A DNA stretch of 64,000 nucleotides from Psychrobacter sp. Choline-02u-9 (GTDB lineage: Bacteria > Pseudomonadota > Gammaproteobacteria > Pseudomonadales > Moraxellaceae): assembly GCF_002836505.1 (NCBI RefSeq), contig NZ_PJBF01000059.1, positions 124,001 through 188,000 on the forward strand. Reading direction: 5' to 3'. Each line of letters begins with the position of its first letter. The stretch's first letter is position 1. This document shows positions 1 to 64,000 of this stretch, in pieces. The position numbers and the translations under genes were made by a program. The notes under the pieces were generated by a model. That model did not search any database, had not been told where the DNA came from, and saw nothing but the letters and a program-made list of their open reading frames with translations.

Positions 1-1538
1 TGATAGTAATGACGCTGCGAGTGGTTTCTGTGCAGCGCAATATTGGCGTGTCTATCGCTTGGGTGGCTGTGCTTTACACGTTGCCAATATTTGGTTTTGT
101 GGCGTACATCCTGCTCGGTGAGCCGATGATTGGACGACGCTATCGTGAACGCGTAGATCAAGCTAGCATCTTGATGAACGATATGGCAAGGCGTGAGCAT
201 CTGATTTTTGATAAAGGGCAGGACTTATTACCAGCCAACTACCGCGGTGTTAGCCAAATAGGAACGCGCTGGACCGGGTTTGGTGTATTTCCCAATCACC
301 AAATGCAGCTGTTGACGGATCCTGCTTCTATTTTTCAGCGTTTGATTGAAGATATTCATGCAGCCCAGCGTATTGTCCTTATGGAGTTTTATATTGTCTA
401 TCCAAAAGGACAGGTGCTAGAAGTCATAGAAGCGCTGTCTGTAGCGGCTCAGCGCGGCGTAGAGTGTCATATATTGGCTGATAGTGTGGGCAGCTTTAGC
501 TTTATTAATAGCAGCGTGCATCGTAAATTAGAAAAAGCAGGGGTTTATGTCCATCAGTCATTGCCAGTAGGGTTGTTTAAGACATTATTTAAACGTTCTG
601 ATTTGCGCAATCATCGTAAAATGGTCGTTATCGATGAACATATTGGCTATATCGGCAGCTTCAATCTGGTTGATCCAAGGTTTTTTAAGCAAAATAAAAA
701 CGTTGGTCAATGGATTGATGTGGCGCTACGAACGACTAGCCAGCAATCGATTAGTATCAATACAGCGATGGCTAAGGTGATAGTTACCGACATCGGTGCT
801 GAAAGTAATGACAATCTTGCTGAGCTGCATCAGCGGGTTAATAACTACACCCGTAAATTATATGTGATGCATCCGACCATCAATGATCTAAATAGCCGTG
901 TGAAAGTATTAACGGATACGATTGATGATCATGAGCAGCCAGATATAGGTGCCACTTCGATTGTCGTACCAAAGATGCCTGTCGTGGACAAAGTCTTGGC
1001 GCAACTAATACCTTCAGCACCGCAGCTAACGGCTCATGTGATTTACAATACGTTGGTTACCGTGATTCATCGTGCTAATAAGCGCATTCGTATTACCACG
1101 CCTTATTTTGTCCCTGATGAATCCCTATCGGGTGCGCTGACGATAGCGGCTAAGCGCGGCGTTGATGTGACGATTATTGTTCCTGAAAAGGTGGATTCGT
1201 TTCTGGTACAACATGCTTCTCAAGCTTATTATCAAGAGTTGTTGGATGCTGGGGTAGTGATTGCCTTGTTTAGAGGTGGTTTGCTACACGCAAAAACAGT
1301 GGTTATCGATGATGACTACTGTTTATTTGGCACCGTTAATATTGATATGCGCAGTTTTTATCTAAATATGGAAGTCAGTTTGGCGATTTATACGCCAGAA
1401 ATGGTTGCCCAAGTAGCGGACTGTCAGGAAGTCTATTTAGAAAACTGCCGAATCTTGGATAGTGATGAATGGCAACAGCGTCATGGATCAAAACGCTTGT
1501 TTGATAATGTCGTGCGCTTGTTCAGTCCTTTATTGTAG
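1..1538 (+). CDS. cls: Cardiolipin synthase (5'-partial)
   Basis: Phospholipase-D-superfamily enzyme that joins two phosphatidylglycerol molecules into cardiolipin at the inner membrane. Both HKD catalytic motifs are present: HRKMVVID near residue 203 and HAKTVVID near residue 427, counted from the ATG at base 9. That ATG is probably internal. The frame is open to the window edge, and the N-terminus from it begins where E. coli ClsA is already about 22 residues in. One predicted membrane helix is visible (about residues 14-36), whereas the family normally has two, so the first helix should lie upstream of the window. The enzyme family is sure; the true start cannot be seen. The next gene follows after about 115 bp. 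Confidence 0.93.
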   Translation, partial: IVMTLRVVSVQRNIGVSIAWVAVLYTLPIFGFVAYILLGEPMIGRRYRERVDQASILMNDMARREHLIFDKGQDLLPANYRGVSQIGTRWTGFGVFPNHQMQLLTDPASIFQRLIEDIHAAQRIVLMEFYIVYPKGQVLEVIEALSVAAQRGVECHILADSVGSFSFINSSVHRKLEKAGVYVHQSLPVGLFKTLFKRSDLRNHRKMVVIDEHIGYIGSFNLVDPRFFKQNKNVGQWIDVALRTTSQQSISINTAMAKVIVTDIGAESNDNLAELHQRVNNYTRKLYVMHPTINDLNSRVKVLTDTIDDHEQPDIGATSIVVPKMPVVDKVLAQLIPSAPQLTAHVIYNTLVTVIHRANKRIRITTPYFVPDESLSGALTIAAKRGVDVTIIVPEKVDSFLVQHASQAYYQELLDAGVVIALFRGGLLHAKTVVIDDDYCLFGTVNIDMRSFYLNMEVSLAIYTPEMVAQVADCQEVYLENCRILDSDEWQQRHGSKRLFDNVVRLFSPLL

Positions 1539-1654
1539 CACTCGGATTTTTAGGGTAAGGTAATCTACTAGTATTGTTCTATCATCTTAGTCGTAGCACT
1601 TTTATATCCTATACTTTTTTTGTTTATCTATCTGTAAAGAGGTCACTCCCGTCT

Positions 1655-3184
1655 ATGTCTGCATCACCTTTAACGCCACTGGACTATATTGCAGAAGGCT
1701 ACTGGCAAGACTTCTTGGCTGGGCGTTCTATTGCAGGCGGTATCGCCTACGAAACTGAGCTGCGCGCTTGTACGCTAGACGAGTCGCTTGAGAGTTTACA
1801 GCGTATCGACATGCTATTGTCCCAAGTGCGCCGAGATATGATCAAGAGCGGTATATGGGATGAGACGACGCTGCTGGTCGATGAACGCTATCGTAATTTC
1901 ATGGTATTTTTGGCGTTTTATGCAGGTCGTGTATTGGCGCAGCAGTGGCAGAGCAAGCCACATTGGTATGGTCAGTTTGAGCTGCGTAAACGTTACCCTG
2001 AGTTGTCATTGGTCACTGATGATTTTTATCAGCATATGGCGGTCGGTTATGATGATAGCGGGGTTAAAGAGCGCTTATTTTTTGCCCTAGAGCCAATAGG
2101 GCTGCGTCTGTTTGGTCATATTGATCGGCAGTTCAACGCAGTACAAGGCGGGCAAGTAGAGAGTGGATTGTATCAAGCAGTTAGCCTTAGACTACCGAAT
2201 ACTCTAAATAACGACGTTCATTCAGTGTCCGAATTAACAGCGGACAAAGTAACAGCGCATAGAGCAATAAAGCACAAAGCAACCACTCATCCAGGCACTG
2301 AAAGCATCGCTCTGAGCGCAGATTCAAATGCGTATGTCGGTACTAGCCAATCGAGTGAGCTTCTGGAAAAGCCAGAGAAAGTATCGATAGGAGCTGAGCG
2401 TAACCGAGCCAATATAGTTGTAACTGATAGTGAAAGTCTCGCAGCACCATCTGCTATGTCTGACACTGTACCTGAGTTGCAAACAAGCGTAGTGCCTCCT
2501 GAGTCTGAGAGCTTGATAAAGCCTGAGCTGACTAAAGTAACGAAGCCAACAGCCAAACCTACGTCGTCTGTAAAAAGTACATCGACGCCAGAGATGTTTA
2601 CGCAACTGCTCGTAGAATTAGATGAGATAACGGTGCCACAACCAACTGGTGATGTTCAGTATCAGCAATCACGCAAAGTACTAGATCAGTTCGAGCAACA
2701 TATTGCCAAGCAGAACAAGCCTCGTCGCCAAGTTGTATTTTCAGATGATCATATCGCAGCAAAAAACAAAGCGCTGCTATTACTACAAGCGGCTGCTGAA
2801 GATGGTAATACAGCGGCTATGTTACGTTTGGCCATGTATGAATTGTTAGGTGAAGGTTTGACAGCGGACAGTGATAACCAAAAAAAATCTGGCGTAGATT
2901 GGGTCAATCAAGCCGCTAGCAAAAACGACAGCCGTGCTCAGCGTCTACTCAGTAAAATGTATTACCAAGGAGTAGGGGTATCCCAGGATATAGATAGCGG
3001 TAAATACTGGTTAGAGCAAGCGGCAGATAATGGTCATGCAGAAGCGGCCAATCTGGTCAAGCAATGGCAGCAAGCAGAAATGCTGCTGACCACACAGAAG
3101 CAAGAGCAGCATAGCACCAAGCGTTATCAGCTGTTAATTGGCGCAATCATCGCAGTCGCCTTATTGATAATAGTCATTATCTAA
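1655..3184 (+). CDS. Sel1-repeat protein with C-terminal membrane anchor
   Basis: Product of 509 residues, function unknown. It has three parts. The first roughly 185 residues form a folded-looking domain I do not recognise (starts MSASPLTPLDYIAEGYW). A long Ser/Thr/Glu/Lys-rich, probably disordered linker runs to about residue 335. Two or three Sel1-like repeats (AAMLRLAMYELLGEG, AQRLLSKMYYQGVGV, YWLEQAADNGHAEAA) then precede a C-terminal hydrophobic helix of about 18 residues. The open frame extends upstream to a TTG at 1574. I prefer the ATG at 1655 because AAAGAGGT lies about 11 bases before it and the extra 27 residues look unstructured. Sel1 repeats usually mediate protein-protein contacts. 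With a C-terminal anchor and no signal peptide, most of the protein is probably cytoplasmic (inference). Confidence 0.75.
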   Translation: MSASPLTPLDYIAEGYWQDFLAGRSIAGGIAYETELRACTLDESLESLQRIDMLLSQVRRDMIKSGIWDETTLLVDERYRNFMVFLAFYAGRVLAQQWQSKPHWYGQFELRKRYPELSLVTDDFYQHMAVGYDDSGVKERLFFALEPIGLRLFGHIDRQFNAVQGGQVESGLYQAVSLRLPNTLNNDVHSVSELTADKVTAHRAIKHKATTHPGTESIALSADSNAYVGTSQSSELLEKPEKVSIGAERNRANIVVTDSESLAAPSAMSDTVPELQTSVVPPESESLIKPELTKVTKPTAKPTSSVKSTSTPEMFTQLLVELDEITVPQPTGDVQYQQSRKVLDQFEQHIAKQNKPRRQVVFSDDHIAAKNKALLLLQAAAEDGNTAAMLRLAMYELLGEGLTADSDNQKKSGVDWVNQAASKNDSRAQRLLSKMYYQGVGVSQDIDSGKYWLEQAADNGHAEAANLVKQWQQAEMLLTTQKQEQHSTKRYQLLIGAIIAVALLIIVII

Positions 3185-3316
3185 CAATCATTATCTAATA
3201 ACTATTTACTCAGTAACTTTTTAAAAGCTTATTGTTACAGCTTAAATTCAGGTAGAATTGGCGCGCTTTACCTTTACCCTTTTATTGTTTGATTCATAAC
3301 TAATTTGGGCTGTTCC

Positions 3317-4873
3317 ATGCCATCATCTAATACCCCGTCTGACCACTCTGAAAATACAATTGACCCCGTATCATCGCCTAGTCGATCGGTATATGAGACT
3401 CCCTTATATTATCAGTCTCTTATTGGGCTGCTAAAGCCACTATATCGTCTGCAAGTATGGCATCGATCTCATAAAAACGACAACTATAAGCAGGAAATCG
3501 ACCAGCGTTTTGGTAAGCAGTATCCACCGCGTCCAGTGGTTAATGCTAATATCGATAAAGGGGTGATTTGGTGCCACGCAGTCTCATTAGGCGAGACTAA
3601 TACGGTCGCGCCTTTATTAGATATGTTATTGGCTAATGGCTATCAGATATGGTTGACCAATACGACTCAGACAGGTTTTGCTCGTGGCGCCAGTCGTTTT
3701 GCAGAAAAGATAGCTCAGGGTCAGATGAGTCATAGCTATGTGCCAGTCGACAGCCCTACTGTGATCGAGACTTTTTTGACGCATGTGCAGCCGATCGCTG
3801 CACTGTTTGTAGAAACAGAGCTATGGGCAAATATCTTGACCAAATTATCCCAACACCGTATTCCAAGTATCCTAGTCAATGGTCGATTATCTGCTTCTTC
3901 TTTTCAGAGTTATCAAAAAATTGGTGCAGTCAGCGCCAGTATGATGAAAAATCTTTCCTTAATTATTGCGCAAGACAGTGACTCTGCTAAACGCTTTCGG
4001 CAGTTAGGGGCTAGTAGCGCCCAAATTCGTGTGGCAGGCTCATTAAAGTGGGTAATCAATGCGTCCAAAACTGATGACAAAGCGGTAGAAGATAACAGTA
4101 TTTATAATAAGAAAGCTGATCTGCGAGCAGAGTTTGGTATAGCAGATCGTCCTGTGTGGGTAGCTGCGAGTACTCACGATGGCGAAGAGGCAGCAGCGTT
4201 GTCATTGCAGCAGCAACTACTGTCTCAAGCCACATTAGCAGATACGCTGCTTGTTATCGTCCCTAGGCATCCTGAGCGTTTTGATGCAGTAGCAGATCTC
4301 ATTCAGAAAACTGGGTTAAATATGGCTCGGCGCAGTGATGGGGAAGCCATTGATGCAGACACGCAAGTCTATCTAGCAGATAGCATGGGTGAGATGATGA
4401 CTTGGTATACATTGGCAAATGTAGCATTTGTGGGCGGCTCGCTGGTAGATATTGGTGGGCATAATCCAGTGGAGCCTGCTAGTGTGGCCACGCCTGTACT
4501 GATGGGGGGTTACACTCAGTCTTGCCAAAGCGTAATAGACAAATTGGCTGAAGTAGGCGCTTTATATCAGCCAAATAATGACTTCTATCGTCCAATCGAG
4601 TCAAATAACTCAAGTAGTTCGGATGCACAGATGGCCAGTGATTACCAGTTAAAGGCGAATAAAAAAACTTCTCGTAAGAAAACAGCTTATAATCGTGAAG
4701 ACGCTGTAAGTATTTATACGCAGCTAGAAACTTGGCTAAGTAATTTGCAATTAGCCGCGCAGGCAGGGCTAGCTGGCGAGCAAATGACGATACAGCAGCA
4801 AGCGGTACTGACCCGTCAATTTACTATGATTGAAAACGCAATCGAGCTGTCTTCCAACCAAGATAGCTTATGA
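3317..4873 (+). CDS. waaA: 3-deoxy-D-manno-octulosonic acid (Kdo) transferase
   Basis: GT-B glycosyltransferase that adds Kdo from CMP-Kdo to the lipid A precursor at the inner membrane. Family features seen: VIWCHAVSLGETNTVAPL near the N-terminus, an N-terminal half ending at LVNGRLSASSFQSYQKIG, and the C-terminal donor site FVGGSLVDIGGHNPVEPA. At 518 residues it is about 90 longer than E. coli WaaA. The excess lies in a hydrophilic N-terminal lead (about 30 residues) and a Ser/Lys-rich insert near residues 425-460. An in-frame TTG at 3305 is possible; the ATG at 3317 is preferred. Its stop overlaps rsmE by 4 bp (ATGA), so the two are translationally coupled. Confidence 0.93.
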   Translation: MPSSNTPSDHSENTIDPVSSPSRSVYETPLYYQSLIGLLKPLYRLQVWHRSHKNDNYKQEIDQRFGKQYPPRPVVNANIDKGVIWCHAVSLGETNTVAPLLDMLLANGYQIWLTNTTQTGFARGASRFAEKIAQGQMSHSYVPVDSPTVIETFLTHVQPIAALFVETELWANILTKLSQHRIPSILVNGRLSASSFQSYQKIGAVSASMMKNLSLIIAQDSDSAKRFRQLGASSAQIRVAGSLKWVINASKTDDKAVEDNSIYNKKADLRAEFGIADRPVWVAASTHDGEEAAALSLQQQLLSQATLADTLLVIVPRHPERFDAVADLIQKTGLNMARRSDGEAIDADTQVYLADSMGEMMTWYTLANVAFVGGSLVDIGGHNPVEPASVATPVLMGGYTQSCQSVIDKLAEVGALYQPNNDFYRPIESNNSSSSDAQMASDYQLKANKKTSRKKTAYNREDAVSIYTQLETWLSNLQLAAQAGLAGEQMTIQQQAVLTRQFTMIENAIELSSNQDSL

Positions 4874-5592
4874 ACTGTATATTATTGCCCGCTGAAAACT
4901 TTTCAGTAGACACAGCGAACATCGATTCCTTGTCTCAAGTCAGCCATGTGACTAAAGTGCTGGGCGCAAAAGTTGGTGATACGCTTAAGATTGGCCAGAT
5001 CGGTGGCAATCTTGGTACTGCTGTTATCGAAGATATTACCGCTGCCAGCATTCAGTTAAGTAACGTCCAGCTCAATACTGTGCCGCCAGCCAAATTAGAC
5101 TTAACTGTTATTTTGGCGTTACCGCGTCCTAAAGTGCTACGGCGTTTAATCATGGATATGACAGCGCTTGGTGTACGCGATATCATTCTTATAAATAGTT
5201 ACCGTACCCAAAAAAGTTATTGGCAAAGCCCAATGCTTGAGCGGATAGACGAGTTTGTATTAGAAGGCTTACAGCAGAGCATCGATACGATCGTTCCTAG
5301 TATTACGCTACAAAAACGTTTTAAGCCATTTGTCGAAGACTCACTTGGAAGCCTAATAAGCAGTCAAGCGATTGTCGCGCATCCTTATAGTCAGCAGTCC
5401 TTTTCTGAATTTTTACAACAGCAACCATCACGAGAGCTACCGAGTATAGTCTGCATAGGCGCTGAAGGTGGCTGGATTGACTATGAGATAGAGCTGTTGT
5501 CAGCTCAAGACTGCACGCCTGTACATATAGGCTCTCGTATTTTGCGCACGGAAGCTGCGGTCAATGCAATTTTAGGCCAATGGTTGCTATAG
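4870..5592 (+). CDS. rsmE: 16S rRNA (uracil-1498-N3) methyltransferase
   Basis: SPOUT-class methyltransferase that makes m3U1498 in 16S rRNA of the 30S subunit using SAM. The length of 240 residues is normal for RsmE. Seen in the protein: an N-terminal PUA-like segment, LALPRPKVLRRLIMDMTALG at about residues 79-98, and the C-terminal trefoil-knot signature CIGAEGGW ... LGSRILRTEAA-like (here IGSRILRTEAAVNAILGQW). It overlaps the end of waaA by 4 bp and is presumably co-transcribed with it. No clear terminator follows; a Fur/promoter region for the next operon lies about 115 bp downstream. Confidence 0.95.
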   Translation: MNCILLPAENFSVDTANIDSLSQVSHVTKVLGAKVGDTLKIGQIGGNLGTAVIEDITAASIQLSNVQLNTVPPAKLDLTVILALPRPKVLRRLIMDMTALGVRDIILINSYRTQKSYWQSPMLERIDEFVLEGLQQSIDTIVPSITLQKRFKPFVEDSLGSLISSQAIVAHPYSQQSFSEFLQQQPSRELPSIVCIGAEGGWIDYEIELLSAQDCTPVHIGSRILRTEAAVNAILGQWLL

Positions 5593-5707
5593 ATGGACAC
5601 TAAAACGCGTCGTTAGACCAAACTATTGAAAGAGCTGGTGAAAAATAGTTCTTAAAAATCAATGCTCAAGACTCATCACAGGCATATTTGCCAGTTAAAC
5701 AAATGTA

Positions 5708-5736
5708 TTGATAATTAATCTCACTTCCATTAGTAT
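5708..5736 (+). promoter_or_regulatory. Promoter with overlapping Fur box for fbpABC
   Basis: A -35 TTGATA (5708-5713), a 17-bp spacer and a -10 TAGTAT (5731-5736) make a plausible sigma-70 promoter 120 bp upstream of fbpA. The 7-1-7 sequence TGATAATTAATCTCA (5709-5723) matches the Fur palindrome TGATAATnATTATCA at 12 of 14 positions and covers the -35. Fe2+-Fur would therefore block RNA polymerase. The match was seen by eye; regulation is inferred from site position and the iron-transport function of the operon. Confidence 0.55.
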
Positions 5737-5856
5737 GTTGCTTTAATATATTATGGCCTGATTACTGTTAACGCTTAGCAAGTCATCGTTATAATCACTG
5801 TTATTTTGTCTCACCATCCGTCTTACTTTTTTTATAGCATTACTATGGGGAAAACC

Positions 5857-6981
5857 ATGTCATTGAACGCTATCAGCGCTAATCTAACCTCTACGAAGCT
5901 TATCTTACCTGCAGCCGTATTTGGCATGATGTTGGGTTTGGCGGGTTGTAGTAATTCTTCAACCACAGAAGAGAGCGTAGAAGTAGAGTCAACAGAAACA
6001 GGTGCTGAGCAGCAAGCAGCAACTGACGAAGCTACGACTGCTGATGGTCAGACAATTACTATCTATTCATCACGTAATGAGCAGCTGATTAAACCATTGT
6101 TAGATCGCTATACTGAGCAAACAGGCGTAAAAGTTGAACTGGTTACAGACCAAACTGGGCCTTTGATGGCGCGTCTAAAAGCTGAAGGTCAGAATACTCC
6201 AGCTGATATGCTATTGACCGTTGACGCTGGTAACTTATGGCAAGCTGCAGAGCAAGGACTATTACAGCCAGTATCGTCTACTGTGTTAGAAGCTAATGTC
6301 CCTGCAAAATACCGTGATCCAAAAGGTCAGTGGACTGGTTTGTCACTACGTGCACGTACTATCTTTTATGATCCAAACAAAGTTACTGCCGACCAGTTAT
6401 CTACTTATGCAGATTTGGCCGATCCAAAATGGAAAGGCAAACTATGCTTACGTACCTCTAAAAAGGTTTATAACCAATCGCTTGTCGCTAGCATGATGGA
6501 GCATTTGGGCGAAGAAAAAACCGAAGCAGTTATCAAAGGGTGGGTTGATAACCTAGCGACTGACGTGTTCAGTGATGACGTTGCGATGCTAGAAGCTATC
6601 GCTGCTGGTCAGTGTGAAGTGGGTATTGCTAATAGCTACTACTATGGTCGTTTGTTGGACGAAAAACCAAACTTCCCTGTGAAGATATTTTGGGCAAACC
6701 AAGACACGACTGGTACGCACGTAAACATTTCAGGCGCTGGTGTGGTTGCAGGTTCAGACAATCCAGATGGTACGCTTAAACTGATAGAGTGGTTGTCATC
6801 TGACGAGGCACAAGGTCTTTATGCCAGCTCTGACAAAGAATTCCCAGTAAAAGTAGGTATCGATGAGTCAGACATGCTCAGATCATGGGGCGAGTTCAAA
6901 AAAGACGATATCAATGTACAGAAATTCGGTGAACTACAAACTCAAGCTATCCAAATGATGGATAAAGCGGGTTATAAATAA
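5857..6981 (+). CDS. fbpA: Ferric iron ABC transporter, substrate-binding lipoprotein
   Basis: Class II periplasmic binding protein of the FbpA/FutA/SfuA type that captures Fe3+ and delivers it to the FbpB permease. The signal segment ends in the lipobox LAGC (Cys about residue 32), so it is predicted to be a lipoprotein. An acidic Thr/Glu linker follows, then ITIYSSRNEQLIKPLLDRY, the usual start of the mature fold. The NSYYYGRL segment near residues 259-266 carries the tyrosines typical of iron ligands. I use the ATG at 5857 because GGGG sits 6 bases before it; an ATG at 5845 and a TTG at 5806 are in frame. A Fur box lies in the promoter. The gene is separated from fbpB by a MITE-like repeat. 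Confidence 0.88.
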   Translation: MSLNAISANLTSTKLILPAAVFGMMLGLAGCSNSSTTEESVEVESTETGAEQQAATDEATTADGQTITIYSSRNEQLIKPLLDRYTEQTGVKVELVTDQTGPLMARLKAEGQNTPADMLLTVDAGNLWQAAEQGLLQPVSSTVLEANVPAKYRDPKGQWTGLSLRARTIFYDPNKVTADQLSTYADLADPKWKGKLCLRTSKKVYNQSLVASMMEHLGEEKTEAVIKGWVDNLATDVFSDDVAMLEAIAAGQCEVGIANSYYYGRLLDEKPNFPVKIFWANQDTTGTHVNISGAGVVAGSDNPDGTLKLIEWLSSDEAQGLYASSDKEFPVKVGIDESDMLRSWGEFKKDDINVQKFGELQTQAIQMMDKAGYK

Positions 6982-7000
6982 GGGGTCGCCAGTAATACTG

Positions 7001-7123
7001 ATACCAATCTTAAAATCATAACTTTTAGGCAATAGCTTTTAAACAAAAGCTTTTACAGAATGTGTTCAAAGGTTAGCTATTACAGATGAGTTATTTGGGT
7101 AATGACGATTTTAAGGTTGGTAT
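7001..7123. repeat. MITE-like element with imperfect terminal inverted repeats
   Basis: The left arm (7001-7019, ATACCAATCTTAAAATCAT) and the right arm (7105-7123) are inverted copies with two transition mismatches, both tolerated as G-U pairs in RNA. Nested inverted repeats lie inside: AATAGCT 7031-7037 with AGCTATT 7075-7081, and AGCTTTT 7034-7040 with AAAAGCT 7045-7051. The whole 123 bp could fold into one long stem-loop in the fbpA-fbpB mRNA. It has no coding capacity. This looks like a small non-autonomous repeat element; I did not find a second copy in the window, so element status is an inference. Confidence 0.5.
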
Positions 7124-7165
7124 AAGCTTACAAGGTCTCTATACGTATGACACGGTAATGATAAT

Positions 7166-8842
7166 ATGATCACAACGCCAGATGCGTCTGTTAGTCAGAA
7201 CGATACTGTCAATGACAGTGTTAACGACCAGCAGACTGTCAGCCAAGACCACGCCCTTCGTAAACGTATTATCTCGAAATCAGTCTTAGGGCTGATTTCG
7301 TTGTTTATGCTAGTACCGATTTTAATCGTGCTGCTGTCGTGGACTCAGCCAGTGGCAGAGATTTGGACACACATGGCAGATTATGTACTGCCGCAAGTGC
7401 TCAAAAACACGGCGATTTTATTGCTTATGGTGACTGTCGTTTCAGGTACTATTGGTACTGCTTTGGCTTGGGTTACTAGTATGTACCGTTTCCCTGGTCA
7501 GCGTTTCTTTTCGTGGGCACTGATGTTACCACTTGCCATCCCTGCTTATGTATTGGCATTTGTCACTATCGGGATTGTTGACTTTAGTGGGCCGCTACAG
7601 ACAGCTTTACGCGATTCTGGTATCAGTACTGCCATACCGTCGATAAGGAATGTATGGGGCGCAGGCTTGGTATTATCGCTAGCGTTTTACCCTTATGTAT
7701 ATTTGCTCGCGCGTCAGGCATTTTTGTCACAAGGCAGGCGAGCGATAGAAGCGGGGCAAATGCTAGGTTTGAGTCGTAGCCGTGTATTTTTCCGATTGGC
7801 GCTACCGCAAGCACTGCCTTGGATTATAGGTGGCTTGCTGCTAGCCAGTATGGAAACCTTAGCGGATTTTGGTGCAGTATCGGTATTCAATGTCGATACT
7901 TTTACTACCGCCATTTATAAAGCATGGTTTGGTTTTTTTAGTTTGACCACAGCGGCTCAGCTAGCAGCCTTGCTCATTGGTGTGATATTTATTGTGGTAT
8001 TGTTTGAGCAGTATTGGCAAGCGAAGCGTGGTAGCTCACTGACCCAAGGTAGCAGCCAGCGCTTTGACGCTAGCAAACCTGCCAAATTCGCCATGACACT
8101 GCTGTGTACGCTGATCTTTCTGGTCGCCTTCTTAATTCCTTTCTTACAGCTTATCTATTGGACAGCACTGAATTTTCGCCAAGATTTTGATGCGCGTTAC
8201 ATTGATTTTGTCACCAACAGCCTCATGATTGCTAGTATGACCACGCTGTTTATTGCCTTTTTGGCCATTATTATTGCGTGGATTAAACGGCAGTATCCTG
8301 ATAAATCGACTAAGCTCATGACCACTTTAGCCAATTTAGGCTATGTCGTACCGGGGACTGTGTTGGCGGTAGGGATATTTATACCTATTGCGTGGCTTGA
8401 TAATCAAATGATTGCCTTTGGTATTACCTCACAGCAAGTGCTCTCTGGCAGTGTCATTGTTATGCTACTGGCATTATCGACGCGTTTTATGACAGTGAGT
8501 TTTCAGCCTATTGACAGACAACTGCAACGACTGACTGTCAATCAAGAAGCTGCTGCAAAATTACTTAGCGACAGTCCTTATCAGCGCTGGCGTCATGTGA
8601 TGCTGCCTGTGCTTAGCCCTGGCGTATTGACTGCATTATTGATGGGTTTTGTCGAAGTGATGAAAGAGATGCCCATTACGCTAATGACACGGCGTCAAGG
8701 CTGGGACACGCTTGCAGTACGAGTGTTTGAAATGACGAGCGAAGGTATGTGGGGACGAGCCGCATTACCGAGTTTGCTAATCGTACTGGTTGGTTTGCTC
8801 CCTGTTTGGATATTACTGCGTCAAAGCGACAAACACAGCTAG
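7166..8842 (+). CDS. fbpB: Ferric iron ABC transporter, fused permease
   Basis: Inner-membrane permease of 558 residues with two tandem binding-protein-dependent transport domains and about 12 hydrophobic helices, the layout of FbpB/SfuB. The cytoplasmic EAA loops that contact the ATPase are visible in each half: AIEAGQMLGLSRSRVFFRLA near residues 193-212 and EAAAKLLSDSPYQRWRHVML near residues 455-474. The N-terminal 35 residues are hydrophilic and probably cytoplasmic. It lies 184 bp after fbpA, the gap being filled mostly by the inverted-repeat element, and 88 bp before fbpC. One transcript from the Fur-controlled promoter is likely. Confidence 0.9.
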   Translation: MITTPDASVSQNDTVNDSVNDQQTVSQDHALRKRIISKSVLGLISLFMLVPILIVLLSWTQPVAEIWTHMADYVLPQVLKNTAILLLMVTVVSGTIGTALAWVTSMYRFPGQRFFSWALMLPLAIPAYVLAFVTIGIVDFSGPLQTALRDSGISTAIPSIRNVWGAGLVLSLAFYPYVYLLARQAFLSQGRRAIEAGQMLGLSRSRVFFRLALPQALPWIIGGLLLASMETLADFGAVSVFNVDTFTTAIYKAWFGFFSLTTAAQLAALLIGVIFIVVLFEQYWQAKRGSSLTQGSSQRFDASKPAKFAMTLLCTLIFLVAFLIPFLQLIYWTALNFRQDFDARYIDFVTNSLMIASMTTLFIAFLAIIIAWIKRQYPDKSTKLMTTLANLGYVVPGTVLAVGIFIPIAWLDNQMIAFGITSQQVLSGSVIVMLLALSTRFMTVSFQPIDRQLQRLTVNQEAAAKLLSDSPYQRWRHVMLPVLSPGVLTALLMGFVEVMKEMPITLMTRRQGWDTLAVRVFEMTSEGMWGRAALPSLLIVLVGLLPVWILLRQSDKHS

Positions 8843-8930
8843 TAACAACAAATCTAATAGCAATAATTTGGCATAAGTTTAACAGCACACTCGTAGTGTC
8901 AGCTATATTATAATTTGCTCTGTTTTATCG

Positions 8931-10292
8931 ATGGTTTTACTTACTAATAGCGAACTGGTACCGTCTATGTACACTGATTCAATGAACGACTCTACAAATT
9001 CTAAGTCAGAAAAGGCTCGGGCTAGCCATACGCCTGTAGCAAAATCACCACTGTCACAAAATAGAATCAATCCAGTTCAGCCGAATAAAACTGTAGAGCA
9101 GAGCAGTACCTCACAACAAAATACTGAGAAACATATCGCGACAGATCCTTATTTTAGTGTGCAAAATCTCATCGTAGGCTATGACGATACTATCGTCGTC
9201 AATGGTCTATCGTTGATGTTGGAGCAAGGCGAGATTGGTTGCTTCTTAGGTTATAGCGGCTGCGGGAAGACCACAGCGCTACGAGCTATCGCGGGACTGG
9301 AGCAAAGTCGCGGTGGCACTATCTACCTAAACAATCAACGCTTAACTGAAAAAAATGCTCGCCAATCATTCGCAGTGGCGCCAGCCAAGCGTGGCATGGG
9401 CATGGTATTTCAAGATTATGCTCTTTTTGGTCATTTAAGCGTGGCAAAGAACATCGCCTTTGGTCTCAATAAATGGTCATCTGCTGACAAAAAAGCTCGA
9501 GTGGCTGAGATGCTAAGCTTAGTTGAATTAACCGAGCATGCGGATAAACGTCCAAATGAGCTTTCTGGTGGTCAGCAGCAGCGTGTGGCTCTAGCAAGAG
9601 CGCTAGCACCCAAACCAAAACTACTATTACTTGATGAGCCCTTTTCTAATCTAGATGTGGTGCTGCGTGAATCACTAGCAATGAATGTCCGTGATATTCT
9701 CAAACGTACCAATACCACAGCGATTTTGGTCACTCATGATCAAAATGAAGCGTTCGCGCTAGCGGATAAAGTAGGGGTAATGGATAAAGGACGATTGGTA
9801 CAATGGGCGCGACCAAGCGAGCTGTATCATGAGCCTGTCAGCCCTTTTGTCGCTGAGTTTGTGGGCGAAGGCGCGATGATAGACGGTATTATCAAAGAAG
9901 GTCATGTTGAGACGGCACTGGGGAATATCTATCGCCGCATGGAAGTCTATGATGAATCAGGACAACCACAGTACTGCGAATATGATTATCCAAATGGTAC
10001 GCTAATCAAAGTACTCGTGCGCCCTGATGATATTATTCATGATGATGACAGTACACAGACAGCTTTAGTTATTGGACGTGTGTTTCGCGGTGCCAACTAT
10101 TTGTACCGACTGCAGTTAGATGACGGACAGACTGTCTTATCCTTAGTTGCGAGCCATCATAATCATGCAATCGGCTCGCATATTGGCATTCTGCCTTTGC
10201 TAGAGCATGTCGTAGTCTTCGATGAAAAAGACATCAATGCCACTACTTGGTCAGAATATGATAGATCATCGAGAATGGATGAAGAGGTTTAG
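8931..10292 (+). CDS. fbpC: Ferric iron ABC transporter, ATP-binding protein
   Basis: ATPase that powers Fe3+ import through FbpB. Seen: Walker A GYSGCGKTT near residue 107, Q-loop region VFQDYALFGHL, signature LSGGQQQRVALARAL, Walker B LLLLDEPFSNLD, H-loop VTHDQNEAF and a C-terminal TOBE-like domain with VRPDDIIHDDD. FbpC proteins are usually near 350 residues; this one has 453, with a Ser/Asn/Lys-rich N-terminal extension of about 70 residues before the ABC domain starts at YFSVQNLIVGYDD. Several in-frame ATGs (8931, 8967, 8982) make the start uncertain; none has a strong ribosome-binding site. Some FbpC relatives are annotated as CysA/PotA-like; the neighbours settle it here. Confidence 0.88.
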   Translation: MVLLTNSELVPSMYTDSMNDSTNSKSEKARASHTPVAKSPLSQNRINPVQPNKTVEQSSTSQQNTEKHIATDPYFSVQNLIVGYDDTIVVNGLSLMLEQGEIGCFLGYSGCGKTTALRAIAGLEQSRGGTIYLNNQRLTEKNARQSFAVAPAKRGMGMVFQDYALFGHLSVAKNIAFGLNKWSSADKKARVAEMLSLVELTEHADKRPNELSGGQQQRVALARALAPKPKLLLLDEPFSNLDVVLRESLAMNVRDILKRTNTTAILVTHDQNEAFALADKVGVMDKGRLVQWARPSELYHEPVSPFVAEFVGEGAMIDGIIKEGHVETALGNIYRRMEVYDESGQPQYCEYDYPNGTLIKVLVRPDDIIHDDDSTQTALVIGRVFRGANYLYRLQLDDGQTVLSLVASHHNHAIGSHIGILPLLEHVVVFDEKDINATTWSEYDRSSRMDEEV

Positions 10293-10326
10293 CCGTCTTC
10301 ATCCATTTTTGAGCTATCGTCTAAAT

Positions 10327-11178
10327 TTACCGTTTAGCCAAAATGTGTAAGTAACGCCCAAGCCATTTGTACGGCTCTAATTGTGAGTAGCGTAACTCCA
10401 TTCTAATCACTGCATCTGGGTCGTTATGCCCGCCACGCTTGAGTGGTGCATAATCATGAAATACCCGCAAGCCACTGCTGCGCACCGTCTGATAGTCATG
10501 CGCCTTTAACCAAGACTGAACCTCTTCTTTAGCGACGGGATGATTGGGTGTCAGACTTTTCTTGTTGTCTGCCTTATAGTTTGTATTATCGAGTAGATTA
10601 AAATTTCCCATGATAAGGTTACGATAATCAAAGCTTGCAGGATTATAAAAGCACAAAGATAGCGCGCCATCATCTGTTAAATGCTGATCAAAAAAGTCCA
10701 TAACCGCCGCTGGTTCTGCCAACCATTCAAGTAGCGCGTGCGACATAATCAAATCAAATTTTTCTGTCTCTGTCTGAGCCAGTTTTTCTTCAAGCGCTTG
10801 ATAAGGGCAAACATACCAAGTGATGTCTAGCTTTTTATCGATTTTCTCTGCGCTCGCTTTTGCCTTATCAAGCATATTCGCTGAGATGTCATTGATGACT
10901 ACGCTATGATCTTGAGCAGCAAGTTCTATCGCAATTTGTGCAAGCCCTGCACCCACATCTAAGATACGTAAAGGTCGCCCAAGCGCCTCACTCGTCTGCG
11001 TGCTATATTCAAAAATATCACGGCGTAGCACAGCCAATCGAATCTCGCCTTTTAAACCACCATAGACCTTTTTTTCGAAATGATCGGCAATGGCATCGAA
11101 GCTACGATCTGCTCGATCGTTTGCTGCTGGTATAGAAAGGTTTGAGTCAGGCTGGCTATCTTGATGTTTAATTGTCAT
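10327..11178 (-). CDS. cmoM: tRNA 5-carboxymethoxyuridine methyltransferase
   Basis: SAM-dependent class I methyltransferase that methylates cmo5U34 to mcmo5U34 in wobble positions of several tRNAs. It was formerly called SmtA. The order of conserved blocks follows E. coli CmoM: RSFDAIADHFEKKVYGGLKG, RILDVGAGLAQIAIELA (SAM motif I), LIMSHALLEWLAEP, LSLCFYNPA, GNFNLLDN and, near the end, LRVFHDYAPLKR with LEPYKWLGRYLHILAKR. It has 283 residues against about 260 in E. coli, the surplus being N-terminal. Transcribed away from fbpC, convergent with it, with only about 34 bp between the stops. Confidence 0.9.
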   Translation of the reverse strand: MTIKHQDSQPDSNLSIPAANDRADRSFDAIADHFEKKVYGGLKGEIRLAVLRRDIFEYSTQTSEALGRPLRILDVGAGLAQIAIELAAQDHSVVINDISANMLDKAKASAEKIDKKLDITWYVCPYQALEEKLAQTETEKFDLIMSHALLEWLAEPAAVMDFFDQHLTDDGALSLCFYNPASFDYRNLIMGNFNLLDNTNYKADNKKSLTPNHPVAKEEVQSWLKAHDYQTVRSSGLRVFHDYAPLKRGGHNDPDAVIRMELRYSQLEPYKWLGRYLHILAKR

Positions 11179-11233
11179 AGGTATTTAGATCAATAATTAA
11201 GAGGGTCAAATTAATAAAACTATTCAGTATTAA

Positions 11234-11515
11234 CTAGCGTTTCAGGCGTCTGTTAATTACCCATTTAAAAACGACCTTCGCTAATACAATAACGACAAAT
11301 ACCACGATAACAAACACCCACATACCATTGCCTTGTAGATTTTCTTGATAGGCTTTTGACAAGTATGCTGATAAAGCCATAGCGACTAAAAGTGCTCCCC
11401 AACGGACATAAGGGACAGCGCGATTGTTATGGTTAGGAAAGCTAGCAACATAATCGCTCGAAAAACTGTATAGCACCATTGCTAAAATCCAAACAATTGC
11501 AAGAATGATATCCAT
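11234..11515 (-). CDS. Small membrane protein, unknown function
   Basis: Product of 93 residues with three hydrophobic stretches: about residues 3-20, 36-55 and 65-86. The middle loop contains SFPNHNNRAVPYVRWG, and the tail is basic (KWVINRRLKR), which should face the cytoplasm by the positive-inside rule. I recognise no family. It lies 55 bp upstream of cmoM in the same direction and may share its transcript. ATG start at 11515. Confidence 0.6.
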   Translation of the reverse strand: MDIILAIVWILAMVLYSFSSDYVASFPNHNNRAVPYVRWGALLVAMALSAYLSKAYQENLQGNGMWVFVIVVFVVIVLAKVVFKWVINRRLKR

Positions 11516-11798
11516 AATAAAAGTAGCCTGTTAGGTCGTTATGTAAGTGCTATAAAAGATGAGGTAGTGTAGCGTTTAGAAATTTTTTGTCCAGTATCAC
11601 TCAAAAAATAGCTGCATCAAAGTGGTTTAAATCATAATGTGCTGATTAAAATAATATGATTTTGAAAACATTATGATGTTGAAATACAGTCTGCTTATGA
11701 AGACAGTGTGCTCATAAAAACAATTAGTTTATGTCAGAGACAGTTGTAGGTGTTGTTGTATTGGCTAAATATTCTAAGCATCTTAGTTGTTTGGTCAA

Positions 11799-11832
11799 TA
11801 GAGCTTATATGTAAACCACGTATGAGCTCTAT
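11799..11832. repeat. Intergenic hairpin in 11516-11984 gap
   Basis: ATAGAGCTTATA (11799-11810) pairs with TATGAGCTCTAT (11821-11832) as a 12-bp stem with one G-T pair and a 10-base loop. No T-run follows on either strand, so it is not a standard terminator. The rest of the 11516-11984 gap is AT-rich with no open frame I can support, apart from the promoter before the 59-residue gene. Confidence 0.45.
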
Positions 11833-11916
11833 GCTCAAGATTTTAGCGTTAAATCAAATGTCATGTTGAATTGTAAATAGAGATATAAGCATTCACTCAG
11901 TTAGTCAAAATAAATC

Positions 11917-11944
11917 TTGTCGAACTGTAGCTAATGAGTATAGT
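11917..11944 (+). promoter_or_regulatory. Candidate promoter of the small secreted protein gene
   Basis: TTGTCG (11917-11922), 16-bp spacer, TATAGT (11939-11944), located 40 bp before the ATG at 11985. Both hexamers are close to the sigma-70 consensus. Seen by eye only. Confidence 0.45.
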
Positions 11945-11984
11945 ATTTTTCTATTTAATATCCATCAAATACGGAGAATAAACA

Positions 11985-12164
11985 ATGAAGTTAATCAATA
12001 CAGCGCTACTGGCCCTAGTATTTGCCTTTACATCTATGAGCCAAGCACAAGCTCGAAATACGCCTTGTTCAGGAAAAATGGGCGGGGTGTCTCATTGCTC
12101 AGCAGATGGTAAGTTCGTCTGTAAAAATGGCAAAATCAGCCAATCAAAAAAAACCTGCCATTAG
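11985..12164 (+). CDS. Small secreted Cys-rich protein (YdcA-like)
   Basis: Short gene of 59 codons. MKLINTALLALVFAFTSMSQ followed by AQA is a clear signal peptide with an AQA cleavage site near residue 23. The mature part of about 36 residues has four cysteines and reads PCSGKMGGVSHCSADGKF, then VCKNGKISQSKKTCH. This layout of CSG-x-GG-x-HC, F-x-C and SKKTC recalls the small E. coli protein YdcA and relatives in other proteobacteria; that link is from memory. GGAG about 10 bases before the ATG and a promoter upstream support expression. The function is unknown; two disulfides in the periplasm are likely. Confidence 0.75.
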   Translation: MKLINTALLALVFAFTSMSQAQARNTPCSGKMGGVSHCSADGKFVCKNGKISQSKKTCH

Positions 12165-12263
12165 AATTATTTTAGCGTGTGCCGATAATTCAAAATATCA
12201 CTGCGAATGAACCGCCTAGCTTGATTTTAATGGTGGTCAGAACCCCCTAAATCAGCAAATTTG

Positions 12264-12272
12264 TGCTAAAAT
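12264..12272 (+). promoter_or_regulatory. Extended -10 promoter candidate for gyrA
   Basis: TGCTAAAAT (12264-12272) is an extended -10 (TG-n-TAAAAT) about 185 bp upstream of the gyrA ATG. No good -35 is visible, as expected for this class. A second, weaker candidate is TTGCAC/TATGGT at 12319-12347 with a 17-bp spacer. Confidence 0.4.
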
Positions 12273-12456
12273 AGCTTCTTTTATTAAACATTAAAACTAT
12301 CGCTATTTTCCTATTGTTTTGCACGTGTAGCAGTGTTTTTTTATGGTATCTATTTTGGTCATGACTGCCCATTTATGTGGCAGTATTTTTATATGATCTA
12401 TGGGTGCCATAAGCGATGTGTCAACGTTAGAAAAAAATGTGAGTGAAGGAGTGTAT

Positions 12457-15261
12457 ATGAGCGAATCGGTCAGTCCTATTGGCATCGTAGATGAACTAAA
12501 GCAGTCGTATTTGGATTATGCGATGAGCGTGATCGTCTCGCGTGCGCTGCCTGATGTGCGTGATGGGTTCAAACCTGTACACCGCCGCGTGATGTATGCC
12601 ATGCACGTGCTATCAAACGATTATAATAAACCGTATAAAAAATCAGCACGTGTGGTCGGTGATGTTATCGGTAAGTACCATCCACACGGCGATAGTGCTG
12701 TCTATGATGCCATCGTACGGATGGCGCAGGATTTCAGCTTGCGCTACCCAATGGTTGATGGTCAAGGTAACTTTGGCTCGATCGATGATGATCCTCCGGC
12801 AGCGATGCGTTATACCGAAGTACGTATGACCAAACTGACCCACCAGATGCTCGCTGATTTGGACAAAGACACGGTCGATTGGGAAGACAACTACGATGGC
12901 TCTGAGCGCATGCCAAGTGTGATGCCAGCGCGTATTCCTAACCTATTGGTCAATGGTGCGACGGGTATTGCCGTTGGTATGGCGACCAATATGGCACCCC
13001 ATAACCTGACCGAAGTGATTAATGCCTGTCTGGCCTATGCTGAAAACCCACAAGTTTCAGCCGAAGAGCTGATGTCGCATATCTCAGGTCCTGATTTTCC
13101 TACGGGCGGTATTATCTATGGTCGCGCGGGCATTTTAGATGCTTATCGTACGGGTAAAGGCCGCTTGCATATTCGTGGTCGTTATCATATCGAGCCGATG
13201 AGCAATTCTGGAGTCAACCGTGATCGTGAGCGCATCGTATTTACCGAAGTACCTTATCAGGCTAACAAAGCCAAGCTGATCGAGCGTATCGCAGAGCTTG
13301 TTCGTGATAAAAAAATCGAAGGCATTAGCGAAATTCGTGATGAGTCAGATAAAGACGGTATGCGTATCGCTATTGATTTGCGCCGCGGTGAGACCGCTGA
13401 AGTTATCGTTAATAACCTATTTCTACAAACGCCGCTAGAGTCTAGCTTTAGTATCAACATGGTGGCGCTCGATAATGGTCAGCCAAAACTATTGACCTTG
13501 CGTCAGCTTATCGCTGCATTTGTCCGTCATCGTCAAGAAGTGGTGACCCGCCGTACGATTTATGAATTGAACAAAGCCCGCGTTCGTGGTCATTTGCTAG
13601 AAGGTCTAACGGTTGCTCTAGCCAATATCGACGAAATTATCGCGACGATTAAAGCTTCTGCAAACCGTGGCCTAGCACGTGAAAGCTTATTAAATAACAC
13701 GTGGGGTTCAGGTAGCGTCGTTGCGATGCTCACGGCTGCTGGTAGTCAATCAGTACGTCCTGAGTTTATCGATGGCGAAGATCCTAAAGCGCCGTTTGGT
13801 CTAATCGAAGGCGAAGAGCGTTATCGTTTGTCACTTGAGCAGGTCAATGCGATTTTAGATATGCAATTGCATCGTCTGACTGGCCTTGAGCAAGATAAAT
13901 TGACCGAAGAATACCAAGACCTATTGCGTGAAATTGCGCATTTAGAGTCTATCCTTGGCGATTTTGATAAGCTTATGGCTATTATCTCTAATGAGATGAT
14001 CGAGATTCGCGATAACTTTGGTGATGAGCGCCGTACGGACATTATTGACTCACGTACTGACTTTAGCCGTGAAGACCTTATTCCAGAGCAAACGGTCGTG
14101 ATGACAGTGTCACGTACTGGTTATGCTAAGACTCAGCCAATTGACGATTATGTCGCGCAAAAACGTGGCGGTAAAGGCAAGTCTGCCACGGCGATGAAAG
14201 AAGATGATGTCATTGATCATTTAGTTGTGACATCTACTCACTCTACCGTATTGTGTTTTACGGATAGTGGGCGTGTCTTTAGCTTACGTGGTTTTGAAGT
14301 GCCGATTGCCAGTCGCGGTGCTCGTGGTCGTCCACTCGTTAACCTGATTGGCTTAAATGGTGATGAAACCGTTACGACGATATTACCGATTCCGAAAATC
14401 GTAGGGGACACATCGGTCACAGGTGAGATGTCAGAGGCAGATATCTTAATAGATAGTGATGATGACTCAGTAGAAGACAGCAACCAAGCAGAAGCGCCTT
14501 TCGTTTTCTTTGCAACGGCCAATGGTACCGTGAAGCGTGTTGAGCTTAAGCAGTTTGCCAATATTCGCTCGAACGGTTTGATTGCGGTTGGACTAGAAGA
14601 CGGTGATAAATTGGTCAGCGCTCGTATCACTAACGGTAGCCAAGAAGTGATGTTGTTTGCTTCAAATGGTAAAGCGATTCGTTTTGATGAGAATGATGCG
14701 CGTGCGATGGGCCGTACGGCAAAAGGCGTCCGCGGTATGCGTCTGGCTACTGATGAGTTTATCAAATCATTAGTCGTTATCGAAGATGATGTACGTGAAA
14801 TTCTGATTGCTTGTGAAAATGGCTTTGGTAAACGTACCTTTATCGATGAGTTCAATACACAAAATCGTGGCGGTGGCGGTGTGATCGCTATCAAGACCAG
14901 CGAGCGTAATGGCGCACTAGTACGAGCGACCAAGGTTGACTCTACCGATGATATTATCCTAATCTCTGACAAAGGTACGTTGGTTCGTACACCAGTTGAG
15001 CATGTTGCTAGCTCTGGTCGTAATACGCAAGGCGTAACATTGATTCGTCTGTCAAAAGATGAAAAACTGGTTGCCATGGCGCGTGTTGAGCACGAAGAGA
15101 GCGATGACGAGCTTATCGATGCCATGAGAGAAGATGGTACGTTTGAGGTAGAAGGTCAGGAGCAGATAGATATTGATGCGACAACTGACAATACCGCAGC
15201 TACCGACGTCGATGATGCGATTGATATTGCAAACGACCATAAACCAAGTGACAATCTATAA
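12457..15261 (+). CDS. gyrA: DNA gyrase subunit A
   Basis: Type IIA topoisomerase subunit that, with GyrB, introduces negative supercoils. Seen: [20 protein letters not shown] near the N-terminus, [20 protein letters not shown] in the quinolone-resistance region with wild-type Ser and Asp, the catalytic Tyr in [13 protein letters not shown], and the GyrA box QKRGGKG that marks a gyrase rather than ParC. The C-terminal beta-pinwheel contains an acidic insert (about residues 665-690, [10 protein letters not shown]) and the protein ends in an Asp/Ala/Thr-rich tail. It has 934 residues against 875 in E. coli. The ATG at 12457 is chosen over the upstream one at 12400 because AAGGA lies 6 bases before it. 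Confidence 0.97.
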
Positions 15262-15344
15262 TAGACTCACTATGCATAAGACGATGACGAGTAATAGTCT
15301 TGGTAATTAGCTTTTGAGTCTAGTCTCTTAGTATTTTTCTAGAA

Positions 15345-15383
15345 AAAAGCCTCTGACGTTATCGTCGGAGGCTTTTGTTTTTT
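15345..15383 (+). terminator. Rho-independent terminator after gyrA
   Basis: A 14-bp stem (AAAAGCCTCTGACG pairing with CGTCGGAGGCTTTT, one G-T pair) with a TTAT loop, followed by GTTTTTT. It lies 84 bp after the gyrA stop and 55 bp before the first DMT gene. A near-copy recurs at 16665. Confidence 0.9.
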
Positions 15384-15437
15384 CATTCTCATTTTTTCAA
15401 TACTGTAAATAAGGTTCTATTTTTTAAGGCTGTTGTT

Positions 15438-16508
15438 ATGCTTACGACCAATCAAACTTTTCAGGGAACGGTTGCTTCGGTATCATCGAGCTTTTTATTC
15501 TCGATGATGTTTTTGTTTGGACTGTTTATGCTGCCCTTAACAGGGACGCAGGTAGCGTCATGGCGTGTGCTCATGATGTTACTCAGTTTGGTGATATTGG
15601 TCAGTTTGACTAAGCAGTGGCAACGTGTTTTTGATTATATAAAGACGCTAAAGACAATCAAGGAGTGGTTAATATTTATACTGCCTGCGCCAATCCTAGG
15701 TGGGCAGATTTGGTTGTTTATGTGGGCTCCGGTCAATGGGTTTGGTCTCGATGTTACGTTGGGCTATTTTTTATTGCCGCTAGTGATGATTGTGCTTGGT
15801 CGATTCTTTTACCATGAGTATATGAGTATCTTGCAATGGGCTGCCGCGATATTTGCAGCACTCGGTATCGGCTACGATATTGTTCAGTATGGTTCAGTAT
15901 CTTGGGTGACACTGTTTGTATGCTTGGGTTATCCACCGTATTATCTGCTACGCCGCACCCTTTCTGTACCGCCCATTACAGGGTTGTTGTTTGATTTGAC
16001 GCTGTTAACACCAGTCGTGCTCATCGTGCTCTATATGACGGGCGGTTTTGATGTTGCGGCGCAAGACATGAAGTTTTGGTATCTGTTGCCGCTGCTTGGT
16101 GCTTTTAGTGCGCTTGCGATGTCGCTGACGATGATTGCCAGTAGCAAGTTGCCAGTATCACTATTTGGAGCATTGAGTTACATCGAGCCGATGCTGTTAT
16201 TCGTATTGTCTATTACTATTTTGAGTCAAAGCCTTGAAGAAGGTGGTTCGCTCTTTATGTACGGCATGATTACGTTTGCGCTACTGGTCATGATGGCCGA
16301 TAGCATCAAGGGCTACCTCGTTCGTCAGCGTAATGACCGCTTGCATGGCTATAGAGAGCTTCAGATTGGCGGCTTTCCACCGCGTCGTCACTTTATCAAT
16401 CAGCGTATCGATGGCGTGCTAAAAGCCCATCGTTTTCGTAAGATTCGTCGTTACCAAAAGAAGATGGATAAGATACAGCAAAAAATCGAACAACTTGATG
16501 CAAAATAA
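15438..16508 (+). CDS. DMT-superfamily transporter (RarD/EamA-like), copy 1
   Basis: Integral membrane protein of 356 residues with about ten hydrophobic helices in two EamA-like halves, resembling the RarD group of the drug/metabolite transporters. Motifs include GTQVASWRVL, MWAPVNGFGLDVTLGYFLLP, LGYPPYYLLRR and SLFGALSYIEPM. The C-terminal cytoplasmic tail is very basic (PPRRHFINQRIDGVLKAHRF). The substrate is unknown. I start it at the ATG at 15438 because the sequence MLTTNQT and the preceding GGCTGTTGT are shared with the second copy; a longer frame opens upstream at a TTG inside the terminator. It forms a tandem pair with the next gene, same length and about two-thirds similar by eye. 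Confidence 0.82.
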   Translation: MLTTNQTFQGTVASVSSSFLFSMMFLFGLFMLPLTGTQVASWRVLMMLLSLVILVSLTKQWQRVFDYIKTLKTIKEWLIFILPAPILGGQIWLFMWAPVNGFGLDVTLGYFLLPLVMIVLGRFFYHEYMSILQWAAAIFAALGIGYDIVQYGSVSWVTLFVCLGYPPYYLLRRTLSVPPITGLLFDLTLLTPVVLIVLYMTGGFDVAAQDMKFWYLLPLLGAFSALAMSLTMIASSKLPVSLFGALSYIEPMLLFVLSITILSQSLEEGGSLFMYGMITFALLVMMADSIKGYLVRQRNDRLHGYRELQIGGFPPRRHFINQRIDGVLKAHRFRKIRRYQKKMDKIQQKIEQLDAK

Positions 16509-16664
16509 GCACTTACCTGCATTAAATTTACTCAATTTAAAAGTTTAGACACTAGATGAACAGTGGCATTGCTTATTCATTCTGACTTTGACATAATGCC
16601 GACCATGATGTAAGCCTAATACATCAAAAGCGTTCAACTTAGATTGCGCGACGACCTTATATGC

Positions 16665-16705
16665 AAAAGCCTCAGACGTTCTCGTCTGAGGCTTTTGTTT
16701 TTTTT
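16665..16705 (+). terminator. Rho-independent terminator after DMT copy 1
   Basis: A perfect 14-bp stem (AAAAGCCTCAGACG pairing with CGTCTGAGGCTTTT), TTCT loop, then a long T-run. It is nearly the same as the terminator at 15345 and lies at a matching position before the second transporter gene, as if duplicated together with it. Confidence 0.9.
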
Positions 16706-16748
16706 AAAAATTGCCATGGATGTGCCCCAATCTTTAAAGGCTGTTGTG

Positions 16749-17819
16749 ATGCTGACTACTAACCAAACCTCGCAGGGTACAATCACTGCTGTCGCTGCAA
16801 ATTTTTTATACTCATTGCTGTTCTTATTTGGTCTACTGCTGCAACCATTATCAGGTACGCAAGTCGCTTCGTGGCGCGTGCTGACAATGTTTTTTAGTCT
16901 AGTACTGCTGGTCAGCGTACTAAAGCAATGGCAGCACATTTTTGATTATTTAAAAACACTAAAGAACGCAAAAGAGTGGTTTTTATTTATATTACCTACA
17001 CCGATTTTGGGTGCGCAAATCTGGATATTTATGTGGGCGCCAGTTAATGGTTTGGGACTTGAGGTAACGTTGGGTTACTTCCTATATCCGATGATTATGA
17101 TCGTTGTTGGCAGGTTCTTTTACAACGAAGACATGAGCTTACTTCAGTGGGCTGCCATTGTATGTGCAGGTCTCGGTATCGCTTACGATATTTTTGAGTA
17201 TGGGGCTATTTCTTGGGCGACTTTATTTGTTTGCTTGGGTTATCCTCCTTATTATCTACTACGTCGCAAGTTGGCAGTGCCGCCTATTACTGGTCTTATC
17301 TCAGACCTTGTATTGTTATTGCCAGTTGTATTGGTTGCGCTGTATATGAATGGCGGTTTTGAAGTAGCAATCACCAACCATAAGCTTTGGTATCTGCTGC
17401 CGTTATTAGGCATTATCAGCACCGCTGCAATGTCACTAACGATGGTGGCCAGTCAGAAGTTGCCTGTCTCACTTTTTGGCACTCTGTGCTACCTTGAACC
17501 AATATTCTTGTTTATCTTCTCAATCGCAATTTTAGATCGTAACTTACATGATGGTGGCTCGATGCTGATGTACAGCATGATTTTTGTCGCATTGCTGATT
17601 ATGATTGCCGATAGCGCATTAGGTTATACGGCGCGTAAACGTGAAGACCGCTTACATGGCTACAATGAGCCACAAGTAGGCAGTTTTCCACCACGTCGTC
17701 GTCTGAAAAATCGCCGTATCAAAGGCGTGCTAATCGCGCATCGATTCCGCCAGATCAAAAAATATCAGCAAAAGATAGATAAAATGACGCGTAAGATTGA
17801 AGCATTACATTTAGACTGA
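16749..17819 (+). CDS. DMT-superfamily transporter (RarD/EamA-like), copy 2
   Basis: Paralogue of the preceding gene: also 356 residues, about ten membrane helices and a basic tail (PPRRRLKNRRIKGVLIAHRF). It shares AVVMLTTNQT at the start, MWAPVNGLGLEVTLGYFLYP, LGYPPYYLLRR and the ending pattern of alternating Lys/Gln. Differences are spread along the whole length, so the duplication is not recent. The ATG at 16749 is set by comparison with copy 1; the frame opens as far up as 16644, across the terminator. No terminator is obvious downstream. Substrate unknown. Confidence 0.82.
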   Translation: MLTTNQTSQGTITAVAANFLYSLLFLFGLLLQPLSGTQVASWRVLTMFFSLVLLVSVLKQWQHIFDYLKTLKNAKEWFLFILPTPILGAQIWIFMWAPVNGLGLEVTLGYFLYPMIMIVVGRFFYNEDMSLLQWAAIVCAGLGIAYDIFEYGAISWATLFVCLGYPPYYLLRRKLAVPPITGLISDLVLLLPVVLVALYMNGGFEVAITNHKLWYLLPLLGIISTAAMSLTMVASQKLPVSLFGTLCYLEPIFLFIFSIAILDRNLHDGGSMLMYSMIFVALLIMIADSALGYTARKREDRLHGYNEPQVGSFPPRRRLKNRRIKGVLIAHRFRQIKKYQQKIDKMTRKIEALHLD

Positions 17820-18012
17820 TGTTGAAGAGTACACCGTCTGAGATAGTATCGATTCGGTAGGCATAGTTTTCCAGCATGTCTGCCAACTCACAGTATTAAA
17901 GAAGTACAAATTACGCTATTATCGAGAGCAGTGGTGCCACAATCGATTAAACGTATGGTGCTATATCTGAGATATTATGCTGATTTACTACAATATATAA
18001 CTAGGACGGTTT

Positions 18013-18681
18013 ATGTTACATCTTCATCATTTAGCAAACTCGCGCTCGTTTCGTATTATCTGGCTGTTGGAAGAGCTCGGCGCCGATTATAAACTGACTT
18101 GCTATGAGCGCAACAAGGCATACCGTGCTCCTGATAGCCTAAAGCAAGTGCATCCGATTGGTAATGCACCGATACTAGAAGCAGACGATCGTGTGCTGAT
18201 TGAGTCAGGGTTTATCATTGAATATTTGATTAAGCACTATGATAAAGAAAAGCAGTTCAAACCTGACGATAATAACGAAGCAGCGTGGGAAGCCTACACG
18301 TTTTGGCTACACTTTGCAGAGGCTTCATTGATGCCACTGTTGGTCATGCGTTTGGTATTCACCAAAGTAGTGTCTCAGTCGCCGATGCTAATCAAACCTA
18401 TCAGCAAAAAAATCCAAGGTCAGATTGAAAAAAACATGATCAGTAGCGGTTTGGAGAAGATGCTAGATATGATGGAGCGTCATCTACATGAAAATCACTG
18501 GTTTGCAGGTAGTGAATTTAGCGCCGCTGATATTCAAATGCATCTTGCAGTCTTGGGTGCCAATGCTGGTGCAGGTTTAGATCAGAGTAAATATACCAAT
18601 CTTTTGAACTGGCTCAAACGCTGCGAAGAACGAGATGCCTTTAAGCGAGCAGAAAAAAAGGGTGGCCGTCTGAATTTCTAG
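18013..18681 (+). CDS. Glutathione S-transferase family protein
   Basis: Cytosolic GST fold of 222 residues. The N-terminal thioredoxin-like half has HHLANSRSFRIIWLLEELG, where Ser/Arg sit at the glutathione-activating site of bacterial GSTs, and HPIGNAPILE with the cis-Pro loop. IESGFIIEYLIKHY supplies the gamma-glutamyl contact (ES). The C-terminal helical half includes HWFAGSEFSAADIQMHLAV, with the conserved Asp of the hydrophobic staple. The substrate is unknown. AGGACGG lies just before the ATG, and a strong terminator follows. Confidence 0.88.
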   Translation: MLHLHHLANSRSFRIIWLLEELGADYKLTCYERNKAYRAPDSLKQVHPIGNAPILEADDRVLIESGFIIEYLIKHYDKEKQFKPDDNNEAAWEAYTFWLHFAEASLMPLLVMRLVFTKVVSQSPMLIKPISKKIQGQIEKNMISSGLEKMLDMMERHLHENHWFAGSEFSAADIQMHLAVLGANAGAGLDQSKYTNLLNWLKRCEERDAFKRAEKKGGRLNF

Positions 18682-18729
18682 AGGATACTGGTATAATCCT
18701 CTCTCAACGCTTAAGTAGCCATGTAGACC

Positions 18730-18764
18730 AAAGGCTTTGTTTATGAATAAACAAAGCCTTTTTT
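18730..18764 (+). terminator. Rho-independent terminator after the GST gene
   Basis: A 13-bp stem AAAGGCTTTGTTT / AAACAAAGCCTTT with loop ATGAAT and a following T-run, 49 bp after the GST stop codon. Confidence 0.9.
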
Positions 18765-18775
18765 AGGATAATGTT

Positions 18776-19087
18776 ATGACAGACCTAAATACCTCGAATA
18801 AAGACAATCTGAAGCAAGATAGCCTAGACAAAGATGACAATCAGTCAGCAACTCAAACATCACTTAATAAGCAAGATACCAGTATGCAAGAAAATAATAG
18901 ACAACAGATTAATAGCCAACAAGTCTCTATCAAATCGTGGTCACAGAAAATCCTGGTGGTAATTCTGTGTGCGGCGAGCTTCTATGGTGGTTGGAAATCT
19001 TACGAATCAAATATGGTAAATGAGTGCACTGCCAATGGCGGACAAATGGTTGAAGGTCAAAAAACCATGATATGCCAATTGTCATAA
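18776..19087 (+). CDS. Small single-pass membrane protein, unknown
   Basis: Product of 103 residues. Residues 1-55 are Asn/Gln/Asp/Ser/Lys-rich and probably disordered. One hydrophobic helix follows (KILVVILCAASFYGGW, about residues 58-75), then a short outer tail with two cysteines (ECTANGGQMV ... MICQLS) that could form a disulfide. It begins 12 bp after the T-run of the previous terminator; no clear promoter is seen. I do not recognise the family. Confidence 0.55.
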   Translation: MTDLNTSNKDNLKQDSLDKDDNQSATQTSLNKQDTSMQENNRQQINSQQVSIKSWSQKILVVILCAASFYGGWKSYESNMVNECTANGGQMVEGQKTMICQLS

Positions 19088-19191
19088 CTAGGGTATATTC
19101 TTCGTTTATCTTATTTCTGTCATTGTTTTCATAATGAAGAGACGTTCTCGTACTTCTGAGCCAGTACTCCTGATAAATAAAAGGCATCATT

Positions 19192-20328
19192 ATGCTAAAG
19201 CTAACCTTTTTGGGAACCTCTGCAGGTGTACCGACCAAACAGCGTAATGTGACCGCATTGGCCATAGAGTGTTTGAATCCACATACCTCTGGCGTACAGC
19301 AAGGAAGTCGTCAACAGAATAATCAGAGTAAGAAATCGCGTCCATGGGTGCTGATTGATTGCGGTGAAGGCACGCAGCAGCAATTACTACGTACCAAACT
19401 CTCCTTACATCAATTAGCTGCTATCTGCATCACTCATGTGCATGGTGATCATTGCTATGGTCTACCAGGGTTGCTAGCTAGTGCTGCCATGTCAGGACGC
19501 CGTGAGCCATTAACTTTGATTGCCCCAAAAGCGATTGCTACTTTGCTTGATGCCATTACCGCTACTACAGAGCTTTATCTACCTTTTGCTCTCAATTTTA
19601 TAGCGATTGAAGAGGTATTAGCTGAGCAAGGTGATACGAACAAGGTTAACATTAGCTTAAGTGACCAACAGCAGCTTGATATTGATATCACGCTGCTATC
19701 ACATCGGGTTGCTTCTCATGCCTTTGGTATTACTCAGACTATTAGCCGCCGCACCCTTAATACAGATAAGCTTGTGGCGGATGGTATTCCAGCAAGTGCA
19801 CTGTGGGGTAAATTGCAGCAAGGCGAAGATGTCACGACTGAGGACAATAGACAATTGCACTCAGTAGACTATGTCGACGATGAGGTACAGCGGACGCGAG
19901 TGGTGGTGGCAGGAGACAATGATGCGCCAAATTTGTTAAGCAAAGCCGTTATCAATGCGGATTTATTGGTGCATGAAGCCACTTATACGCATGAGGTCAT
20001 GATGGCTATTCAAGCCAGAAACCCTGACTATGACCCAATGCATAGCAGTGCGCATGTGGTGGGCACATTCGCGCAAAAGATGAACCTGAAAAACATCATT
20101 TTGACCCACTTTAGCGCTCGCTATCAGGGTTTTGATAATCCAGATAGCGAAACGCCAAATATGGCATATATTCGTTTAGATGCTGAGAGCGTCTACAAAG
20201 GTAATCTATGGCTGGCGGCAGATTTTGACCAATATATGGTTGATGGTGCAGTTGAATCGGTAAGCAATCAAGAGAACAGGCAAGAAGAGAGTCGCGTGCA
20301 GTATATAGGCTCTGCACGCAGTGATTAG
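19192..20328 (+). CDS. rnz: Ribonuclease Z
   Basis: Metallo-beta-lactamase-fold tRNA 3'-endonuclease of the short form. Seen: MLKLTFLGTSAGVPTKQRNV at the N-terminus, the zinc motif THVHGDHCYGLPG near residues 82-94, VVAGDND with the metal-bridging Asp, HEATY, and the last His in ILTHFSARYQG. It has 378 residues against roughly 305-330 for most bacterial RNase Z. Inserts lie after residue 30 (a Gln/Ser/Asn-rich stretch) and around residue 220, and the C-terminal tail is hydrophilic. Converges with the DUF815 gene; no terminator stands out in the 40-bp gap. Confidence 0.93.
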   Translation: MLKLTFLGTSAGVPTKQRNVTALAIECLNPHTSGVQQGSRQQNNQSKKSRPWVLIDCGEGTQQQLLRTKLSLHQLAAICITHVHGDHCYGLPGLLASAAMSGRREPLTLIAPKAIATLLDAITATTELYLPFALNFIAIEEVLAEQGDTNKVNISLSDQQQLDIDITLLSHRVASHAFGITQTISRRTLNTDKLVADGIPASALWGKLQQGEDVTTEDNRQLHSVDYVDDEVQRTRVVVAGDNDAPNLLSKAVINADLLVHEATYTHEVMMAIQARNPDYDPMHSSAHVVGTFAQKMNLKNIILTHFSARYQGFDNPDSETPNMAYIRLDAESVYKGNLWLAADFDQYMVDGAVESVSNQENRQEESRVQYIGSARSD

Positions 20329-20368
20329 ACATCGTTAAGCTTAGATATGATTTAGCGTTAAATATGAC

Positions 20369-21340
20369 CTAGTGCTTACTGTCTTCGATAGCCAATTGTG
20401 TTTTACCACTCCAAAAACGGCTAAATTGATAAGCAACTCGTCCTGAGCGACCACCACGTTCTGAGGCCCAGCGTAGCGCATCCTTTCTGATCTTATCAGG
20501 CATAGACTGACTTGCTAAAATGTCCTTAGCATCATTATCTATATCAGCTGAGATTTTTTGCTGCTCTAAATTCAGATAATGCTGAACAATATGCAGATAA
20601 GTCTGCTGATCCATAGGATGGAAGGTGAGGGACAAACCGAATCGATCTGATAATGACACGGTCTCATCAATAGCTTCATAGGGATTTACTTCATCCGTCT
20701 GCCCATTATAGATATCGACATTGTCTTTCATCATCTGCGGTAGCAAGCGACGACGATTACTGGTGGCGTAGACCAGTAGTTTGTCTTGCTCAGAGTCTAG
20801 CGAGCCATCGAGTACGCTCTTTAGCGCACGATAGCTTTCGTCTTGACCATTAAAAGCGAGGTCATCGCAGTATACGATATAGCGGCAATGACAATCTGCT
20901 GGTAGGGCATTAATAGCAGCACGAATCTTGTCCAATACTTGCAGATCATCGCGGGCAACCTCAATAATACGCAAGCCTTCACTATGATGGGCTTGTAGCA
21001 AAGCGCGAATCAATGATGATTTACCGGCACCGCGTGTCCCTGACATCAATACATGGTTGGCAGGGTAACCTTTAATAAACTGGCGGGTGTTTTGTACTAA
21101 CTTCGACTTTTGCGTATCGATACCATGCAAGTCATCTAAGCTCAAAAACAGGTTGACCGACAAAGGCTGCAGGTGACCAGTGCGTCCACCAACCCAGCGA
21201 TAAGCAAGCTGGCTCGGGTCGATTTCAATAGTTGGTGTGACTCGCTCTTGTAAGTATTGACTGAGTAAGTCTAACAACGGTGCGGGTAGGGCATAAGTAG
21301 GTTGATCAGATGGCATGGTCGGGATAGTTGGTTGTGACAT
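20369..21340 (-). CDS. DUF815-family AAA+ ATPase
   Basis: P-loop ATPase of 323 residues. Walker A is SGTRGAGKSSLIRALL; the following block YIVYCDDLAFNGQDESYRAL (Walker B CDDL) and LLVYATSNRRRLLPQMM (sensor 1) are the hallmarks of the DUF815 group, whose physiological role is not established. SLSDRFGLSLTFHPMDQQTY continues the AAA+ lid. The frame extends 14 codons upstream to a TTG at 21382; I prefer the ATG at 21340 (MSQPTIPTMP). Divergent from the kinase gene, with about 180 bp between the starts. Confidence 0.85.
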   Translation of the reverse strand: MSQPTIPTMPSDQPTYALPAPLLDLLSQYLQERVTPTIEIDPSQLAYRWVGGRTGHLQPLSVNLFLSLDDLHGIDTQKSKLVQNTRQFIKGYPANHVLMSGTRGAGKSSLIRALLQAHHSEGLRIIEVARDDLQVLDKIRAAINALPADCHCRYIVYCDDLAFNGQDESYRALKSVLDGSLDSEQDKLLVYATSNRRRLLPQMMKDNVDIYNGQTDEVNPYEAIDETVSLSDRFGLSLTFHPMDQQTYLHIVQHYLNLEQQKISADIDNDAKDILASQSMPDKIRKDALRWASERGGRSGRVAYQFSRFWSGKTQLAIEDSKH

Positions 21341-21517
21341 AGTGGCTCTAGCAATTAAGGTTGTCTTTAATACCATACCCAAAAATACAATTAACGCTGC
21401 TGAAATTTCAGTGCCTACAATCTTAGTACCTATTAATCGTAGTACTTGTAACCATTATTCGCGCTATTATTATCTTTGGAAATGATACGAATGAGAAGGC
21501 AATAATCTCACTATATT

Positions 21518-22558
21518 ATGAGAAACAATACCATGGAAAATAGTGCCAGTAATCCGTCTATTACGCAAGCCTTGCAAGCTCAAGCAATGCAGCTATTGCC
21601 CATTATTTCCCAAGAACTGGACGCACAACATTTTAGTGAGATAGTACATCAACGTATTGCTCAGCAAAGCACAGAACAAACGCAAGATATCAAAACGCAA
21701 AATATCGACAATACTTACTTCCAAGGTTTAACACGTGCCCAGCATCCACAATTTGGTAGCGTGATGATTAAATGGCAGTTGAGTGATGGCGTTTATCCTA
21801 TCGCTTCTGATTTAACTCATGAAGCGGATATTTTAGCTGCTGTAAATGCTTCATTAAAAATCAAAGATAACGTTATCGCACCACCACTATTGGCTCATCA
21901 TTGCGTGGATGTTCAGATACTATCGCAGTTGCAACGACTAGTTATAGTAGTCACACATTATTACTCTAATGGTAGCTTGGCGAGTCAACTGACCGCTTCA
22001 AAACATCTGTCATTGAGAGCATCACAAAAGCATCATTTCATCACTCAGGCTGCATACTTGATAGCTAATTTGCATCAGGCTGGTTGGCTACATAATGATA
22101 TTAAACCCAGTAATATCTTGGTTGAAGGTTCTGATGATGAGTGGCCTGTAGATACCATGAGCAATAGTCTGCCTCCTAGATTATTACTCACTGATTTTGC
22201 TTTATCACAACGTGTTACGGTGGCTAATAGCCAACCAAATCCTGCTGGCACACCAGCGTATCTCGCACCTGAGCGCTGGCAAGGACAGGGTGCAACGGTG
22301 CAAAGTGATATCTACGCGTTTGGCATCATGATGGTTGAGATATTAACAGGCACGCGACCGTTTCAGGTAAGTAGCAATAGCCATGATAAATCAAAAGCGT
22401 GGGCGATTCAGCATTGCCAGCAACCTATTCCAACATTGTCAGCAGAATATAGTCACTATCAATATATGGTCGATAAAGCATTGGCGAAGCGGGTAGAGAG
22501 ACGGTATCAGAGTCTGGAAGAGGTATTGGAGGGTTTAACATTATTAGAAAATAGCTAA
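21518..22558 (+). CDS. Eukaryotic-like Ser/Thr protein kinase
   Basis: Hanks-type kinase of 346 residues without membrane or sensor domain. Key residues seen: ATP-binding Lys in VMIKW (85), helix-C Glu in HEADIL (102), catalytic HNDIKPSN (Asp194, Asn199), TDFALS in place of DFG (Asp226), GTPAYLAPERW activation/P+1 loop, and SDIYAFGIMMVEILTGTRPF. The Gly-rich loop is degenerate. The HRD-to-HND and DFG-to-DFA changes keep the catalytic aspartates, so activity is plausible. ATGs at 21518 and 21533 are both possible, with poor ribosome-binding sites. Substrate and partner phosphatase are not evident nearby. Confidence 0.85.
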   Translation: MRNNTMENSASNPSITQALQAQAMQLLPIISQELDAQHFSEIVHQRIAQQSTEQTQDIKTQNIDNTYFQGLTRAQHPQFGSVMIKWQLSDGVYPIASDLTHEADILAAVNASLKIKDNVIAPPLLAHHCVDVQILSQLQRLVIVVTHYYSNGSLASQLTASKHLSLRASQKHHFITQAAYLIANLHQAGWLHNDIKPSNILVEGSDDEWPVDTMSNSLPPRLLLTDFALSQRVTVANSQPNPAGTPAYLAPERWQGQGATVQSDIYAFGIMMVEILTGTRPFQVSSNSHDKSKAWAIQHCQQPIPTLSAEYSHYQYMVDKALAKRVERRYQSLEEVLEGLTLLENS

Positions 22559-22729
22559 GTTTATGATTTTATTTTCAAAAAGTGATTGTTTGTAGTATTC
22601 ACATATTACCCAGTCGTTGTTTTTTATGTTTGAATGGATATTCAGACTCATTTTAAGCGAAGTCGCTACAAATTAATTTGGGTTCCCGTATTTCATTACA
22701 ATATTTCATTACGATACAGTGAGAATATC

Positions 22730-23287
22730 ATGGCTAAAGTACTTATCATTACCGGTGATTTTGTTGAAGATTATGAAAACATGGTTCCGTTCCAAGCGCT
22801 TCTAGCGATGGGACATGAGGTTGATGCTGTATGCCCAGATAAAGTGGCAGGTGATAGCATCGCGACCTCAATACACGACTTTGAAGGTGATCAAACTTAT
22901 ACCGAAAAACGCGGTCATAACTTTACCCTTAATGCGTCTTTTGCAGATATTAATGTCGCAGATTACGATGCTTTGTATTTACCAGGTGGACGTGCGCCAG
23001 AATACTTGCGTTTGAATGCTAAGGTCATTGCAATGATTCAGCATTTTGCAAATACTGGTAAACCAATTGCATCAGTTTGTCATGGGCCGCAATTGCTGAC
23101 GGCTGCTGGCGTATTGAAAGGCAGAAAAGTATCTGCTTATCCTGCGTGTCAGCCAGAAATAGAAATGGCTGGCGCTGAGTATGTCGAGTTACCTATGGAT
23201 GGTGCTATTACCGATGGACAACTGGTAACGGCTCCTGCGTGGCCTGCCCACCCAGCTATGCTGAAGCAATTTGTTGCTTTGCTATAA
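22730..23287 (+). CDS. DJ-1/PfpI family protein
   Basis: Flavodoxin-like fold of 185 residues of the class I glutamine-amidotransferase/DJ-1/PfpI superfamily. It begins [20 protein letters not shown], with the acidic residue (Glu) that pairs with the nucleophile. [13 protein letters not shown] precedes the nucleophile elbow SVCHGPQLL (Cys about residue 121). Members act as glyoxalases, deglycases or chaperones; the exact activity cannot be told. The ATG at 22730 gives a normal family N-terminus; a longer frame from 22634 adds 32 unrelated residues. Confidence 0.88.
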
Positions 23288-23295
23288 TCTTTAAT

Positions 23296-23325
23296 TAGGG
23301 TCTGTTGAATATTCAATAGACCCTA
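23296..23325. repeat. 30-bp near-perfect palindrome between PfpI-like and RHH genes
   Basis: The left half TAGGGTCTGTTGAAT (23296-23310) and the right half ATTCAATAGACCCTA (23311-23325) are inverted copies with one mismatch, with essentially no loop. No T-run follows (GCATCAAG), so it is a poor terminator. It lies 8 bp after the PfpI-like stop and 17 bp before the ribbon-helix-helix gene start, a fair position for an operator or processing site. Confidence 0.5.
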
Positions 23326-23342
23326 GCATCAAGAGAGGATAT

Positions 23343-23741
23343 ATGTGCCAATTGTTTATTAGTGCTGACGACAGTTTGTGGAGCTCTAAAACCAAATCAC
23401 TTCGAATTCAGGGAGTAGTCACATCAATTCGTTTAGAAGTGTTTTTTTGGGATATATTAGAAGAGTTGTCATTTCGGGATCAAATGACGGTTAATCAGCT
23501 GATCACTAAGCTATACCTTGAATCTCTCGATGCTGATCATGATATTGGTAATTTCACCTCTTTTTTAAGAGTTTGTTGTTCTCGTTATTTATCCTTAATA
23601 GCAGATGGCGATCTTTCTCGCGAAACAAGATTGCCTTTAGAAAAAGTCGATGCGAAAAATATCATTCAACGTGAAACCCGTCGTAAGAATCAACGTAATG
23701 CGTTATTCAATGACAGTGAGCAAAATATTTCTATTAATTAG
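23343..23741 (+). CDS. Ribbon-helix-helix domain protein
   Basis: Product of 132 residues. TSIRLEVFFWDILEELSFRD followed by QMTVNQLITKLY (about residues 27-60) matches the RHH_4-type ribbon-helix-helix fold: a short beta strand (SIRLE) and two helices that form a DNA-binding dimer. The remainder is helical (FTSFLRVCCSRYLSLI) with a basic, Asn-rich tail. It may bind the palindrome immediately upstream, or be a non-DNA-binding relative. GAGAGGAT 5 bases before the ATG is a good ribosome-binding site. Confidence 0.7.
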   Translation: MCQLFISADDSLWSSKTKSLRIQGVVTSIRLEVFFWDILEELSFRDQMTVNQLITKLYLESLDADHDIGNFTSFLRVCCSRYLSLIADGDLSRETRLPLEKVDAKNIIQRETRRKNQRNALFNDSEQNISIN

Positions 23742-23895
23742 CTGTGCTTATAGCGAGTGCATGAAAGCATTGATTCAGAGGGTAGAGTGTCGCTATTAGC
23801 GTATGGATGAAGTGTTAAAGGACTTATAAAGGGTAGAAAAGTAGATTAATACTTTTAATAAGATGTTTTATAGTTCTAATACCAAATTCCAGACA

Positions 23896-23926
23896 CAAAA
23901 AAACCTGCTAAAAAGCAGGTTTTGAT
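23896..23926 (-). terminator. Terminator of tRNA-Leu
   Basis: A 10-bp stem AAAACCTGCT / AGCAGGTTTT. Read on the minus strand it is followed by seven T residues, and it lies about 30 bp past the tRNA 3' end. The 23742-23895 stretch before it holds nothing I can call. Confidence 0.8.
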
Positions 23927-23954
23927 ATTTGGTCTAAGATGTACTATCCGAAAA

Positions 23955-24039
23955 TGGTGGGGCTGGAGAGACTCGAACTCTCACACCTTGCGGCGCCAGA
24001 ACCTAAATCTGGTGCGTCTACCAATTCCGCCACAGCCCC
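23955..24039 (-). tRNA. tRNA-Leu (anticodon UAG)
   Basis: Class II tRNA of 85 nt with CCA encoded. Acceptor GGGGCTG pairs with CAGCCCC. The anticodon arm CCAGA-TTTAGGT-TCTGG gives anticodon TAG, reading CUN leucine codons. A variable arm typical of tRNA-Leu and a T arm containing GTTCGAGTC are present. It stands alone, with its own promoter and terminator. Confidence 0.96.
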
Positions 24040-24127
24040 ATTTTCGTTACTCTATCATCAAAAGCGGTTAAACTCAAACGCTATCTAGACAGTTAACTGA
24101 TTCGGTAGTGCGTCTCAGTGGTTGGCT

Positions 24128-24155
24128 ATTATATAGAGTTTTAATTGTTTGGCAA
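24128..24155 (-). promoter_or_regulatory. Promoter of tRNA-Leu
   Basis: On the minus strand: TTGCCA (24155-24150), 16-bp spacer, TATAAT (24133-24128). The -10 is perfect and the -35 matches at five of six positions. The predicted start near 24121 gives a leader of about 80 nt before the tRNA. Confidence 0.7.
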
Positions 24156-24257
24156 CCCCTATTTGCAATTATTTTTAATTATTTATCATTTATTTTCGAT
24201 ATTAATTTTAAGTAATTGATATCAATAATAATTTAATATCGTATTTTATGCGTTTCT

Positions 24258-26039
24258 TTATTCTTTAGTTGGTACTCTCGGGGCAGAGATATCCAATTGC
24301 TGCAATTTGCGTGTCAGAGTATTGCGTCCCCAACCAAGTAAGCTCGCGGCTTCTATCTTTTTACCACCGCTATGATTGAGTGCTGCTGTTAATAAAACAC
24401 GCTCAAACTCAGGGGTTGCTGTTTGCAGAATATCAGTTTCACCCGTGCTTAGCGACTGCTCAGCCCAATCAGCCAATGCTTGTTGCCAACTTTGGCTTTT
24501 AGGCAACGGGCTACTTCGCTCATTTTGATGACTGTTTAATGCACTGCCATTTAATACATCGCCACTTTGTACCAAGTTCTCTTGAGCGTCTTCATGTGAT
24601 GCGCCGTGCTCTTCATAAAGCACCGTATTAGGTGAGATGTTTTCAAGTAGCTCTGGTGGCAGATCTGTCGCCATCACAGTATCACCAGTGGCCATCACCG
24701 TGAGCCACAAGCAGACGTTTTCTAATTGACGCACGTTACCACGCCAGTCAAACGTTTGCATAATTTGCAATGCGGCAGGATGTAGATGCTTCGGAGAGGT
24801 ACTCATTTGCTCTGCGGCAGACTGCATAAAGTAGAGGGCTAATGCAGGAATGTCTTCAGGGCGTGTACGTAGTGGTGGTAGGGGTAACCGAATGACATTG
24901 AGACGATAAAACAAATCTTCGCGGAATCGGCTTTGTTTTACCAGCTCTTCTAAGTTTTGATGAGTGGCTGCGATGATACGCACGTCGACCTTTATTGGCT
25001 GCTGACCACCAACACGATAAAACTCACCATTGGCCAGTACGCGTAACAGCCGTGTTTGAGTGCTAAAAGGCATGTCACCGATTTCGTCTAAGAATAAAGT
25101 ACCGCCGTCTGCCTGCTCAAAACGGCCTTGACGCATTGTCGCTGCACCAGTGAACGCGCCTTTTTCGTGACCGAATAGCTCAGACTCGATCAAGTCATGT
25201 GGTATGGCTGCCATATTAAGCGCAATAAACGGTTGCTGTTTACGCGGGGAGTGTTGGTGCAATGCACTGGCAACCAACTCTTTACCCGTTCCAGACTCGC
25301 CAGTGATTAAGACGGAAATGGGGGATTGAGCCAGCCTGCCAATAGCGCGAAACACCGTTTGCATGGCTGGTGACTGTCCAATGATGCCGCTAGGGTTCCC
25401 ATTATCTTTGGTTACGCCGGCACTTTTGTTCTTATTGTCTTTGGTTGTCTTACTAGAAGATGCGGCTTTAGGTTTTATCAGGTCTTCGGTAGACGTGTCA
25501 GACGTTGTATTGGTATTGGGTTCATCAGAAAGGGAAACAGTCGTTGTTTCTAAATTGGGCTGATAATTGATGGCTTTATAAATCGTTGCAACTGCATCAT
25601 CTAAGTCAAAAGGCTTGGGCAGGTATTCAAAAGCACCAGTCTGATAGCTATTGATAGCAGAGGTCAGGTCTGAATGTGCCGTCATAATTACGATTGGCAT
25701 TTTGGGGAAATGCTGATGGACCCAGTCGCTAAAAGACAATCCATCCATCATTGGCATACGAATATCGGTCAGTATGACGTCAGGTAATTGCTCAGCTGAC
25801 TCTTGCTGTTTTAACACATCGTTAAGGCGAGTCCATGCTGCTTGTGCTTGAGTAAAACTGATAACGGTCAATCCAGCATCTTCAAACGTGTCGGCCAACA
25901 CCATACGTAGGGCTGCATCGTCATCGATTAACCACAATGTTGCAGGGTGGTCGCTGGGTGCATTATTCACAGTTACTATTTGTGATTGTGGTGATTGATC
26001 ATCGCTTTTAGGTTGGAGGTCGTCGCTATATTCAGTCAT
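24258..26039 (-). CDS. ntrC: Nitrogen regulation response regulator (NtrC)
   Basis: Sigma-54 activator with three domains. The receiver has the phospho-acceptor Asp92 in DVILTDIRMPMMDG. The AAA+ domain has Walker A GESGTGKE near residue 247, the sigma-54 loop GAFTGA near 295 and TLFLDEIGDMP. A Fis-type helix-turn-helix closes the protein (HSGGKKIEAASLLGWGRNTL). It has 593 residues against about 470 in E. coli. The extra length is a 33-residue N-terminal lead, a Ser/Thr/Lys-rich linker between receiver and AAA+ (about 165-220), and an insert before the HTH (about 475-530). It follows ntrB by 90 bp on the same strand and controls nitrogen-limitation genes. Confidence 0.92.
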   Translation of the reverse strand: MTEYSDDLQPKSDDQSPQSQIVTVNNAPSDHPATLWLIDDDAALRMVLADTFEDAGLTVISFTQAQAAWTRLNDVLKQQESAEQLPDVILTDIRMPMMDGLSFSDWVHQHFPKMPIVIMTAHSDLTSAINSYQTGAFEYLPKPFDLDDAVATIYKAINYQPNLETTTVSLSDEPNTNTTSDTSTEDLIKPKAASSSKTTKDNKNKSAGVTKDNGNPSGIIGQSPAMQTVFRAIGRLAQSPISVLITGESGTGKELVASALHQHSPRKQQPFIALNMAAIPHDLIESELFGHEKGAFTGAATMRQGRFEQADGGTLFLDEIGDMPFSTQTRLLRVLANGEFYRVGGQQPIKVDVRIIAATHQNLEELVKQSRFREDLFYRLNVIRLPLPPLRTRPEDIPALALYFMQSAAEQMSTSPKHLHPAALQIMQTFDWRGNVRQLENVCLWLTVMATGDTVMATDLPPELLENISPNTVLYEEHGASHEDAQENLVQSGDVLNGSALNSHQNERSSPLPKSQSWQQALADWAEQSLSTGETDILQTATPEFERVLLTAALNHSGGKKIEAASLLGWGRNTLTRKLQQLDISAPRVPTKE

Positions 26040-26129
26040 GTATTGGGCCTAATCAGCAATTATTGATGGTAAGTTGGGGATTGGGAGTTGGCGTTATGAA
26101 ACTTAGCAGCCTTTAATTCATAATTTATT

Positions 26130-27494
26130 TTATGTCTCAGTGATGGGTTGAGTAAATGGTAGATATAGCGTAAATCGGGTTTGCTTATCTTCTTGCTCTT
26201 TTGTCGAGCTCACATCAATCATACCATGATGATGACTGATAATATCTTGGACGATGGATAATCCAAGACCTGTACCGGCTGCACGGCTAGTGACCATTGG
26301 GAAAAATATCTGACCGATCAATGCTGGATCAATACCTGAGCCATTATCAGTAATAGTAATTTGCATCACTTGCTTGTGCTGCTGCCCGACGATCGTATGC
26401 TGAAAGGCAACCCGCGTTTGAATATGCAATGTCGGTTGATAATCAGAATTGCCCTCAGTTTGTATGGCAGATTGTGGTGATTCTTGAGACTCTGAGATTT
26501 TATTCTGTTGTAGCGTTTGTTCGAACTCAGTCATCGACTCACAAGCATTATTAATAAGGTTTAAAAACACTTGAATCAGCTGATCCTTATCTGCACACAA
26601 CTCTGGCAATGATAAATCATAATCACGCTGTAACACTACCTGTGGATACTGATTGGTCACTAAGGTTAAGACATGCTCTAAAGGCTCATGGATATTGAGC
26701 GTTTGCCAGTTTGGCAGTTGATTGGAACCCAGAAGCTGCCCAATAAGATGGGTTAACCGATCAGTCTCTGAAATAATAATGTCCGTATAGTTGCGCAGTT
26801 TTTGATTCATTTTTTGCAAATCATGCTGCGCGTCAATGTTAGTAGTTGTCAAAGCATTATCAACACTAGAGGTGCTAGTGGTAGATGCGTCGCTGAATTT
26901 AATAAACTGCCGTTGCAACAGTTGGGCTGCCCCGCGAATACCAGCAAGAGGGTTCTTTATTTCGTGTGCTACCGAGCGTAGCATATGACGGGCAACTGTG
27001 TATTGCTGCTGTTGACGCTGCTCCTCAGAAATACGACTTTGCCGATCTTTACCCCACATCTCGATAATAAAATAAGGCTGCTGTTCATAGATGACTGGTG
27101 TGACGCTATAGTCGACTGACAATGATAAATTACCGTTTAACGGTGTTTTTATGATGTGGTCATGATCGATAAAAGGCTGCTGATAGTTCTGCGCTTGCAC
27201 AAAGCGCTCCGTCAACGAATATGCTGGCTCGCTCGAAGCCTCGTTTTCATTTATATCACCACTATCATTATCGATAAATGCAGTATCTTTAGTCTTTAAT
27301 TCATCAGGTGCGAGCAGTGTCAATATTGATTGATTGATTAGTCTGCCGCTACTAATGGCGAGTAGCTGCTCGGCTTGAGCATTCAACCGTGTGATTGATA
27401 GCTCATCGTTAACCCATAAAATAGCGGTGAATAAATGCTGAGATATAAATGCGAGGTCAGGGGTTGTTTTGGCGGTTATAAAATCAGCGTTCAT
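26130..27494 (-). CDS. ntrB: Nitrogen regulation sensor histidine kinase (NtrB)
   Basis: Cytoplasmic two-component kinase of 454 residues that phosphorylates NtrC under nitrogen limitation and is switched by PII. Seen: an N-terminal PAS-like domain (ILWVNDELSITRLNAQAEQL), H-box SVAHEIKNPLAGIRGAAQLL with His177, an N-box around FLNLINNACESM, and G-boxes DNGSGID and GTGLGLSIVQDIISHHHG. No membrane helix is present, which fits NtrB. It is somewhat longer than E. coli NtrB (349), with acidic or Ser-rich inserts near residues 65-95, 205-220 and 325-350. Divergent from rimO. Confidence 0.92.
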   Translation of the reverse strand: MNADFITAKTTPDLAFISQHLFTAILWVNDELSITRLNAQAEQLLAISSGRLINQSILTLLAPDELKTKDTAFIDNDSGDINENEASSEPAYSLTERFVQAQNYQQPFIDHDHIIKTPLNGNLSLSVDYSVTPVIYEQQPYFIIEMWGKDRQSRISEEQRQQQQYTVARHMLRSVAHEIKNPLAGIRGAAQLLQRQFIKFSDASTTSTSSVDNALTTTNIDAQHDLQKMNQKLRNYTDIIISETDRLTHLIGQLLGSNQLPNWQTLNIHEPLEHVLTLVTNQYPQVVLQRDYDLSLPELCADKDQLIQVFLNLINNACESMTEFEQTLQQNKISESQESPQSAIQTEGNSDYQPTLHIQTRVAFQHTIVGQQHKQVMQITITDNGSGIDPALIGQIFFPMVTSRAAGTGLGLSIVQDIISHHHGMIDVSSTKEQEDKQTRFTLYLPFTQPITET

Positions 27495-27566
27495 CAGTAG
27501 GGCCCAAAAAAGTCAGATGCTTGAGATAATATTTAACCACAAATCAAGACTATAGAGCGGCAAAAC

Positions 27567-27595
27567 TGGTGATTTTTGCAAAAAAAACGTACAAT
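27567..27595 (+). promoter_or_regulatory. Candidate rimO promoter
   Basis: TACAAT at 27590-27595 is a good -10, 35 bp upstream of the rimO ATG. The region about 17 bp before it (TGGTGA) is a weak -35. It resembles the TACAAT-GCGC context seen before pyrH. Confidence 0.35.
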
Positions 27596-27629
27596 GCGCT
27601 CAGCCAATTTATCTCTAGCAAGGTCAGCC

Positions 27630-29216
27630 ATGTCCAAAACTTCTACCGAGTCAGTGAATACGACAGCAACAGCTCCTCTATCTGCCGTAAAAGACACTGC
27701 CACTATCTTCAATCCTGCCGCGCCTACCATAGTACAAGCGCAGAGTCAGGCAGATGTCAGTCAAACAGATGCTAAACAACCTTACCATCATAAAGCCAAT
27801 CACAATCAGAACCGTAGTGTAGCCCAAAGCAGTGATGTTACGACTGCCAATGCGACTGCTACGATGCCAGTTAGTGCGGCGCCAAAGATTGGTTTTGTGT
27901 CACTAGGTTGTCCAAAAGCATTGGTAGATAGTGAGCGTATTATCACTGAGCTAAGCCGTGACGGCTATCAAGTGGCCAGTGATTATGATGGTGCTGACTT
28001 GGTCGTGGTAAACACTTGCGGCTTTATTGAGTCAGCGGTACAAGAGTCACTTGATGCGATCGGCGAGGCCATTAGCAAAAATGGTAAAGTGATTGTCACT
28101 GGCTGTCTGGGCAAAGAAGCGGACAAAATCCGTGAGATGCATCCGGCTGTACTAGCAGTGACGGGCGCGCATGCCTATGACGAAGTGATTACGGCAGTGG
28201 CGCAGCATGTGCCTAAGCCAAATCGCAGTCAGGACGCCAACTATGATCCAAAAATAGATTTGATTAATGAAGCGGGTATCAAACTGACCCCAAGCCATTA
28301 TGCTTATCTAAAAATATCAGAAGGCTGTAATCACCGTTGTACGTTCTGCATTATTCCAAGCTTGCGCGGTGATTTGGTATCGCGCCCGATTGATAATGTG
28401 ATGAACGAAGCACTGGCGCTCAAAAAAGCTGGCGTGAAAGAGTTACTTATCATCTCGCAAGATACCTCGGCATATGGCCTTGACCTAAAGTACAAGACCA
28501 GCTTTTGGAATGGCATGCCGCTCAAGTCTAAGTTTTATGACTTATGCCAAGCATTGAACGATTTGGGCATTTGGGTACGCCTGCATTATGTCTATCCGTA
28601 TCCACACGTAGACAAAGTCGTTGAGTTGATGGCTGAGAAGAAACTACTGCCTTATCTGGACATTCCGTTCCAGCATGCCAGCCATCGTATCCTAAAGGCG
28701 ATGAAACGTCCTGCGCATAGCGAAAACACCTTGGCTCGTATCAAAGCGTGGCGTGATATCTGTCCTGATATCGTGATTCGTTCGACCTTTGTGGTTGGCT
28801 TCCCTGGCGAAACAGAAGAAGATTTTCAGTGCTTGCTTGACTGGTTAGTTGAAGCACGCCTCGATCGCGTGGGCGCATTTACTTATTCAGAAGTAGAAGG
28901 CGCAGTGGCCAATGACTTGCCTGATCATGTGCCTGAAGACGTCAAGCAATCTCGCTATGAGCGTTTAATGGCGCTACAGCAAGATATTTCAGCGCAAAAG
29001 CTACAAGAAAAAGTCGGCAAGACTTTAACGGTATTGGTCGATGAAATTGATAGCGATGAAAATATTGCTATTTGCCGTAGCTATGCTGATGCACCTGAAA
29101 TTGATGGTCATGTCTATGTTGATGACATCAACGCTCAAGTCAAAGTAGGGCAGTTCTTAACCGTGACTATCGACGATGCTAGCGAATACGATCTATTCGC
29201 CAGTTATCAAGGCTAG
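27630..29216 (+). CDS. rimO: Ribosomal protein S12 methylthiotransferase
   Basis: Radical-SAM enzyme with two 4Fe-4S clusters that adds a methylthio group to Asp89 of ribosomal protein S12. Seen: UPF0004 domain starting [17 protein letters not shown], with further cluster cysteines in VNTCGFI and VTGCLGK; radical-SAM motif CNHRCTFC (Cys233, 237, 240); [13 protein letters not shown]; and a C-terminal TRAM domain. It has 528 residues against about 440 for E. coli RimO. The first 85 residues ([16 protein letters not shown]...) are Thr/Ala/Gln-rich and look disordered. The start at 27630 has AAGGT 6 bases upstream; a TTG at 27576 is less likely. Confidence 0.95.
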
Positions 29217-29243
29217 ATATCCAATAAGATATGCGAGTGAAAA

Positions 29244-29274
29244 TTGCCCAATGGCGGGCAGTTTTTGCTACAAT
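29244..29274 (+). promoter_or_regulatory. Candidate pyrH promoter with extended -10
   Basis: TTGCCC (29244-29249), 19-bp spacer, TGCTACAAT at 29266-29274 as an extended -10. The pyrH ATG lies about 115 bp further on. Confidence 0.45.
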
Positions 29275-29388
29275 TAGCGCAATTTAGCCTTTTTAATACG
29301 CTTAGCTGTAAGTGTGGCGTTGTGGCCAAACTCGATTTGTATTTTACCGATAATTTTCTTTATAATTTCATGATAACAAGGTGACCTC

Positions 29389-30114
29389 ATGTCTGACAAA
29401 AACCCGCGTTACGCTCGTATCTTGCTGAAACTCTCCGGTGAAGCCTTAGCTGGTAGTAAAGACATGGGTATTGATACCGAAGTGCTTGATAAAATGAGTC
29501 TGTCTATCGCTCACTTGCGTGGGCTTGGTGTCCAAGTCGGTATCGTAGTCGGCGGTGGTAACTTATATCGCGGTGCGCAATTGCAAAAAGAAGGTCTCGT
29601 TGGCCGTGTCACAGGTGATCAGATGGGCATGCTAGCGACCGTTATGAACGGACTGGCAATGCGTGATGCGCTTGAGCGTCGCAATATCAAAACTCGCTTG
29701 ATGTCAGCGTTACCGATTGGTGAAGTCACTGAAAGCTATAGCAGTCGTAATGCCATTCGTTATCTTAAAAACGGCGAAGTTTGTATCTTTGTCGCAGGTA
29801 CGGGTAACCCATTCTTTACCACTGACACCGCTGCTTGTTTGCGCGGTATCGAAATCGAAGCTGGTTTGATTTTAAAAGCGACTAAGGTCGATGGCGTTTA
29901 TGACAAAGACCCAAGCCTACATGATGATGCAGTCAAATATGACGGTCTGACTTTTGATGAAGTACTAGAGCAAAAGCTAGGTGTTATGGATTTAACGGCT
30001 ATCGCATTATGCCGTGAGCATAACGTACCGCTGCAAGTGTTTGACATGACTAAGCCTAATGCATTATTGAATGTCATCATGGGTGAAAATGAAGGCACAC
30101 GAGTTTTTCATTAA
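29389..30114 (+). CDS. pyrH: UMP kinase
   Basis: Hexameric amino-acid-kinase-fold enzyme that converts UMP to UDP with ATP, feeding pyrimidine nucleotide and cell-envelope sugar synthesis. It has 241 residues, the normal length. Seen: [13 protein letters not shown] at the N-terminus, [50 protein letters not shown] and [19 protein letters not shown] lies before the ATG. It heads the pyrH-frr-uppS-cdsA-dxr-rseP-bamA cluster, whose order is widely conserved in gammaproteobacteria. frr begins 112 bp later. Confidence 0.97.
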
Positions 30115-30226
30115 TTGATGCGATACTGGCAACTAACGTCAGTAAATAGCTAACGATTAGCAACAAATAATTAATATCCCAATAGCAAATAAAAGATTTG
30201 TCGGTAACGATAAATAAGGATACACA

Positions 30227-30781
30227 ATGATTAAAGAGATTAAGCAAGACGGCGAAGCACGCATGCAAAAAACATTGGAAGCGCTTGAAAGCACTTTCAG
30301 TAAAGTTCGTACTGGCCGTGCGCATCCAGGTATGTTGTCAGGTGTGATGGTCAGCTACTACGGTTCTGATACACCATTGAACCAAGTAGCAAGCGTCAAC
30401 GTTGAAGACTCACGTACCTTGCTGGTTCAACCATTTGACCGTACGATGGTACAAGCAGTAGACAAGGCCATTCGTGAAGCAGATTTGGGTCTAAACCCAA
30501 TGTCTGCTGATGTGATCCGTGTGCCGATGCCAGCATTGACAGAAGATACCCGTCGCGATATGCAAAAGCTTGCACGTGGTGAAGCTGAGAGCAGCCGTGT
30601 TTCTATCCGTAATATTCGCCGTGACATGATGAATGACATCAAAGATTTGGCAAAAGAAAAAGAAATCTCAGAAGACGATGAGCGCCGCGCTAACGATGAT
30701 ATTCAAAAAATTACTGACAAATATATCGAAACAATTGATGCTCGTTTGAGCAAGAAAGAAAGCGATTTGATGGAAGTTTAA
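30227..30781 (+). CDS. frr: Ribosome recycling factor
   Basis: tRNA-mimicking protein of 184 residues that, with EF-G, splits the post-termination ribosome. Seen: [20 protein letters not shown] in the N-terminal part, [39 protein letters not shown] and a C-terminal helix rich in Lys/Glu ([17 protein letters not shown]). The length is standard. AAGGA lies before the ATG. A terminator follows, so uppS is likely transcribed mainly from its own promoter. Confidence 0.97.
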
Positions 30782-30839
30782 TACTGATATAATTGTGATT
30801 TATAACAAGAATCAGTTTGATAGATTATCTGTCATTGAG

Positions 30840-30876
30840 CAGCCAATACTTTGTAGCTATTGGCTGTTTATTATTG
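30840..30876 (+). terminator. Probable terminator after frr
   Basis: A 9-bp perfect stem CAGCCAATA / TATTGGCTG with a 9-base loop, then TTTATTATT. The rest of the 30782-31169 gap is AT-rich with no supported gene; a promoter for uppS must lie there but I cannot place it. Confidence 0.65.
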
Positions 30877-31169
30877 TGTAGACTGATATAGTTAATCCTC
30901 TATAAAAGAGTCGCAGCGTTAACCTCGATTGAAGTATCGCATATACATCTGAACTCGGTTGCTGGTCTCTCTTTTAAACTGAATCAACTATATGCAGCCA
31001 TATCTAGAACATGCCAAAAACGCGATTGATTAGACTTTGTTCATCGCATTCTGAGCATTAAAAATTCACAATATAATTATGATAAGTTAGTGAATTATAT
31101 AAATGGCACTTTTTATTCGCCGTTGCACACGTTATTATTATTTTACCTTAACAATAAGCAAGTTCGCCT

Positions 31170-31928
31170 ATGTCCACTTCAGCCGTTTTGGCGCCCGCTA
31201 TTCTTCCTCGTCATATCGCCATCATTATGGATGGTAATAATCGCTATGGTAAGGCCAATAATTTAGGCCAAGGTCAAGGTCATATAGCGGGTAAAAATGC
31301 ACTAGATCCCCTTGTTGATTATTGTGTCAGTACAGGCATTAAAGTGCTGACCGTTTTTGCGTTTTCTAGCGAAAATTGGCAGAGACCGCCTAGTGAGGTA
31401 GCATTGTTGATGCAGCTACTCACATCGACGATTCATGAGCAAATGCCGCGCATGAATGAGTATCGTATTCGCTTGCGTTTCATCGGTGACCGTAGTCAAC
31501 TTAGTGAGTCATTACAAACGCTAATGGTTGATGCAGAAGAAAAAACGGCGAAGTTTGACGCAATGACGCTAGTGATTGCGATTAGTTACGGTGGGCAGTG
31601 GGATATTGCAAATGCAGCAAAACAGCTGGCTCAACAAGTTCAAGCTGGCGAATTAAAAGCTGAAGATGTCAGCGAAGAGTTGTTAGGTAATTACGTACAG
31701 TTAGCCGATACGCCAGCAGTAGATATGCTAGTGCGTACGGGCGGCGAGTATCGTATTTCTAATTTCTTATTGTGGCAATCTGCTTATGCTGAGCTATTTT
31801 TTACTCCCACATTATGGCCAAATTTTACAGCAGAAGAGCTGGCTTTGATGATCGCAGATTTTGCTAAACGCCAACGCCGCTTTGGCAAAACCAGCGAGCA
31901 AGTAGTGATAGAGCAGCAAGGTCACTGA
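31170..31928 (+). CDS. uppS: Undecaprenyl diphosphate synthase
   Basis: cis-Prenyltransferase that condenses farnesyl diphosphate with eight isopentenyl diphosphates to C55-PP, the lipid carrier for peptidoglycan and O-antigen. It has 252 residues. Seen: HIAIIMDGNNRYGKANN with the catalytic Asp21, VLTVFAFSSENWQRP, LRFIGDRSQL, ISYGGQWDI and DMLVRTGGEYRISNFLLWQ. This supplies the substrate of the envelope pathways whose other genes lie just downstream (cdsA, dxr, lpxD). Confidence 0.96.
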   Translation: MSTSAVLAPAILPRHIAIIMDGNNRYGKANNLGQGQGHIAGKNALDPLVDYCVSTGIKVLTVFAFSSENWQRPPSEVALLMQLLTSTIHEQMPRMNEYRIRLRFIGDRSQLSESLQTLMVDAEEKTAKFDAMTLVIAISYGGQWDIANAAKQLAQQVQAGELKAEDVSEELLGNYVQLADTPAVDMLVRTGGEYRISNFLLWQSAYAELFFTPTLWPNFTAEELALMIADFAKRQRRFGKTSEQVVIEQQGH

Positions 31929-32062
31929 GCAGTGAGTTGATAGATAAGTTTAGTCGGTTCAGTTCAGTTAGTATTGTATAACTGGTCAATAAGGTTGGTT
32001 TATGCAATGATAAACGGCTTGGATTAGTATTAAATGCTATCACTAGGCCATCGTTAGTTAGC

Positions 32063-32071
32063 TGCTATAAT
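32063..32071 (+). promoter_or_regulatory. Extended -10 promoter candidate for cdsA
   Basis: TGCTATAAT (32063-32071) is a perfect extended -10, 47 bp before the cdsA ATG. There is no convincing -35. Confidence 0.55.
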
Positions 32072-32117
32072 GCATTTTTTGACCATCTGTTCTTCATTAT
32101 TATAAGGCTCGATAAGT

Positions 32118-32927
32118 ATGTGGCAACGAATTAAGACGGCAATTGTTCTCGTTATTATCGTTGGTATTGCAATGTTTGCGAGCCAAACACCTATTTTATT
32201 TGCACCACTGTTGGCCATAGGGGTCATTATCGCCGCTCATGAGTGGGCTAAATTGATGCCTAAATGGCGCCAACCTGCGGTATTCGTTCTATTGATTTTA
32301 GCGCTCACTATATTATCACTAATGTTCAAAGTGACTTGGTTGTTTTGGTGGGTGGCGTCACTCGTTATATGGCTGATGGCGCTGTCTTGGGTTCGAGTCT
32401 TCCCAACACAAACAAGATGGTACGGCAACCAGCTGGCAATGATGGGCGCGGTTATTCTGACGGCATCTATCACGGCGATGTTCTATCTCTGGCAACTGTC
32501 GGCATGGTGGCTGCTATATGTGTTCTTATTAGTATGGTGTGCAGATAGCGGTGCATATTTCGTTGGACGCAAACTTGGTCGCCGAAAAATGGCACCCAAT
32601 GTCTCACCCAATAAGAGCATGGAAGGGTTGGCTGGTGGCCTCGTCACAGGGCTGTTAGTTGTGGTAGCCATTAGCGTCTTTAAATTACAGCTGACCGGTG
32701 TACCGTTAATCGCATTTGTAGCGTTATCGGCCATCACTATTCTTGCCTCTGTACTTGGGGACTTGTTCGAGTCGATGCTCAAGCGCCGTGCTGATGTAAA
32801 AGATTCAGGCACTATCTTGCCAGGTCACGGTGGTATCCTTGACCGTATCGATTCTCTGTTGTCTGCAACACCGATATTTGCCCTTGGTTTTTGGGTGATA
32901 CAGCAGCTTGGTTTGATAGTGGTGTAA
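32118..32927 (+). CDS. cdsA: Phosphatidate cytidylyltransferase
   Basis: Integral inner-membrane enzyme that makes CDP-diacylglycerol from phosphatidate and CTP, the common precursor of all membrane phospholipids, including the cardiolipin made by the cls product at the window start. It has 269 residues with about eight hydrophobic helices. The C-terminal CDS signature is seen in pieces: CADSGAYFVGRKLGRRKMAP, SPNKSMEGLAGG, LGDLFESMLKRRADVKDSG and LPGHGGILDRIDS. dxr follows after about 58 bp. Confidence 0.95.
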   Translation: MWQRIKTAIVLVIIVGIAMFASQTPILFAPLLAIGVIIAAHEWAKLMPKWRQPAVFVLLILALTILSLMFKVTWLFWWVASLVIWLMALSWVRVFPTQTRWYGNQLAMMGAVILTASITAMFYLWQLSAWWLLYVFLLVWCADSGAYFVGRKLGRRKMAPNVSPNKSMEGLAGGLVTGLLVVVAISVFKLQLTGVPLIAFVALSAITILASVLGDLFESMLKRRADVKDSGTILPGHGGILDRIDSLLSATPIFALGFWVIQQLGLIVV

Positions 32928-32985
32928 GGTTTATAGTTAATAGACGATATTCTATTTTTATTATTTTTAAGTATCATGGGCATTG

Positions 32986-34194
32986 ATGGTTATGACGCAA
33001 CGCATCGCCGTACTAGGCGCGACAGGCTCGATTGGCGATAGCACCTTAGCAATATTGGCGGCGCAACCGCACACTTACGAAGTCTATGCTTTGTCAGGCT
33101 ATCATCGCTTAGATAAGCTATTTGCACTCTGTCAGCAGTTTTTGCCGAAACGCGTCAGTGTGCCGACGTCAGCCGTAGATGATTTTGCTCACAGGCTTAA
33201 AGCCGCGGGGATTGATAGTGAGGTCGTAGGGGGTGAGGCAGGATTGGTAGATATTGCCACTGACTCACAGACTGATACGGTTGTAGCGGCGATTGTAGGG
33301 GCGGCAGGGTTGCCGTCTACATTAGCAGCAGCCCGTGTAGGTAAGCGTATCTTATTGGCCAATAAAGAAGCCTTAGTGATGGCAGGTAAAGTTATGATTG
33401 ATGCGGTCAAGACACACAAAGCCACTTTGCTGCCACTCGACTCCGAACACAATGCCATTTTTCAATGCTTGCCACTCGCTATTCAGCAAGACAATACGCA
33501 AATCCATCAGTCAAATCATGGTGTTCGTAAACTATGGTTGACAGCCTCTGGTGGGCCATTTTTGCAGCAGTCGTTCGAGCAAATGCAGCAGGCAAGCGTC
33601 GCAGAAGCGGTCAAACACCCGAATTGGTCAATGGGTCAAAAAATATCTGTCGATTCGGCGACGATGATGAACAAGGGGCTTGAGCTGATAGAAGCCTGTC
33701 ATTTATTTGATTTGCCTGAAGATAAGATAAATGTGGTCATTCATCCACAAAGTATCATTCACTCAATGGTAGAATATAGCGATGGGAGTTTTTTAGCACA
33801 GCTGGGTAGTCCAGACATGAAAACCCCAATTGCACATGCGCTTAGCTATCCTGATCGAATTGATAGTGGCTCGCAGCCGTTAGACTTATTTGCACTTAGT
33901 GGTTTGGAGTTTATTGAGCCAGATCTACAAAAATTTGCCTGTTTGCGTTTGGCTCGCCAAGCTATGCAAGCAGGGACGCAAGCCACAATTGTGCTCAATG
34001 CGGCAAACGAAATTGCAGTAGCAGCGTTCCTCGATGGTAAAATACGTTTGACGGATATTGCTGATATTAACGAACAAGCCTTAAATGACATACAGCTGCC
34101 ACCATTGAACGAAACCGCTGACATAGAAGACATATTGGCAATCGATAAGATTGCACGCCACTTGACTGATAAGTTGGTAGCAAAGCTGACATAA
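32986..34194 (+). CDS. dxr: 1-deoxy-D-xylulose-5-phosphate reductoisomerase
   Basis: NADPH-dependent second enzyme of the MEP isoprenoid pathway, upstream of the UppS substrate. It has about 402 residues, normal length. Seen: IAVLGATGSIGDSTLAIL (NADPH site), KRILLANKEALVMAG, PLDSEHNAIFQCL (metal site DSEH), LTASGGPF, and WSMGQKISVDSATMMNKGLE with EACHLF. The start is ambiguous among ATG 32986, ATG 32992 and TTG 32983. GGG about 5 bases before 32986 favours that one. Ends 96 bp before rseP. Confidence 0.96.
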   Translation: MVMTQRIAVLGATGSIGDSTLAILAAQPHTYEVYALSGYHRLDKLFALCQQFLPKRVSVPTSAVDDFAHRLKAAGIDSEVVGGEAGLVDIATDSQTDTVVAAIVGAAGLPSTLAAARVGKRILLANKEALVMAGKVMIDAVKTHKATLLPLDSEHNAIFQCLPLAIQQDNTQIHQSNHGVRKLWLTASGGPFLQQSFEQMQQASVAEAVKHPNWSMGQKISVDSATMMNKGLELIEACHLFDLPEDKINVVIHPQSIIHSMVEYSDGSFLAQLGSPDMKTPIAHALSYPDRIDSGSQPLDLFALSGLEFIEPDLQKFACLRLARQAMQAGTQATIVLNAANEIAVAAFLDGKIRLTDIADINEQALNDIQLPPLNETADIEDILAIDKIARHLTDKLVAKLT

Positions 34195-34290
34195 TCGTAG
34201 CAAGCGTCTCTTAGCTGATACATGATATTGCTAAACGATATTAGCGAAGATGTTGATAAAAATGCTGAGAGACAATACTGAGAAAAAATC

Positions 34291-35667
34291 ATGACGTTTT
34301 TACTAACACTTCTTGCCGCCATATTTGTCTTGGGCCCGCTTATTGCCTTACACGAGTGGGGACATTATATTGTGGCGCGGCTTTGCGGTGTCAAAGTGCT
34401 AACGTACTCTATCGGTTTTGGTCCTAAAGTTTTTGGTTGGACCAGTAAAAAAAGCGGCATCGACTATCGTATCTCAGCATTGCCACTTGGCGGCTATGTA
34501 AAGATGCTAGATGAGCGTGAAGGTAATGTCGCAAAAGATGAGCAGCACCTTGCATTTAATCGGCAACATCCGCTCAAGAAAATTGCTATCGTTGCAGCTG
34601 GCCCTATCATGAATTTTGTCATCGCTATCGCGCTATTTTGGGTACTATTTATGACCCCATCTGAGCAGTTGGCGACTAAGATTGGTCAGGTACTACCAGA
34701 TACGCCTGCTGCGATAGCACAGTTACCAGTCGGTGATAAGATTGTGGCGATTGATGGACATGATGTGCAGACATGGGAAGGTATTAACTATCGCCTTGCA
34801 GGACGTATGGGTGAGACGGATAATGTCAGCATTACCTTGCAGTCAGATGCCCAAACCGATCAGTCGACTAAGACATATAAAGCACCCGTCACACAGTTTA
34901 TGCAAGGTGAAGCTCAAGGCAAAGATGCATTGACCAGCTTTGGTATGTTGCCATGGCAGCCGCAGATTGCGCCGATTGTAGGCGGTTTGGCTCCTGATGG
35001 TGCCGCTAGTCGCCAAGGTCTAAAGGTTGGCGACCGTATTACTGCTATTAATAATGAGTCAATTGAAGACTGGATTACTGCCACACGTATTATTCGTGAT
35101 AATCCTGAAACGCTGCTTAATTTTACGGTGTTACGTGATGATAAGTCTGTACAGTTGCAGATTATGCCTCAAGGTAAAAAAGACAACTTGGGTAATGATT
35201 ACGGACAGATTGGTGCGATGGTTGATCAGACTGAGATTGTGATTCCTGACGATTACAAGACTACCGTGGTCTACGGTCCTAGTGAGTCGTTAGTTAAGTC
35301 GTTTGAAAAGACTGAGCAGCTCGCGGTAATGACTGTAAGCTCGATGGGGAAAATGCTGTCAGGTATGATTGGTTTAGACAATTTATCAGGGCCAATTACC
35401 ATTGCTAAAGTTGCCAAGCAAAGCTTTGATATCAGTTGGCAAATGGTATTATCGACAGCGGCGCTGATTAGCTTGAGTCTTGCCGTCTTAAACCTTTTGC
35501 CGATTCCAGTATTAGATGGTGGTCATATTGTCTATCATTTTATTGAGCTGATTCGCGGTAAGCCACTGTCTGAAGGTGTGCAAATGGTCGGTCTAAATAT
35601 CGGTTTACTCTTACTGGCAGGTTTCATGGTGTTAGCAATTGGTAATGACATCAGCCGGCTATTTTAG
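34291..35667 (+). CDS. rseP: Site-2 intramembrane zinc metalloprotease
   Basis: Inner-membrane protease that completes the cleavage of anti-sigma factors (RseA in E. coli) and clears signal peptides. It has 458 residues. Seen: HEWGHY motif at residues 21-26 in the first helix, GGYVKMLDEREG after the membrane-reentrant loop, two PDZ domains (about 115-220 and 225-310) and the third zinc ligand in PVLDGGH near residue 409. The final helices end GFMVLAIGNDISRLF. Its place directly before bamA is the usual one and ties it to outer-membrane stress signalling. Confidence 0.96.
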   Translation: MTFLLTLLAAIFVLGPLIALHEWGHYIVARLCGVKVLTYSIGFGPKVFGWTSKKSGIDYRISALPLGGYVKMLDEREGNVAKDEQHLAFNRQHPLKKIAIVAAGPIMNFVIAIALFWVLFMTPSEQLATKIGQVLPDTPAAIAQLPVGDKIVAIDGHDVQTWEGINYRLAGRMGETDNVSITLQSDAQTDQSTKTYKAPVTQFMQGEAQGKDALTSFGMLPWQPQIAPIVGGLAPDGAASRQGLKVGDRITAINNESIEDWITATRIIRDNPETLLNFTVLRDDKSVQLQIMPQGKKDNLGNDYGQIGAMVDQTEIVIPDDYKTTVVYGPSESLVKSFEKTEQLAVMTVSSMGKMLSGMIGLDNLSGPITIAKVAKQSFDISWQMVLSTAALISLSLAVLNLLPIPVLDGGHIVYHFIELIRGKPLSEGVQMVGLNIGLLLLAGFMVLAIGNDISRLF

Positions 35668-35929
35668 TCAGCTGATGAGCAATATGGCTGATAAAGCACG
35701 ATATACTAATGGTTTTACGCCTATTATAGGCTGATTATTGTTATGATAGGCATGCTACTCTGTGTCGCAGCCTCTGTACTAATCGTAATTTTTAGTTTAT
35801 TTTGTGATGCAATTTATATAAAGTGTTCTGAGTTACCCTTGCATGGGTTTATAACCTTATGCGCACGGGTTAGACAATACGTGCCTTTTAACTTAACTTA
35901 AGCAATTTTTTTATTGACGGATAGTGTTT

Positions 35930-38329
35930 ATGCGTACGCCTTTAATTATGAGCGCGGCTGGGTTGCCGTTAGTTGTAGCGATGATGAGTATGCCAGTACA
36001 GGCTGCAGAATTTGTAGTAACTGACATCGGTTTTAATGGCTTACAACGTCTAACCCCTGATAGCCTCTATCCGGTCTTACCTGTTACGGTAGGCGATACG
36101 GTGAATGATAGTAGCTTAGCTGCCAGTATTAAGGCGCTATATGCAACTGAAAACTTTGCTGATATTCAAAGCCGTGTCGAAGGTGGCAAGCTAAGATTTG
36201 ACGTCATTGAGCGTCCAACGATCGCTGAAGTAACCTTTGAAGGTAACAAGCTTATTCCAAAAGAAGGGCTTGAGCAGGGATTGAAGAATGCTGGCCTTTC
36301 TGCTGGTGACGTGCTCAAGCAGTCTACCTTGCAAGGCGTGGCCAATGAGCTACAACAGCAATATATTAGCCAGGGCTACTACAATAGTAATATCGAAGTA
36401 GATCAAACGGTCCTTGATGGCAACCGCGTAAAACTTGACGTGCGCTTTGTAGAAGGCAAACCTGCTAAAGTTGTCGATATCAATATTATTGGTAACAAAC
36501 ACTTTAGTGATGAAGAGATTAAAGATGTTTTCGCGGTAAAAGAATCTTCATGGACGCGTCTATTATCTAAATCTGATCGATACGCTCAAGAGAAACTGGC
36601 TGCCAGTCTAGAGAGTTTAAAGGCGCTATATCAGAACGATGGTTATGTGCGTTTTTCAGTCGATAATGCTGTATTGAATATCAGCGAAGACAAAAGTAGC
36701 GTGTTTATCGAAGTTAGCCTAAGTGAAGGCGAGCAATACCAGTTTGGCGAAGTGAACTTTCTAGGTAAACCTACCTTTGAGAATAGTGAGCTAAAAGAGC
36801 TAGTGAGCTTTGCATCTAATGAAAAGTACTCGCAAGCAAAACTAGACGAAACCACTGCTTCTCTTAAAAGACGCTATGGTAATGAAGGCTATTATCTAGC
36901 TCAAATCAGACCAGTACCACGTATCAATGACGATACGAAAATGGTCGATGTTGATTACTATATCGACCCTGCACGTCCTATCTACGTTCGCCGTATTAAC
37001 TTTACGGGTAATATTAAAACGCAAGACGAAGTATTACGTCGTGAAATGCGTCAGTTAGAAGGTACGCTATCGTCCAATGACAAAATTCAACTGTCACGCA
37101 CGCGTTTGATGCGTACTGGCTTTTTTAAAAATGTCACTGTCGACGTTAAGCCCGTACCTAACCAGCCAGATCAAGTCGATGTGAACTATGTGGTTGAAGA
37201 GCAGCCTTCTGGTAGCTCAACGATTGCAGCCGGTTACTCACAAAGCGGTGGTGTGACTTTCCAGTTGGATTTGACCCAAAACAACTTCATGGGTACCGGT
37301 AACCGTGTTAAGGCTGCGCTTTCTCGTTCAGAGACACGTGACTCTTATAGCCTAGGTTATACCGATCCGTACTTTACAGAAAACGGTGTTTCTCAAGGTA
37401 TCAGCGGTTATTATCGCAAAACCAAATATGATGACGACAACGTTAGTAACTATGTGACAGATTCATATGGTGCGACGCTGAACTATAGTTATCCTATTGA
37501 CGAAACCAAACGCCTGAGTGCTGGTCTAAATGTAGACAACACAAAGGTTCGTGGTGGTCGTTATTTAGGTATATCTAATGTCCAAGAAATTCTAGACGAA
37601 GGCGGTACAAAAACGCCGGAAGTTGAGACTGATGGTGTTGCTACCTTCAAGAATGATTATCAGACTTACAACCTATTGTTTGGTTGGGACTACAGCACTT
37701 TAGACCGTCCAGTATTCCCTACCAAAGGGATGAGCCATGCGGTTGATGCAACCATCGGTCTTGGCGATGCCAACTACCAAAAGCTAACTTATAGCGGCAA
37801 TATATATTACCCTATTTATAAAGACGTGATCGCGCGTGGTTATACTAAGCTTGGTTATGGTAATGATTTACCGTTCTATGAGAACTTCTATGCTGGTGGT
37901 TATGGCTCAGTACGTGGCTATGAATCATCGACACTAGGACCTAAATCACAAGTTTATCTTGATGCGGTCAATGATCCAGACAACCAAACCTTTACCGCAG
38001 AAGAGGTTGGTGGTAATGCGCTAGCTACGTTTGGTGCTGAACTAATTTTGCCAATGCCGTTCAAAGGTGACTGGGCAGATCAAGTACGCCCAGTATTGTT
38101 TGCTGAAGGTGGTCAGGTCTTTGACACTTCTGATAAAGAAGATCGTACTTTTAATGACTCAGATGTTCCATTGCTGACTCAAGATAATGACTTCCGCTAC
38201 AGTGCGGGTGCTGGTATCACTTGGTATACGCCAATTGGTCCGATCTCACTTAGCTACGCGGTACCATTTGGTGACAAAGAGGGCGATAAGACTGAAAAAG
38301 TCCAGTTCCAGATTGGTAATACATTCTAA
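35930..38329 (+). CDS. bamA: Outer membrane protein assembly factor BamA
   Basis: Omp85 protein that folds and inserts outer-membrane beta-barrels. A signal peptide (MRTPLIMSAAGLPLVVAMMS, cleavage after VQA) precedes five POTRA domains (about residues 25-425) and a 16-strand barrel. The barrel contains YGSVRGYESSTLGP (the VRGF/Y motif of the sixth loop), and the protein ends with a terminal Phe (FQIGNTF), the sorting signal. It has 799 residues, close to the family norm. The ATG at 35930 is preferred over the GTG at 35924 (GACGG lies 9 bases before it). In E. coli skp follows; here lpxD follows directly. Confidence 0.97.
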   Translation: MRTPLIMSAAGLPLVVAMMSMPVQAAEFVVTDIGFNGLQRLTPDSLYPVLPVTVGDTVNDSSLAASIKALYATENFADIQSRVEGGKLRFDVIERPTIAEVTFEGNKLIPKEGLEQGLKNAGLSAGDVLKQSTLQGVANELQQQYISQGYYNSNIEVDQTVLDGNRVKLDVRFVEGKPAKVVDINIIGNKHFSDEEIKDVFAVKESSWTRLLSKSDRYAQEKLAASLESLKALYQNDGYVRFSVDNAVLNISEDKSSVFIEVSLSEGEQYQFGEVNFLGKPTFENSELKELVSFASNEKYSQAKLDETTASLKRRYGNEGYYLAQIRPVPRINDDTKMVDVDYYIDPARPIYVRRINFTGNIKTQDEVLRREMRQLEGTLSSNDKIQLSRTRLMRTGFFKNVTVDVKPVPNQPDQVDVNYVVEEQPSGSSTIAAGYSQSGGVTFQLDLTQNNFMGTGNRVKAALSRSETRDSYSLGYTDPYFTENGVSQGISGYYRKTKYDDDNVSNYVTDSYGATLNYSYPIDETKRLSAGLNVDNTKVRGGRYLGISNVQEILDEGGTKTPEVETDGVATFKNDYQTYNLLFGWDYSTLDRPVFPTKGMSHAVDATIGLGDANYQKLTYSGNIYYPIYKDVIARGYTKLGYGNDLPFYENFYAGGYGSVRGYESSTLGPKSQVYLDAVNDPDNQTFTAEEVGGNALATFGAELILPMPFKGDWADQVRPVLFAEGGQVFDTSDKEDRTFNDSDVPLLTQDNDFRYSAGAGITWYTPIGPISLSYAVPFGDKEGDKTEKVQFQIGNTF

Positions 38330-38475
38330 ATTAATGACATTTTTCATATCTATTTGAGTAATTGTAAAGATTGTTTCAAATAGACGGAAATATCATTAGA
38401 GCTTAGTAGGTCGTCAAAACGCATTGTTATTTTGGCGACCGTTTCATTTATAAACACATTTTATTAATAGTCATT

Positions 38476-39492
38476 ATGATAACGATTGAGCAACTCATTA
38501 CTCGAATTGAGCAGCGTCAGCCTATTATTAATAAGGCTGAGATTGATACTGAGCAATTGTGTCAACCATTCAGTAGCGTCGGTAGTTTGACGACAGCCAG
38601 TCAGCAGCAGTTAAGCTTTTTGGCAGATCCTCACTATATTTCTAGCTTGGCGAGCAGTGACGCAGGGGCAGTGTTGGTAACGGAAGCATATCGTGACCAG
38701 GTGCCTACCTCAGCGATAGCGCTAGTCGTTTCAAATCCATATCTGGCTTATGCCAGTGCCAGTCAGCTGTTTGCACGTCATTCTTTATCTAACGGAATTC
38801 ATCCTAGTGCTGTGATTGCAGACAGTGCTGTTATTGGCGAGCAAGTCAATATCGGTCCTTTTTGTGTGATTGGTGACAATGTACAAATAGGGGCGCGTAG
38901 CTCACTTGATGCTCATATCGTGGTTGAGGCCAATACCAGTATCGGTACCGATTGTGTCATTAAGTCGCAAGTCGTTGTTGGGCCTGAGTGTGTCATTGGC
39001 AATCACGTTAGATTGCATGCAGGAGTAAGCATCGGATCTGAAGGGTTCGGTTTTGCGCCTACTAAAGATCCTAGTAACACAGGTTGGGAGCGCATTGCCC
39101 AGTTAGGCCGTGTCATTATTGGTGATTATGTACGAGTTGGTAGCCAGACATGTATCGATCGTGGCGCTATCGATGATACAGTTATTGGTAATCACGTGAT
39201 TATTGATAATTTGGTACAAGTTGCCCATAACGTCCGTATCGGTGACGGCACTGCTATTGCTGCTCAAACAGGTATTGCGGGTAGTACTACGATAGGTAAG
39301 CGCTGTATAATAGGCGGCGCTGTCGGTATCACAGGGCATATCGAGATTACAGACGATGTTGTTTTATCTGGCATGACCATGGTAACCAAATCCATTAAAA
39401 CCGCTGGCTCATATTCATCTGGTACGGCTGCAATGCCAACTGCTAATTGGCGACGTGCTGCTGTACGTTTTCGTCAGCTAGGCAATAACTAA
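38476..39492 (+). CDS. lpxD: UDP-3-O-acylglucosamine N-acyltransferase
   Basis: Third enzyme of lipid A synthesis, adding the N-linked hydroxyacyl chain to UDP-3-O-acylglucosamine. It has 338 residues. An N-terminal uridine-binding domain (FSSVGSLTTASQQQLSFLAD) precedes a left-handed beta-helix of hexapeptide repeats (IGEQVNIGPFCVIGDNVQIG and so on) and the catalytic His region DNLVQVAHNVRIG. A short C-terminal helix (WRRAAVRFRQL) closes the trimer. It lies 146 bp after bamA with no skp between them, and 52 bp before fabZ. Confidence 0.96.
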   Translation: MITIEQLITRIEQRQPIINKAEIDTEQLCQPFSSVGSLTTASQQQLSFLADPHYISSLASSDAGAVLVTEAYRDQVPTSAIALVVSNPYLAYASASQLFARHSLSNGIHPSAVIADSAVIGEQVNIGPFCVIGDNVQIGARSSLDAHIVVEANTSIGTDCVIKSQVVVGPECVIGNHVRLHAGVSIGSEGFGFAPTKDPSNTGWERIAQLGRVIIGDYVRVGSQTCIDRGAIDDTVIGNHVIIDNLVQVAHNVRIGDGTAIAAQTGIAGSTTIGKRCIIGGAVGITGHIEITDDVVLSGMTMVTKSIKTAGSYSSGTAAMPTANWRRAAVRFRQLGNN

Positions 39493-39544
39493 TGCAAACA
39501 CAAACGAATAATAGATATTCAAAACACAGCAAGGAAGCGTCATT

Positions 39545-40081
39545 ATGAGCAATAACAATATAGATATCCCAACTGATGAAGACGTTAAAAGCTTGGCTGA
39601 GCAAGGTCTTACGCTACCATTGACGTATCATACGATTAAGCATTACTTACCGCATCGTTATCCTTTTATGCTGGTAGATCGTATTGTAGCTTGTACGCCA
39701 GGTGAGTGTATTACTGGTATCAAAAACGTGACTATTAATGAAGAGTTTTTTAATGGGCATTTTCCTGACGAGCCAATCATGCCAGGGGTATTGATGGTGG
39801 AGTCAATGGCACAGGTTTCAGGCATACTTGGGTTCATTACCGCAGGTCTGACTTCAGAAGACGGTTACCTCTATCTATTTGCAGGTGTGGATAAAGTCCG
39901 TTTTAAACGCCGTGTGATTCCTGGTGATCAGCTTATCATTCGCGCAAAAACTGTGATGCAAAGACATGGTATCTATAAGTTTGATTGTACTGTCCATGTC
40001 GAAGATGAATTGGCGGCTAGTGCGCAAATTATGATTGCACGTCAAGAGCAGCAAAAACCTGCTAAGGTGAAGGGTGCTTAA
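39545..40081 (+). CDS. fabZ: 3-hydroxyacyl-ACP dehydratase FabZ
   Basis: Hot-dog-fold dehydratase of type II fatty-acid synthesis. It draws on the same hydroxyacyl-ACP pool that LpxA and LpxD use. Seen: LPHRYPFMLVDRI with the catalytic His, FNGHFPDEPIMPGVLMVESM with the catalytic Glu, and AGVDKVRFKRRVIPGDQL. It has 178 residues, with a short acidic N-terminal extension over the usual 150. GGAAG lies before the ATG. Confidence 0.96.
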   Translation: MSNNNIDIPTDEDVKSLAEQGLTLPLTYHTIKHYLPHRYPFMLVDRIVACTPGECITGIKNVTINEEFFNGHFPDEPIMPGVLMVESMAQVSGILGFITAGLTSEDGYLYLFAGVDKVRFKRRVIPGDQLIIRAKTVMQRHGIYKFDCTVHVEDELAASAQIMIARQEQQKPAKVKGA

Positions 40082-40254
40082 GTTTTTAATAAGCCATACT
40101 GTACAAAGAGCAATATTGAAACCGCTCACTACCACTGCAATAAATAGCTACATGTAAATTCAACAACATAACTGGTATTAGCTTCGTTAGTAACACTGAA
40201 ATAGCGATACTTTTTTATTATTTACTCGCATCAAATGATACAAGGGCCCATCTT

Positions 40255-41034
40255 ATGAGTCAGATTCATCCTACAGCACTCATCTCACCGTCCGCGCAGA
40301 TTGACGAGACTGCTATCATCGGGCCCTATTGTATCGTTGGTGATGAAGTATCAATTGGTGCGCATACGGTTTTGCATAGACATGTCGTTGTGACTAAACT
40401 GACTCGTATTGGCCAACACAATGAGTTTTATCAATTTGCGAGTATTGGTGAAGATCCTCAAGACTTGAAATATGCAGGTGAGCGCACTTGGCTTGAAATC
40501 GGCGATCACAATACGATTCGTGAAGCCTGTAGCTTACACCGTGGTACAGCGCAAGACGGCGAGCTGACTAAAATCGGCAGTCATAATCTACTGATGGTAA
40601 ACACCCATGTCGCACATGATTGTGTTATTGGCGATCATAACGTACTGGCTAACAATGTCGGTGTAGCGGGGCATGTGACTATTGGCGACCATACCATCAT
40701 CGGTGGTAACTCAGGTATTCATCAGTTTTGTACAGTAGATGACTATAGCTTGATTGGCGGAGCAAGCCTCATTCTAAAAGATGTGGCTGCATTTACGATG
40801 GTATCTGGCAATCCAGCAAAGGCTCATGGACTCAATATCGAAGGCATGCGCCGTAAAGGTTGGTCAAAAGAAACCATTAATGTATTGCGTCAAGCGTACC
40901 GTACGATTTTCAGATCAGGTTTGACCACTGTACAAGCGTTGGAAGTCTTACATAATGAGCTATTAGCTAAAGAGCCAAAAATTCAGCTACTTATTGATTC
41001 ATTACAAAATAGCAGCCGCGGTGTTGTACGCTAA
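40255..41034 (+). CDS. lpxA: UDP-N-acetylglucosamine acyltransferase
   Basis: First enzyme of lipid A synthesis. It is a left-handed beta-helix trimer with repeated hexapeptides (IHPTALISPSAQIDETAIIG, FCTVDDYSLIGGASLI). The catalytic His is in VNTHVAHDCVIGDHN, and GNPAKAHGLNIEGMRRKGW leads into the C-terminal helical part. It has 259 residues, the normal length. A terminator follows, and lpxB is not downstream, unlike in E. coli; it must lie elsewhere in the genome. Confidence 0.97.
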   Translation: MSQIHPTALISPSAQIDETAIIGPYCIVGDEVSIGAHTVLHRHVVVTKLTRIGQHNEFYQFASIGEDPQDLKYAGERTWLEIGDHNTIREACSLHRGTAQDGELTKIGSHNLLMVNTHVAHDCVIGDHNVLANNVGVAGHVTIGDHTIIGGNSGIHQFCTVDDYSLIGGASLILKDVAAFTMVSGNPAKAHGLNIEGMRRKGWSKETINVLRQAYRTIFRSGLTTVQALEVLHNELLAKEPKIQLLIDSLQNSSRGVVR

Positions 41035-41112
41035 AGAAAGCATAACTCGATTAATGATGAGTTTGATACTTTTAATCGGTTAAATTCTTATGGAATGAAG
41101 GCGAATTAGATG

Positions 41113-41142
41113 AAAGCCATAACTATTTGTTATGGCTTTTTA
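41113..41142 (+). terminator. Terminator after lpxA
   Basis: An 11-bp stem AAAGCCATAAC / GTTATGGCTTT with a TATTT loop, followed by TT and an AT-rich stretch. It closes the pyrH-lpxA cluster. Nothing else is recognised in the 41035-41336 gap. Confidence 0.8.
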
Positions 41143-41336
41143 TATTTATGAGCACTTGACTTTTTTGGTCGCTTAGCAGAAACTGAGCGTTTACGATATT
41201 GTAATCAATTCTTTCTTAATGTTGCTGGGCGTTTCACATCGAAGCGTTTACTAAATAGTCCCACAGTAAGGCCGACTATTTATGTTGATCAAGGAAGATT
41301 ATCAGTAACGTTAATTGAAGCACGAGGACGGAAAAA

Positions 41337-42689
41337 ATGGCTATCAATAAACAAGAACATGCCCAATGGAGCTCAAGCTTTGGCTTCGTATTGGCAGCAG
41401 TAGGCTCAGCAGTTGGTTTAGGAAACATATGGAAATTTCCATACATGGTTGGCGAAAGCGGTGGTTCAGCTTTCGTTATTGCCTATTTGTTCTGTATCGC
41501 GCTGGTCGGTTTTCCGATATTAGTTGCTGAATGGTTAATTGGTCGACGTGGTCAAAAAAACCCAGTCAATACTTTTTCAGACGTAGCAGCGACTGAAGGT
41601 AAGTCACGTAGCTGGGGCATCGTTGGTGCTACTGGTATCTTAGGTGGCTTCTTAATTCTATCGTTCTATAGTGTGATCGGTGGTTGGGCGCTTAACTATA
41701 TTACTAAAGTTGCAACAGGTAGCTTTGCTGGTCAAGACAGTGACTCTGTTGCTGCAACCTTTGATGCTATGCTTGCATCAGCTGGTACATTGACGATCTG
41801 GCATACGGTATTTATGATCTTAACCGCTGTCATCGTTGGTATTGGTGTGACAAGTGGTATCGAAAAAACAGCTAAGATTTTAATGCCATTATTGGGTGTG
41901 ATTCTGTTCGTTATCGTTGGTTACAACGTGATTAACGGTGGATTTGGTGAAGCAGTTGCTTACCTATTTACACCAGATCTTAGCAAACTAACGGCTGATG
42001 TTATGCTTGCAGCATTAGGTCATGCATTCTTCACACTATCAATTGGTATGGGTATCATGGTTGCTTATGGTTCGTATTTGGGCCGTGAAGTAAACTTGCT
42101 AAAAACAGCACGTACCGTTGTTATTTTAGATACGGTTATTGCGTTGGCTGCTGGTCTTGCCATCTTCCCAATCATCTTTAGCAATGGTCTAGATCCTGCA
42201 TCAGGTCCTGGTCTTATCTTTGTAAGTTTACCAATTGCTTTCGGTAGCATGGGTGCGGGCACTATCATTGGCGCATTGTTCTTCTTGCTTATTACCTTTG
42301 CAGCTATCACCTCATCTATCTCGTTACTTGAGCCAACCGTTGAGTTATTAGAAGAGCGTACGTCGATGAGTCGTACTGTATCGACTATCGTGGCAAGTAC
42401 AGTAATCTGGTTGTTAGGTATTGCAGCACTGCTATCGTTCAACCTATGGTCTGACTTTACTATCATGGGTAATGGTATCTTTGATGCATTAGATAAGCTT
42501 ACTAGTAAGTTCCTATTGCCTCTAACAGGTCTGGCTGCAATTGTATTTGTTGGTTGGAAAATGGATCAACGTAACATTCAGCAAGAGCTTGGTTTATCTA
42601 ATGGTACATGGCAGCTGTGGCAAATCGTTGCGAAATTCATCGCGCCAATCGCTGTTATTGTAGTATTTGTGACGTCATTGATGGGATAG
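41337..42689 (+). CDS. Sodium-dependent transporter, NSS/SLC6 family
   Basis: LeuT-fold Na+ symporter of 450 residues with about eleven to twelve hydrophobic helices. The family signature GLGNIWKFPYMVGESGG lies in helix 1, with LVAEWLIGRRG after helix 2 and FFTLSIGMGIMVAYGSYL in helix 6 at the substrate site. The natural substrate, probably an amino acid or similar small zwitterion, cannot be deduced. A good ribosome-binding site (GAGGACGG) precedes the ATG. A bidirectional terminator separates it from tgt. Confidence 0.92.
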   Translation: MAINKQEHAQWSSSFGFVLAAVGSAVGLGNIWKFPYMVGESGGSAFVIAYLFCIALVGFPILVAEWLIGRRGQKNPVNTFSDVAATEGKSRSWGIVGATGILGGFLILSFYSVIGGWALNYITKVATGSFAGQDSDSVAATFDAMLASAGTLTIWHTVFMILTAVIVGIGVTSGIEKTAKILMPLLGVILFVIVGYNVINGGFGEAVAYLFTPDLSKLTADVMLAALGHAFFTLSIGMGIMVAYGSYLGREVNLLKTARTVVILDTVIALAAGLAIFPIIFSNGLDPASGPGLIFVSLPIAFGSMGAGTIIGALFFLLITFAAITSSISLLEPTVELLEERTSMSRTVSTIVASTVIWLLGIAALLSFNLWSDFTIMGNGIFDALDKLTSKFLLPLTGLAAIVFVGWKMDQRNIQQELGLSNGTWQLWQIVAKFIAPIAVIVVFVTSLMG

Positions 42690-42752
42690 TAGTCAAAATA
42701 GACTCTACTTAAATCATTAAGTGATAATCATTGAGTGATAAAAGCAGCACAG

Positions 42753-42788
42753 AAAAAGGGCTTAAGATTATTCTTAAGCCCTTTTTTA
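42753..42788. terminator. Bidirectional terminator between NSS transporter and tgt
   Basis: Stem AAAAAGGGCTTAAG / CTTAAGCCCTTTTT with an ATTATT loop. An A-run on the left and a T-run on the right allow it to serve both convergent genes. Confidence 0.9.
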
Positions 42789-42830
42789 TTTCAACAGATA
42801 TCGTTATACGGTCGTGAATATTAAATAGGA

Positions 42831-43985
<1,155 letters not shown>

Positions 43986-44246
43986 TTAACCGATATATGA
44001 GCTATGAAAATGGCGCTAATTATAGCATTGTTAGCGGTTTTTTTGGACATGGATATTTAGTGGTATCGATACATAGTTAATATGTTCTTTAGGGATTTTA
44101 TTTGACATCCCTTTTTCATAACCAAAAAATACAGATAGCACGCCAAAAGACACAGACAGTGCTAGAGGTCTATTGATACAGTAGAAGTTATACAGGTGAG
44201 GTAATAATCATTGCCACACCATGCTTTTAGATGCTGGAGACATGAC

Positions 44247-44897
44247 ATGAAAAAGACAGCTTACTTATTATTGAGTGGTTTATTATTGATATCAGGAGGG
44301 GCTATGGCTACTGAGGAGCCGAAATATACGGTGTTGACCCAAGTAGATGACTTTGAGCTGCGTCGTTATGATGAGCAGCTAGTAGCGCAAACGTGGGTGA
44401 GTGGTGACCAAGACTCAGCAAGTCGTGAAGGGTTTAAGATTTTAGCGGACTATATTTTTGGTAATAACACCGCACCAAGTGGCGACAGTAGTAAAATTAG
44501 TATGACGGTACCTGTCACGATGCAAGCTGATAACAAAGAAAGTGATAATGAGTCACAAAAAATTGCCATGACAGCACCAGTCAGTATGCAACAAGACAAT
44601 GGTAAGTGGCGCGTACAATTTACGATGCCTAGTAAATATACGATGCAAACACTGCCAAAGCCAAACAATCCAAACGTTGAAATTATAGAAGTGCCTGCAC
44701 AGACGTACGGTGTGATTAAGTTCTCTTGGCTCGCAGGAGAGGACAAAGTAGCGGAAAAAACCGAAGCGCTGCAAACATGGATGCAAAACCAGAATTTGAC
44801 GCCTATAGGCGAGCCTGAATTAGCACGTTATAACCCACCTTGGACGCTACCATTCTTACGTCGTAATGAGGTGATGATTGCGTATCAATCTAAATAG
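44247..44897 (+). CDS. SOUL-family haem-binding protein
   Basis: Secreted protein of 216 residues. It has a signal peptide (MKKTAYLLLSGLLLISGGAM, cleavage likely after AMA) and a SOUL/HBP domain: YTVLTQVDDFELRRYDEQLV, then two repeats of the MT-x-PV motif (ISMTVPVTMQ and IAMTAPVSMQ), FTMPSKYTMQTLPKPNNP, and ending RYNPPWTLPFLRRNEVMIA. Animal homologues bind haem; the bacterial role is not known. The ATG at 44247 follows GGAG by 8 bases, which decides against an upstream TTG at 44211. Confidence 0.88.
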   Translation: MKKTAYLLLSGLLLISGGAMATEEPKYTVLTQVDDFELRRYDEQLVAQTWVSGDQDSASREGFKILADYIFGNNTAPSGDSSKISMTVPVTMQADNKESDNESQKIAMTAPVSMQQDNGKWRVQFTMPSKYTMQTLPKPNNPNVEIIEVPAQTYGVIKFSWLAGEDKVAEKTEALQTWMQNQNLTPIGEPELARYNPPWTLPFLRRNEVMIAYQSK

Positions 44898-44908
44898 TAA
44901 TCGATCCA

Positions 44909-44938
44909 TAAAAAAAGACAGCAATCGCTGTCTTTTTT
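44909..44938. terminator. Bidirectional terminator between SOUL gene and asd
   Basis: Stem AAAAAAGACAGC / GCTGTCTTTTTT with an AATC loop between convergent genes. Confidence 0.9.
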
Positions 44939-44961
44939 GTGCTTAATATAAGGTATCTAAG

Positions 44962-46095
44962 TTAGACGTTTTGCTCACGGATGATATTAAGCATACGACG
45001 TAATGGTTCTGCTGCGCCCCATAACAATTGATCACCAACAGTAAATGCGCCTAGATACTCAGGGCCCATATTAAGCTTACGTAAGCGACCTAGCGCAACG
45101 GTTAGGGTGCCAGTCACTGCTACTGGAGTTAGGCGATTCATAGTAGCTTCTTTGTCATCTTCGACTAAGTCCAACCACTCGTTGCCACTGTTTTTGAGTG
45201 CAGCTTCGATTTCTTCTAGTGGAATGTCTTTTTTCAGCTTGATCGTTAAACCTTGCGCATGACAACGCATAGCGCCGACGCGTACACACATACCGTCGAT
45301 AGGAATCGTACTGGTATCATCGTTACCCAAGATCTTATTGGTCTCGACGCCGCCTTTCCATTCCTCTTTTGACTGTTTGTTTTCTAGCTGCGCATCGATA
45401 TAAGGAATCAAGCTACCTGCCAATGGTACACCGAAGTATTGTGTAGGGAAGTCTGCTGAGCGCTGAGTCTGAGCGATTTTTTTATCAATCTCAAGAATCG
45501 CACTAGCAGGGTCAGCCAATTCGTCTTTAACGGCATCGTGTAATACGCCCATGCCATTGATGAGCTCGCGCATGTTGTTTGCGCCAGAGCCACTAGCGGC
45601 TTGGTAAGTCATGGCGCTGACCCATTCGACCCAGCCTTTGTTAAACAGCTCGCCGATAGCCATCAGCATCAATGATACGGTACAGTTACCACCGATAAAG
45701 TCTTTTTTGCCGTTGGCTAGGGCACTATCAATAACGTTACGGTTGACTGGATCAAGAATGATAATGCTGTCATCTTTCATTCGCAGCGTACTCGCCGCAT
45801 CAACCCAGTAGCCGTTCCAACCGCTATCACGCAATGGTTGATGGACTTTTGACGTATAGTCACCACCTTGGCAAGTAATAACGACATCACAAGCAGCAAG
45901 TGCTTCAATATCATGAGCGTCTTTTAGTTGGTCGGTTTCAATACCATCGAATTTTGGTGCATCACCACCAGCATTACTGGTTGAAAAAAACACGGGTTTG
46001 ATCCCGTTAAAGTCATTTTCTTCCTGCATACGTTGTATCAATACTGACCCTACCATACCGCGCCAGCCTACCAAACCTACTGTTAAATCACTCAT
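44962..46095 (-). CDS. asd: Aspartate-semialdehyde dehydrogenase
   Basis: Reduces aspartyl phosphate to aspartate semialdehyde, the branch point to diaminopimelate, lysine, threonine and methionine. It has 377 residues and is of the enterobacterial type. Seen: [18 protein letters not shown] (NADP site), [21 protein letters not shown] with the catalytic Cys, [15 protein letters not shown], and the C-terminal [21 protein letters not shown] start at the ATG at 46095, 9 bases after AGGA; a TTG at 46104 is less likely. The 46105-46534 gap upstream is AT-rich, and I see nothing specific in it. Confidence 0.96.
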
Positions 46096-46534
46096 GAAGT
46101 TCAATCCTATTTACAATTATTTGTTGCATCGTCAACCGATAACAATGCCGTGAATGGCGCGAAAAAGCAAGGCGTTTTGGCTATTATTTGGTCGTTTTCT
46201 ATACACTATTAACTATGTCGGCTATAACTTTAAGTTATTACTGTTGAATAGATACTTGGCTATCTGACGACATCAAAAATATAATGTTTAATAAAGCACT
46301 CATTACATTGAGTGAGCCAATATTGTAACGTTTTATGATAGTTGTCGCATAATTGAGACTCACCAGTAGGCGAGAATCTTCTGAAATGCTAAAGTAAGTC
46401 TCAAACACAATTACTCGACGTTAGTTATTTGATGTCAGGTGAGTTACAACCACGATATTTCTTATCAAATAAAAGCTTAACCAATATACATCATTGGCTC
46501 TATCAATATTTCAATCAACGGTTAGTACCTACTT

Positions 46535-47665
46535 ATGGATCTCTCACTATTATATTACGCCTTACAAGGTCTAGCAGGATTCATCGCCTTTGTCACAATC
46601 TGGGGCTGGTTACCGCTGGATAACTGGTGGGTGCGCGGTGTTGAGTTTCCACGCATCCAAATAATGGTGCTTGGTATTATCGCTTGGGTTGGCATGATAG
46701 TGTTTTTCTCAGAGTGGGAGTTAGGGCAGTGGATATTGTTTGTTGTATTGAGCGGTACGTTAGCATTTCAGCTGAGAATGGTACTGCCATATACTAAGCT
46801 GTGGAAAAAAGAAGTTCAAAAGGCAAAAGATAAGCCAGAAGGGCAAGCGCATCAAATAAAAATCATGGTATCAAACGTATTGACGCCCAATGATGAAACG
46901 CAGAAGCTGGTCGATTTGGTTAAGCAAAAGCAGCCTGATATCTTAATTACGTTAGAGAGTGATAAGAAATGGGAGCAAGCCCTACACCAAGTTGAGTCTG
47001 ACTATCCCTATACCGTGAAAGTGCCACTAGATAATTTATATGGTATGCACTTGTATTCTAAGCTTGAGCTAATTGATCCTGAAGTTAAGTATTTGATGAT
47101 AGATGATATACCGTCTATCCATACACAGTTGCGTTTGCAAGGAGGCCGCGTCGTTTGGTTATATTGCTTACATCCTATGCCGCCTAGCCCAACTGAAGCT
47201 GATAAGTCCACCACGCGTGATGCTGAGCTGCTCATGGTGGGTAAACATATAAAAGAAAACGATCAAACGGCGATACTGGCAGGTGATCTCAATGATGTCG
47301 CATGGTCAAAAACCACGCGTCGTTTCCAACGTATCTCTGGCCTGTTAGATCCTCGTATTGGTCGACATTTCATTAATACCTTTCATGTTAAATACCCATT
47401 TCTACGTTGGGCTCTAGACCATATCTTTCATAGTGCCTGTTTTACAGTAGTTGATATTCAGCGTATGCCATCCGTAGGATCTGATCACTTTCCTGTGATG
47501 ACTACCTTACAATATGAGCCAGAAGAGGCAAGCAAGCAAGAAGGCAATGCGCCTACTGCACAAGCAGAAGATATCCAAGAAACTGACAACAAAATCGAAG
47601 AAGGCAAGAAAGAAGGCGAAAAAGTGTCAGAAGAACACAGACAAGAACAGCGCAGTTTTGGTTGA
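46535..47665 (+). CDS. Endonuclease/exonuclease/phosphatase-fold membrane protein
   Basis: Product of 376 residues. Two to three N-terminal hydrophobic helices (about residues 5-22, 40-60 and 65-80) are followed by an EEP domain. Its metal and catalytic residues are visible: MVSNVLTPN, the Glu in LITLESDKKW, YCLHPMPPSP, LAGDLNDVAWS (Asp, Asn), LDHIFHS and VGSDHFPVMTTL (final Asp-His). The last 45 residues are Glu/Lys/Gln-rich and disordered. The substrate (nucleic acid, phosphoinositide or other phosphodiester) is unknown. The catalytic domain probably faces the periplasm, given the helix count (inference). Confidence 0.85.
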   Translation: MDLSLLYYALQGLAGFIAFVTIWGWLPLDNWWVRGVEFPRIQIMVLGIIAWVGMIVFFSEWELGQWILFVVLSGTLAFQLRMVLPYTKLWKKEVQKAKDKPEGQAHQIKIMVSNVLTPNDETQKLVDLVKQKQPDILITLESDKKWEQALHQVESDYPYTVKVPLDNLYGMHLYSKLELIDPEVKYLMIDDIPSIHTQLRLQGGRVVWLYCLHPMPPSPTEADKSTTRDAELLMVGKHIKENDQTAILAGDLNDVAWSKTTRRFQRISGLLDPRIGRHFINTFHVKYPFLRWALDHIFHSACFTVVDIQRMPSVGSDHFPVMTTLQYEPEEASKQEGNAPTAQAEDIQETDNKIEEGKKEGEKVSEEHRQEQRSFG

Positions 47666-47772
47666 TAAAAGAGGCCGTTTATTAACGGTAATGCATAAAA
47701 GTGATGTAAGCATATGCTTACGCAAAATAGAGTCTTTAGCTTCTATCGGCACCAAATTCATTGGCCTATAAT

Positions 47773-47960
47773 ACATCCATCAACACAAGGATACGCATGG
47801 ATGTAGTGTTGAGACAGTACCAATAAAAGTACAGGTCAGCCCGCTGTCTTATATAATACTGTTAAATGACTTAGGATGAGTCAGCACGGAAGAGAGATAA
47901 TAACAATAACACGAAGTATTGAAACCCTGAACCAATCGCCCTAGGTTCGGGGTTTTTCTT
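47773..47960 (+). ncRNA. Candidate structured small RNA
   Basis: The 474-bp gap 47666-48139 has a TATAAT at 47767-47772 and then a dense run of inverted repeats: ACATCCAT/ATGGATGT (47773-47780 / 47797-47804), GACAG/CTGTC, GTAC/GTAC and TGACT/AGTCA (47867-47871 / 47879-47883). It ends in the terminator at 47922. A nine-codon open frame with AAGGA before its ATG lies at 47797-47826 (MDVVLRQYQ). The -35 is poor, and the terminator could simply serve the upstream gene. It matches no RNA family I know. Confidence 0.25.
47922..47960 (+). terminator. Rho-independent terminator
   Basis: AAACCCTGAACC pairs with GGTTCGGGGTTT (12 bp, one G-T), 10-base loop, followed by TTCTTT. It terminates either the EEP gene (257 bp upstream) or the candidate small RNA. 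Confidence 0.75.
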
Positions 47961-48047
47961 TGTGTGGATTTTGGTTTAATAAAGTTTAAAATGCTTAACT
48001 CCGATATTTTTTTAAAGCTTCCAGTTAAATATCTAACTGCGCAAAAT

Positions 48048-48083
48048 AAAGAAGGGTATATGCAATAGCATATACCCTTCTTT
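48048..48083. terminator. Terminator after surA
   Basis: A perfect 16-bp stem AAAGAAGGGTATATGC / GCATATACCCTTCTTT with an AATA loop. On the minus strand TTTATTTT follows. It lies about 57 bp past the surA stop codon. Confidence 0.75.
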
Positions 48084-48139
48084 GTTTAAATCGATTCAGT
48101 GCTTTCGCTAACTTAATACTACTAGCTTATTGCAACATA

Positions 48140-49531
48140 TCAGCCAAGTATCTGAATATAAGCGCCAGCACGTAGCTCTTGTAACCAGTCTTCTTGAGCT
48201 TGTGGCGCTAAACGTTGATACAATGCTTGACGTGCCATATTGCGACGATATTGCTCGCTAATATCTTGATCGCGCTTACCGTCGACTTTTAGGATATGCC
48301 AACCAAATTTTGTCTTAAATGGTGCAGAGTAGTCACCAACCGCTGTATTTTTCATGGTGGCTTCAAATGAACCAACCATATCTTCTTCGCTAACCCAATC
48401 AAGATCACCGCCACGTCCCGCAGAACCTGGATCATCTGAATACGTTGAAGCTAAACTAGCAAAGTCAGCGCCGCCACGAAGTTGCTCGTATAGATCATTG
48501 ATTTTTTGTTCAGCAAGCGCGTCAGTCTGTAGGTCATCGACTTTGACTAGAATATGGCGAGTATGCCATTGTGGTATCAGCATCGTATTGCTGGCTTTTT
48601 TATCAGCAAGCTTGATGATATCAATCCCTTCAGGAGTCAATAGTGGCTCGCTTACAGTACCAACGTCTAGCTTGGTAATTTTGCTAGACAGTTCTGTCGG
48701 TAAAGAAGCAGCCTTGTGAAAGCCCATATCTCCACCTTGCAATGGAATCGGATAGCTACCTTGGCTAGCAGCAACGGCTTCAGCGACGTTGACATTTGGC
48801 TCAAGCAAACGCGTACGTAATGCTTGCGCGACTTTTAATGCTTCTTCACGTTGAGCGGCTGATAGGCGACTATAGTCATCTATATAAGGCACACGTACGT
48901 GAATGGTTTGATATTCGCTTTGATTCAGACGTTTGGCTTCAGGTGAGGCCAAAAATGCATCAATATCTTGCTCGCTAATACGTACTCGGCGAGTAATTTG
49001 ACGCTGCTGTAGCGCTTGGATAGAAGCCTCTTCGATCAGTTTGGCACGTAGATTGGCATAACTACCAGGTTGTGCGGCATCTAGACGTTGCTGCAATGCT
49101 GCAATGCTATTAAGGCCTTCAGCTTGAGCGATTTGACCAAGACGTTGATTGATTTCTGCTTCATCGGCAGACAGTCCCGCACGTTTGACCATAGACAGTT
49201 GTAGTTCACGCAAAATAAGCGCGTTTAATACTTCAGACTGTAGTTGTGCTGAGTTTGCGATAGGCTCACCAGCAGCTTTGGCACGTGCTTGGGTTTGCTC
49301 GATAGCATCAACCAGTTCGCTTTTTAAAATAGCATTTTCATTAACTAGGGCAATAATACCGTCTGTGCTATTGGCTGGCGTCAAGCGATCAACTGAGCTT
49401 TGCGTAGCAGAAGTAGAAGCTTGAGCCGCTGCAGGTTTGACAGTAGCAGCGTTGGCACTTAACGTAAGCGTAAGGCCTGCCATAGATAGCAATACTGCTC
49501 TGCTAGTCTGACGTAAAGAAAAAAATCTCAT
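48140..49531 (-). CDS. surA: Periplasmic chaperone/peptidyl-prolyl isomerase SurA
   Basis: Escorts unfolded outer-membrane proteins, including LptD encoded upstream, to the Bam complex. It has 463 residues. A signal peptide (ends LTLSANA) is followed by a SurA N-terminal domain (IIALVNENAILKSELVDAI), a first degenerate PpiC domain, a second, conserved one (WHTRHILVKVDDL ... YSDDPGSAGRGGDLDWV) and a C-terminal helix. The ATG at 49531 is preferred because GAGGAG stands about 5 bases before it; longer frames from 49543, 49552 or 49585 lack this. It follows lptD by about 155 bp. Confidence 0.95.
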   Translation of the reverse strand: MRFFSLRQTSRAVLLSMAGLTLTLSANAATVKPAAAQASTSATQSSVDRLTPANSTDGIIALVNENAILKSELVDAIEQTQARAKAAGEPIANSAQLQSEVLNALILRELQLSMVKRAGLSADEAEINQRLGQIAQAEGLNSIAALQQRLDAAQPGSYANLRAKLIEEASIQALQQRQITRRVRISEQDIDAFLASPEAKRLNQSEYQTIHVRVPYIDDYSRLSAAQREEALKVAQALRTRLLEPNVNVAEAVAASQGSYPIPLQGGDMGFHKAASLPTELSSKITKLDVGTVSEPLLTPEGIDIIKLADKKASNTMLIPQWHTRHILVKVDDLQTDALAEQKINDLYEQLRGGADFASLASTYSDDPGSAGRGGDLDWVSEEDMVGSFEATMKNTAVGDYSAPFKTKFGWHILKVDGKRDQDISEQYRRNMARQALYQRLAPQAQEDWLQELRAGAYIQILG

Positions 49532-49687
49532 GATGCTCCTCATCAATGTCATTGCATCGGATGGTAGTTGGTCAACTCTATCCAATACTCTTAATAATAA
49601 AATATTCGACAGCGTTTCCCATAATAGGGGTTCAAATAGTGTCTTATAAATATTTACGTAAATAATTCTAATCTAGCAAAAAACTGG

Positions 49688-52600
49688 TTAGTCTTTCCAT
49701 GCCGTCTGTACAGGTTCAAAGCCCAAGATTTTATCAGCAAGCAATCGTGTCAAGCGGCTACTACCGCTGCCAAGACCATTTAATCTAACTTCTGCCATAA
49801 TAGCTTGTGTTGGCTCGTCTTTTACGTTTAGGTCATTGTAATAGCGGCGACCATAAACAGCAAAGCCAAAACAGCAATCTTCGTAATCAACGCCGATAAG
49901 TGAATCAAGCATCTTGTTACGATTATAATCGTACTGACCTTGAGCCAATATACGCCAGCTGTTATTAATAGGGAAAACAGCGGAAGCGGTAAACGCCGAT
50001 AATGGCAACTGATCGGTATTGTCATCACGCTGACGCTTAACATAACCCACATTAAATAAGCTATTGTCTGATGGCTGATAACGAAGTTCAGTCGTAATGT
50101 AGTTCAAATCATAATTACTGGTTAAGGCACCGCTAACATCAACCCAAAAATTATTATAAGGCTGAGTGCTGGTATCCCATACCATACCTGAAGAAGACGA
50201 GGTAAATACTGGCTGATCGTCATCAAGTGTTACACGTCCATCATCTAGATAGAACTGTTCTGCAATGCTACCATCAAAACGTGTCACACCCGTTGCATCG
50301 ATGTAACGATAATTGACGCCAGGCGTAATAGAGTGCAAATCCTGCAAGCGATCATGACCTAAGAACCAACTGTCTGAAAACAGCTGCTCATAGTTAATAG
50401 AGGCAATACGCGTATTAAAGTTAGGAATGTCGTTTTGGTTCTTATACGGTGAATACGTATATTTTACGCGTGGGCTAAGTAAACGATAGCCGCCCATCGT
50501 ATCGTCAAACGCACCAAATGGTGAGCCCGCTTGATAGAAGTGTAGTCCTGCATCGATACTGGCTTGCGGAACAAAAACCGACTGACTGCCATCTTCTTCA
50601 CTAAGCTGATTATCTTCTAAGCTATCTTCATCATATGACGTATATAGATGCTGCAAGCTAAGCTTAGGTTTGATATAACCCCAAGAGGTTTCCATCGGGT
50701 AGGCGGCGCTCAGTTTATTATAAATACGTGCGCCACTTTTTTCGTTTTCAGAACCATCATCAATGGATTTTTTGAAGTATGCAGAATCATGAATACCAGT
50801 GATATCGAAGCGCTCAGCCCAAGGCAGGCGATAATTTAATTTGAGCTGTGGCAAACGTGAGTACGGCTTGTCTTTGTCTTCTAACGCTTCACCACTATCA
50901 GTGAATGCATCTAGAGTCTGGAAAGTTTCTACTTTCAGTTCACCATCGACATAATCATTGTAATAATTGACACGAGCACGACGTGGCAAGTTTATCGTGC
51001 TGTCTGACAAGCCCAACGTATCAAAATCATTAAGGTAATCGGCATCTGATACATAGTTGTATTCAGCGTCGGCGCTTAAACGTGGAATGCTTTTCGACGA
51101 CCAAGTATGGTCATAAAACAAGCTGGTACGATCTTCGTCGTCATATTCTTTATCGTTAGGTAAGTATGAACCGTTTAAAATACCTTCCCCATAGCTCTCA
51201 GTCAGATAACGGAACTCACCTGATAGCATCGGGTTACGGTCAGTATAAATATGCGTGTTAAGGGTGGCATCGTAGTTAGGTGCTAAGTTGAAATAATAAG
51301 GAATATCAACTTCAAGACCGCTTTCACTGCTGACACTGGCACTTGGCAATAAAAACCCACTACTACGGCGACTGTCTATCGGGAAGTTAAAGTAGGGGAG
51401 ATAAAATACGGGTATGTCAGCAACACGGAAAGTGGTGTTATACGCTTCGCCGCGCCCTGTATCGGTATTTAGATCGATACTTTTGGCTTCAAACTGCCAT
51501 TTGCGGTTGGTAGGTGGACAGGTACTAAACATCACCTGATCCAGCTCGTATTCACTCTCATTCGGTTTGTTTAAGCGTTTGGCATAGCCGTGCGCTTGTA
51601 GACCGACACTGGCAAACGCCACATCATTGGCCGTTGATTGACCAGTCTCAGTATTGTAATTCAAGCTATCTGCAACGCCAATTAGGCCGCCTTGTGCCGC
51701 TCTATCATTAAAGCTGGCTTGGCCGTTATTCGTAGCGGCATTGTTTGTAGAGACGTTGCTTGTACGCTGTCCAGTCGCATTATCTGTAAACATGACTTTG
51801 CCTTGAGCAGCTGCAACGCCATTGCTCAAGTCAATCATGACTTTTTCTGCTTCGATATGCTGAGTGCCTTGGTCAATTTTTACATTGCCTGAGAGCTCAG
51901 CGTAATTCACGTTATTGTAATAACCGTAATCAGACTCGGTAAATAAAGGGGCTTGATTGTTCGGAACGCTAGCCACATTTGGTGCTGGTTGTCCGTTTGC
52001 CGTACCAGCTTCGTTTACAGCGCGTTGATAATTGGGGTTACTCTGCGGATATACCCATTGACCTTCACAGCGCTGGGCACTGTCCACGGCATTTGGCAAC
52101 AGACGCAAATCTCTACCGACCTTTGGAATCGTCTGTGCAGCAGGCATCGCATTATTATGAGTATTGTTCGCTTCAGTGCTGATAGCCTCATTGTTTAATG
52201 TTGACGCATCGGTATCTGGCGTTAGCTCATAAAACTCTGCTAAGCGCATTAGACTGGCTTGAATACTCTCATCATTAAGATCTAGCTTGCCATTGTCAGT
52301 TGTTATCGCTTTAGGAACAAAGGCACTGCTATCTGGTGTATCAATGCTTGCTTGGTTGTTAGTTTCTGTATTTAAATTAGCAGTATTAGAAACTTCGTTG
52401 CTAAAAGCTTCAGAGTCAGCAGCCTCATTAATATCTGTGATATCTAGGTCATTGTTCTCAGAGAATCTGCTATCTAACGCAGTATCATTTAATAAAGTAG
52501 CGTTGTTCGTATTAGCAGAATTAGCATCGTCTGGATAGCTATCATTTAGAATATCTGCTTCTTGATAGCCCTCATTACTTTGAGTACGACTAATACTATT

Positions 52601-52777
52601 GGCGTCAGTCGCCACACTATTAGACGCATAGCTGCCTGTACTGTCCGTAGTGAGTGGTTCAGTTTTTTGCGTATTGGCATCACCAATGGCAGCACTGACA
52701 GTTAGGCTAGATAAACCTAAGGCACCAAATAAGATCAAGCGGATGCTTTGGTAAAGCGGAGAATATAACAAGGGCAC
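49688..52777 (-). CDS. lptD: LPS-assembly protein LptD
   Basis: Outer-membrane barrel that, with LptE, inserts LPS into the outer leaflet. A signal peptide (about residues 1-29, ends VSA) is followed by about 190 residues rich in Asn/Asp/Thr/Ser with no fold I recognise. Then come the CEGQWVYP segment (an LptD disulfide cysteine), the jellyroll LptA-like domain (AELSGNVKIDQGTQHIEAEK) and the barrel from about residue 440. The disulfide partners DCCFGFAVYGRRYYND lie near the C-terminus. At 1029 residues it is about 245 longer than E. coli LptD. It starts with GTG at 52777; no in-frame ATG lies nearby, and a TTG two codons on is possible. Confidence 0.94.
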   Translation of the reverse strand: MPLLYSPLYQSIRLILFGALGLSSLTVSAAIGDANTQKTEPLTTDSTGSYASNSVATDANSISRTQSNEGYQEADILNDSYPDDANSANTNNATLLNDTALDSRFSENNDLDITDINEAADSEAFSNEVSNTANLNTETNNQASIDTPDSSAFVPKAITTDNGKLDLNDESIQASLMRLAEFYELTPDTDASTLNNEAISTEANNTHNNAMPAAQTIPKVGRDLRLLPNAVDSAQRCEGQWVYPQSNPNYQRAVNEAGTANGQPAPNVASVPNNQAPLFTESDYGYYNNVNYAELSGNVKIDQGTQHIEAEKVMIDLSNGVAAAQGKVMFTDNATGQRTSNVSTNNAATNNGQASFNDRAAQGGLIGVADSLNYNTETGQSTANDVAFASVGLQAHGYAKRLNKPNESEYELDQVMFSTCPPTNRKWQFEAKSIDLNTDTGRGEAYNTTFRVADIPVFYLPYFNFPIDSRRSSGFLLPSASVSSESGLEVDIPYYFNLAPNYDATLNTHIYTDRNPMLSGEFRYLTESYGEGILNGSYLPNDKEYDDEDRTSLFYDHTWSSKSIPRLSADAEYNYVSDADYLNDFDTLGLSDSTINLPRRARVNYYNDYVDGELKVETFQTLDAFTDSGEALEDKDKPYSRLPQLKLNYRLPWAERFDITGIHDSAYFKKSIDDGSENEKSGARIYNKLSAAYPMETSWGYIKPKLSLQHLYTSYDEDSLEDNQLSEEDGSQSVFVPQASIDAGLHFYQAGSPFGAFDDTMGGYRLLSPRVKYTYSPYKNQNDIPNFNTRIASINYEQLFSDSWFLGHDRLQDLHSITPGVNYRYIDATGVTRFDGSIAEQFYLDDGRVTLDDDQPVFTSSSSGMVWDTSTQPYNNFWVDVSGALTSNYDLNYITTELRYQPSDNSLFNVGYVKRQRDDNTDQLPLSAFTASAVFPINNSWRILAQGQYDYNRNKMLDSLIGVDYEDCCFGFAVYGRRYYNDLNVKDEPTQAIMAEVRLNGLGSGSSRLTRLLADKILGFEPVQTAWKD

Positions 52778-53143
52778 ACCTATGATTGCAGAGCTTATTG
52801 GATTGCATGACTGAGTTTAGTAGCGGTATCACCGAACGACATAAAGCAGTGAACGAGCGACTAAAATATGACTAATGTATTCTCAAAAATTTGGATGTTT
52901 TACATATAATGACGACTAATCATAGTCAAAAAAAACCAAATCAGCTACACTATTTACCAAAATTTATAATATAGCCATGCTGATTTTTAAGTAGCGATAG
53001 CGATTCTATCCGACATCAAGTATTGAATGATATAGCAATACGTTTGTGGCAGCTTGTATAGCACCGCCGCATATCGCTATTTTAGCAAGTATTTGTCAGA
53101 CTTATCACTACTTTAATTATTTATGACTTATATTTAACCAGCG

Positions 53144-54256
53144 ATGCCTAATATGACTGACAAAATGACTTTAGAGACTGATATGATCGATGAAAATAAC
53201 AACCGCCAACAGCAATTAGAACAATGGTTACAGCAAGTATTTTTAGATCAAACATTTAGTCTAGATAGCTTACCTGGTGACGCTAGTGCCCGCCGATATC
53301 ATCGTATCGAACTATCAGAGACAGACAAAAGCGCCAACAAGCATTATATCGTCATGGACTCTGCTGACGAGCAAGATGCGATGCTGCAGTTTATCAATGT
53401 CGCTAAGCTGATGGCACCTGCTGTCAACGTGCCGACTCTGACTGCACAAAATGTAGAAAAAGGATTTTTGGTATTACAAGATTTTGGCACAGTAGAGTTT
53501 GCCCATTTGCTTGTCGATGCCACCGCAGACCAAATCAATGACTACTATCAGCTAGCAATGCAGACATTAGTTGCGCTACAAACGGTACCAGTAGAAACGG
53601 CAAAGTCGCAACACCAGCTACCAGATTATGACACAGCACTATTAGACCGCGAGATGGATTTATTTAGCGAATGGTTTATGCCTTATATTGGTATAGTGCT
53701 AAATGAGCAAGTCTGGGGAAAACTAAAAACAGCATTAATGAATGAGATTTTGCGACAGCCACAAGTAGTGGTCCATCGTGATTATCACAGCCGCAACCTT
53801 ATGCAAGATCAAGCAGATAAATCAAAGCTGGGCGTGATTGATTTTCAAGATGCCGTCATTGGCTCGTATGCTTATGATTTAGTGTCGTTAGTACGCGATG
53901 CTTATGTTGAATGGCCAGAGAGCCAAATATCTGCATGGATTGAGGACTTTTGGCAGCTACAAAAACAAAAGTCACTAACCACTGCTGATAGCGCGGTGCA
54001 GTTTGAAAAAGATATGAATGTCATAGGCGTACAACGTCATCTAAAGGTATTAGGGATTTTTATTCGTTTATCTGAGCGTGATGGCAAAGACCGCTATTTG
54101 GCGGATATTCCTAAAGTCATGCGCGATTTGATTATTGAATTAAACTGGCTTGCCGAACATGGCAACGATGAACTAAAGCAATCAGTTATACCGTTTAATC
54201 AATGGCTACAAGAGGCAGTGCTACCTGCTTATAAAGAGAAGTTTGTTTCAGCGTAG
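53144..54256 (+). CDS. amgK: N-acetylmuramate/N-acetylglucosamine anomeric kinase
   Basis: Aminoglycoside-phosphotransferase-fold sugar kinase that phosphorylates recycled MurNAc (and GlcNAc) at C1 in the MurU salvage pathway. It has 370 residues. Seen: LPGDASARRYHRIEL near the N-terminus, VLQDFGTVEFAHLL, the catalytic loop VVVHRDYHSRNLM near residues 206-218, and LGVIDFQDAVIGSYAYDLVS with the Mg-binding Asp. It is next to murU and divergent from lptD-surA, the same neighbourhood as in Pseudomonas putida, which supports the assignment over a generic phosphotransferase. The 52778-53143 gap holds promoters for both directions that I cannot place firmly. Confidence 0.88.
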   Translation: MPNMTDKMTLETDMIDENNNRQQQLEQWLQQVFLDQTFSLDSLPGDASARRYHRIELSETDKSANKHYIVMDSADEQDAMLQFINVAKLMAPAVNVPTLTAQNVEKGFLVLQDFGTVEFAHLLVDATADQINDYYQLAMQTLVALQTVPVETAKSQHQLPDYDTALLDREMDLFSEWFMPYIGIVLNEQVWGKLKTALMNEILRQPQVVVHRDYHSRNLMQDQADKSKLGVIDFQDAVIGSYAYDLVSLVRDAYVEWPESQISAWIEDFWQLQKQKSLTTADSAVQFEKDMNVIGVQRHLKVLGIFIRLSERDGKDRYLADIPKVMRDLIIELNWLAEHGNDELKQSVIPFNQWLQEAVLPAYKEKFVSA

Positions 54257-54302
54257 ATTACGCTCAGCTAAATTAATTTAAATAATAAAGATAGGAGCGC
54301 AG

Positions 54303-55040
54303 ATGTCTACCTCTACGATTACACAAGCCATGATTTTAGCAGCGGGCAAGGGCACACGCCTACGTCCATTAACGCTTGAGACGCCCAAGCCTTTGGTTGA
54401 AGTCGCAGGTCAACCGCTTATTGTATGGCATATTAAAGCACTACAAGCAGCAGGCATCACCGATATCACGGTCAATGCCTCATGGTTAGCGGACAAGCTA
54501 ATGAATACCTTAGGTGACGGTTCACAGTATGGCGTAAATCTGCATTGGTCAGTAGAAAACGATGAACCACTTGAGACCGCAGGTGGCATTTTTCAGGCAT
54601 TACAATCAGGTAAACTAAAGGATGAACCGTTTATTCTGGTCAATTCTGACGTCTGGACTACCTATGATTTCTCTCAATTAACAGACTATACATTGGGAGC
54701 GGATCAGCGCGCGCACTTATTATTGATAGATAATCCAGAGCACAATAATGGCGGCGATTTCGCCATCAATAACGGTCTTGCTAGTGAGCAGCCGGTGGGC
54801 GATGCGGATAAGTATACCTTTGCGGGTATTAGCGTAATGTCACCAAAATTGGTAGAAAGCCTGGTATCAGGACAGCCTGCGGCATTAGCACCACTACTAA
54901 AGCAAGCAATGATAAAGTTTCAGATTACCGCTGAAGTGACAACAGATAATTGGATAGACGTGGGGACCCCAGAGCGTCTAACACAGGTTAATGAGTTTAT
55001 CGAACAGCATGATATCGAGCATGCAGGTAGGCCAAACTGA
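54303..55040 (+). CDS. murU: N-acetylmuramate alpha-1-phosphate uridylyltransferase
   Basis: Nucleotidyltransferase that turns MurNAc-1-P into UDP-MurNAc, bypassing de novo synthesis and the fosfomycin target MurA. It has 245 residues. Seen: AMILAAGKGTRLRPLTLETP with PKPLVEVAGQPL (nucleotide site), NDEPLETAGGIFQAL, ILVNSDVWTTYDF (metal-binding Asp) and NWIDVGTPERL. AGGAGC precedes the ATG, which is 46 bp after amgK, so the two form an operon. Confidence 0.9.
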   Translation: MSTSTITQAMILAAGKGTRLRPLTLETPKPLVEVAGQPLIVWHIKALQAAGITDITVNASWLADKLMNTLGDGSQYGVNLHWSVENDEPLETAGGIFQALQSGKLKDEPFILVNSDVWTTYDFSQLTDYTLGADQRAHLLLIDNPEHNNGGDFAINNGLASEQPVGDADKYTFAGISVMSPKLVESLVSGQPAALAPLLKQAMIKFQITAEVTTDNWIDVGTPERLTQVNEFIEQHDIEHAGRPN

Positions 55041-55056
55041 TAAATTTAAGATAAAC

Positions 55057-55092
55057 AAAAAGCAGCGCCGATTATTCAACGCTGCTTTTTTT
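55057..55092 (+). terminator. Terminator after murU
   Basis: Stem AAAAAGCAGCG / CGCTGCTTTTT with a 13-base loop and trailing Ts, 17 bp after the murU stop. Confidence 0.85.
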
Positions 55093-55222
55093 ATGCATAT
55101 AGAATTATTTTTTACAACATGTCTAGAGGGTATATTGGCAAGACAAAAGTGCAAATTTAGCATCTAAGAAACTACTCATTAGCTAACTAACTGGCACTCA
55201 ATCGTATGATTAGGCAATTATG

Positions 55223-55339
55223 CTAAACACCCATGGCCAACTTGATTAGCTGAGCAATGGTAAACACCACTAAAAATCCTGCTAAATATAGACCCACAAA
55301 CCATGCCCATTGCGATTGTTTTTTACTGAACTTTTTCAT
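55223..55339 (-). CDS. DUF2474-like small membrane protein of the cytochrome bd operon
   Basis: A 38-codon gene. It begins MKKFSKKQSQWAWFVGLYLA and continues as one hydrophobic helix (GFLVVFTIAQLIKL) ending AMGV. AGGAG lies 7 bases before the ATG at 55339. It follows cydB on the same strand by 95 bp. Short single-helix proteins with a basic N-terminus and W-x-W-FVGLYL-x-G (DUF2474) are often found next to CIO-type bd oxidases, in the way CydX accompanies E. coli CydAB; a role in stabilising the oxidase is inferred. Confidence 0.75.
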   Translation of the reverse strand: MKKFSKKQSQWAWFVGLYLAGFLVVFTIAQLIKLAMGV

Positions 55340-55434
55340 AGAGATCTCCTGATTAGCGTATGAAGTGTGGCTACCATCTATAAACAATAATAGCCACCCT
55401 TTTTAGCCGATCCGTTGCCCGTCTCGATTAACGA

Positions 55435-56451
55435 TTAGTACATCGGATTGTGATCAGATTTACCTTTGAAGGTATAGTAAGCAAATGCTGTATAGCTCAA
55501 GATAATCGGTAACATGATACATGCGCCAATCAGCATAAATGATAACGAAGTATCGGCAGCCGCCGCTTCATAAATCGTCATTTGATACGGTACGATATAA
55601 GGGAATAGGGCGAAACAAACCCCAATGTAACCCATTAAAAATAAGGCAACCGTTAGTAAAAATGGACGATACTCACGCTCAGTTTTTAAGTCTTTACGCA
55701 TGATAAAGAATAAAAGCATGACAATGATAGGCATAGGAGCAAGGTATAACAAATCTGGGAAACTAAACCAGCCTTCTAATGCATCGATGTCTGAGAAGTA
55801 CATAAACGCTGTGACCACAACCATCGCCACTAGTAACGCAGTAAGCATCCATCTAGAAACTTGGCGCGCCCATACTTGTAATGTGTGCTCTGTTTTTATG
55901 ATAAGCCACGTAGAGCCAAGTAAGGCATAACCAATAATCATGGCAAATCCGCACACAATCGAGAAGGGTGTGAGCCAATCAAATGGGCCACCAGTATATA
56001 GACGGTTACTGGCTTCTAACCCTTGTACTAACGCCCCAAGCATAATGCCTTGAGAGAAAGTGGCGACGACTGAACCGACAAAGAAAAAGGTATCCCATAC
56101 ATGCCGACGTGAAGAGGATTTAAAGCGAAACTCAAACGCCACGCCGCGCATGATAAGACCGAACAACATGGCGGTCACGGGTAAATAAAGACCTGTCATG
56201 ATGATGCCATAAGCAACAGGGAATGCTGCGAATAAACCACCACCACCTAGTACTAGCCACGTCTCATTACCGTCCCAAAATGGTGCGATAGAGTTCATCA
56301 TGCGGCTACGGTTTTTATCTGAGCCTGCAAAAGGGAACAAGATACCGCAGCCCAAATCAAAACCATCAAGCAGTACATAGACAAAGACAGACAAAGCAAT
56401 CAAACCGCCCCAAATAAGAGGTAAATCTAATACATCACCGAAGTTAAACAT
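55435..56451 (-). CDS. cydB: Cytochrome bd-type (CIO) quinol oxidase subunit II
   Basis: Product of 338 residues with about eight to nine membrane helices. Pairs with CydA to form a quinol-oxidising, oxygen-reducing terminal oxidase. Seen: VFVYVLLDGFDLGCGILFPF and, following it, FWDGNETWLVLGGGGLFAAF, the most conserved CydB segment, and MRGVAFEFRFK. The ATG shares its first base with the last base of the cydA stop (TAATG), so translation is coupled. The shorter subunits and the DUF2474 neighbour point to the cyanide-insensitive subfamily (CioB). Confidence 0.94.
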   Translation of the reverse strand: MFNFGDVLDLPLIWGGLIALSVFVYVLLDGFDLGCGILFPFAGSDKNRSRMMNSIAPFWDGNETWLVLGGGGLFAAFPVAYGIIMTGLYLPVTAMLFGLIMRGVAFEFRFKSSSRRHVWDTFFFVGSVVATFSQGIMLGALVQGLEASNRLYTGGPFDWLTPFSIVCGFAMIIGYALLGSTWLIIKTEHTLQVWARQVSRWMLTALLVAMVVVTAFMYFSDIDALEGWFSFPDLLYLAPMPIIVMLLFFIMRKDLKTEREYRPFLLTVALFLMGYIGVCFALFPYIVPYQMTIYEAAAADTSLSFMLIGACIMLPIILSYTAFAYYTFKGKSDHNPMY

Positions 56452-57947
56452 TAGCGTAATCCTCCATCATCGACATCGTTTGCAGGCTCATCTAAGCCTT
56501 CTTCAGTACCTTTGGCAGGATTACTATCACCACTTAACGCGCGACCTTGGCTCTCTGTCACTGAATGCTCATAGAAATTATCTTCAGCAGGATCTGTATA
56601 AGGCTTGGGACCTTGAGCAATCAAACGCAAGATATAAAAGCTACCTGCCCCAAAAACAAATATATACAGCACGATAAAACCAATCAACGTCGTGGCTACC
56701 TGCTGTGCAGCGACTGGTGACATACTTTCAGCAGTACGAATAACCCCATAAACCGTCCAAGGCTGACGTCCTGTTTCAGTTACGAACCAACCTGATAGTA
56801 ATGCGATAAAACCAAGCGGTGTCATCATCATCCACGCACGGTGGAACCAGACACTTTCGGGATTGAATTGCTGTTTTTTGAAGTATTTGTATAGACTGAA
56901 TAGGCCGACCAGTACCATAAGCATGCCAATACCAACCATGATACGAAACGCCCAAAACACGATAATGACGGGTGGTTGATCTTCAGGCGCCCAGTTTTTA
57001 AGCCCCTTAACTTCACCATCTAACGAATGGGTTAAGATTAAACCAGTCACATAAGGAATTTTTACTTCGTACTTATTGGTCTGATTTTCTTGGTCAGGAA
57101 TCGCAAAGAGACGTAGTGCGGCACCGCGCTCATCTTCCCAGAGCCCTTCCATCGCAGCTACTTTAGCAGGTTGATGCTCAAGGGTATTTAGACCATGCTC
57201 ATCACCAATCAATACCTGCGCCGGCGCAACAAAGATGGCCATAATCATCGCCATACCTAGCATTACACGACCATGCGCGCGGTGCTCGACGTGTTTTTTA
57301 GATTGAATATAATATGCGCCGATACCACCAATGACAAAAGCAGTCGTTAGAAATGCTGCAGTCATCATATGAGCATAACGGTAAGGGAATGAAGGGTTGA
57401 AGATAATTTCAAGCCAGTCGGTAGGATAGAGCAGGCCATCTGCACCCATCATAAAGCCTTGAGGAGTCTGCATAAAGCTGTTGGCGGCCAATATCCAAAA
57501 ACCTGAAATCAAGGTACCAATAGCAACGATAGCAGTTGAAGCAAAATGCATGCGTTTGCTCACGCGGCCCCACCCAAATAGCATAATCCCTAAGAAGGAC
57601 GCTTCTAAGAAGAACGCTGTCAGTACCTCATAGGCGAGTAATGGGCCTAAAACGTTACCGGCTTTATCAGAGAATACGGCCCAGTTGGTACCGAACTGGT
57701 AGGACATCACCACGCCGGATACCACGCCTAGACCAAAGACGACAGCAAATATTTTGACCCAATGCTTGTAGACTTCAGCATAGATAGGTTCACCAGTTCT
57801 TAACCAGCGGAACTCAAGCACCGCAAGCCAGCTGGCAAGACCGATAGAAAAGGCAGGAAAGACGATATGGAACGAGATAACAAAAGCGAATTGGATACGC
57901 GCAAGCATCAGCGCATCGAGCTGGTCAATCATAAATGTAGCGAACAT
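56451..57947 (-). CDS. cydA: Cytochrome bd-type (CIO) quinol oxidase subunit I
   Basis: Haem-carrying catalytic subunit of 498 residues with about nine helices. Seen: LARIQFAFVISFHIVFPAFS with the axial His27 (E. coli His19), YEVLTAFFLEASFLGIMLFG with the conserved Glu pair, YRYAHMMTAAF (E. coli His186) and GWFVTETGRQPWTVYG. The quinol (Q) loop is short, without the C-terminal insertion of E. coli CydA, which is the mark of the CioA branch. The protein ends in a hydrophilic, acidic tail. It is first in the cydA-cydB-DUF2474 operon. The 57948-58298 stretch upstream must hold its promoter; I see no convincing FNR box. Confidence 0.94.
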   Translation of the reverse strand: MFATFMIDQLDALMLARIQFAFVISFHIVFPAFSIGLASWLAVLEFRWLRTGEPIYAEVYKHWVKIFAVVFGLGVVSGVVMSYQFGTNWAVFSDKAGNVLGPLLAYEVLTAFFLEASFLGIMLFGWGRVSKRMHFASTAIVAIGTLISGFWILAANSFMQTPQGFMMGADGLLYPTDWLEIIFNPSFPYRYAHMMTAAFLTTAFVIGGIGAYYIQSKKHVEHRAHGRVMLGMAMIMAIFVAPAQVLIGDEHGLNTLEHQPAKVAAMEGLWEDERGAALRLFAIPDQENQTNKYEVKIPYVTGLILTHSLDGEVKGLKNWAPEDQPPVIIVFWAFRIMVGIGMLMVLVGLFSLYKYFKKQQFNPESVWFHRAWMMMTPLGFIALLSGWFVTETGRQPWTVYGVIRTAESMSPVAAQQVATTLIGFIVLYIFVFGAGSFYILRLIAQGPKPYTDPAEDNFYEHSVTESQGRALSGDSNPAKGTEEGLDEPANDVDDGGLR

Positions 57948-58298
57948 AAACGGTTACTCTCATCTGTTAGCTGAATAGCGCTGACTTCCATACAACGCTC
58001 AAGTAACTGTCCGTAAACTATCCATCGATCAAAGTGGCAAGCATTACGGGCAATAGCTCAGTGACGTGGACTTAGCTCCATTAGACATAAATTGTGGCTA
58101 AGTTTGCGACTCACTGTTTAGCTGAATTGAATAATTTATGTCCTTATAAATTTACATATTACTGTCATGTGCTATAGATATATTATGCGCTCACCTAGAT
58201 ATACACGCAAGCAACCCAGTCTGTCTGTTGCAGACCTAAGAGTCATCAAAATAACATAATTCAAACATTGAAAGATAAAATTAATATTATTAAAAACA

Positions 58299-58324
58299 AA
58301 GCAGTATGCGTGAACATACTGCTT
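58299..58324 (-). terminator. Terminator after the lipase-like gene
   Basis: A 10-bp stem AAGCAGTATG / CATACTGCTT with a 6-base loop. Read on the minus strand it is followed by TGTTTTTAAT. It lies about 75 bp after the stop of the 58400-60877 gene. Confidence 0.65.
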
Positions 58325-58399
58325 ATTTGAAACCTATAACTGATGTTTAAAGGTTACGATTTATACGCCAAAAACCTCGTGGAATAACAAAAATCTACA

Positions 58400-60877
58400 T
58401 CATTCTTGTAGCTGCTTATGCAAAATTCTTCGCAACGTCAAAATGGTCTGCGGATTGGTCTGAATACTATGACCGCCATTGATAATTGTTTCAGACGCAG
58501 CACCATCGAGATGGGCACTATTATAAGGAACGATACCATCTGACAAACGCTCGGTCAGTGCTTGACTGATATCATCATTGACTGTCACAGCGGCAACAAG
58601 CGGCTCGGGTGGTAGCTGTGATGTCTCAGTATTGTCGCTGACATCAACGCTCGCCGTTTCATTTCCAGCATTGTCTTCTACCGCTTGAGACAAATCAATC
58701 TTGGCACCGTTTGGTTGTGTTTGTGCCAGTCCTTTAGTGATGTCGGCATCGTTATTGGCAATGATTGAATGGTAAGTAATACGCTCATTCATAGTGATGT
58801 CTTTGGTTAACTCTATAAAAGAAGACTTATCACTTAACTGGCTGGCACCGTTCTGCAAATATAAGGCGCCCAGTGGGTTTTGCGCCAAATCGCCTTGTGT
58901 GGCAATGGTCGCTAAGTTATCTGTGAATGTCTTGACCAGACCTACGGGTAAGTAAACGATGCGGCGTAGCGCACGGGTGAACCAACGATCTGCATAATCG
59001 GTACCACGGAAAGGTGCAGATAGAAAAACAGCGGTGTCTACTTGTGGCAATGCCTGTAGCTCAAATCGTTCCTTTAATTCATTTTCGCCAAAAGACGTTT
59101 TGAGCGCGTTACGGATTTGCTGTTTCTCATTACTAGAGAGGAGGTCTTTGTCATTAAGCTTATCTAAATCATCGACTAAATTTTCATCAGATAGCATCAT
59201 ACGAGCGATGATGGCACCCATACTATGACTGATAATCACACTATTTCGACTGGCACGATTTTGTCCATTGGGATCAGTCTGCCGGTAGGTGCTGTTGATT
59301 AACTGCTGAATCTGATAACGATTTTCTAAAATAGGCAGATTGGTTGGATAGAATATTTGCCAAACTTGGTAATTGTCACGCAGCTTGTCATCATTAAGAA
59401 TATCGTTGGTCAGATTGACCCATGTGGCCGGACTAGAGGCTAGCCCGTGCAACATAATCAACACGCGTTTATCAGGATCATAAGGCTCGAGCATGAAGAG
59501 TTTGGGCAGCTGAGCATCTGGCTGGCGCGTAATCAAGTTTAAATAACCCACGCCATCTAACTGGTTCTCTGATAGCCATAAGCCATATCCCGCCGAAAAG
59601 TTGGCTGCCAATGGGTAGTCATCATTTAGGATATTGACGGATTCGGTTTGGTACGGATTGTATAAATGGATATCAAGCTTACGACTGCTCAGTGCGTCTA
59701 ATACGCTATCGCCATCTGGCTTAATCAGACCAGTCAATAGCAGATGTCCAGTGGGATAAATACGAGAGCTTGGCTCGCTATCATCATTGTTTTTATTTTC
59801 ATTTGTCAGTCGACCAGATAAGGAGGCGACCAGTAACTGACGGATTGTGGTGGTATAGCGATCATCCAACGATGCTACCAAACTGATGCCCAAACCAGGG
59901 CGCTTACTCACGGAATTGAGACCGGAGAGTCGCAGCTCATAAGTGGATGATAAGTCTGCCAAAGCGGAAGTTTGTTTATGGGCATTTTGCAGATAGTTGT
60001 TTTCGTTGGGCAAATAAATATCGAGGTTATAGTCATCTACGGTAACTTTCATGACTTTGACTTGGTCTGTTGCTTTGCCCTTTAGCGGTGGTCGATTGGC
60101 GATTGCTGCTTCATCCGTGTTATCACGCTTGGTAGAGGTTATCGGCAAATACTCTACTGTCGTATCACCCATCAATTTATTGGCGTTTTCAGTTGATTGA
60201 TAAATTTGAGTAATAACGTCATTGCTAGCAGCGTTATAAATATCTTGGGTTTGGATATCATTGTCATTTGGAATACGGTTTTGCGCACGATGGCTATTGC
60301 TATTTTGCTCTGCACCTTCAAAGTCATGGGTCAAACTGTCATAAAATAGATAGGTGTAGCTGTATTTGACAGCATCAAACAACCTTGCTTGATAATCGGT
60401 TAAACACAGGTCAGTCTCTTCTTGCTGTGTTTTTGAATCCTCATTACTTAAAGGCGCATTGGCGTAATACGGATCAAGTGGCGGGCGTGCCAGTGAATTA
60501 CGACAGTTTTTTGAATCAGATAGTTGACGCGCTTTTGCATAGTGCAGTTCTGCAAAAATAGCCAAAGCGGGGCGATAGTGTCTGTTAAGCATACTATCAG
60601 AGAGCTGAGTCAAGCATAGGTCAAATTGCTGCATACAGGCTTGCTCATTCAGTCCTGCTGATAACAAAGCAGATGCTGTATCGCTACTTAGCGCATTGTC
60701 AGTGACAATATTGCCGCGCTGCGCTGAGATGGTCTTGGCCGAGGCTTGTTTATCTACCGTCACCGTACTACACGCTGGTAGCAATACTGCTGCTGCCAAA
60801 AGCATAAGTGACGCAATGGGCAGGGTTTTTTTATTAGTATGCATTACTGTCTGTTTGCTAAAGCCAGCGAAAGTCAT
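58400..60877 (-). CDS. Large alpha/beta-hydrolase (lipase/esterase-like) lipoprotein
   Basis: Product of 825 residues. The signal segment ends in the lipobox LPAC (LASLMLLAAAV-type core), so it is probably lipid-anchored. The first 480 residues are family-specific and contain Asp/Asn/Ser-rich stretches. The hydrolase domain begins VLIMLHGLASSPATWVNLTN (oxyanion HG). The nucleophile elbow is ISHSMGAIIARMML (Ser about 551), and the likely catalytic His is in GGHSIQTNPQTI (about 803). DGIVPYNSAHLDGA may supply the Asp. The gene starts at ATG 60877 or 60844; the second gives a more typical signal peptide, but the first has the better ribosome-binding site. The natural substrate is unknown. Confidence 0.8.
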   Translation of the reverse strand: MTFAGFSKQTVMHTNKKTLPIASLMLLAAAVLLPACSTVTVDKQASAKTISAQRGNIVTDNALSSDTASALLSAGLNEQACMQQFDLCLTQLSDSMLNRHYRPALAIFAELHYAKARQLSDSKNCRNSLARPPLDPYYANAPLSNEDSKTQQEETDLCLTDYQARLFDAVKYSYTYLFYDSLTHDFEGAEQNSNSHRAQNRIPNDNDIQTQDIYNAASNDVITQIYQSTENANKLMGDTTVEYLPITSTKRDNTDEAAIANRPPLKGKATDQVKVMKVTVDDYNLDIYLPNENNYLQNAHKQTSALADLSSTYELRLSGLNSVSKRPGLGISLVASLDDRYTTTIRQLLVASLSGRLTNENKNNDDSEPSSRIYPTGHLLLTGLIKPDGDSVLDALSSRKLDIHLYNPYQTESVNILNDDYPLAANFSAGYGLWLSENQLDGVGYLNLITRQPDAQLPKLFMLEPYDPDKRVLIMLHGLASSPATWVNLTNDILNDDKLRDNYQVWQIFYPTNLPILENRYQIQQLINSTYRQTDPNGQNRASRNSVIISHSMGAIIARMMLSDENLVDDLDKLNDKDLLSSNEKQQIRNALKTSFGENELKERFELQALPQVDTAVFLSAPFRGTDYADRWFTRALRRIVYLPVGLVKTFTDNLATIATQGDLAQNPLGALYLQNGASQLSDKSSFIELTKDITMNERITYHSIIANNDADITKGLAQTQPNGAKIDLSQAVEDNAGNETASVDVSDNTETSQLPPEPLVAAVTVNDDISQALTERLSDGIVPYNSAHLDGAASETIINGGHSIQTNPQTILTLRRILHKQLQE

Positions 60878-61027
60878 AAGTCAGTCCAATAAACGGTAGT
60901 TAGGAGAGTATCAATAATGAAAGTAGCAATTGATAATGAGTGTAGCGCAACTTTTGGCGTTAGACTATTCATTTGCAGTTCTATAAAGGCGTGTTTTAAA
61001 CCGAATGAGTTTCTACTAGTCGAAAAA

Positions 61028-61064
61028 AAGCGCTTTTGTCTTATAGATATAAAACAAAAGCGCT
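61028..61064 (-). terminator. Terminator after the secreted repeat protein gene
   Basis: A 12-bp stem AAGCGCTTTTGT / ACAAAAGCGCTT extended by an inner TTATA/TATAA pairing. On the minus strand seven Ts follow. It lies 113 bp past the stop at 61177. Confidence 0.85.
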
Positions 61065-61176
61065 TGGTATTTAAAGCTTAGATTATTTATTAGAGATTTA
61101 ACCTAGTGAAGGTCTTATTAAACAAATATCTTATGAATCAAACCCTTAATAGTTAATCTCAACAAGTACAGAATAT

Positions 61177-62301
61177 CTATGCACCTGGTTTTACACTGAT
61201 GTCAGGGGCAGGAATATCCCAAATGTAGAATTTGCCTTCTTCAACGAGTTTGATTTGTTGAGGAATAACGGTATTGTTAGGGTATTGCCCTTCAAGACGA
61301 CGTAGGCGCTCTAACGCATTAGCACGGCGGTCACTAAGTAGATCTGACTGTGCCAAGCTTTGTTCTGCTTCGGTGTATCCTAAAGCGACAGCGCGATCTA
61401 GATACTTTTGACCTTCTTTGAAACCACCACCTTCTGATAGCATCATGCCGTATAGGAAGTTAGCCTCACCACTATCAGGTTGCAGCTTGATAGCGCGATC
61501 GACATATTGACCACCACGTACTGTGTAGTCTGAACCTAAGTCTAGGTTACGACCCATGCCGTTTAGCTTAGCGGCACGAAGCAACACGTCATAAGAAGCA
61601 TTTGGCGACTTGGCATACGGTTCGATCCAATCCGCTAACACTTTGATTTTTTCACGAGTGTAATGGCGCTGTGAGCGGTTAGGGAAGTTTGGTGGATAGT
61701 GGCGCGCGTTAGGGGATACGTCAGCGATGAAGTCATCTAATAAACTGACATCAAGCTTATCAGTACCTAGCCCTTTTTGTTGTGGAATCAGTACAGTTTT
61801 GACAAAGCTCATGTCTGAGAGCTGTACTTGCGGTGTAGGAATATTCGGAAGTTGTCCGCTACGCAGGTCGATACCAGTAGCTGTCATTGGACCAGGCTCA
61901 TAGACACGAGTAGTGCCGTTCATGACAGGTGCAGCAGCAGGTGACATCATTTGTGGTGTTTGAGGTTGAGCAGTACTGACAGATGCATTGTTTTGCAGAG
62001 TGCCGCTTAGTTGCATGTTAGTGGTTTGCGCATTAGTCGGCTGGCTGTTGCTCGCAGGTGTTGCTGACAAGCTTGTTTGCGCGGCGTTGGCTTGAGCAGG
62101 ACTGATAGCTGCATTAGGACGAGCAAGACGAATCACACGTTTGCTTGAGTCCATCGCACTAGGTACAGCTGTTGCAGTGGCATCAGTTTCTGCTGCATTC
62201 ACAGGTGCAGATAATAGCATGGCACAGGTTGCAGCCATGACGGTCAACGTTGCAAACTTCGGTGACTTAATAGAGTGGCTACTAGAGAGAATCGCTTTCA
62301 T
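61177..62301 (-). CDS. Secreted TPR/Sel1-like repeat protein, unknown
   Basis: Product of 374 residues. A signal peptide (hydrophobic core TLTVMAATCAMLLSAPVNA) leads into about 100 residues rich in Ala/Gln/Asn/Thr/Ser/Pro, probably disordered. The conserved-looking part follows: VQLSDMSFVKTVLIPQQKGL, a WIEPYAKSPNASYDVLLRAA helix pair and tetratricopeptide-like helices (YVDRAIKLQPDSGEANFLYG, YLDRAVALGYTEAEQSL, ALERLRRLEGQYPNNT). It ends in FYIWDIPAPDISVKPGA. A periplasmic scaffolding role is plausible; no named family is recognised. Confidence 0.7.
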   Translation of the reverse strand: MKAILSSSHSIKSPKFATLTVMAATCAMLLSAPVNAAETDATATAVPSAMDSSKRVIRLARPNAAISPAQANAAQTSLSATPASNSQPTNAQTTNMQLSGTLQNNASVSTAQPQTPQMMSPAAAPVMNGTTRVYEPGPMTATGIDLRSGQLPNIPTPQVQLSDMSFVKTVLIPQQKGLGTDKLDVSLLDDFIADVSPNARHYPPNFPNRSQRHYTREKIKVLADWIEPYAKSPNASYDVLLRAAKLNGMGRNLDLGSDYTVRGGQYVDRAIKLQPDSGEANFLYGMMLSEGGGFKEGQKYLDRAVALGYTEAEQSLAQSDLLSDRRANALERLRRLEGQYPNNTVIPQQIKLVEEGKFYIWDIPAPDISVKPGA

Positions 62302-62544
62302 AAAAATCGTTACCTTGTTTAATTTATTTGGTTGTTATTCATTGATTGGACGGTAATATAAATAGCGCATTGCTGCAAAATCGTACAAATTTTTAATACC
62401 GTAGCAAATTAAGCTTTACGCTATCTGTGGTAGGATTGTTAATCGCTAGAATTAAGCAAACCTACGTAAATCTGTGCAGCTATTAATTAGTAAGAAAATC
62501 GACAACAGCAACTAACAACAGTACCTGTAGCCATAAGTGATAAG

Positions 62545-63189
62545 CTATAAGTGATAAGCGGTATCTTTCATGCGATTTGCCATCCATCGCATGGTCCGAC
62601 GTACTGCCGGAGACAGGGCAGCGCCGCCACTTGCAAGTGCTAGCTCACGATGGTGCAGCTCCTCTTTATCCATTTGTGCCAATATTTCTTTTGAGCGCTG
62701 ATCATGTTCAGGTAACTGCTTGATATGATCCTGTAGATGCTCGCTGACCTGCGCTTCTGTCTCCGCTACAAACCCTAGGCTAAACTCATTTGAGATCGCG
62801 CCTGCGACTGCACCGAGTCCAAAAGACATACCGTACCAAAGCGGTGTAAATACGCTGGCATGGCTACCAAGTTCGCTTAGACGAGTCTCGCACCAGACCA
62901 AATGATCGACTTCTTCTTCTGCCGATTGTTGCATGGCTTGTTTGACCCCACTATCTTTTGCGGCAAACGCTTGGCCATGATATAGACCTTGCGCACATAC
63001 TTCACCGGTATGATTGATACGCATAAGACCTGAAACGTGCCGCGCCTCTGTGATGGTCAGCTCAGGAATCTCATCGCTACTGACGGGCAACGGACGCGTG
63101 CTTGGATTGGAATGTGGCACGACAGCTCGTAATGCCTTATCGACCCCAAGTAACAACTGGTCAATTTTAGATAAAGGACGCAGGGTCAT
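62545..63189 (-). CDS. coq7: Demethoxyubiquinol hydroxylase (Coq7)
   Basis: Di-iron monooxygenase of ubiquinone synthesis that hydroxylates 2-polyprenyl-3-methyl-6-methoxy-1,4-benzoquinol; it is the counterpart of E. coli UbiF. It has 214 residues. The iron ligands are visible as paired E-x-x-H sites: MRINHTGEVCAQGLYHGQ, SAEEEVDHLVWCETRL, FVAETEAQVSEHL and DKEELHHRELAL. The ending MRWMANRMKDTAYHL is typical for bacterial Coq7. No other ubi gene is adjacent. Confidence 0.95.
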   Translation of the reverse strand: MTLRPLSKIDQLLLGVDKALRAVVPHSNPSTRPLPVSSDEIPELTITEARHVSGLMRINHTGEVCAQGLYHGQAFAAKDSGVKQAMQQSAEEEVDHLVWCETRLSELGSHASVFTPLWYGMSFGLGAVAGAISNEFSLGFVAETEAQVSEHLQDHIKQLPEHDQRSKEILAQMDKEELHHRELALASGGAALSPAVRRTMRWMANRMKDTAYHL

Positions 63190-63417
63190 AACTCACTCCT
63201 GATGGTGTTAAAAACTGTCAATAAAATAAAATGTATTACCGTTTAAACGCAACGGCATGATGCGTATTACTATAACAAACAATCCAAATTATCGGCTCGA
63301 ATATTATTGTCTAGATAGCTTATAAATAACCTATAGATAGTTCGTAGGTTGCTATAGCAATAAAAGCAACGAAACCATCAGCCCAACATTAGACTATATC
63401 TATAGAGCCAAACTTAT

Positions 63418-64000
63418 TTACGGCGCTATACCATCGTTGGTTTGGCTAACGGCATGCTTAATATGTTTATTGAGTTTGATGTATAAAAATGCACCAAACA
63501 CTATATTCAATAGCCCTGTCACCAAAAATAGCTGCGGTAGCGTAAACCCTAAAACATTTAAGATAACAATCGCAAAAATTGCTGAAGTAACCATAAATAT
63601 CGCGTTAAAAATGTTATTTGCGCCGACGATGCGTGCTCGATGACTCTTAGGGGCGTAGGCTTGCATAGAAGCATATAGCGGCACGATATACAATCCACCG
63701 CTGAACCCTAATAAGAATAAATCCGCGAATACCCGCCAGCTACCACTTATATTAAACAAATCACCGATGCCAAGTAATGTGTCATTATTCACATTTATAT
63801 CTAAACCTGAAAGTGAAAAATACAAATCAATAGCAAAGATACTTAATCCAGCAATACCGAAAGGTAATAGACGCAAGCTGACTTTATTTTTGGTCAATGT
63901 TTTGCACAGTACTGAACCGATTGACACCCCAACAGAAAACAATGTGAGTAAGAAAATAACGACTGACTCATCACCAAGCAAAATTACCTTGCTGAACTCT
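63418..64000 (-). CDS. MFS transporter, LplT-like (5'-partial)
   Basis: C-terminal part of a major-facilitator protein; the frame is open to the window end (EFSKVILLGDESVVI reads through 63981), so the N-terminal half lies outside. About five to six helices are visible. LPFGIAGLSIFAIDLYFSLS, LFLLGFSGGLYIVPLYASMQ, SHRARIVGANNIFNAIFMV and LPQLFLVTGLLNIVFGAFLY match the transporter domain of the LplT lysophospholipid flippase group, which in many bacteria is fused to an acyltransferase. Here the protein stops soon after the last helix (NKHIKHAVSQTNDGIAP), so no fused acyltransferase follows. The substrate is inferred from family only. Confidence 0.8.
   Translation of the reverse strand, partial: EFSKVILLGDESVVIFLLTLFSVGVSIGSVLCKTLTKNKVSLRLLPFGIAGLSIFAIDLYFSLSGLDINVNNDTLLGIGDLFNISGSWRVFADLFLLGFSGGLYIVPLYASMQAYAPKSHRARIVGANNIFNAIFMVTSAIFAIVILNVLGFTLPQLFLVTGLLNIVFGAFLYIKLNKHIKHAVSQTNDGIAP

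Follow-up and report, generated by a model that had tools for sequence, protein, structure and literature searches.

The locus downstream of gyrA in Psychrobacter sp. Choline-02u-9 raises the question of how a hairpin that appears to end one gene could come to stand ahead of another and what it might do there. In the window (the whole analyzed stretch of DNA, 64,000 nucleotides), two transporter genes follow one another, each preceded by a terminator-like hairpin. The locus illustrates clearly how a regulatory RNA element could come about, namely by duplication of an ordinary gene-end terminator together with the neighboring gene, and the two descendant hairpins can be compared over dozens of species, as well as with single-copy and rarD-less genomes. 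The reading favored here, with a probability of roughly 0.7 for the proposal as a whole, is that an ancestral gyrA-hairpin-rarD-gst order underwent tandem duplication, after which the first hairpin (H1) would be the terminator of gyrA and the second (H2) a leader element lying behind a promoter-like block (P).

The order of the locus is gyrA-[H1-rarD1]-[H2-rarD2]-gst, with the rarD pair directly downstream of gyrA and on the same strand (Table 1). The upstream gene is presumed to be gyrA, a name carried over from the preliminary description of this DNA; homologs that are 56-93% identical were found in 29 of the 29 further genomes searched. The two consecutive 356-codon transporters of that description are indeed present, and the proteins, which both start with MLTTNQT, are 67% identical without gaps (238 of 353 positions). 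They are mutual nearest relatives within the genome, only 40% identity separating the locus copies from the next RarD, in agreement with the proposal that they are tandem paralogs. Both exceed the NCBIfam TIGR00688 RarD cut-off of 130.15 bits, in which they resemble RarD/EamA drug-metabolite transporters, but both differ from TIGR00688 RarD in having ∼55 extra basic C-terminal residues past the matched profile. Neither copy reaches the cut-off of 540 of the RarD family NF011959 (PRK15430), at 97.3 and 112 bits, and with Pfam EamA (PF00892; cut-off 28.2 bits) rarD2 passes at 36.6 bits and rarD1, at 27.9 bits, is 0.3 short.

Table 1. Features of the gyrA-rarD-gst locus (positions in the window)
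Feature	Positions	Strand	Remarks
gyrA (presumed)	12400..15261	+	953-codon ORF, upstream neighbor
H1, intrinsic-terminator-like hairpin and T-tract	15345..15383	+	83 nt past the gyrA stop here
rarD1 leader	15384..15437	+	ribosome-binding site AAGG and GGCTGTTGTT ahead of ATG
rarD1, EamA/RarD-type transporter	15438..16508	+	356 codons from ATG; TIGR00688 168.7 bits
P, promoter-like block TTGCTT-N17-CATAAT	16569..16597	+	TGA precedes the second hexamer
H2, intrinsic-terminator-like hairpin, 16 pairs, then T8	16663..16705	+	fold and terminator scan
rarD2 leader, conserved, H2 to ATG	16706..16748	+	AAAATTGCCA.GGA.GTGC...AAAGGCTGTTGT; alignment A1 of 19 genomes
rarD2, EamA/RarD-type transporter	16749..17819	+	356 codons from ATG; TIGR00688 171.9 bits
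gst, glutathione S-transferase-like	18013..18681	+	GST_N 1.3e-14

The hairpins ahead of the two genes are nearly identical, as first described: H1 (15345-15383) and H2 (16665-16703) share 92% of 39 nt and are the two top-ranked terminator-like sites found by a terminator scan of positions 10000-24000. Each consists of a stable GC-rich stem-loop followed by a U-tract, as in intrinsic terminators, with folding energies of -23.1 (H1) and -27.8 (H2) kcal/mol (0 of 200 shuffles as good); the fold z-score is -10.1 for H2 alone and -4.9 for the whole leader. Across genomes, 298 of 304 cells (98.0%) of the 16-pair H2 stem are paired, two-sided changes are confined to 2 pairs, and 7 pairs are invariant. 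The sequence said to be shared just before the start codons was likewise recovered, GGCTGTTGT being present ahead of both genes, with one variable base between it and the ATG. Noncoding similarity of the two units in the window is confined to the hairpin with its T-tract and approximately the last 16 bases before the ATG; the middle of the rarD1 and rarD2 leaders shows none there (336 of 500 shuffles score as well), and none was seen by eye 5' of the two hairpins. Among 10 compact genomes tested, the leader middles are similar in G040 (1 of 500 shuffles as good; G numbers are our handles for genomes) and weakly so in G012 (12 of 500), and whole leaders are similar in all 10 (0-3 of 500), a similarity that comes mostly from the T-tract and the last 16 bases.

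The synteny comparison that the preliminary description had suggested finds the two-copy order to be common. Counted from the genome table and the matches listed, 59 of 100 Psychrobacter genomes have two copies (some of them broken), 25 have one, and 16 lack rarD. The loci examined, 60 in addition to that of the window, comprise 35 two-copy and 26 single-copy loci (G024 among the latter) and cover all 25 single-copy genomes as well as G024 and 35 of the 59 two-copy genomes. The second copy of G024 is on a separate contig, and its first contig stops shortly past copy 1. The gene upstream is gyrA in 60 of the 61 loci and the gene downstream encodes a GST in 60 of 61, the exceptions being contig ends. 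Where rarD is absent, gst is the gene next to gyrA: the two are adjacent in 15 of the 16 such genomes of the genus (in G049, gyrA runs off the contig) and also in G105 and G130, which belong to another genus. Any hairpin detected at these rarD-less junctions was a different one, except in G096, which has lost rarD and retains an H1 remnant and the ribosome-binding stretch. All 56 named relatives matched by the rarD2 protein are from Psychrobacter; outside the genus (149 genomes of the family and 244 of the order), the matches listed are only 28-40% identical to the two copies. The gyrA-[H1-rarD1]-[H2-rarD2]-gst order is old.

The deepest single-copy lineages are G059, G077, and G083, followed by G027, and a related hairpin lies between gyrA and rarD in all of them, a close variant in the case of G077 and G083 and a diverged one in the case of G059 and G027. 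Given that a related hairpin was already at the gyrA-rarD junction in these lineages, the hairpin was part of the duplicated unit, in support of the preliminary description, in which that unit had been taken to begin at the gyrA hairpin. In a gene tree (quick search, SH-aLRT support) that omits four copy-2 rows, those of <900 nt (G021, G056, and G069) and the broken one of G036, the 31 copy-2 rows kept out of 35 form one branch together with the single gene of G017 (support 100), and 36 copy-1 rows are in another (96), together with 16 singles. Single- and two-copy species are intermixed in a tree of gyrA and gst fragments, whose well-supported branches require a minimum of 3 changes for the two-copy state; this intermixing is consistent with several losses. 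Two AU tests, both run on 77 of the 105 rows under a simpler model, addressed the placement of singles: a tree with G002, G080, G094, and G011 joined to copy 2 exceeded the free quick tree by 22 log units (p-AU 0.772), and one that keeps the copy-1 genes of the two-copy genomes together to the exclusion of nine singles was 10.7 log units worse (p-AU 0.394). Neither placement is rejected by these tests of the date of the duplication. The comparison of these sequences confirms that the hairpin and rarD were duplicated together, in tandem, next to gyrA, and long ago.

The positions of the two hairpins relative to their neighbors were compared in 34 two-copy genomes. H1 starts 46-50 nt past the gyrA stop in 26 of them (63 nt in 5, 83 nt in 2, and 221 nt in 1), and its distance to the rarD1 ATG ranges from 53 to 293 nt. 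The distance of H2 to the rarD1 stop is 147-462 nt and that to the rarD2 ATG 50-57 nt in 33 of the 34 genomes (147 nt in G070). Ungapped mismatch in the rarD2 leader is 0.21-0.34 in the last 60 nt versus 0.51-0.67 farther upstream, where the ungapped alignment partly loses the register of H2 itself. In G003, G024, G042, and G057, the hairpin is ∼30 nt ahead of the rarD start, so that a separate rarD promoter behind it would hardly be possible; rarD of these genomes would be transcribed either by read-through of the hairpin or from an overlapping promoter.

The one unexpected feature of the locus is the constrained promoter-like block P upstream of H2. With up to 3 mismatches allowed, its pattern (TTGCTTAT-N10-TTTGACATAAT) is present in all 35 rarD1-rarD2 spacers examined and in the gyrA-rarD spacers of G002, G080, and G094, and it is absent from the other 56 gyrA-rarD spacers, from 60 rarD-gst spacers, and from 29 spacers of 28 genomes that lack rarD. 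The genome of the window contains it once. No variation is seen in 18 of the 29 columns of P, and another 4 are conserved in 33-34 of the 35 spacers; mismatch is 0.03-0.19 within P versus 0.37-0.67 outside. Apart from the hairpin, no noncoding part of the spacer is as conserved as P. It resembles a sigma-70 promoter with a poor -35 hexamer (3 of 6 consensus matches), 17-nt spacing, and an extended -10; a consensus-based promoter scan did not list it. Transcription from P is predicted to start at ∼16604, and the RNA, if P is a promoter, would be ∼100 nt long and end at H2. The P-to-H2 stretch of this RNA shows little conservation within the genus (mismatch 0.37-0.67) and is longer in G019, G015, and G070.

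Because P lies upstream of H2 in all 35 spacers and H2 keeps a fixed distance to the ATG, H2 is probably part of rarD2's own leader, and its anatomy marks it as a probable leader element of that gene. The preliminary description had assigned to the second hairpin the role of insulating the two copies. This view holds insofar as H2 would end the rarD1 RNA; however, with the conserved P located 5' of it in 35 of 35 spacers, H2 would act on the rarD2 transcript too, and the insulation would be incomplete. A more specific proposal, which we put forward tentatively and at somewhat less than even odds, is that a gene-end terminator duplicated along with a gene was recruited as a leader element, so that H2 sets rarD2 expression by premature termination behind a constrained promoter and makes a short RNA, with H1 staying the gyrA terminator. 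No antiterminator pairing was found, the consensus fold of 19 genomes consisting of H2 and a few weak pairs, and inspection by eye revealed no leader peptides in the rarD2 leader. A search of positions 15200-18050 with Rfam 15 gave 10 matches up to E 10, none at the gathering score; the weak matches to leaders and small RNAs were far below it and were treated as chance. A helix that would mask the rarD2 ribosome-binding site by pairing it with sequence upstream of H2 is predicted in the window and 85-90% paired in alignment A1. It was dropped because over 16 genomes it was no better than shuffles or the control (mean z -0.43, versus -0.31 upstream of H1 in 15 genomes), although G084 and G015 individually reach p 0.01 and 0.04.

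The alternative that fares best, though unlikely, is plain insulation, with H1 ending the gyrA RNA and H2 the rarD1 RNA, P being no promoter or serving some other purpose, and the rarD2 promoter lying between H2 and the ATG. The conserved 50-nt stretch past H2 does open with TTGCCA, a -35-like hexamer, and intrinsic terminators are common in Psychrobacter, being reported, in PMC1852404, for 69 and 65 percent of the tail-to-tail regions of P. cryohalolentis and P. arcticum, respectively. However, alignment A1 reveals no conserved -10 at a fitting distance past TTGCCA, a start past H2 would land on the ribosome-binding site or the start codon, and the conservation of P would be left unexplained. 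Somewhat less probable still is a stand-alone, trans-acting small RNA that extends from P to H2 and merely happens to lie upstream of rarD2. A conserved P followed at ∼65 nt by a strong terminator-like hairpin is what such an RNA gene could look like, but its body would be poorly conserved (mismatch 0.37-0.67) and variable in length, no Rfam family scores above the gathering score, and the fixed spacing between H2 and rarD2 points to a role in cis.

An independent origin of the two hairpins, as copies of a dispersed terminator or of a DNA-uptake-type repeat, appears very improbable in view of their distribution. A search of the whole genome of the window, 3.39 Mb (3,387,694 bases, 71 contigs), for a 30-nt hairpin pattern, tolerating up to 3 mismatches, finds only the H1 and H2 sites. 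The outer AAAAGCCTC...GAGGCTTTT does occur in four other hairpins of this genome, and terminators of Neisseria and Pasteurellaceae often carry uptake sequences, according to PMC1852404, but those four hairpins are without the inner GACG...CGTC stem, a pattern that is restricted to the gyrA-rarD locus in this genome and among the matches listed in 100 genomes. A generalized form of the hairpin pattern was found in 70 of 100 Psychrobacter genomes, no genome exceeding 2 matches per strand, and all hairpins among the matches listed in 100 genomes adjoin gyrA or rarD; hairpins in unrelated contexts, the observation that was to speak against a duplication, are not among them. With a fuzzy 32-nt match, the hairpin is recovered in 56 of 59 gyrA-rarD spacers and in every one of 35 rarD1-rarD2 spacers, but in none of the 60 rarD-gst spacers. 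Hairpin variants are visible by eye in the three gyrA-rarD spacers missed (G010, G027, and G059). The hairpin is also present in G030, treated apart for an extra gene in its gyrA-rarD spacer. A passage of PMC12306157 on repetitive palindromes mentions P. arcticus once.

The near identity of the hairpins had also been ascribed to selection or to gene conversion. Fourfold sites of each gene differ by 54% between species and by 62% between copies and are therefore saturated. Over 32 positions in 34 genomes, the mean mismatch is 1.78 within H1 and 3.26 within H2. Gene conversion as the cause of the likeness, suggested by hairpins that are 92% identical while the fourfold sites of the two genes are saturated, is refuted on the genome set used, since, by position-wise distances, every H1 (34 of 34 genomes) has another H1 as its nearest neighbor and every H2 (34 of 34) another H2, and the mean H1-H2 mismatch is 4.88 of 32 within the same genome versus 4.74 between genomes (9976 of 10000 permutations as close or closer). 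On these distances, H1 and H2 evolve independently. In the same 21 genomes, mismatch per site is 6.2% for H1, 9.5% for H2, and 11.9% for a control terminator, the hairpin past gene 40255-41034, which we take to be lpxA (G084 was dropped from this comparison). A second candidate control, the hairpin past the 825-codon ORF at 58403-60877, proved unsuitable, being found by the scan only in the genome of the window, with other, AT-rich hairpins in two more. With the one control terminator similarly conserved (12%), no special conservation of the hairpins needs to be invoked: of the two causes named, selection stands, in an ordinary form, and both H1 and H2 look like elements under ordinary purifying selection.

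The single rarD of G017 (probably P. namhaensis) is of the copy-2 type, with 29 copy-2 and 0 copy-1 states in 31 diagnostic columns, and its sole hairpin combines an H1-type left flank and left half (GTTCTAGAAAAAGCCTCTGACGTTA) with an H2-type right flank (GTTTTTTTCTAAAATTGCCAA). Such a mixed hairpin is the expected outcome of a deletion via recombination between the hairpins, by which this one genome seems to have lost rarD1. At least 4 of the 35 two-copy loci examined have a broken copy 2: that of G021 carries an insertion with a DDE_3-type transposase, that of G036 has several stops, and those of G056 and G069 have frame breaks.

In the favored account, the order in early Psychrobacter was gyrA-hairpin-rarD-gst, and tandem duplication of the segment from the hairpin through rarD, a step borne out by the comparison of genomes, produced gyrA-[H1-rarD1]-[H2-rarD2]-gst. 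H1, keeping its distance to the gyrA stop, would serve as the intrinsic terminator of gyrA, and rarD1 would be supplied by leakage past H1 or perhaps, where space allows, by a promoter behind it. H2 became fixed in position relative to the rarD2 start, with P having arisen, or been retained, upstream. An RNA from P would run for ∼60 nt, meet H2, and mostly stop there, as the observed succession of P and H2 suggests; rarD2 would then be expressed only by read-through RNA, and the RNA of rarD1 would also be terminated at H2. Because H1 and H2 are short repeats, recombination between them may further remove rarD1, as appears to have happened in one genome. If the leader reading is true, the locus provides a concrete origin for a 5'-untranslated-region terminator; if it is false, the locus still offers a well-behaved example of how terminators are conserved without conversion.

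No paper on the gyrA-rarD-gst locus was found among the titles and abstract openings of the literature searched. In having a GC-rich stem, a 4-nt loop, and a T-tract downstream of a gene, the hairpins resemble the intrinsic terminators of Psychrobacter as characterized in PMC1852404; H2 differs from those in that it was carried by a tandem gene duplication and now stands at a fixed distance ahead of a gene. The closest parallel to the proposed leader is greA/GraL of E. coli, where, according to PMC6829880, approximately one third of the RNA was measured to read through and the rest to end as a small RNA, in a GreA-dependent manner. The two systems have in common a promoter (the promoter-like P here), a short leader, and a terminator (the terminator-like H2 here) in the 5' untranslated region, followed by the gene. 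Unlike the system described there, the present one is known from its anatomy, the gene encodes a transporter, the RNA upstream of H2 is poorly conserved, and H2 itself is a duplicate of the hairpin past gyrA.

Both RarD copies end in a similar basic tail of ~55 residues, of the pattern RLHGY...FPPRR...HRFR.I..YQ.K.DK...KIE, which in each falls beyond the region matched by the RarD profile TIGR00688. The rarD2 reading frame is also unbroken in the 5' direction across the hairpin preceding this gene; the extended ORF in the window comprises 391 codons with a TTG start, and in many relatives the frame is open over 399 codons. This upstream openness is probably due to chance.

The gyrA-rarD1 spacers of five Psychrobacter loci carry a short element, ~170 nt long, whose two ends are inverted (GGGCGTGTC.../...GACACGCCC) and which looks like a small mobile element. 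It lies 3' of H1, the terminator-like hairpin before rarD1, in four of these genomes and 5' of H1 in G085. In locus L057 (genome G021), rarD2 is broken by an insertion of ~1 kb that contains, on the opposite strand, a fragment of a DDE_3-type transposase. The gene order in L062 (G030) is gyrA-gst-rarD-gst, with an extra glutathione S-transferase-like gene separating gyrA from rarD. The spacers that follow gyrA in L045 (G005) and L110 (G096) share a repeat, perhaps a dispersed palindromic one, whose arms resemble GCAGCCTCTGTCTGC and AGCAAGCAAGAAA.

Features of the window and loci carrying the ~170-nt element
Feature	Location	Position relative to H1
RarD C-terminal tail, copy 1	window 16338-16505	
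RarD C-terminal tail, copy 2	window 17649-17816	
Open frame upstream of rarD2	window 16644-16748	
~170-nt element	L047 (G007)	3'
~170-nt element	L070 (G044)	3'
~170-nt element	L076 (G056)	3'
~170-nt element	L059 (G025)	3'
~170-nt element	L095 (G085)	5'
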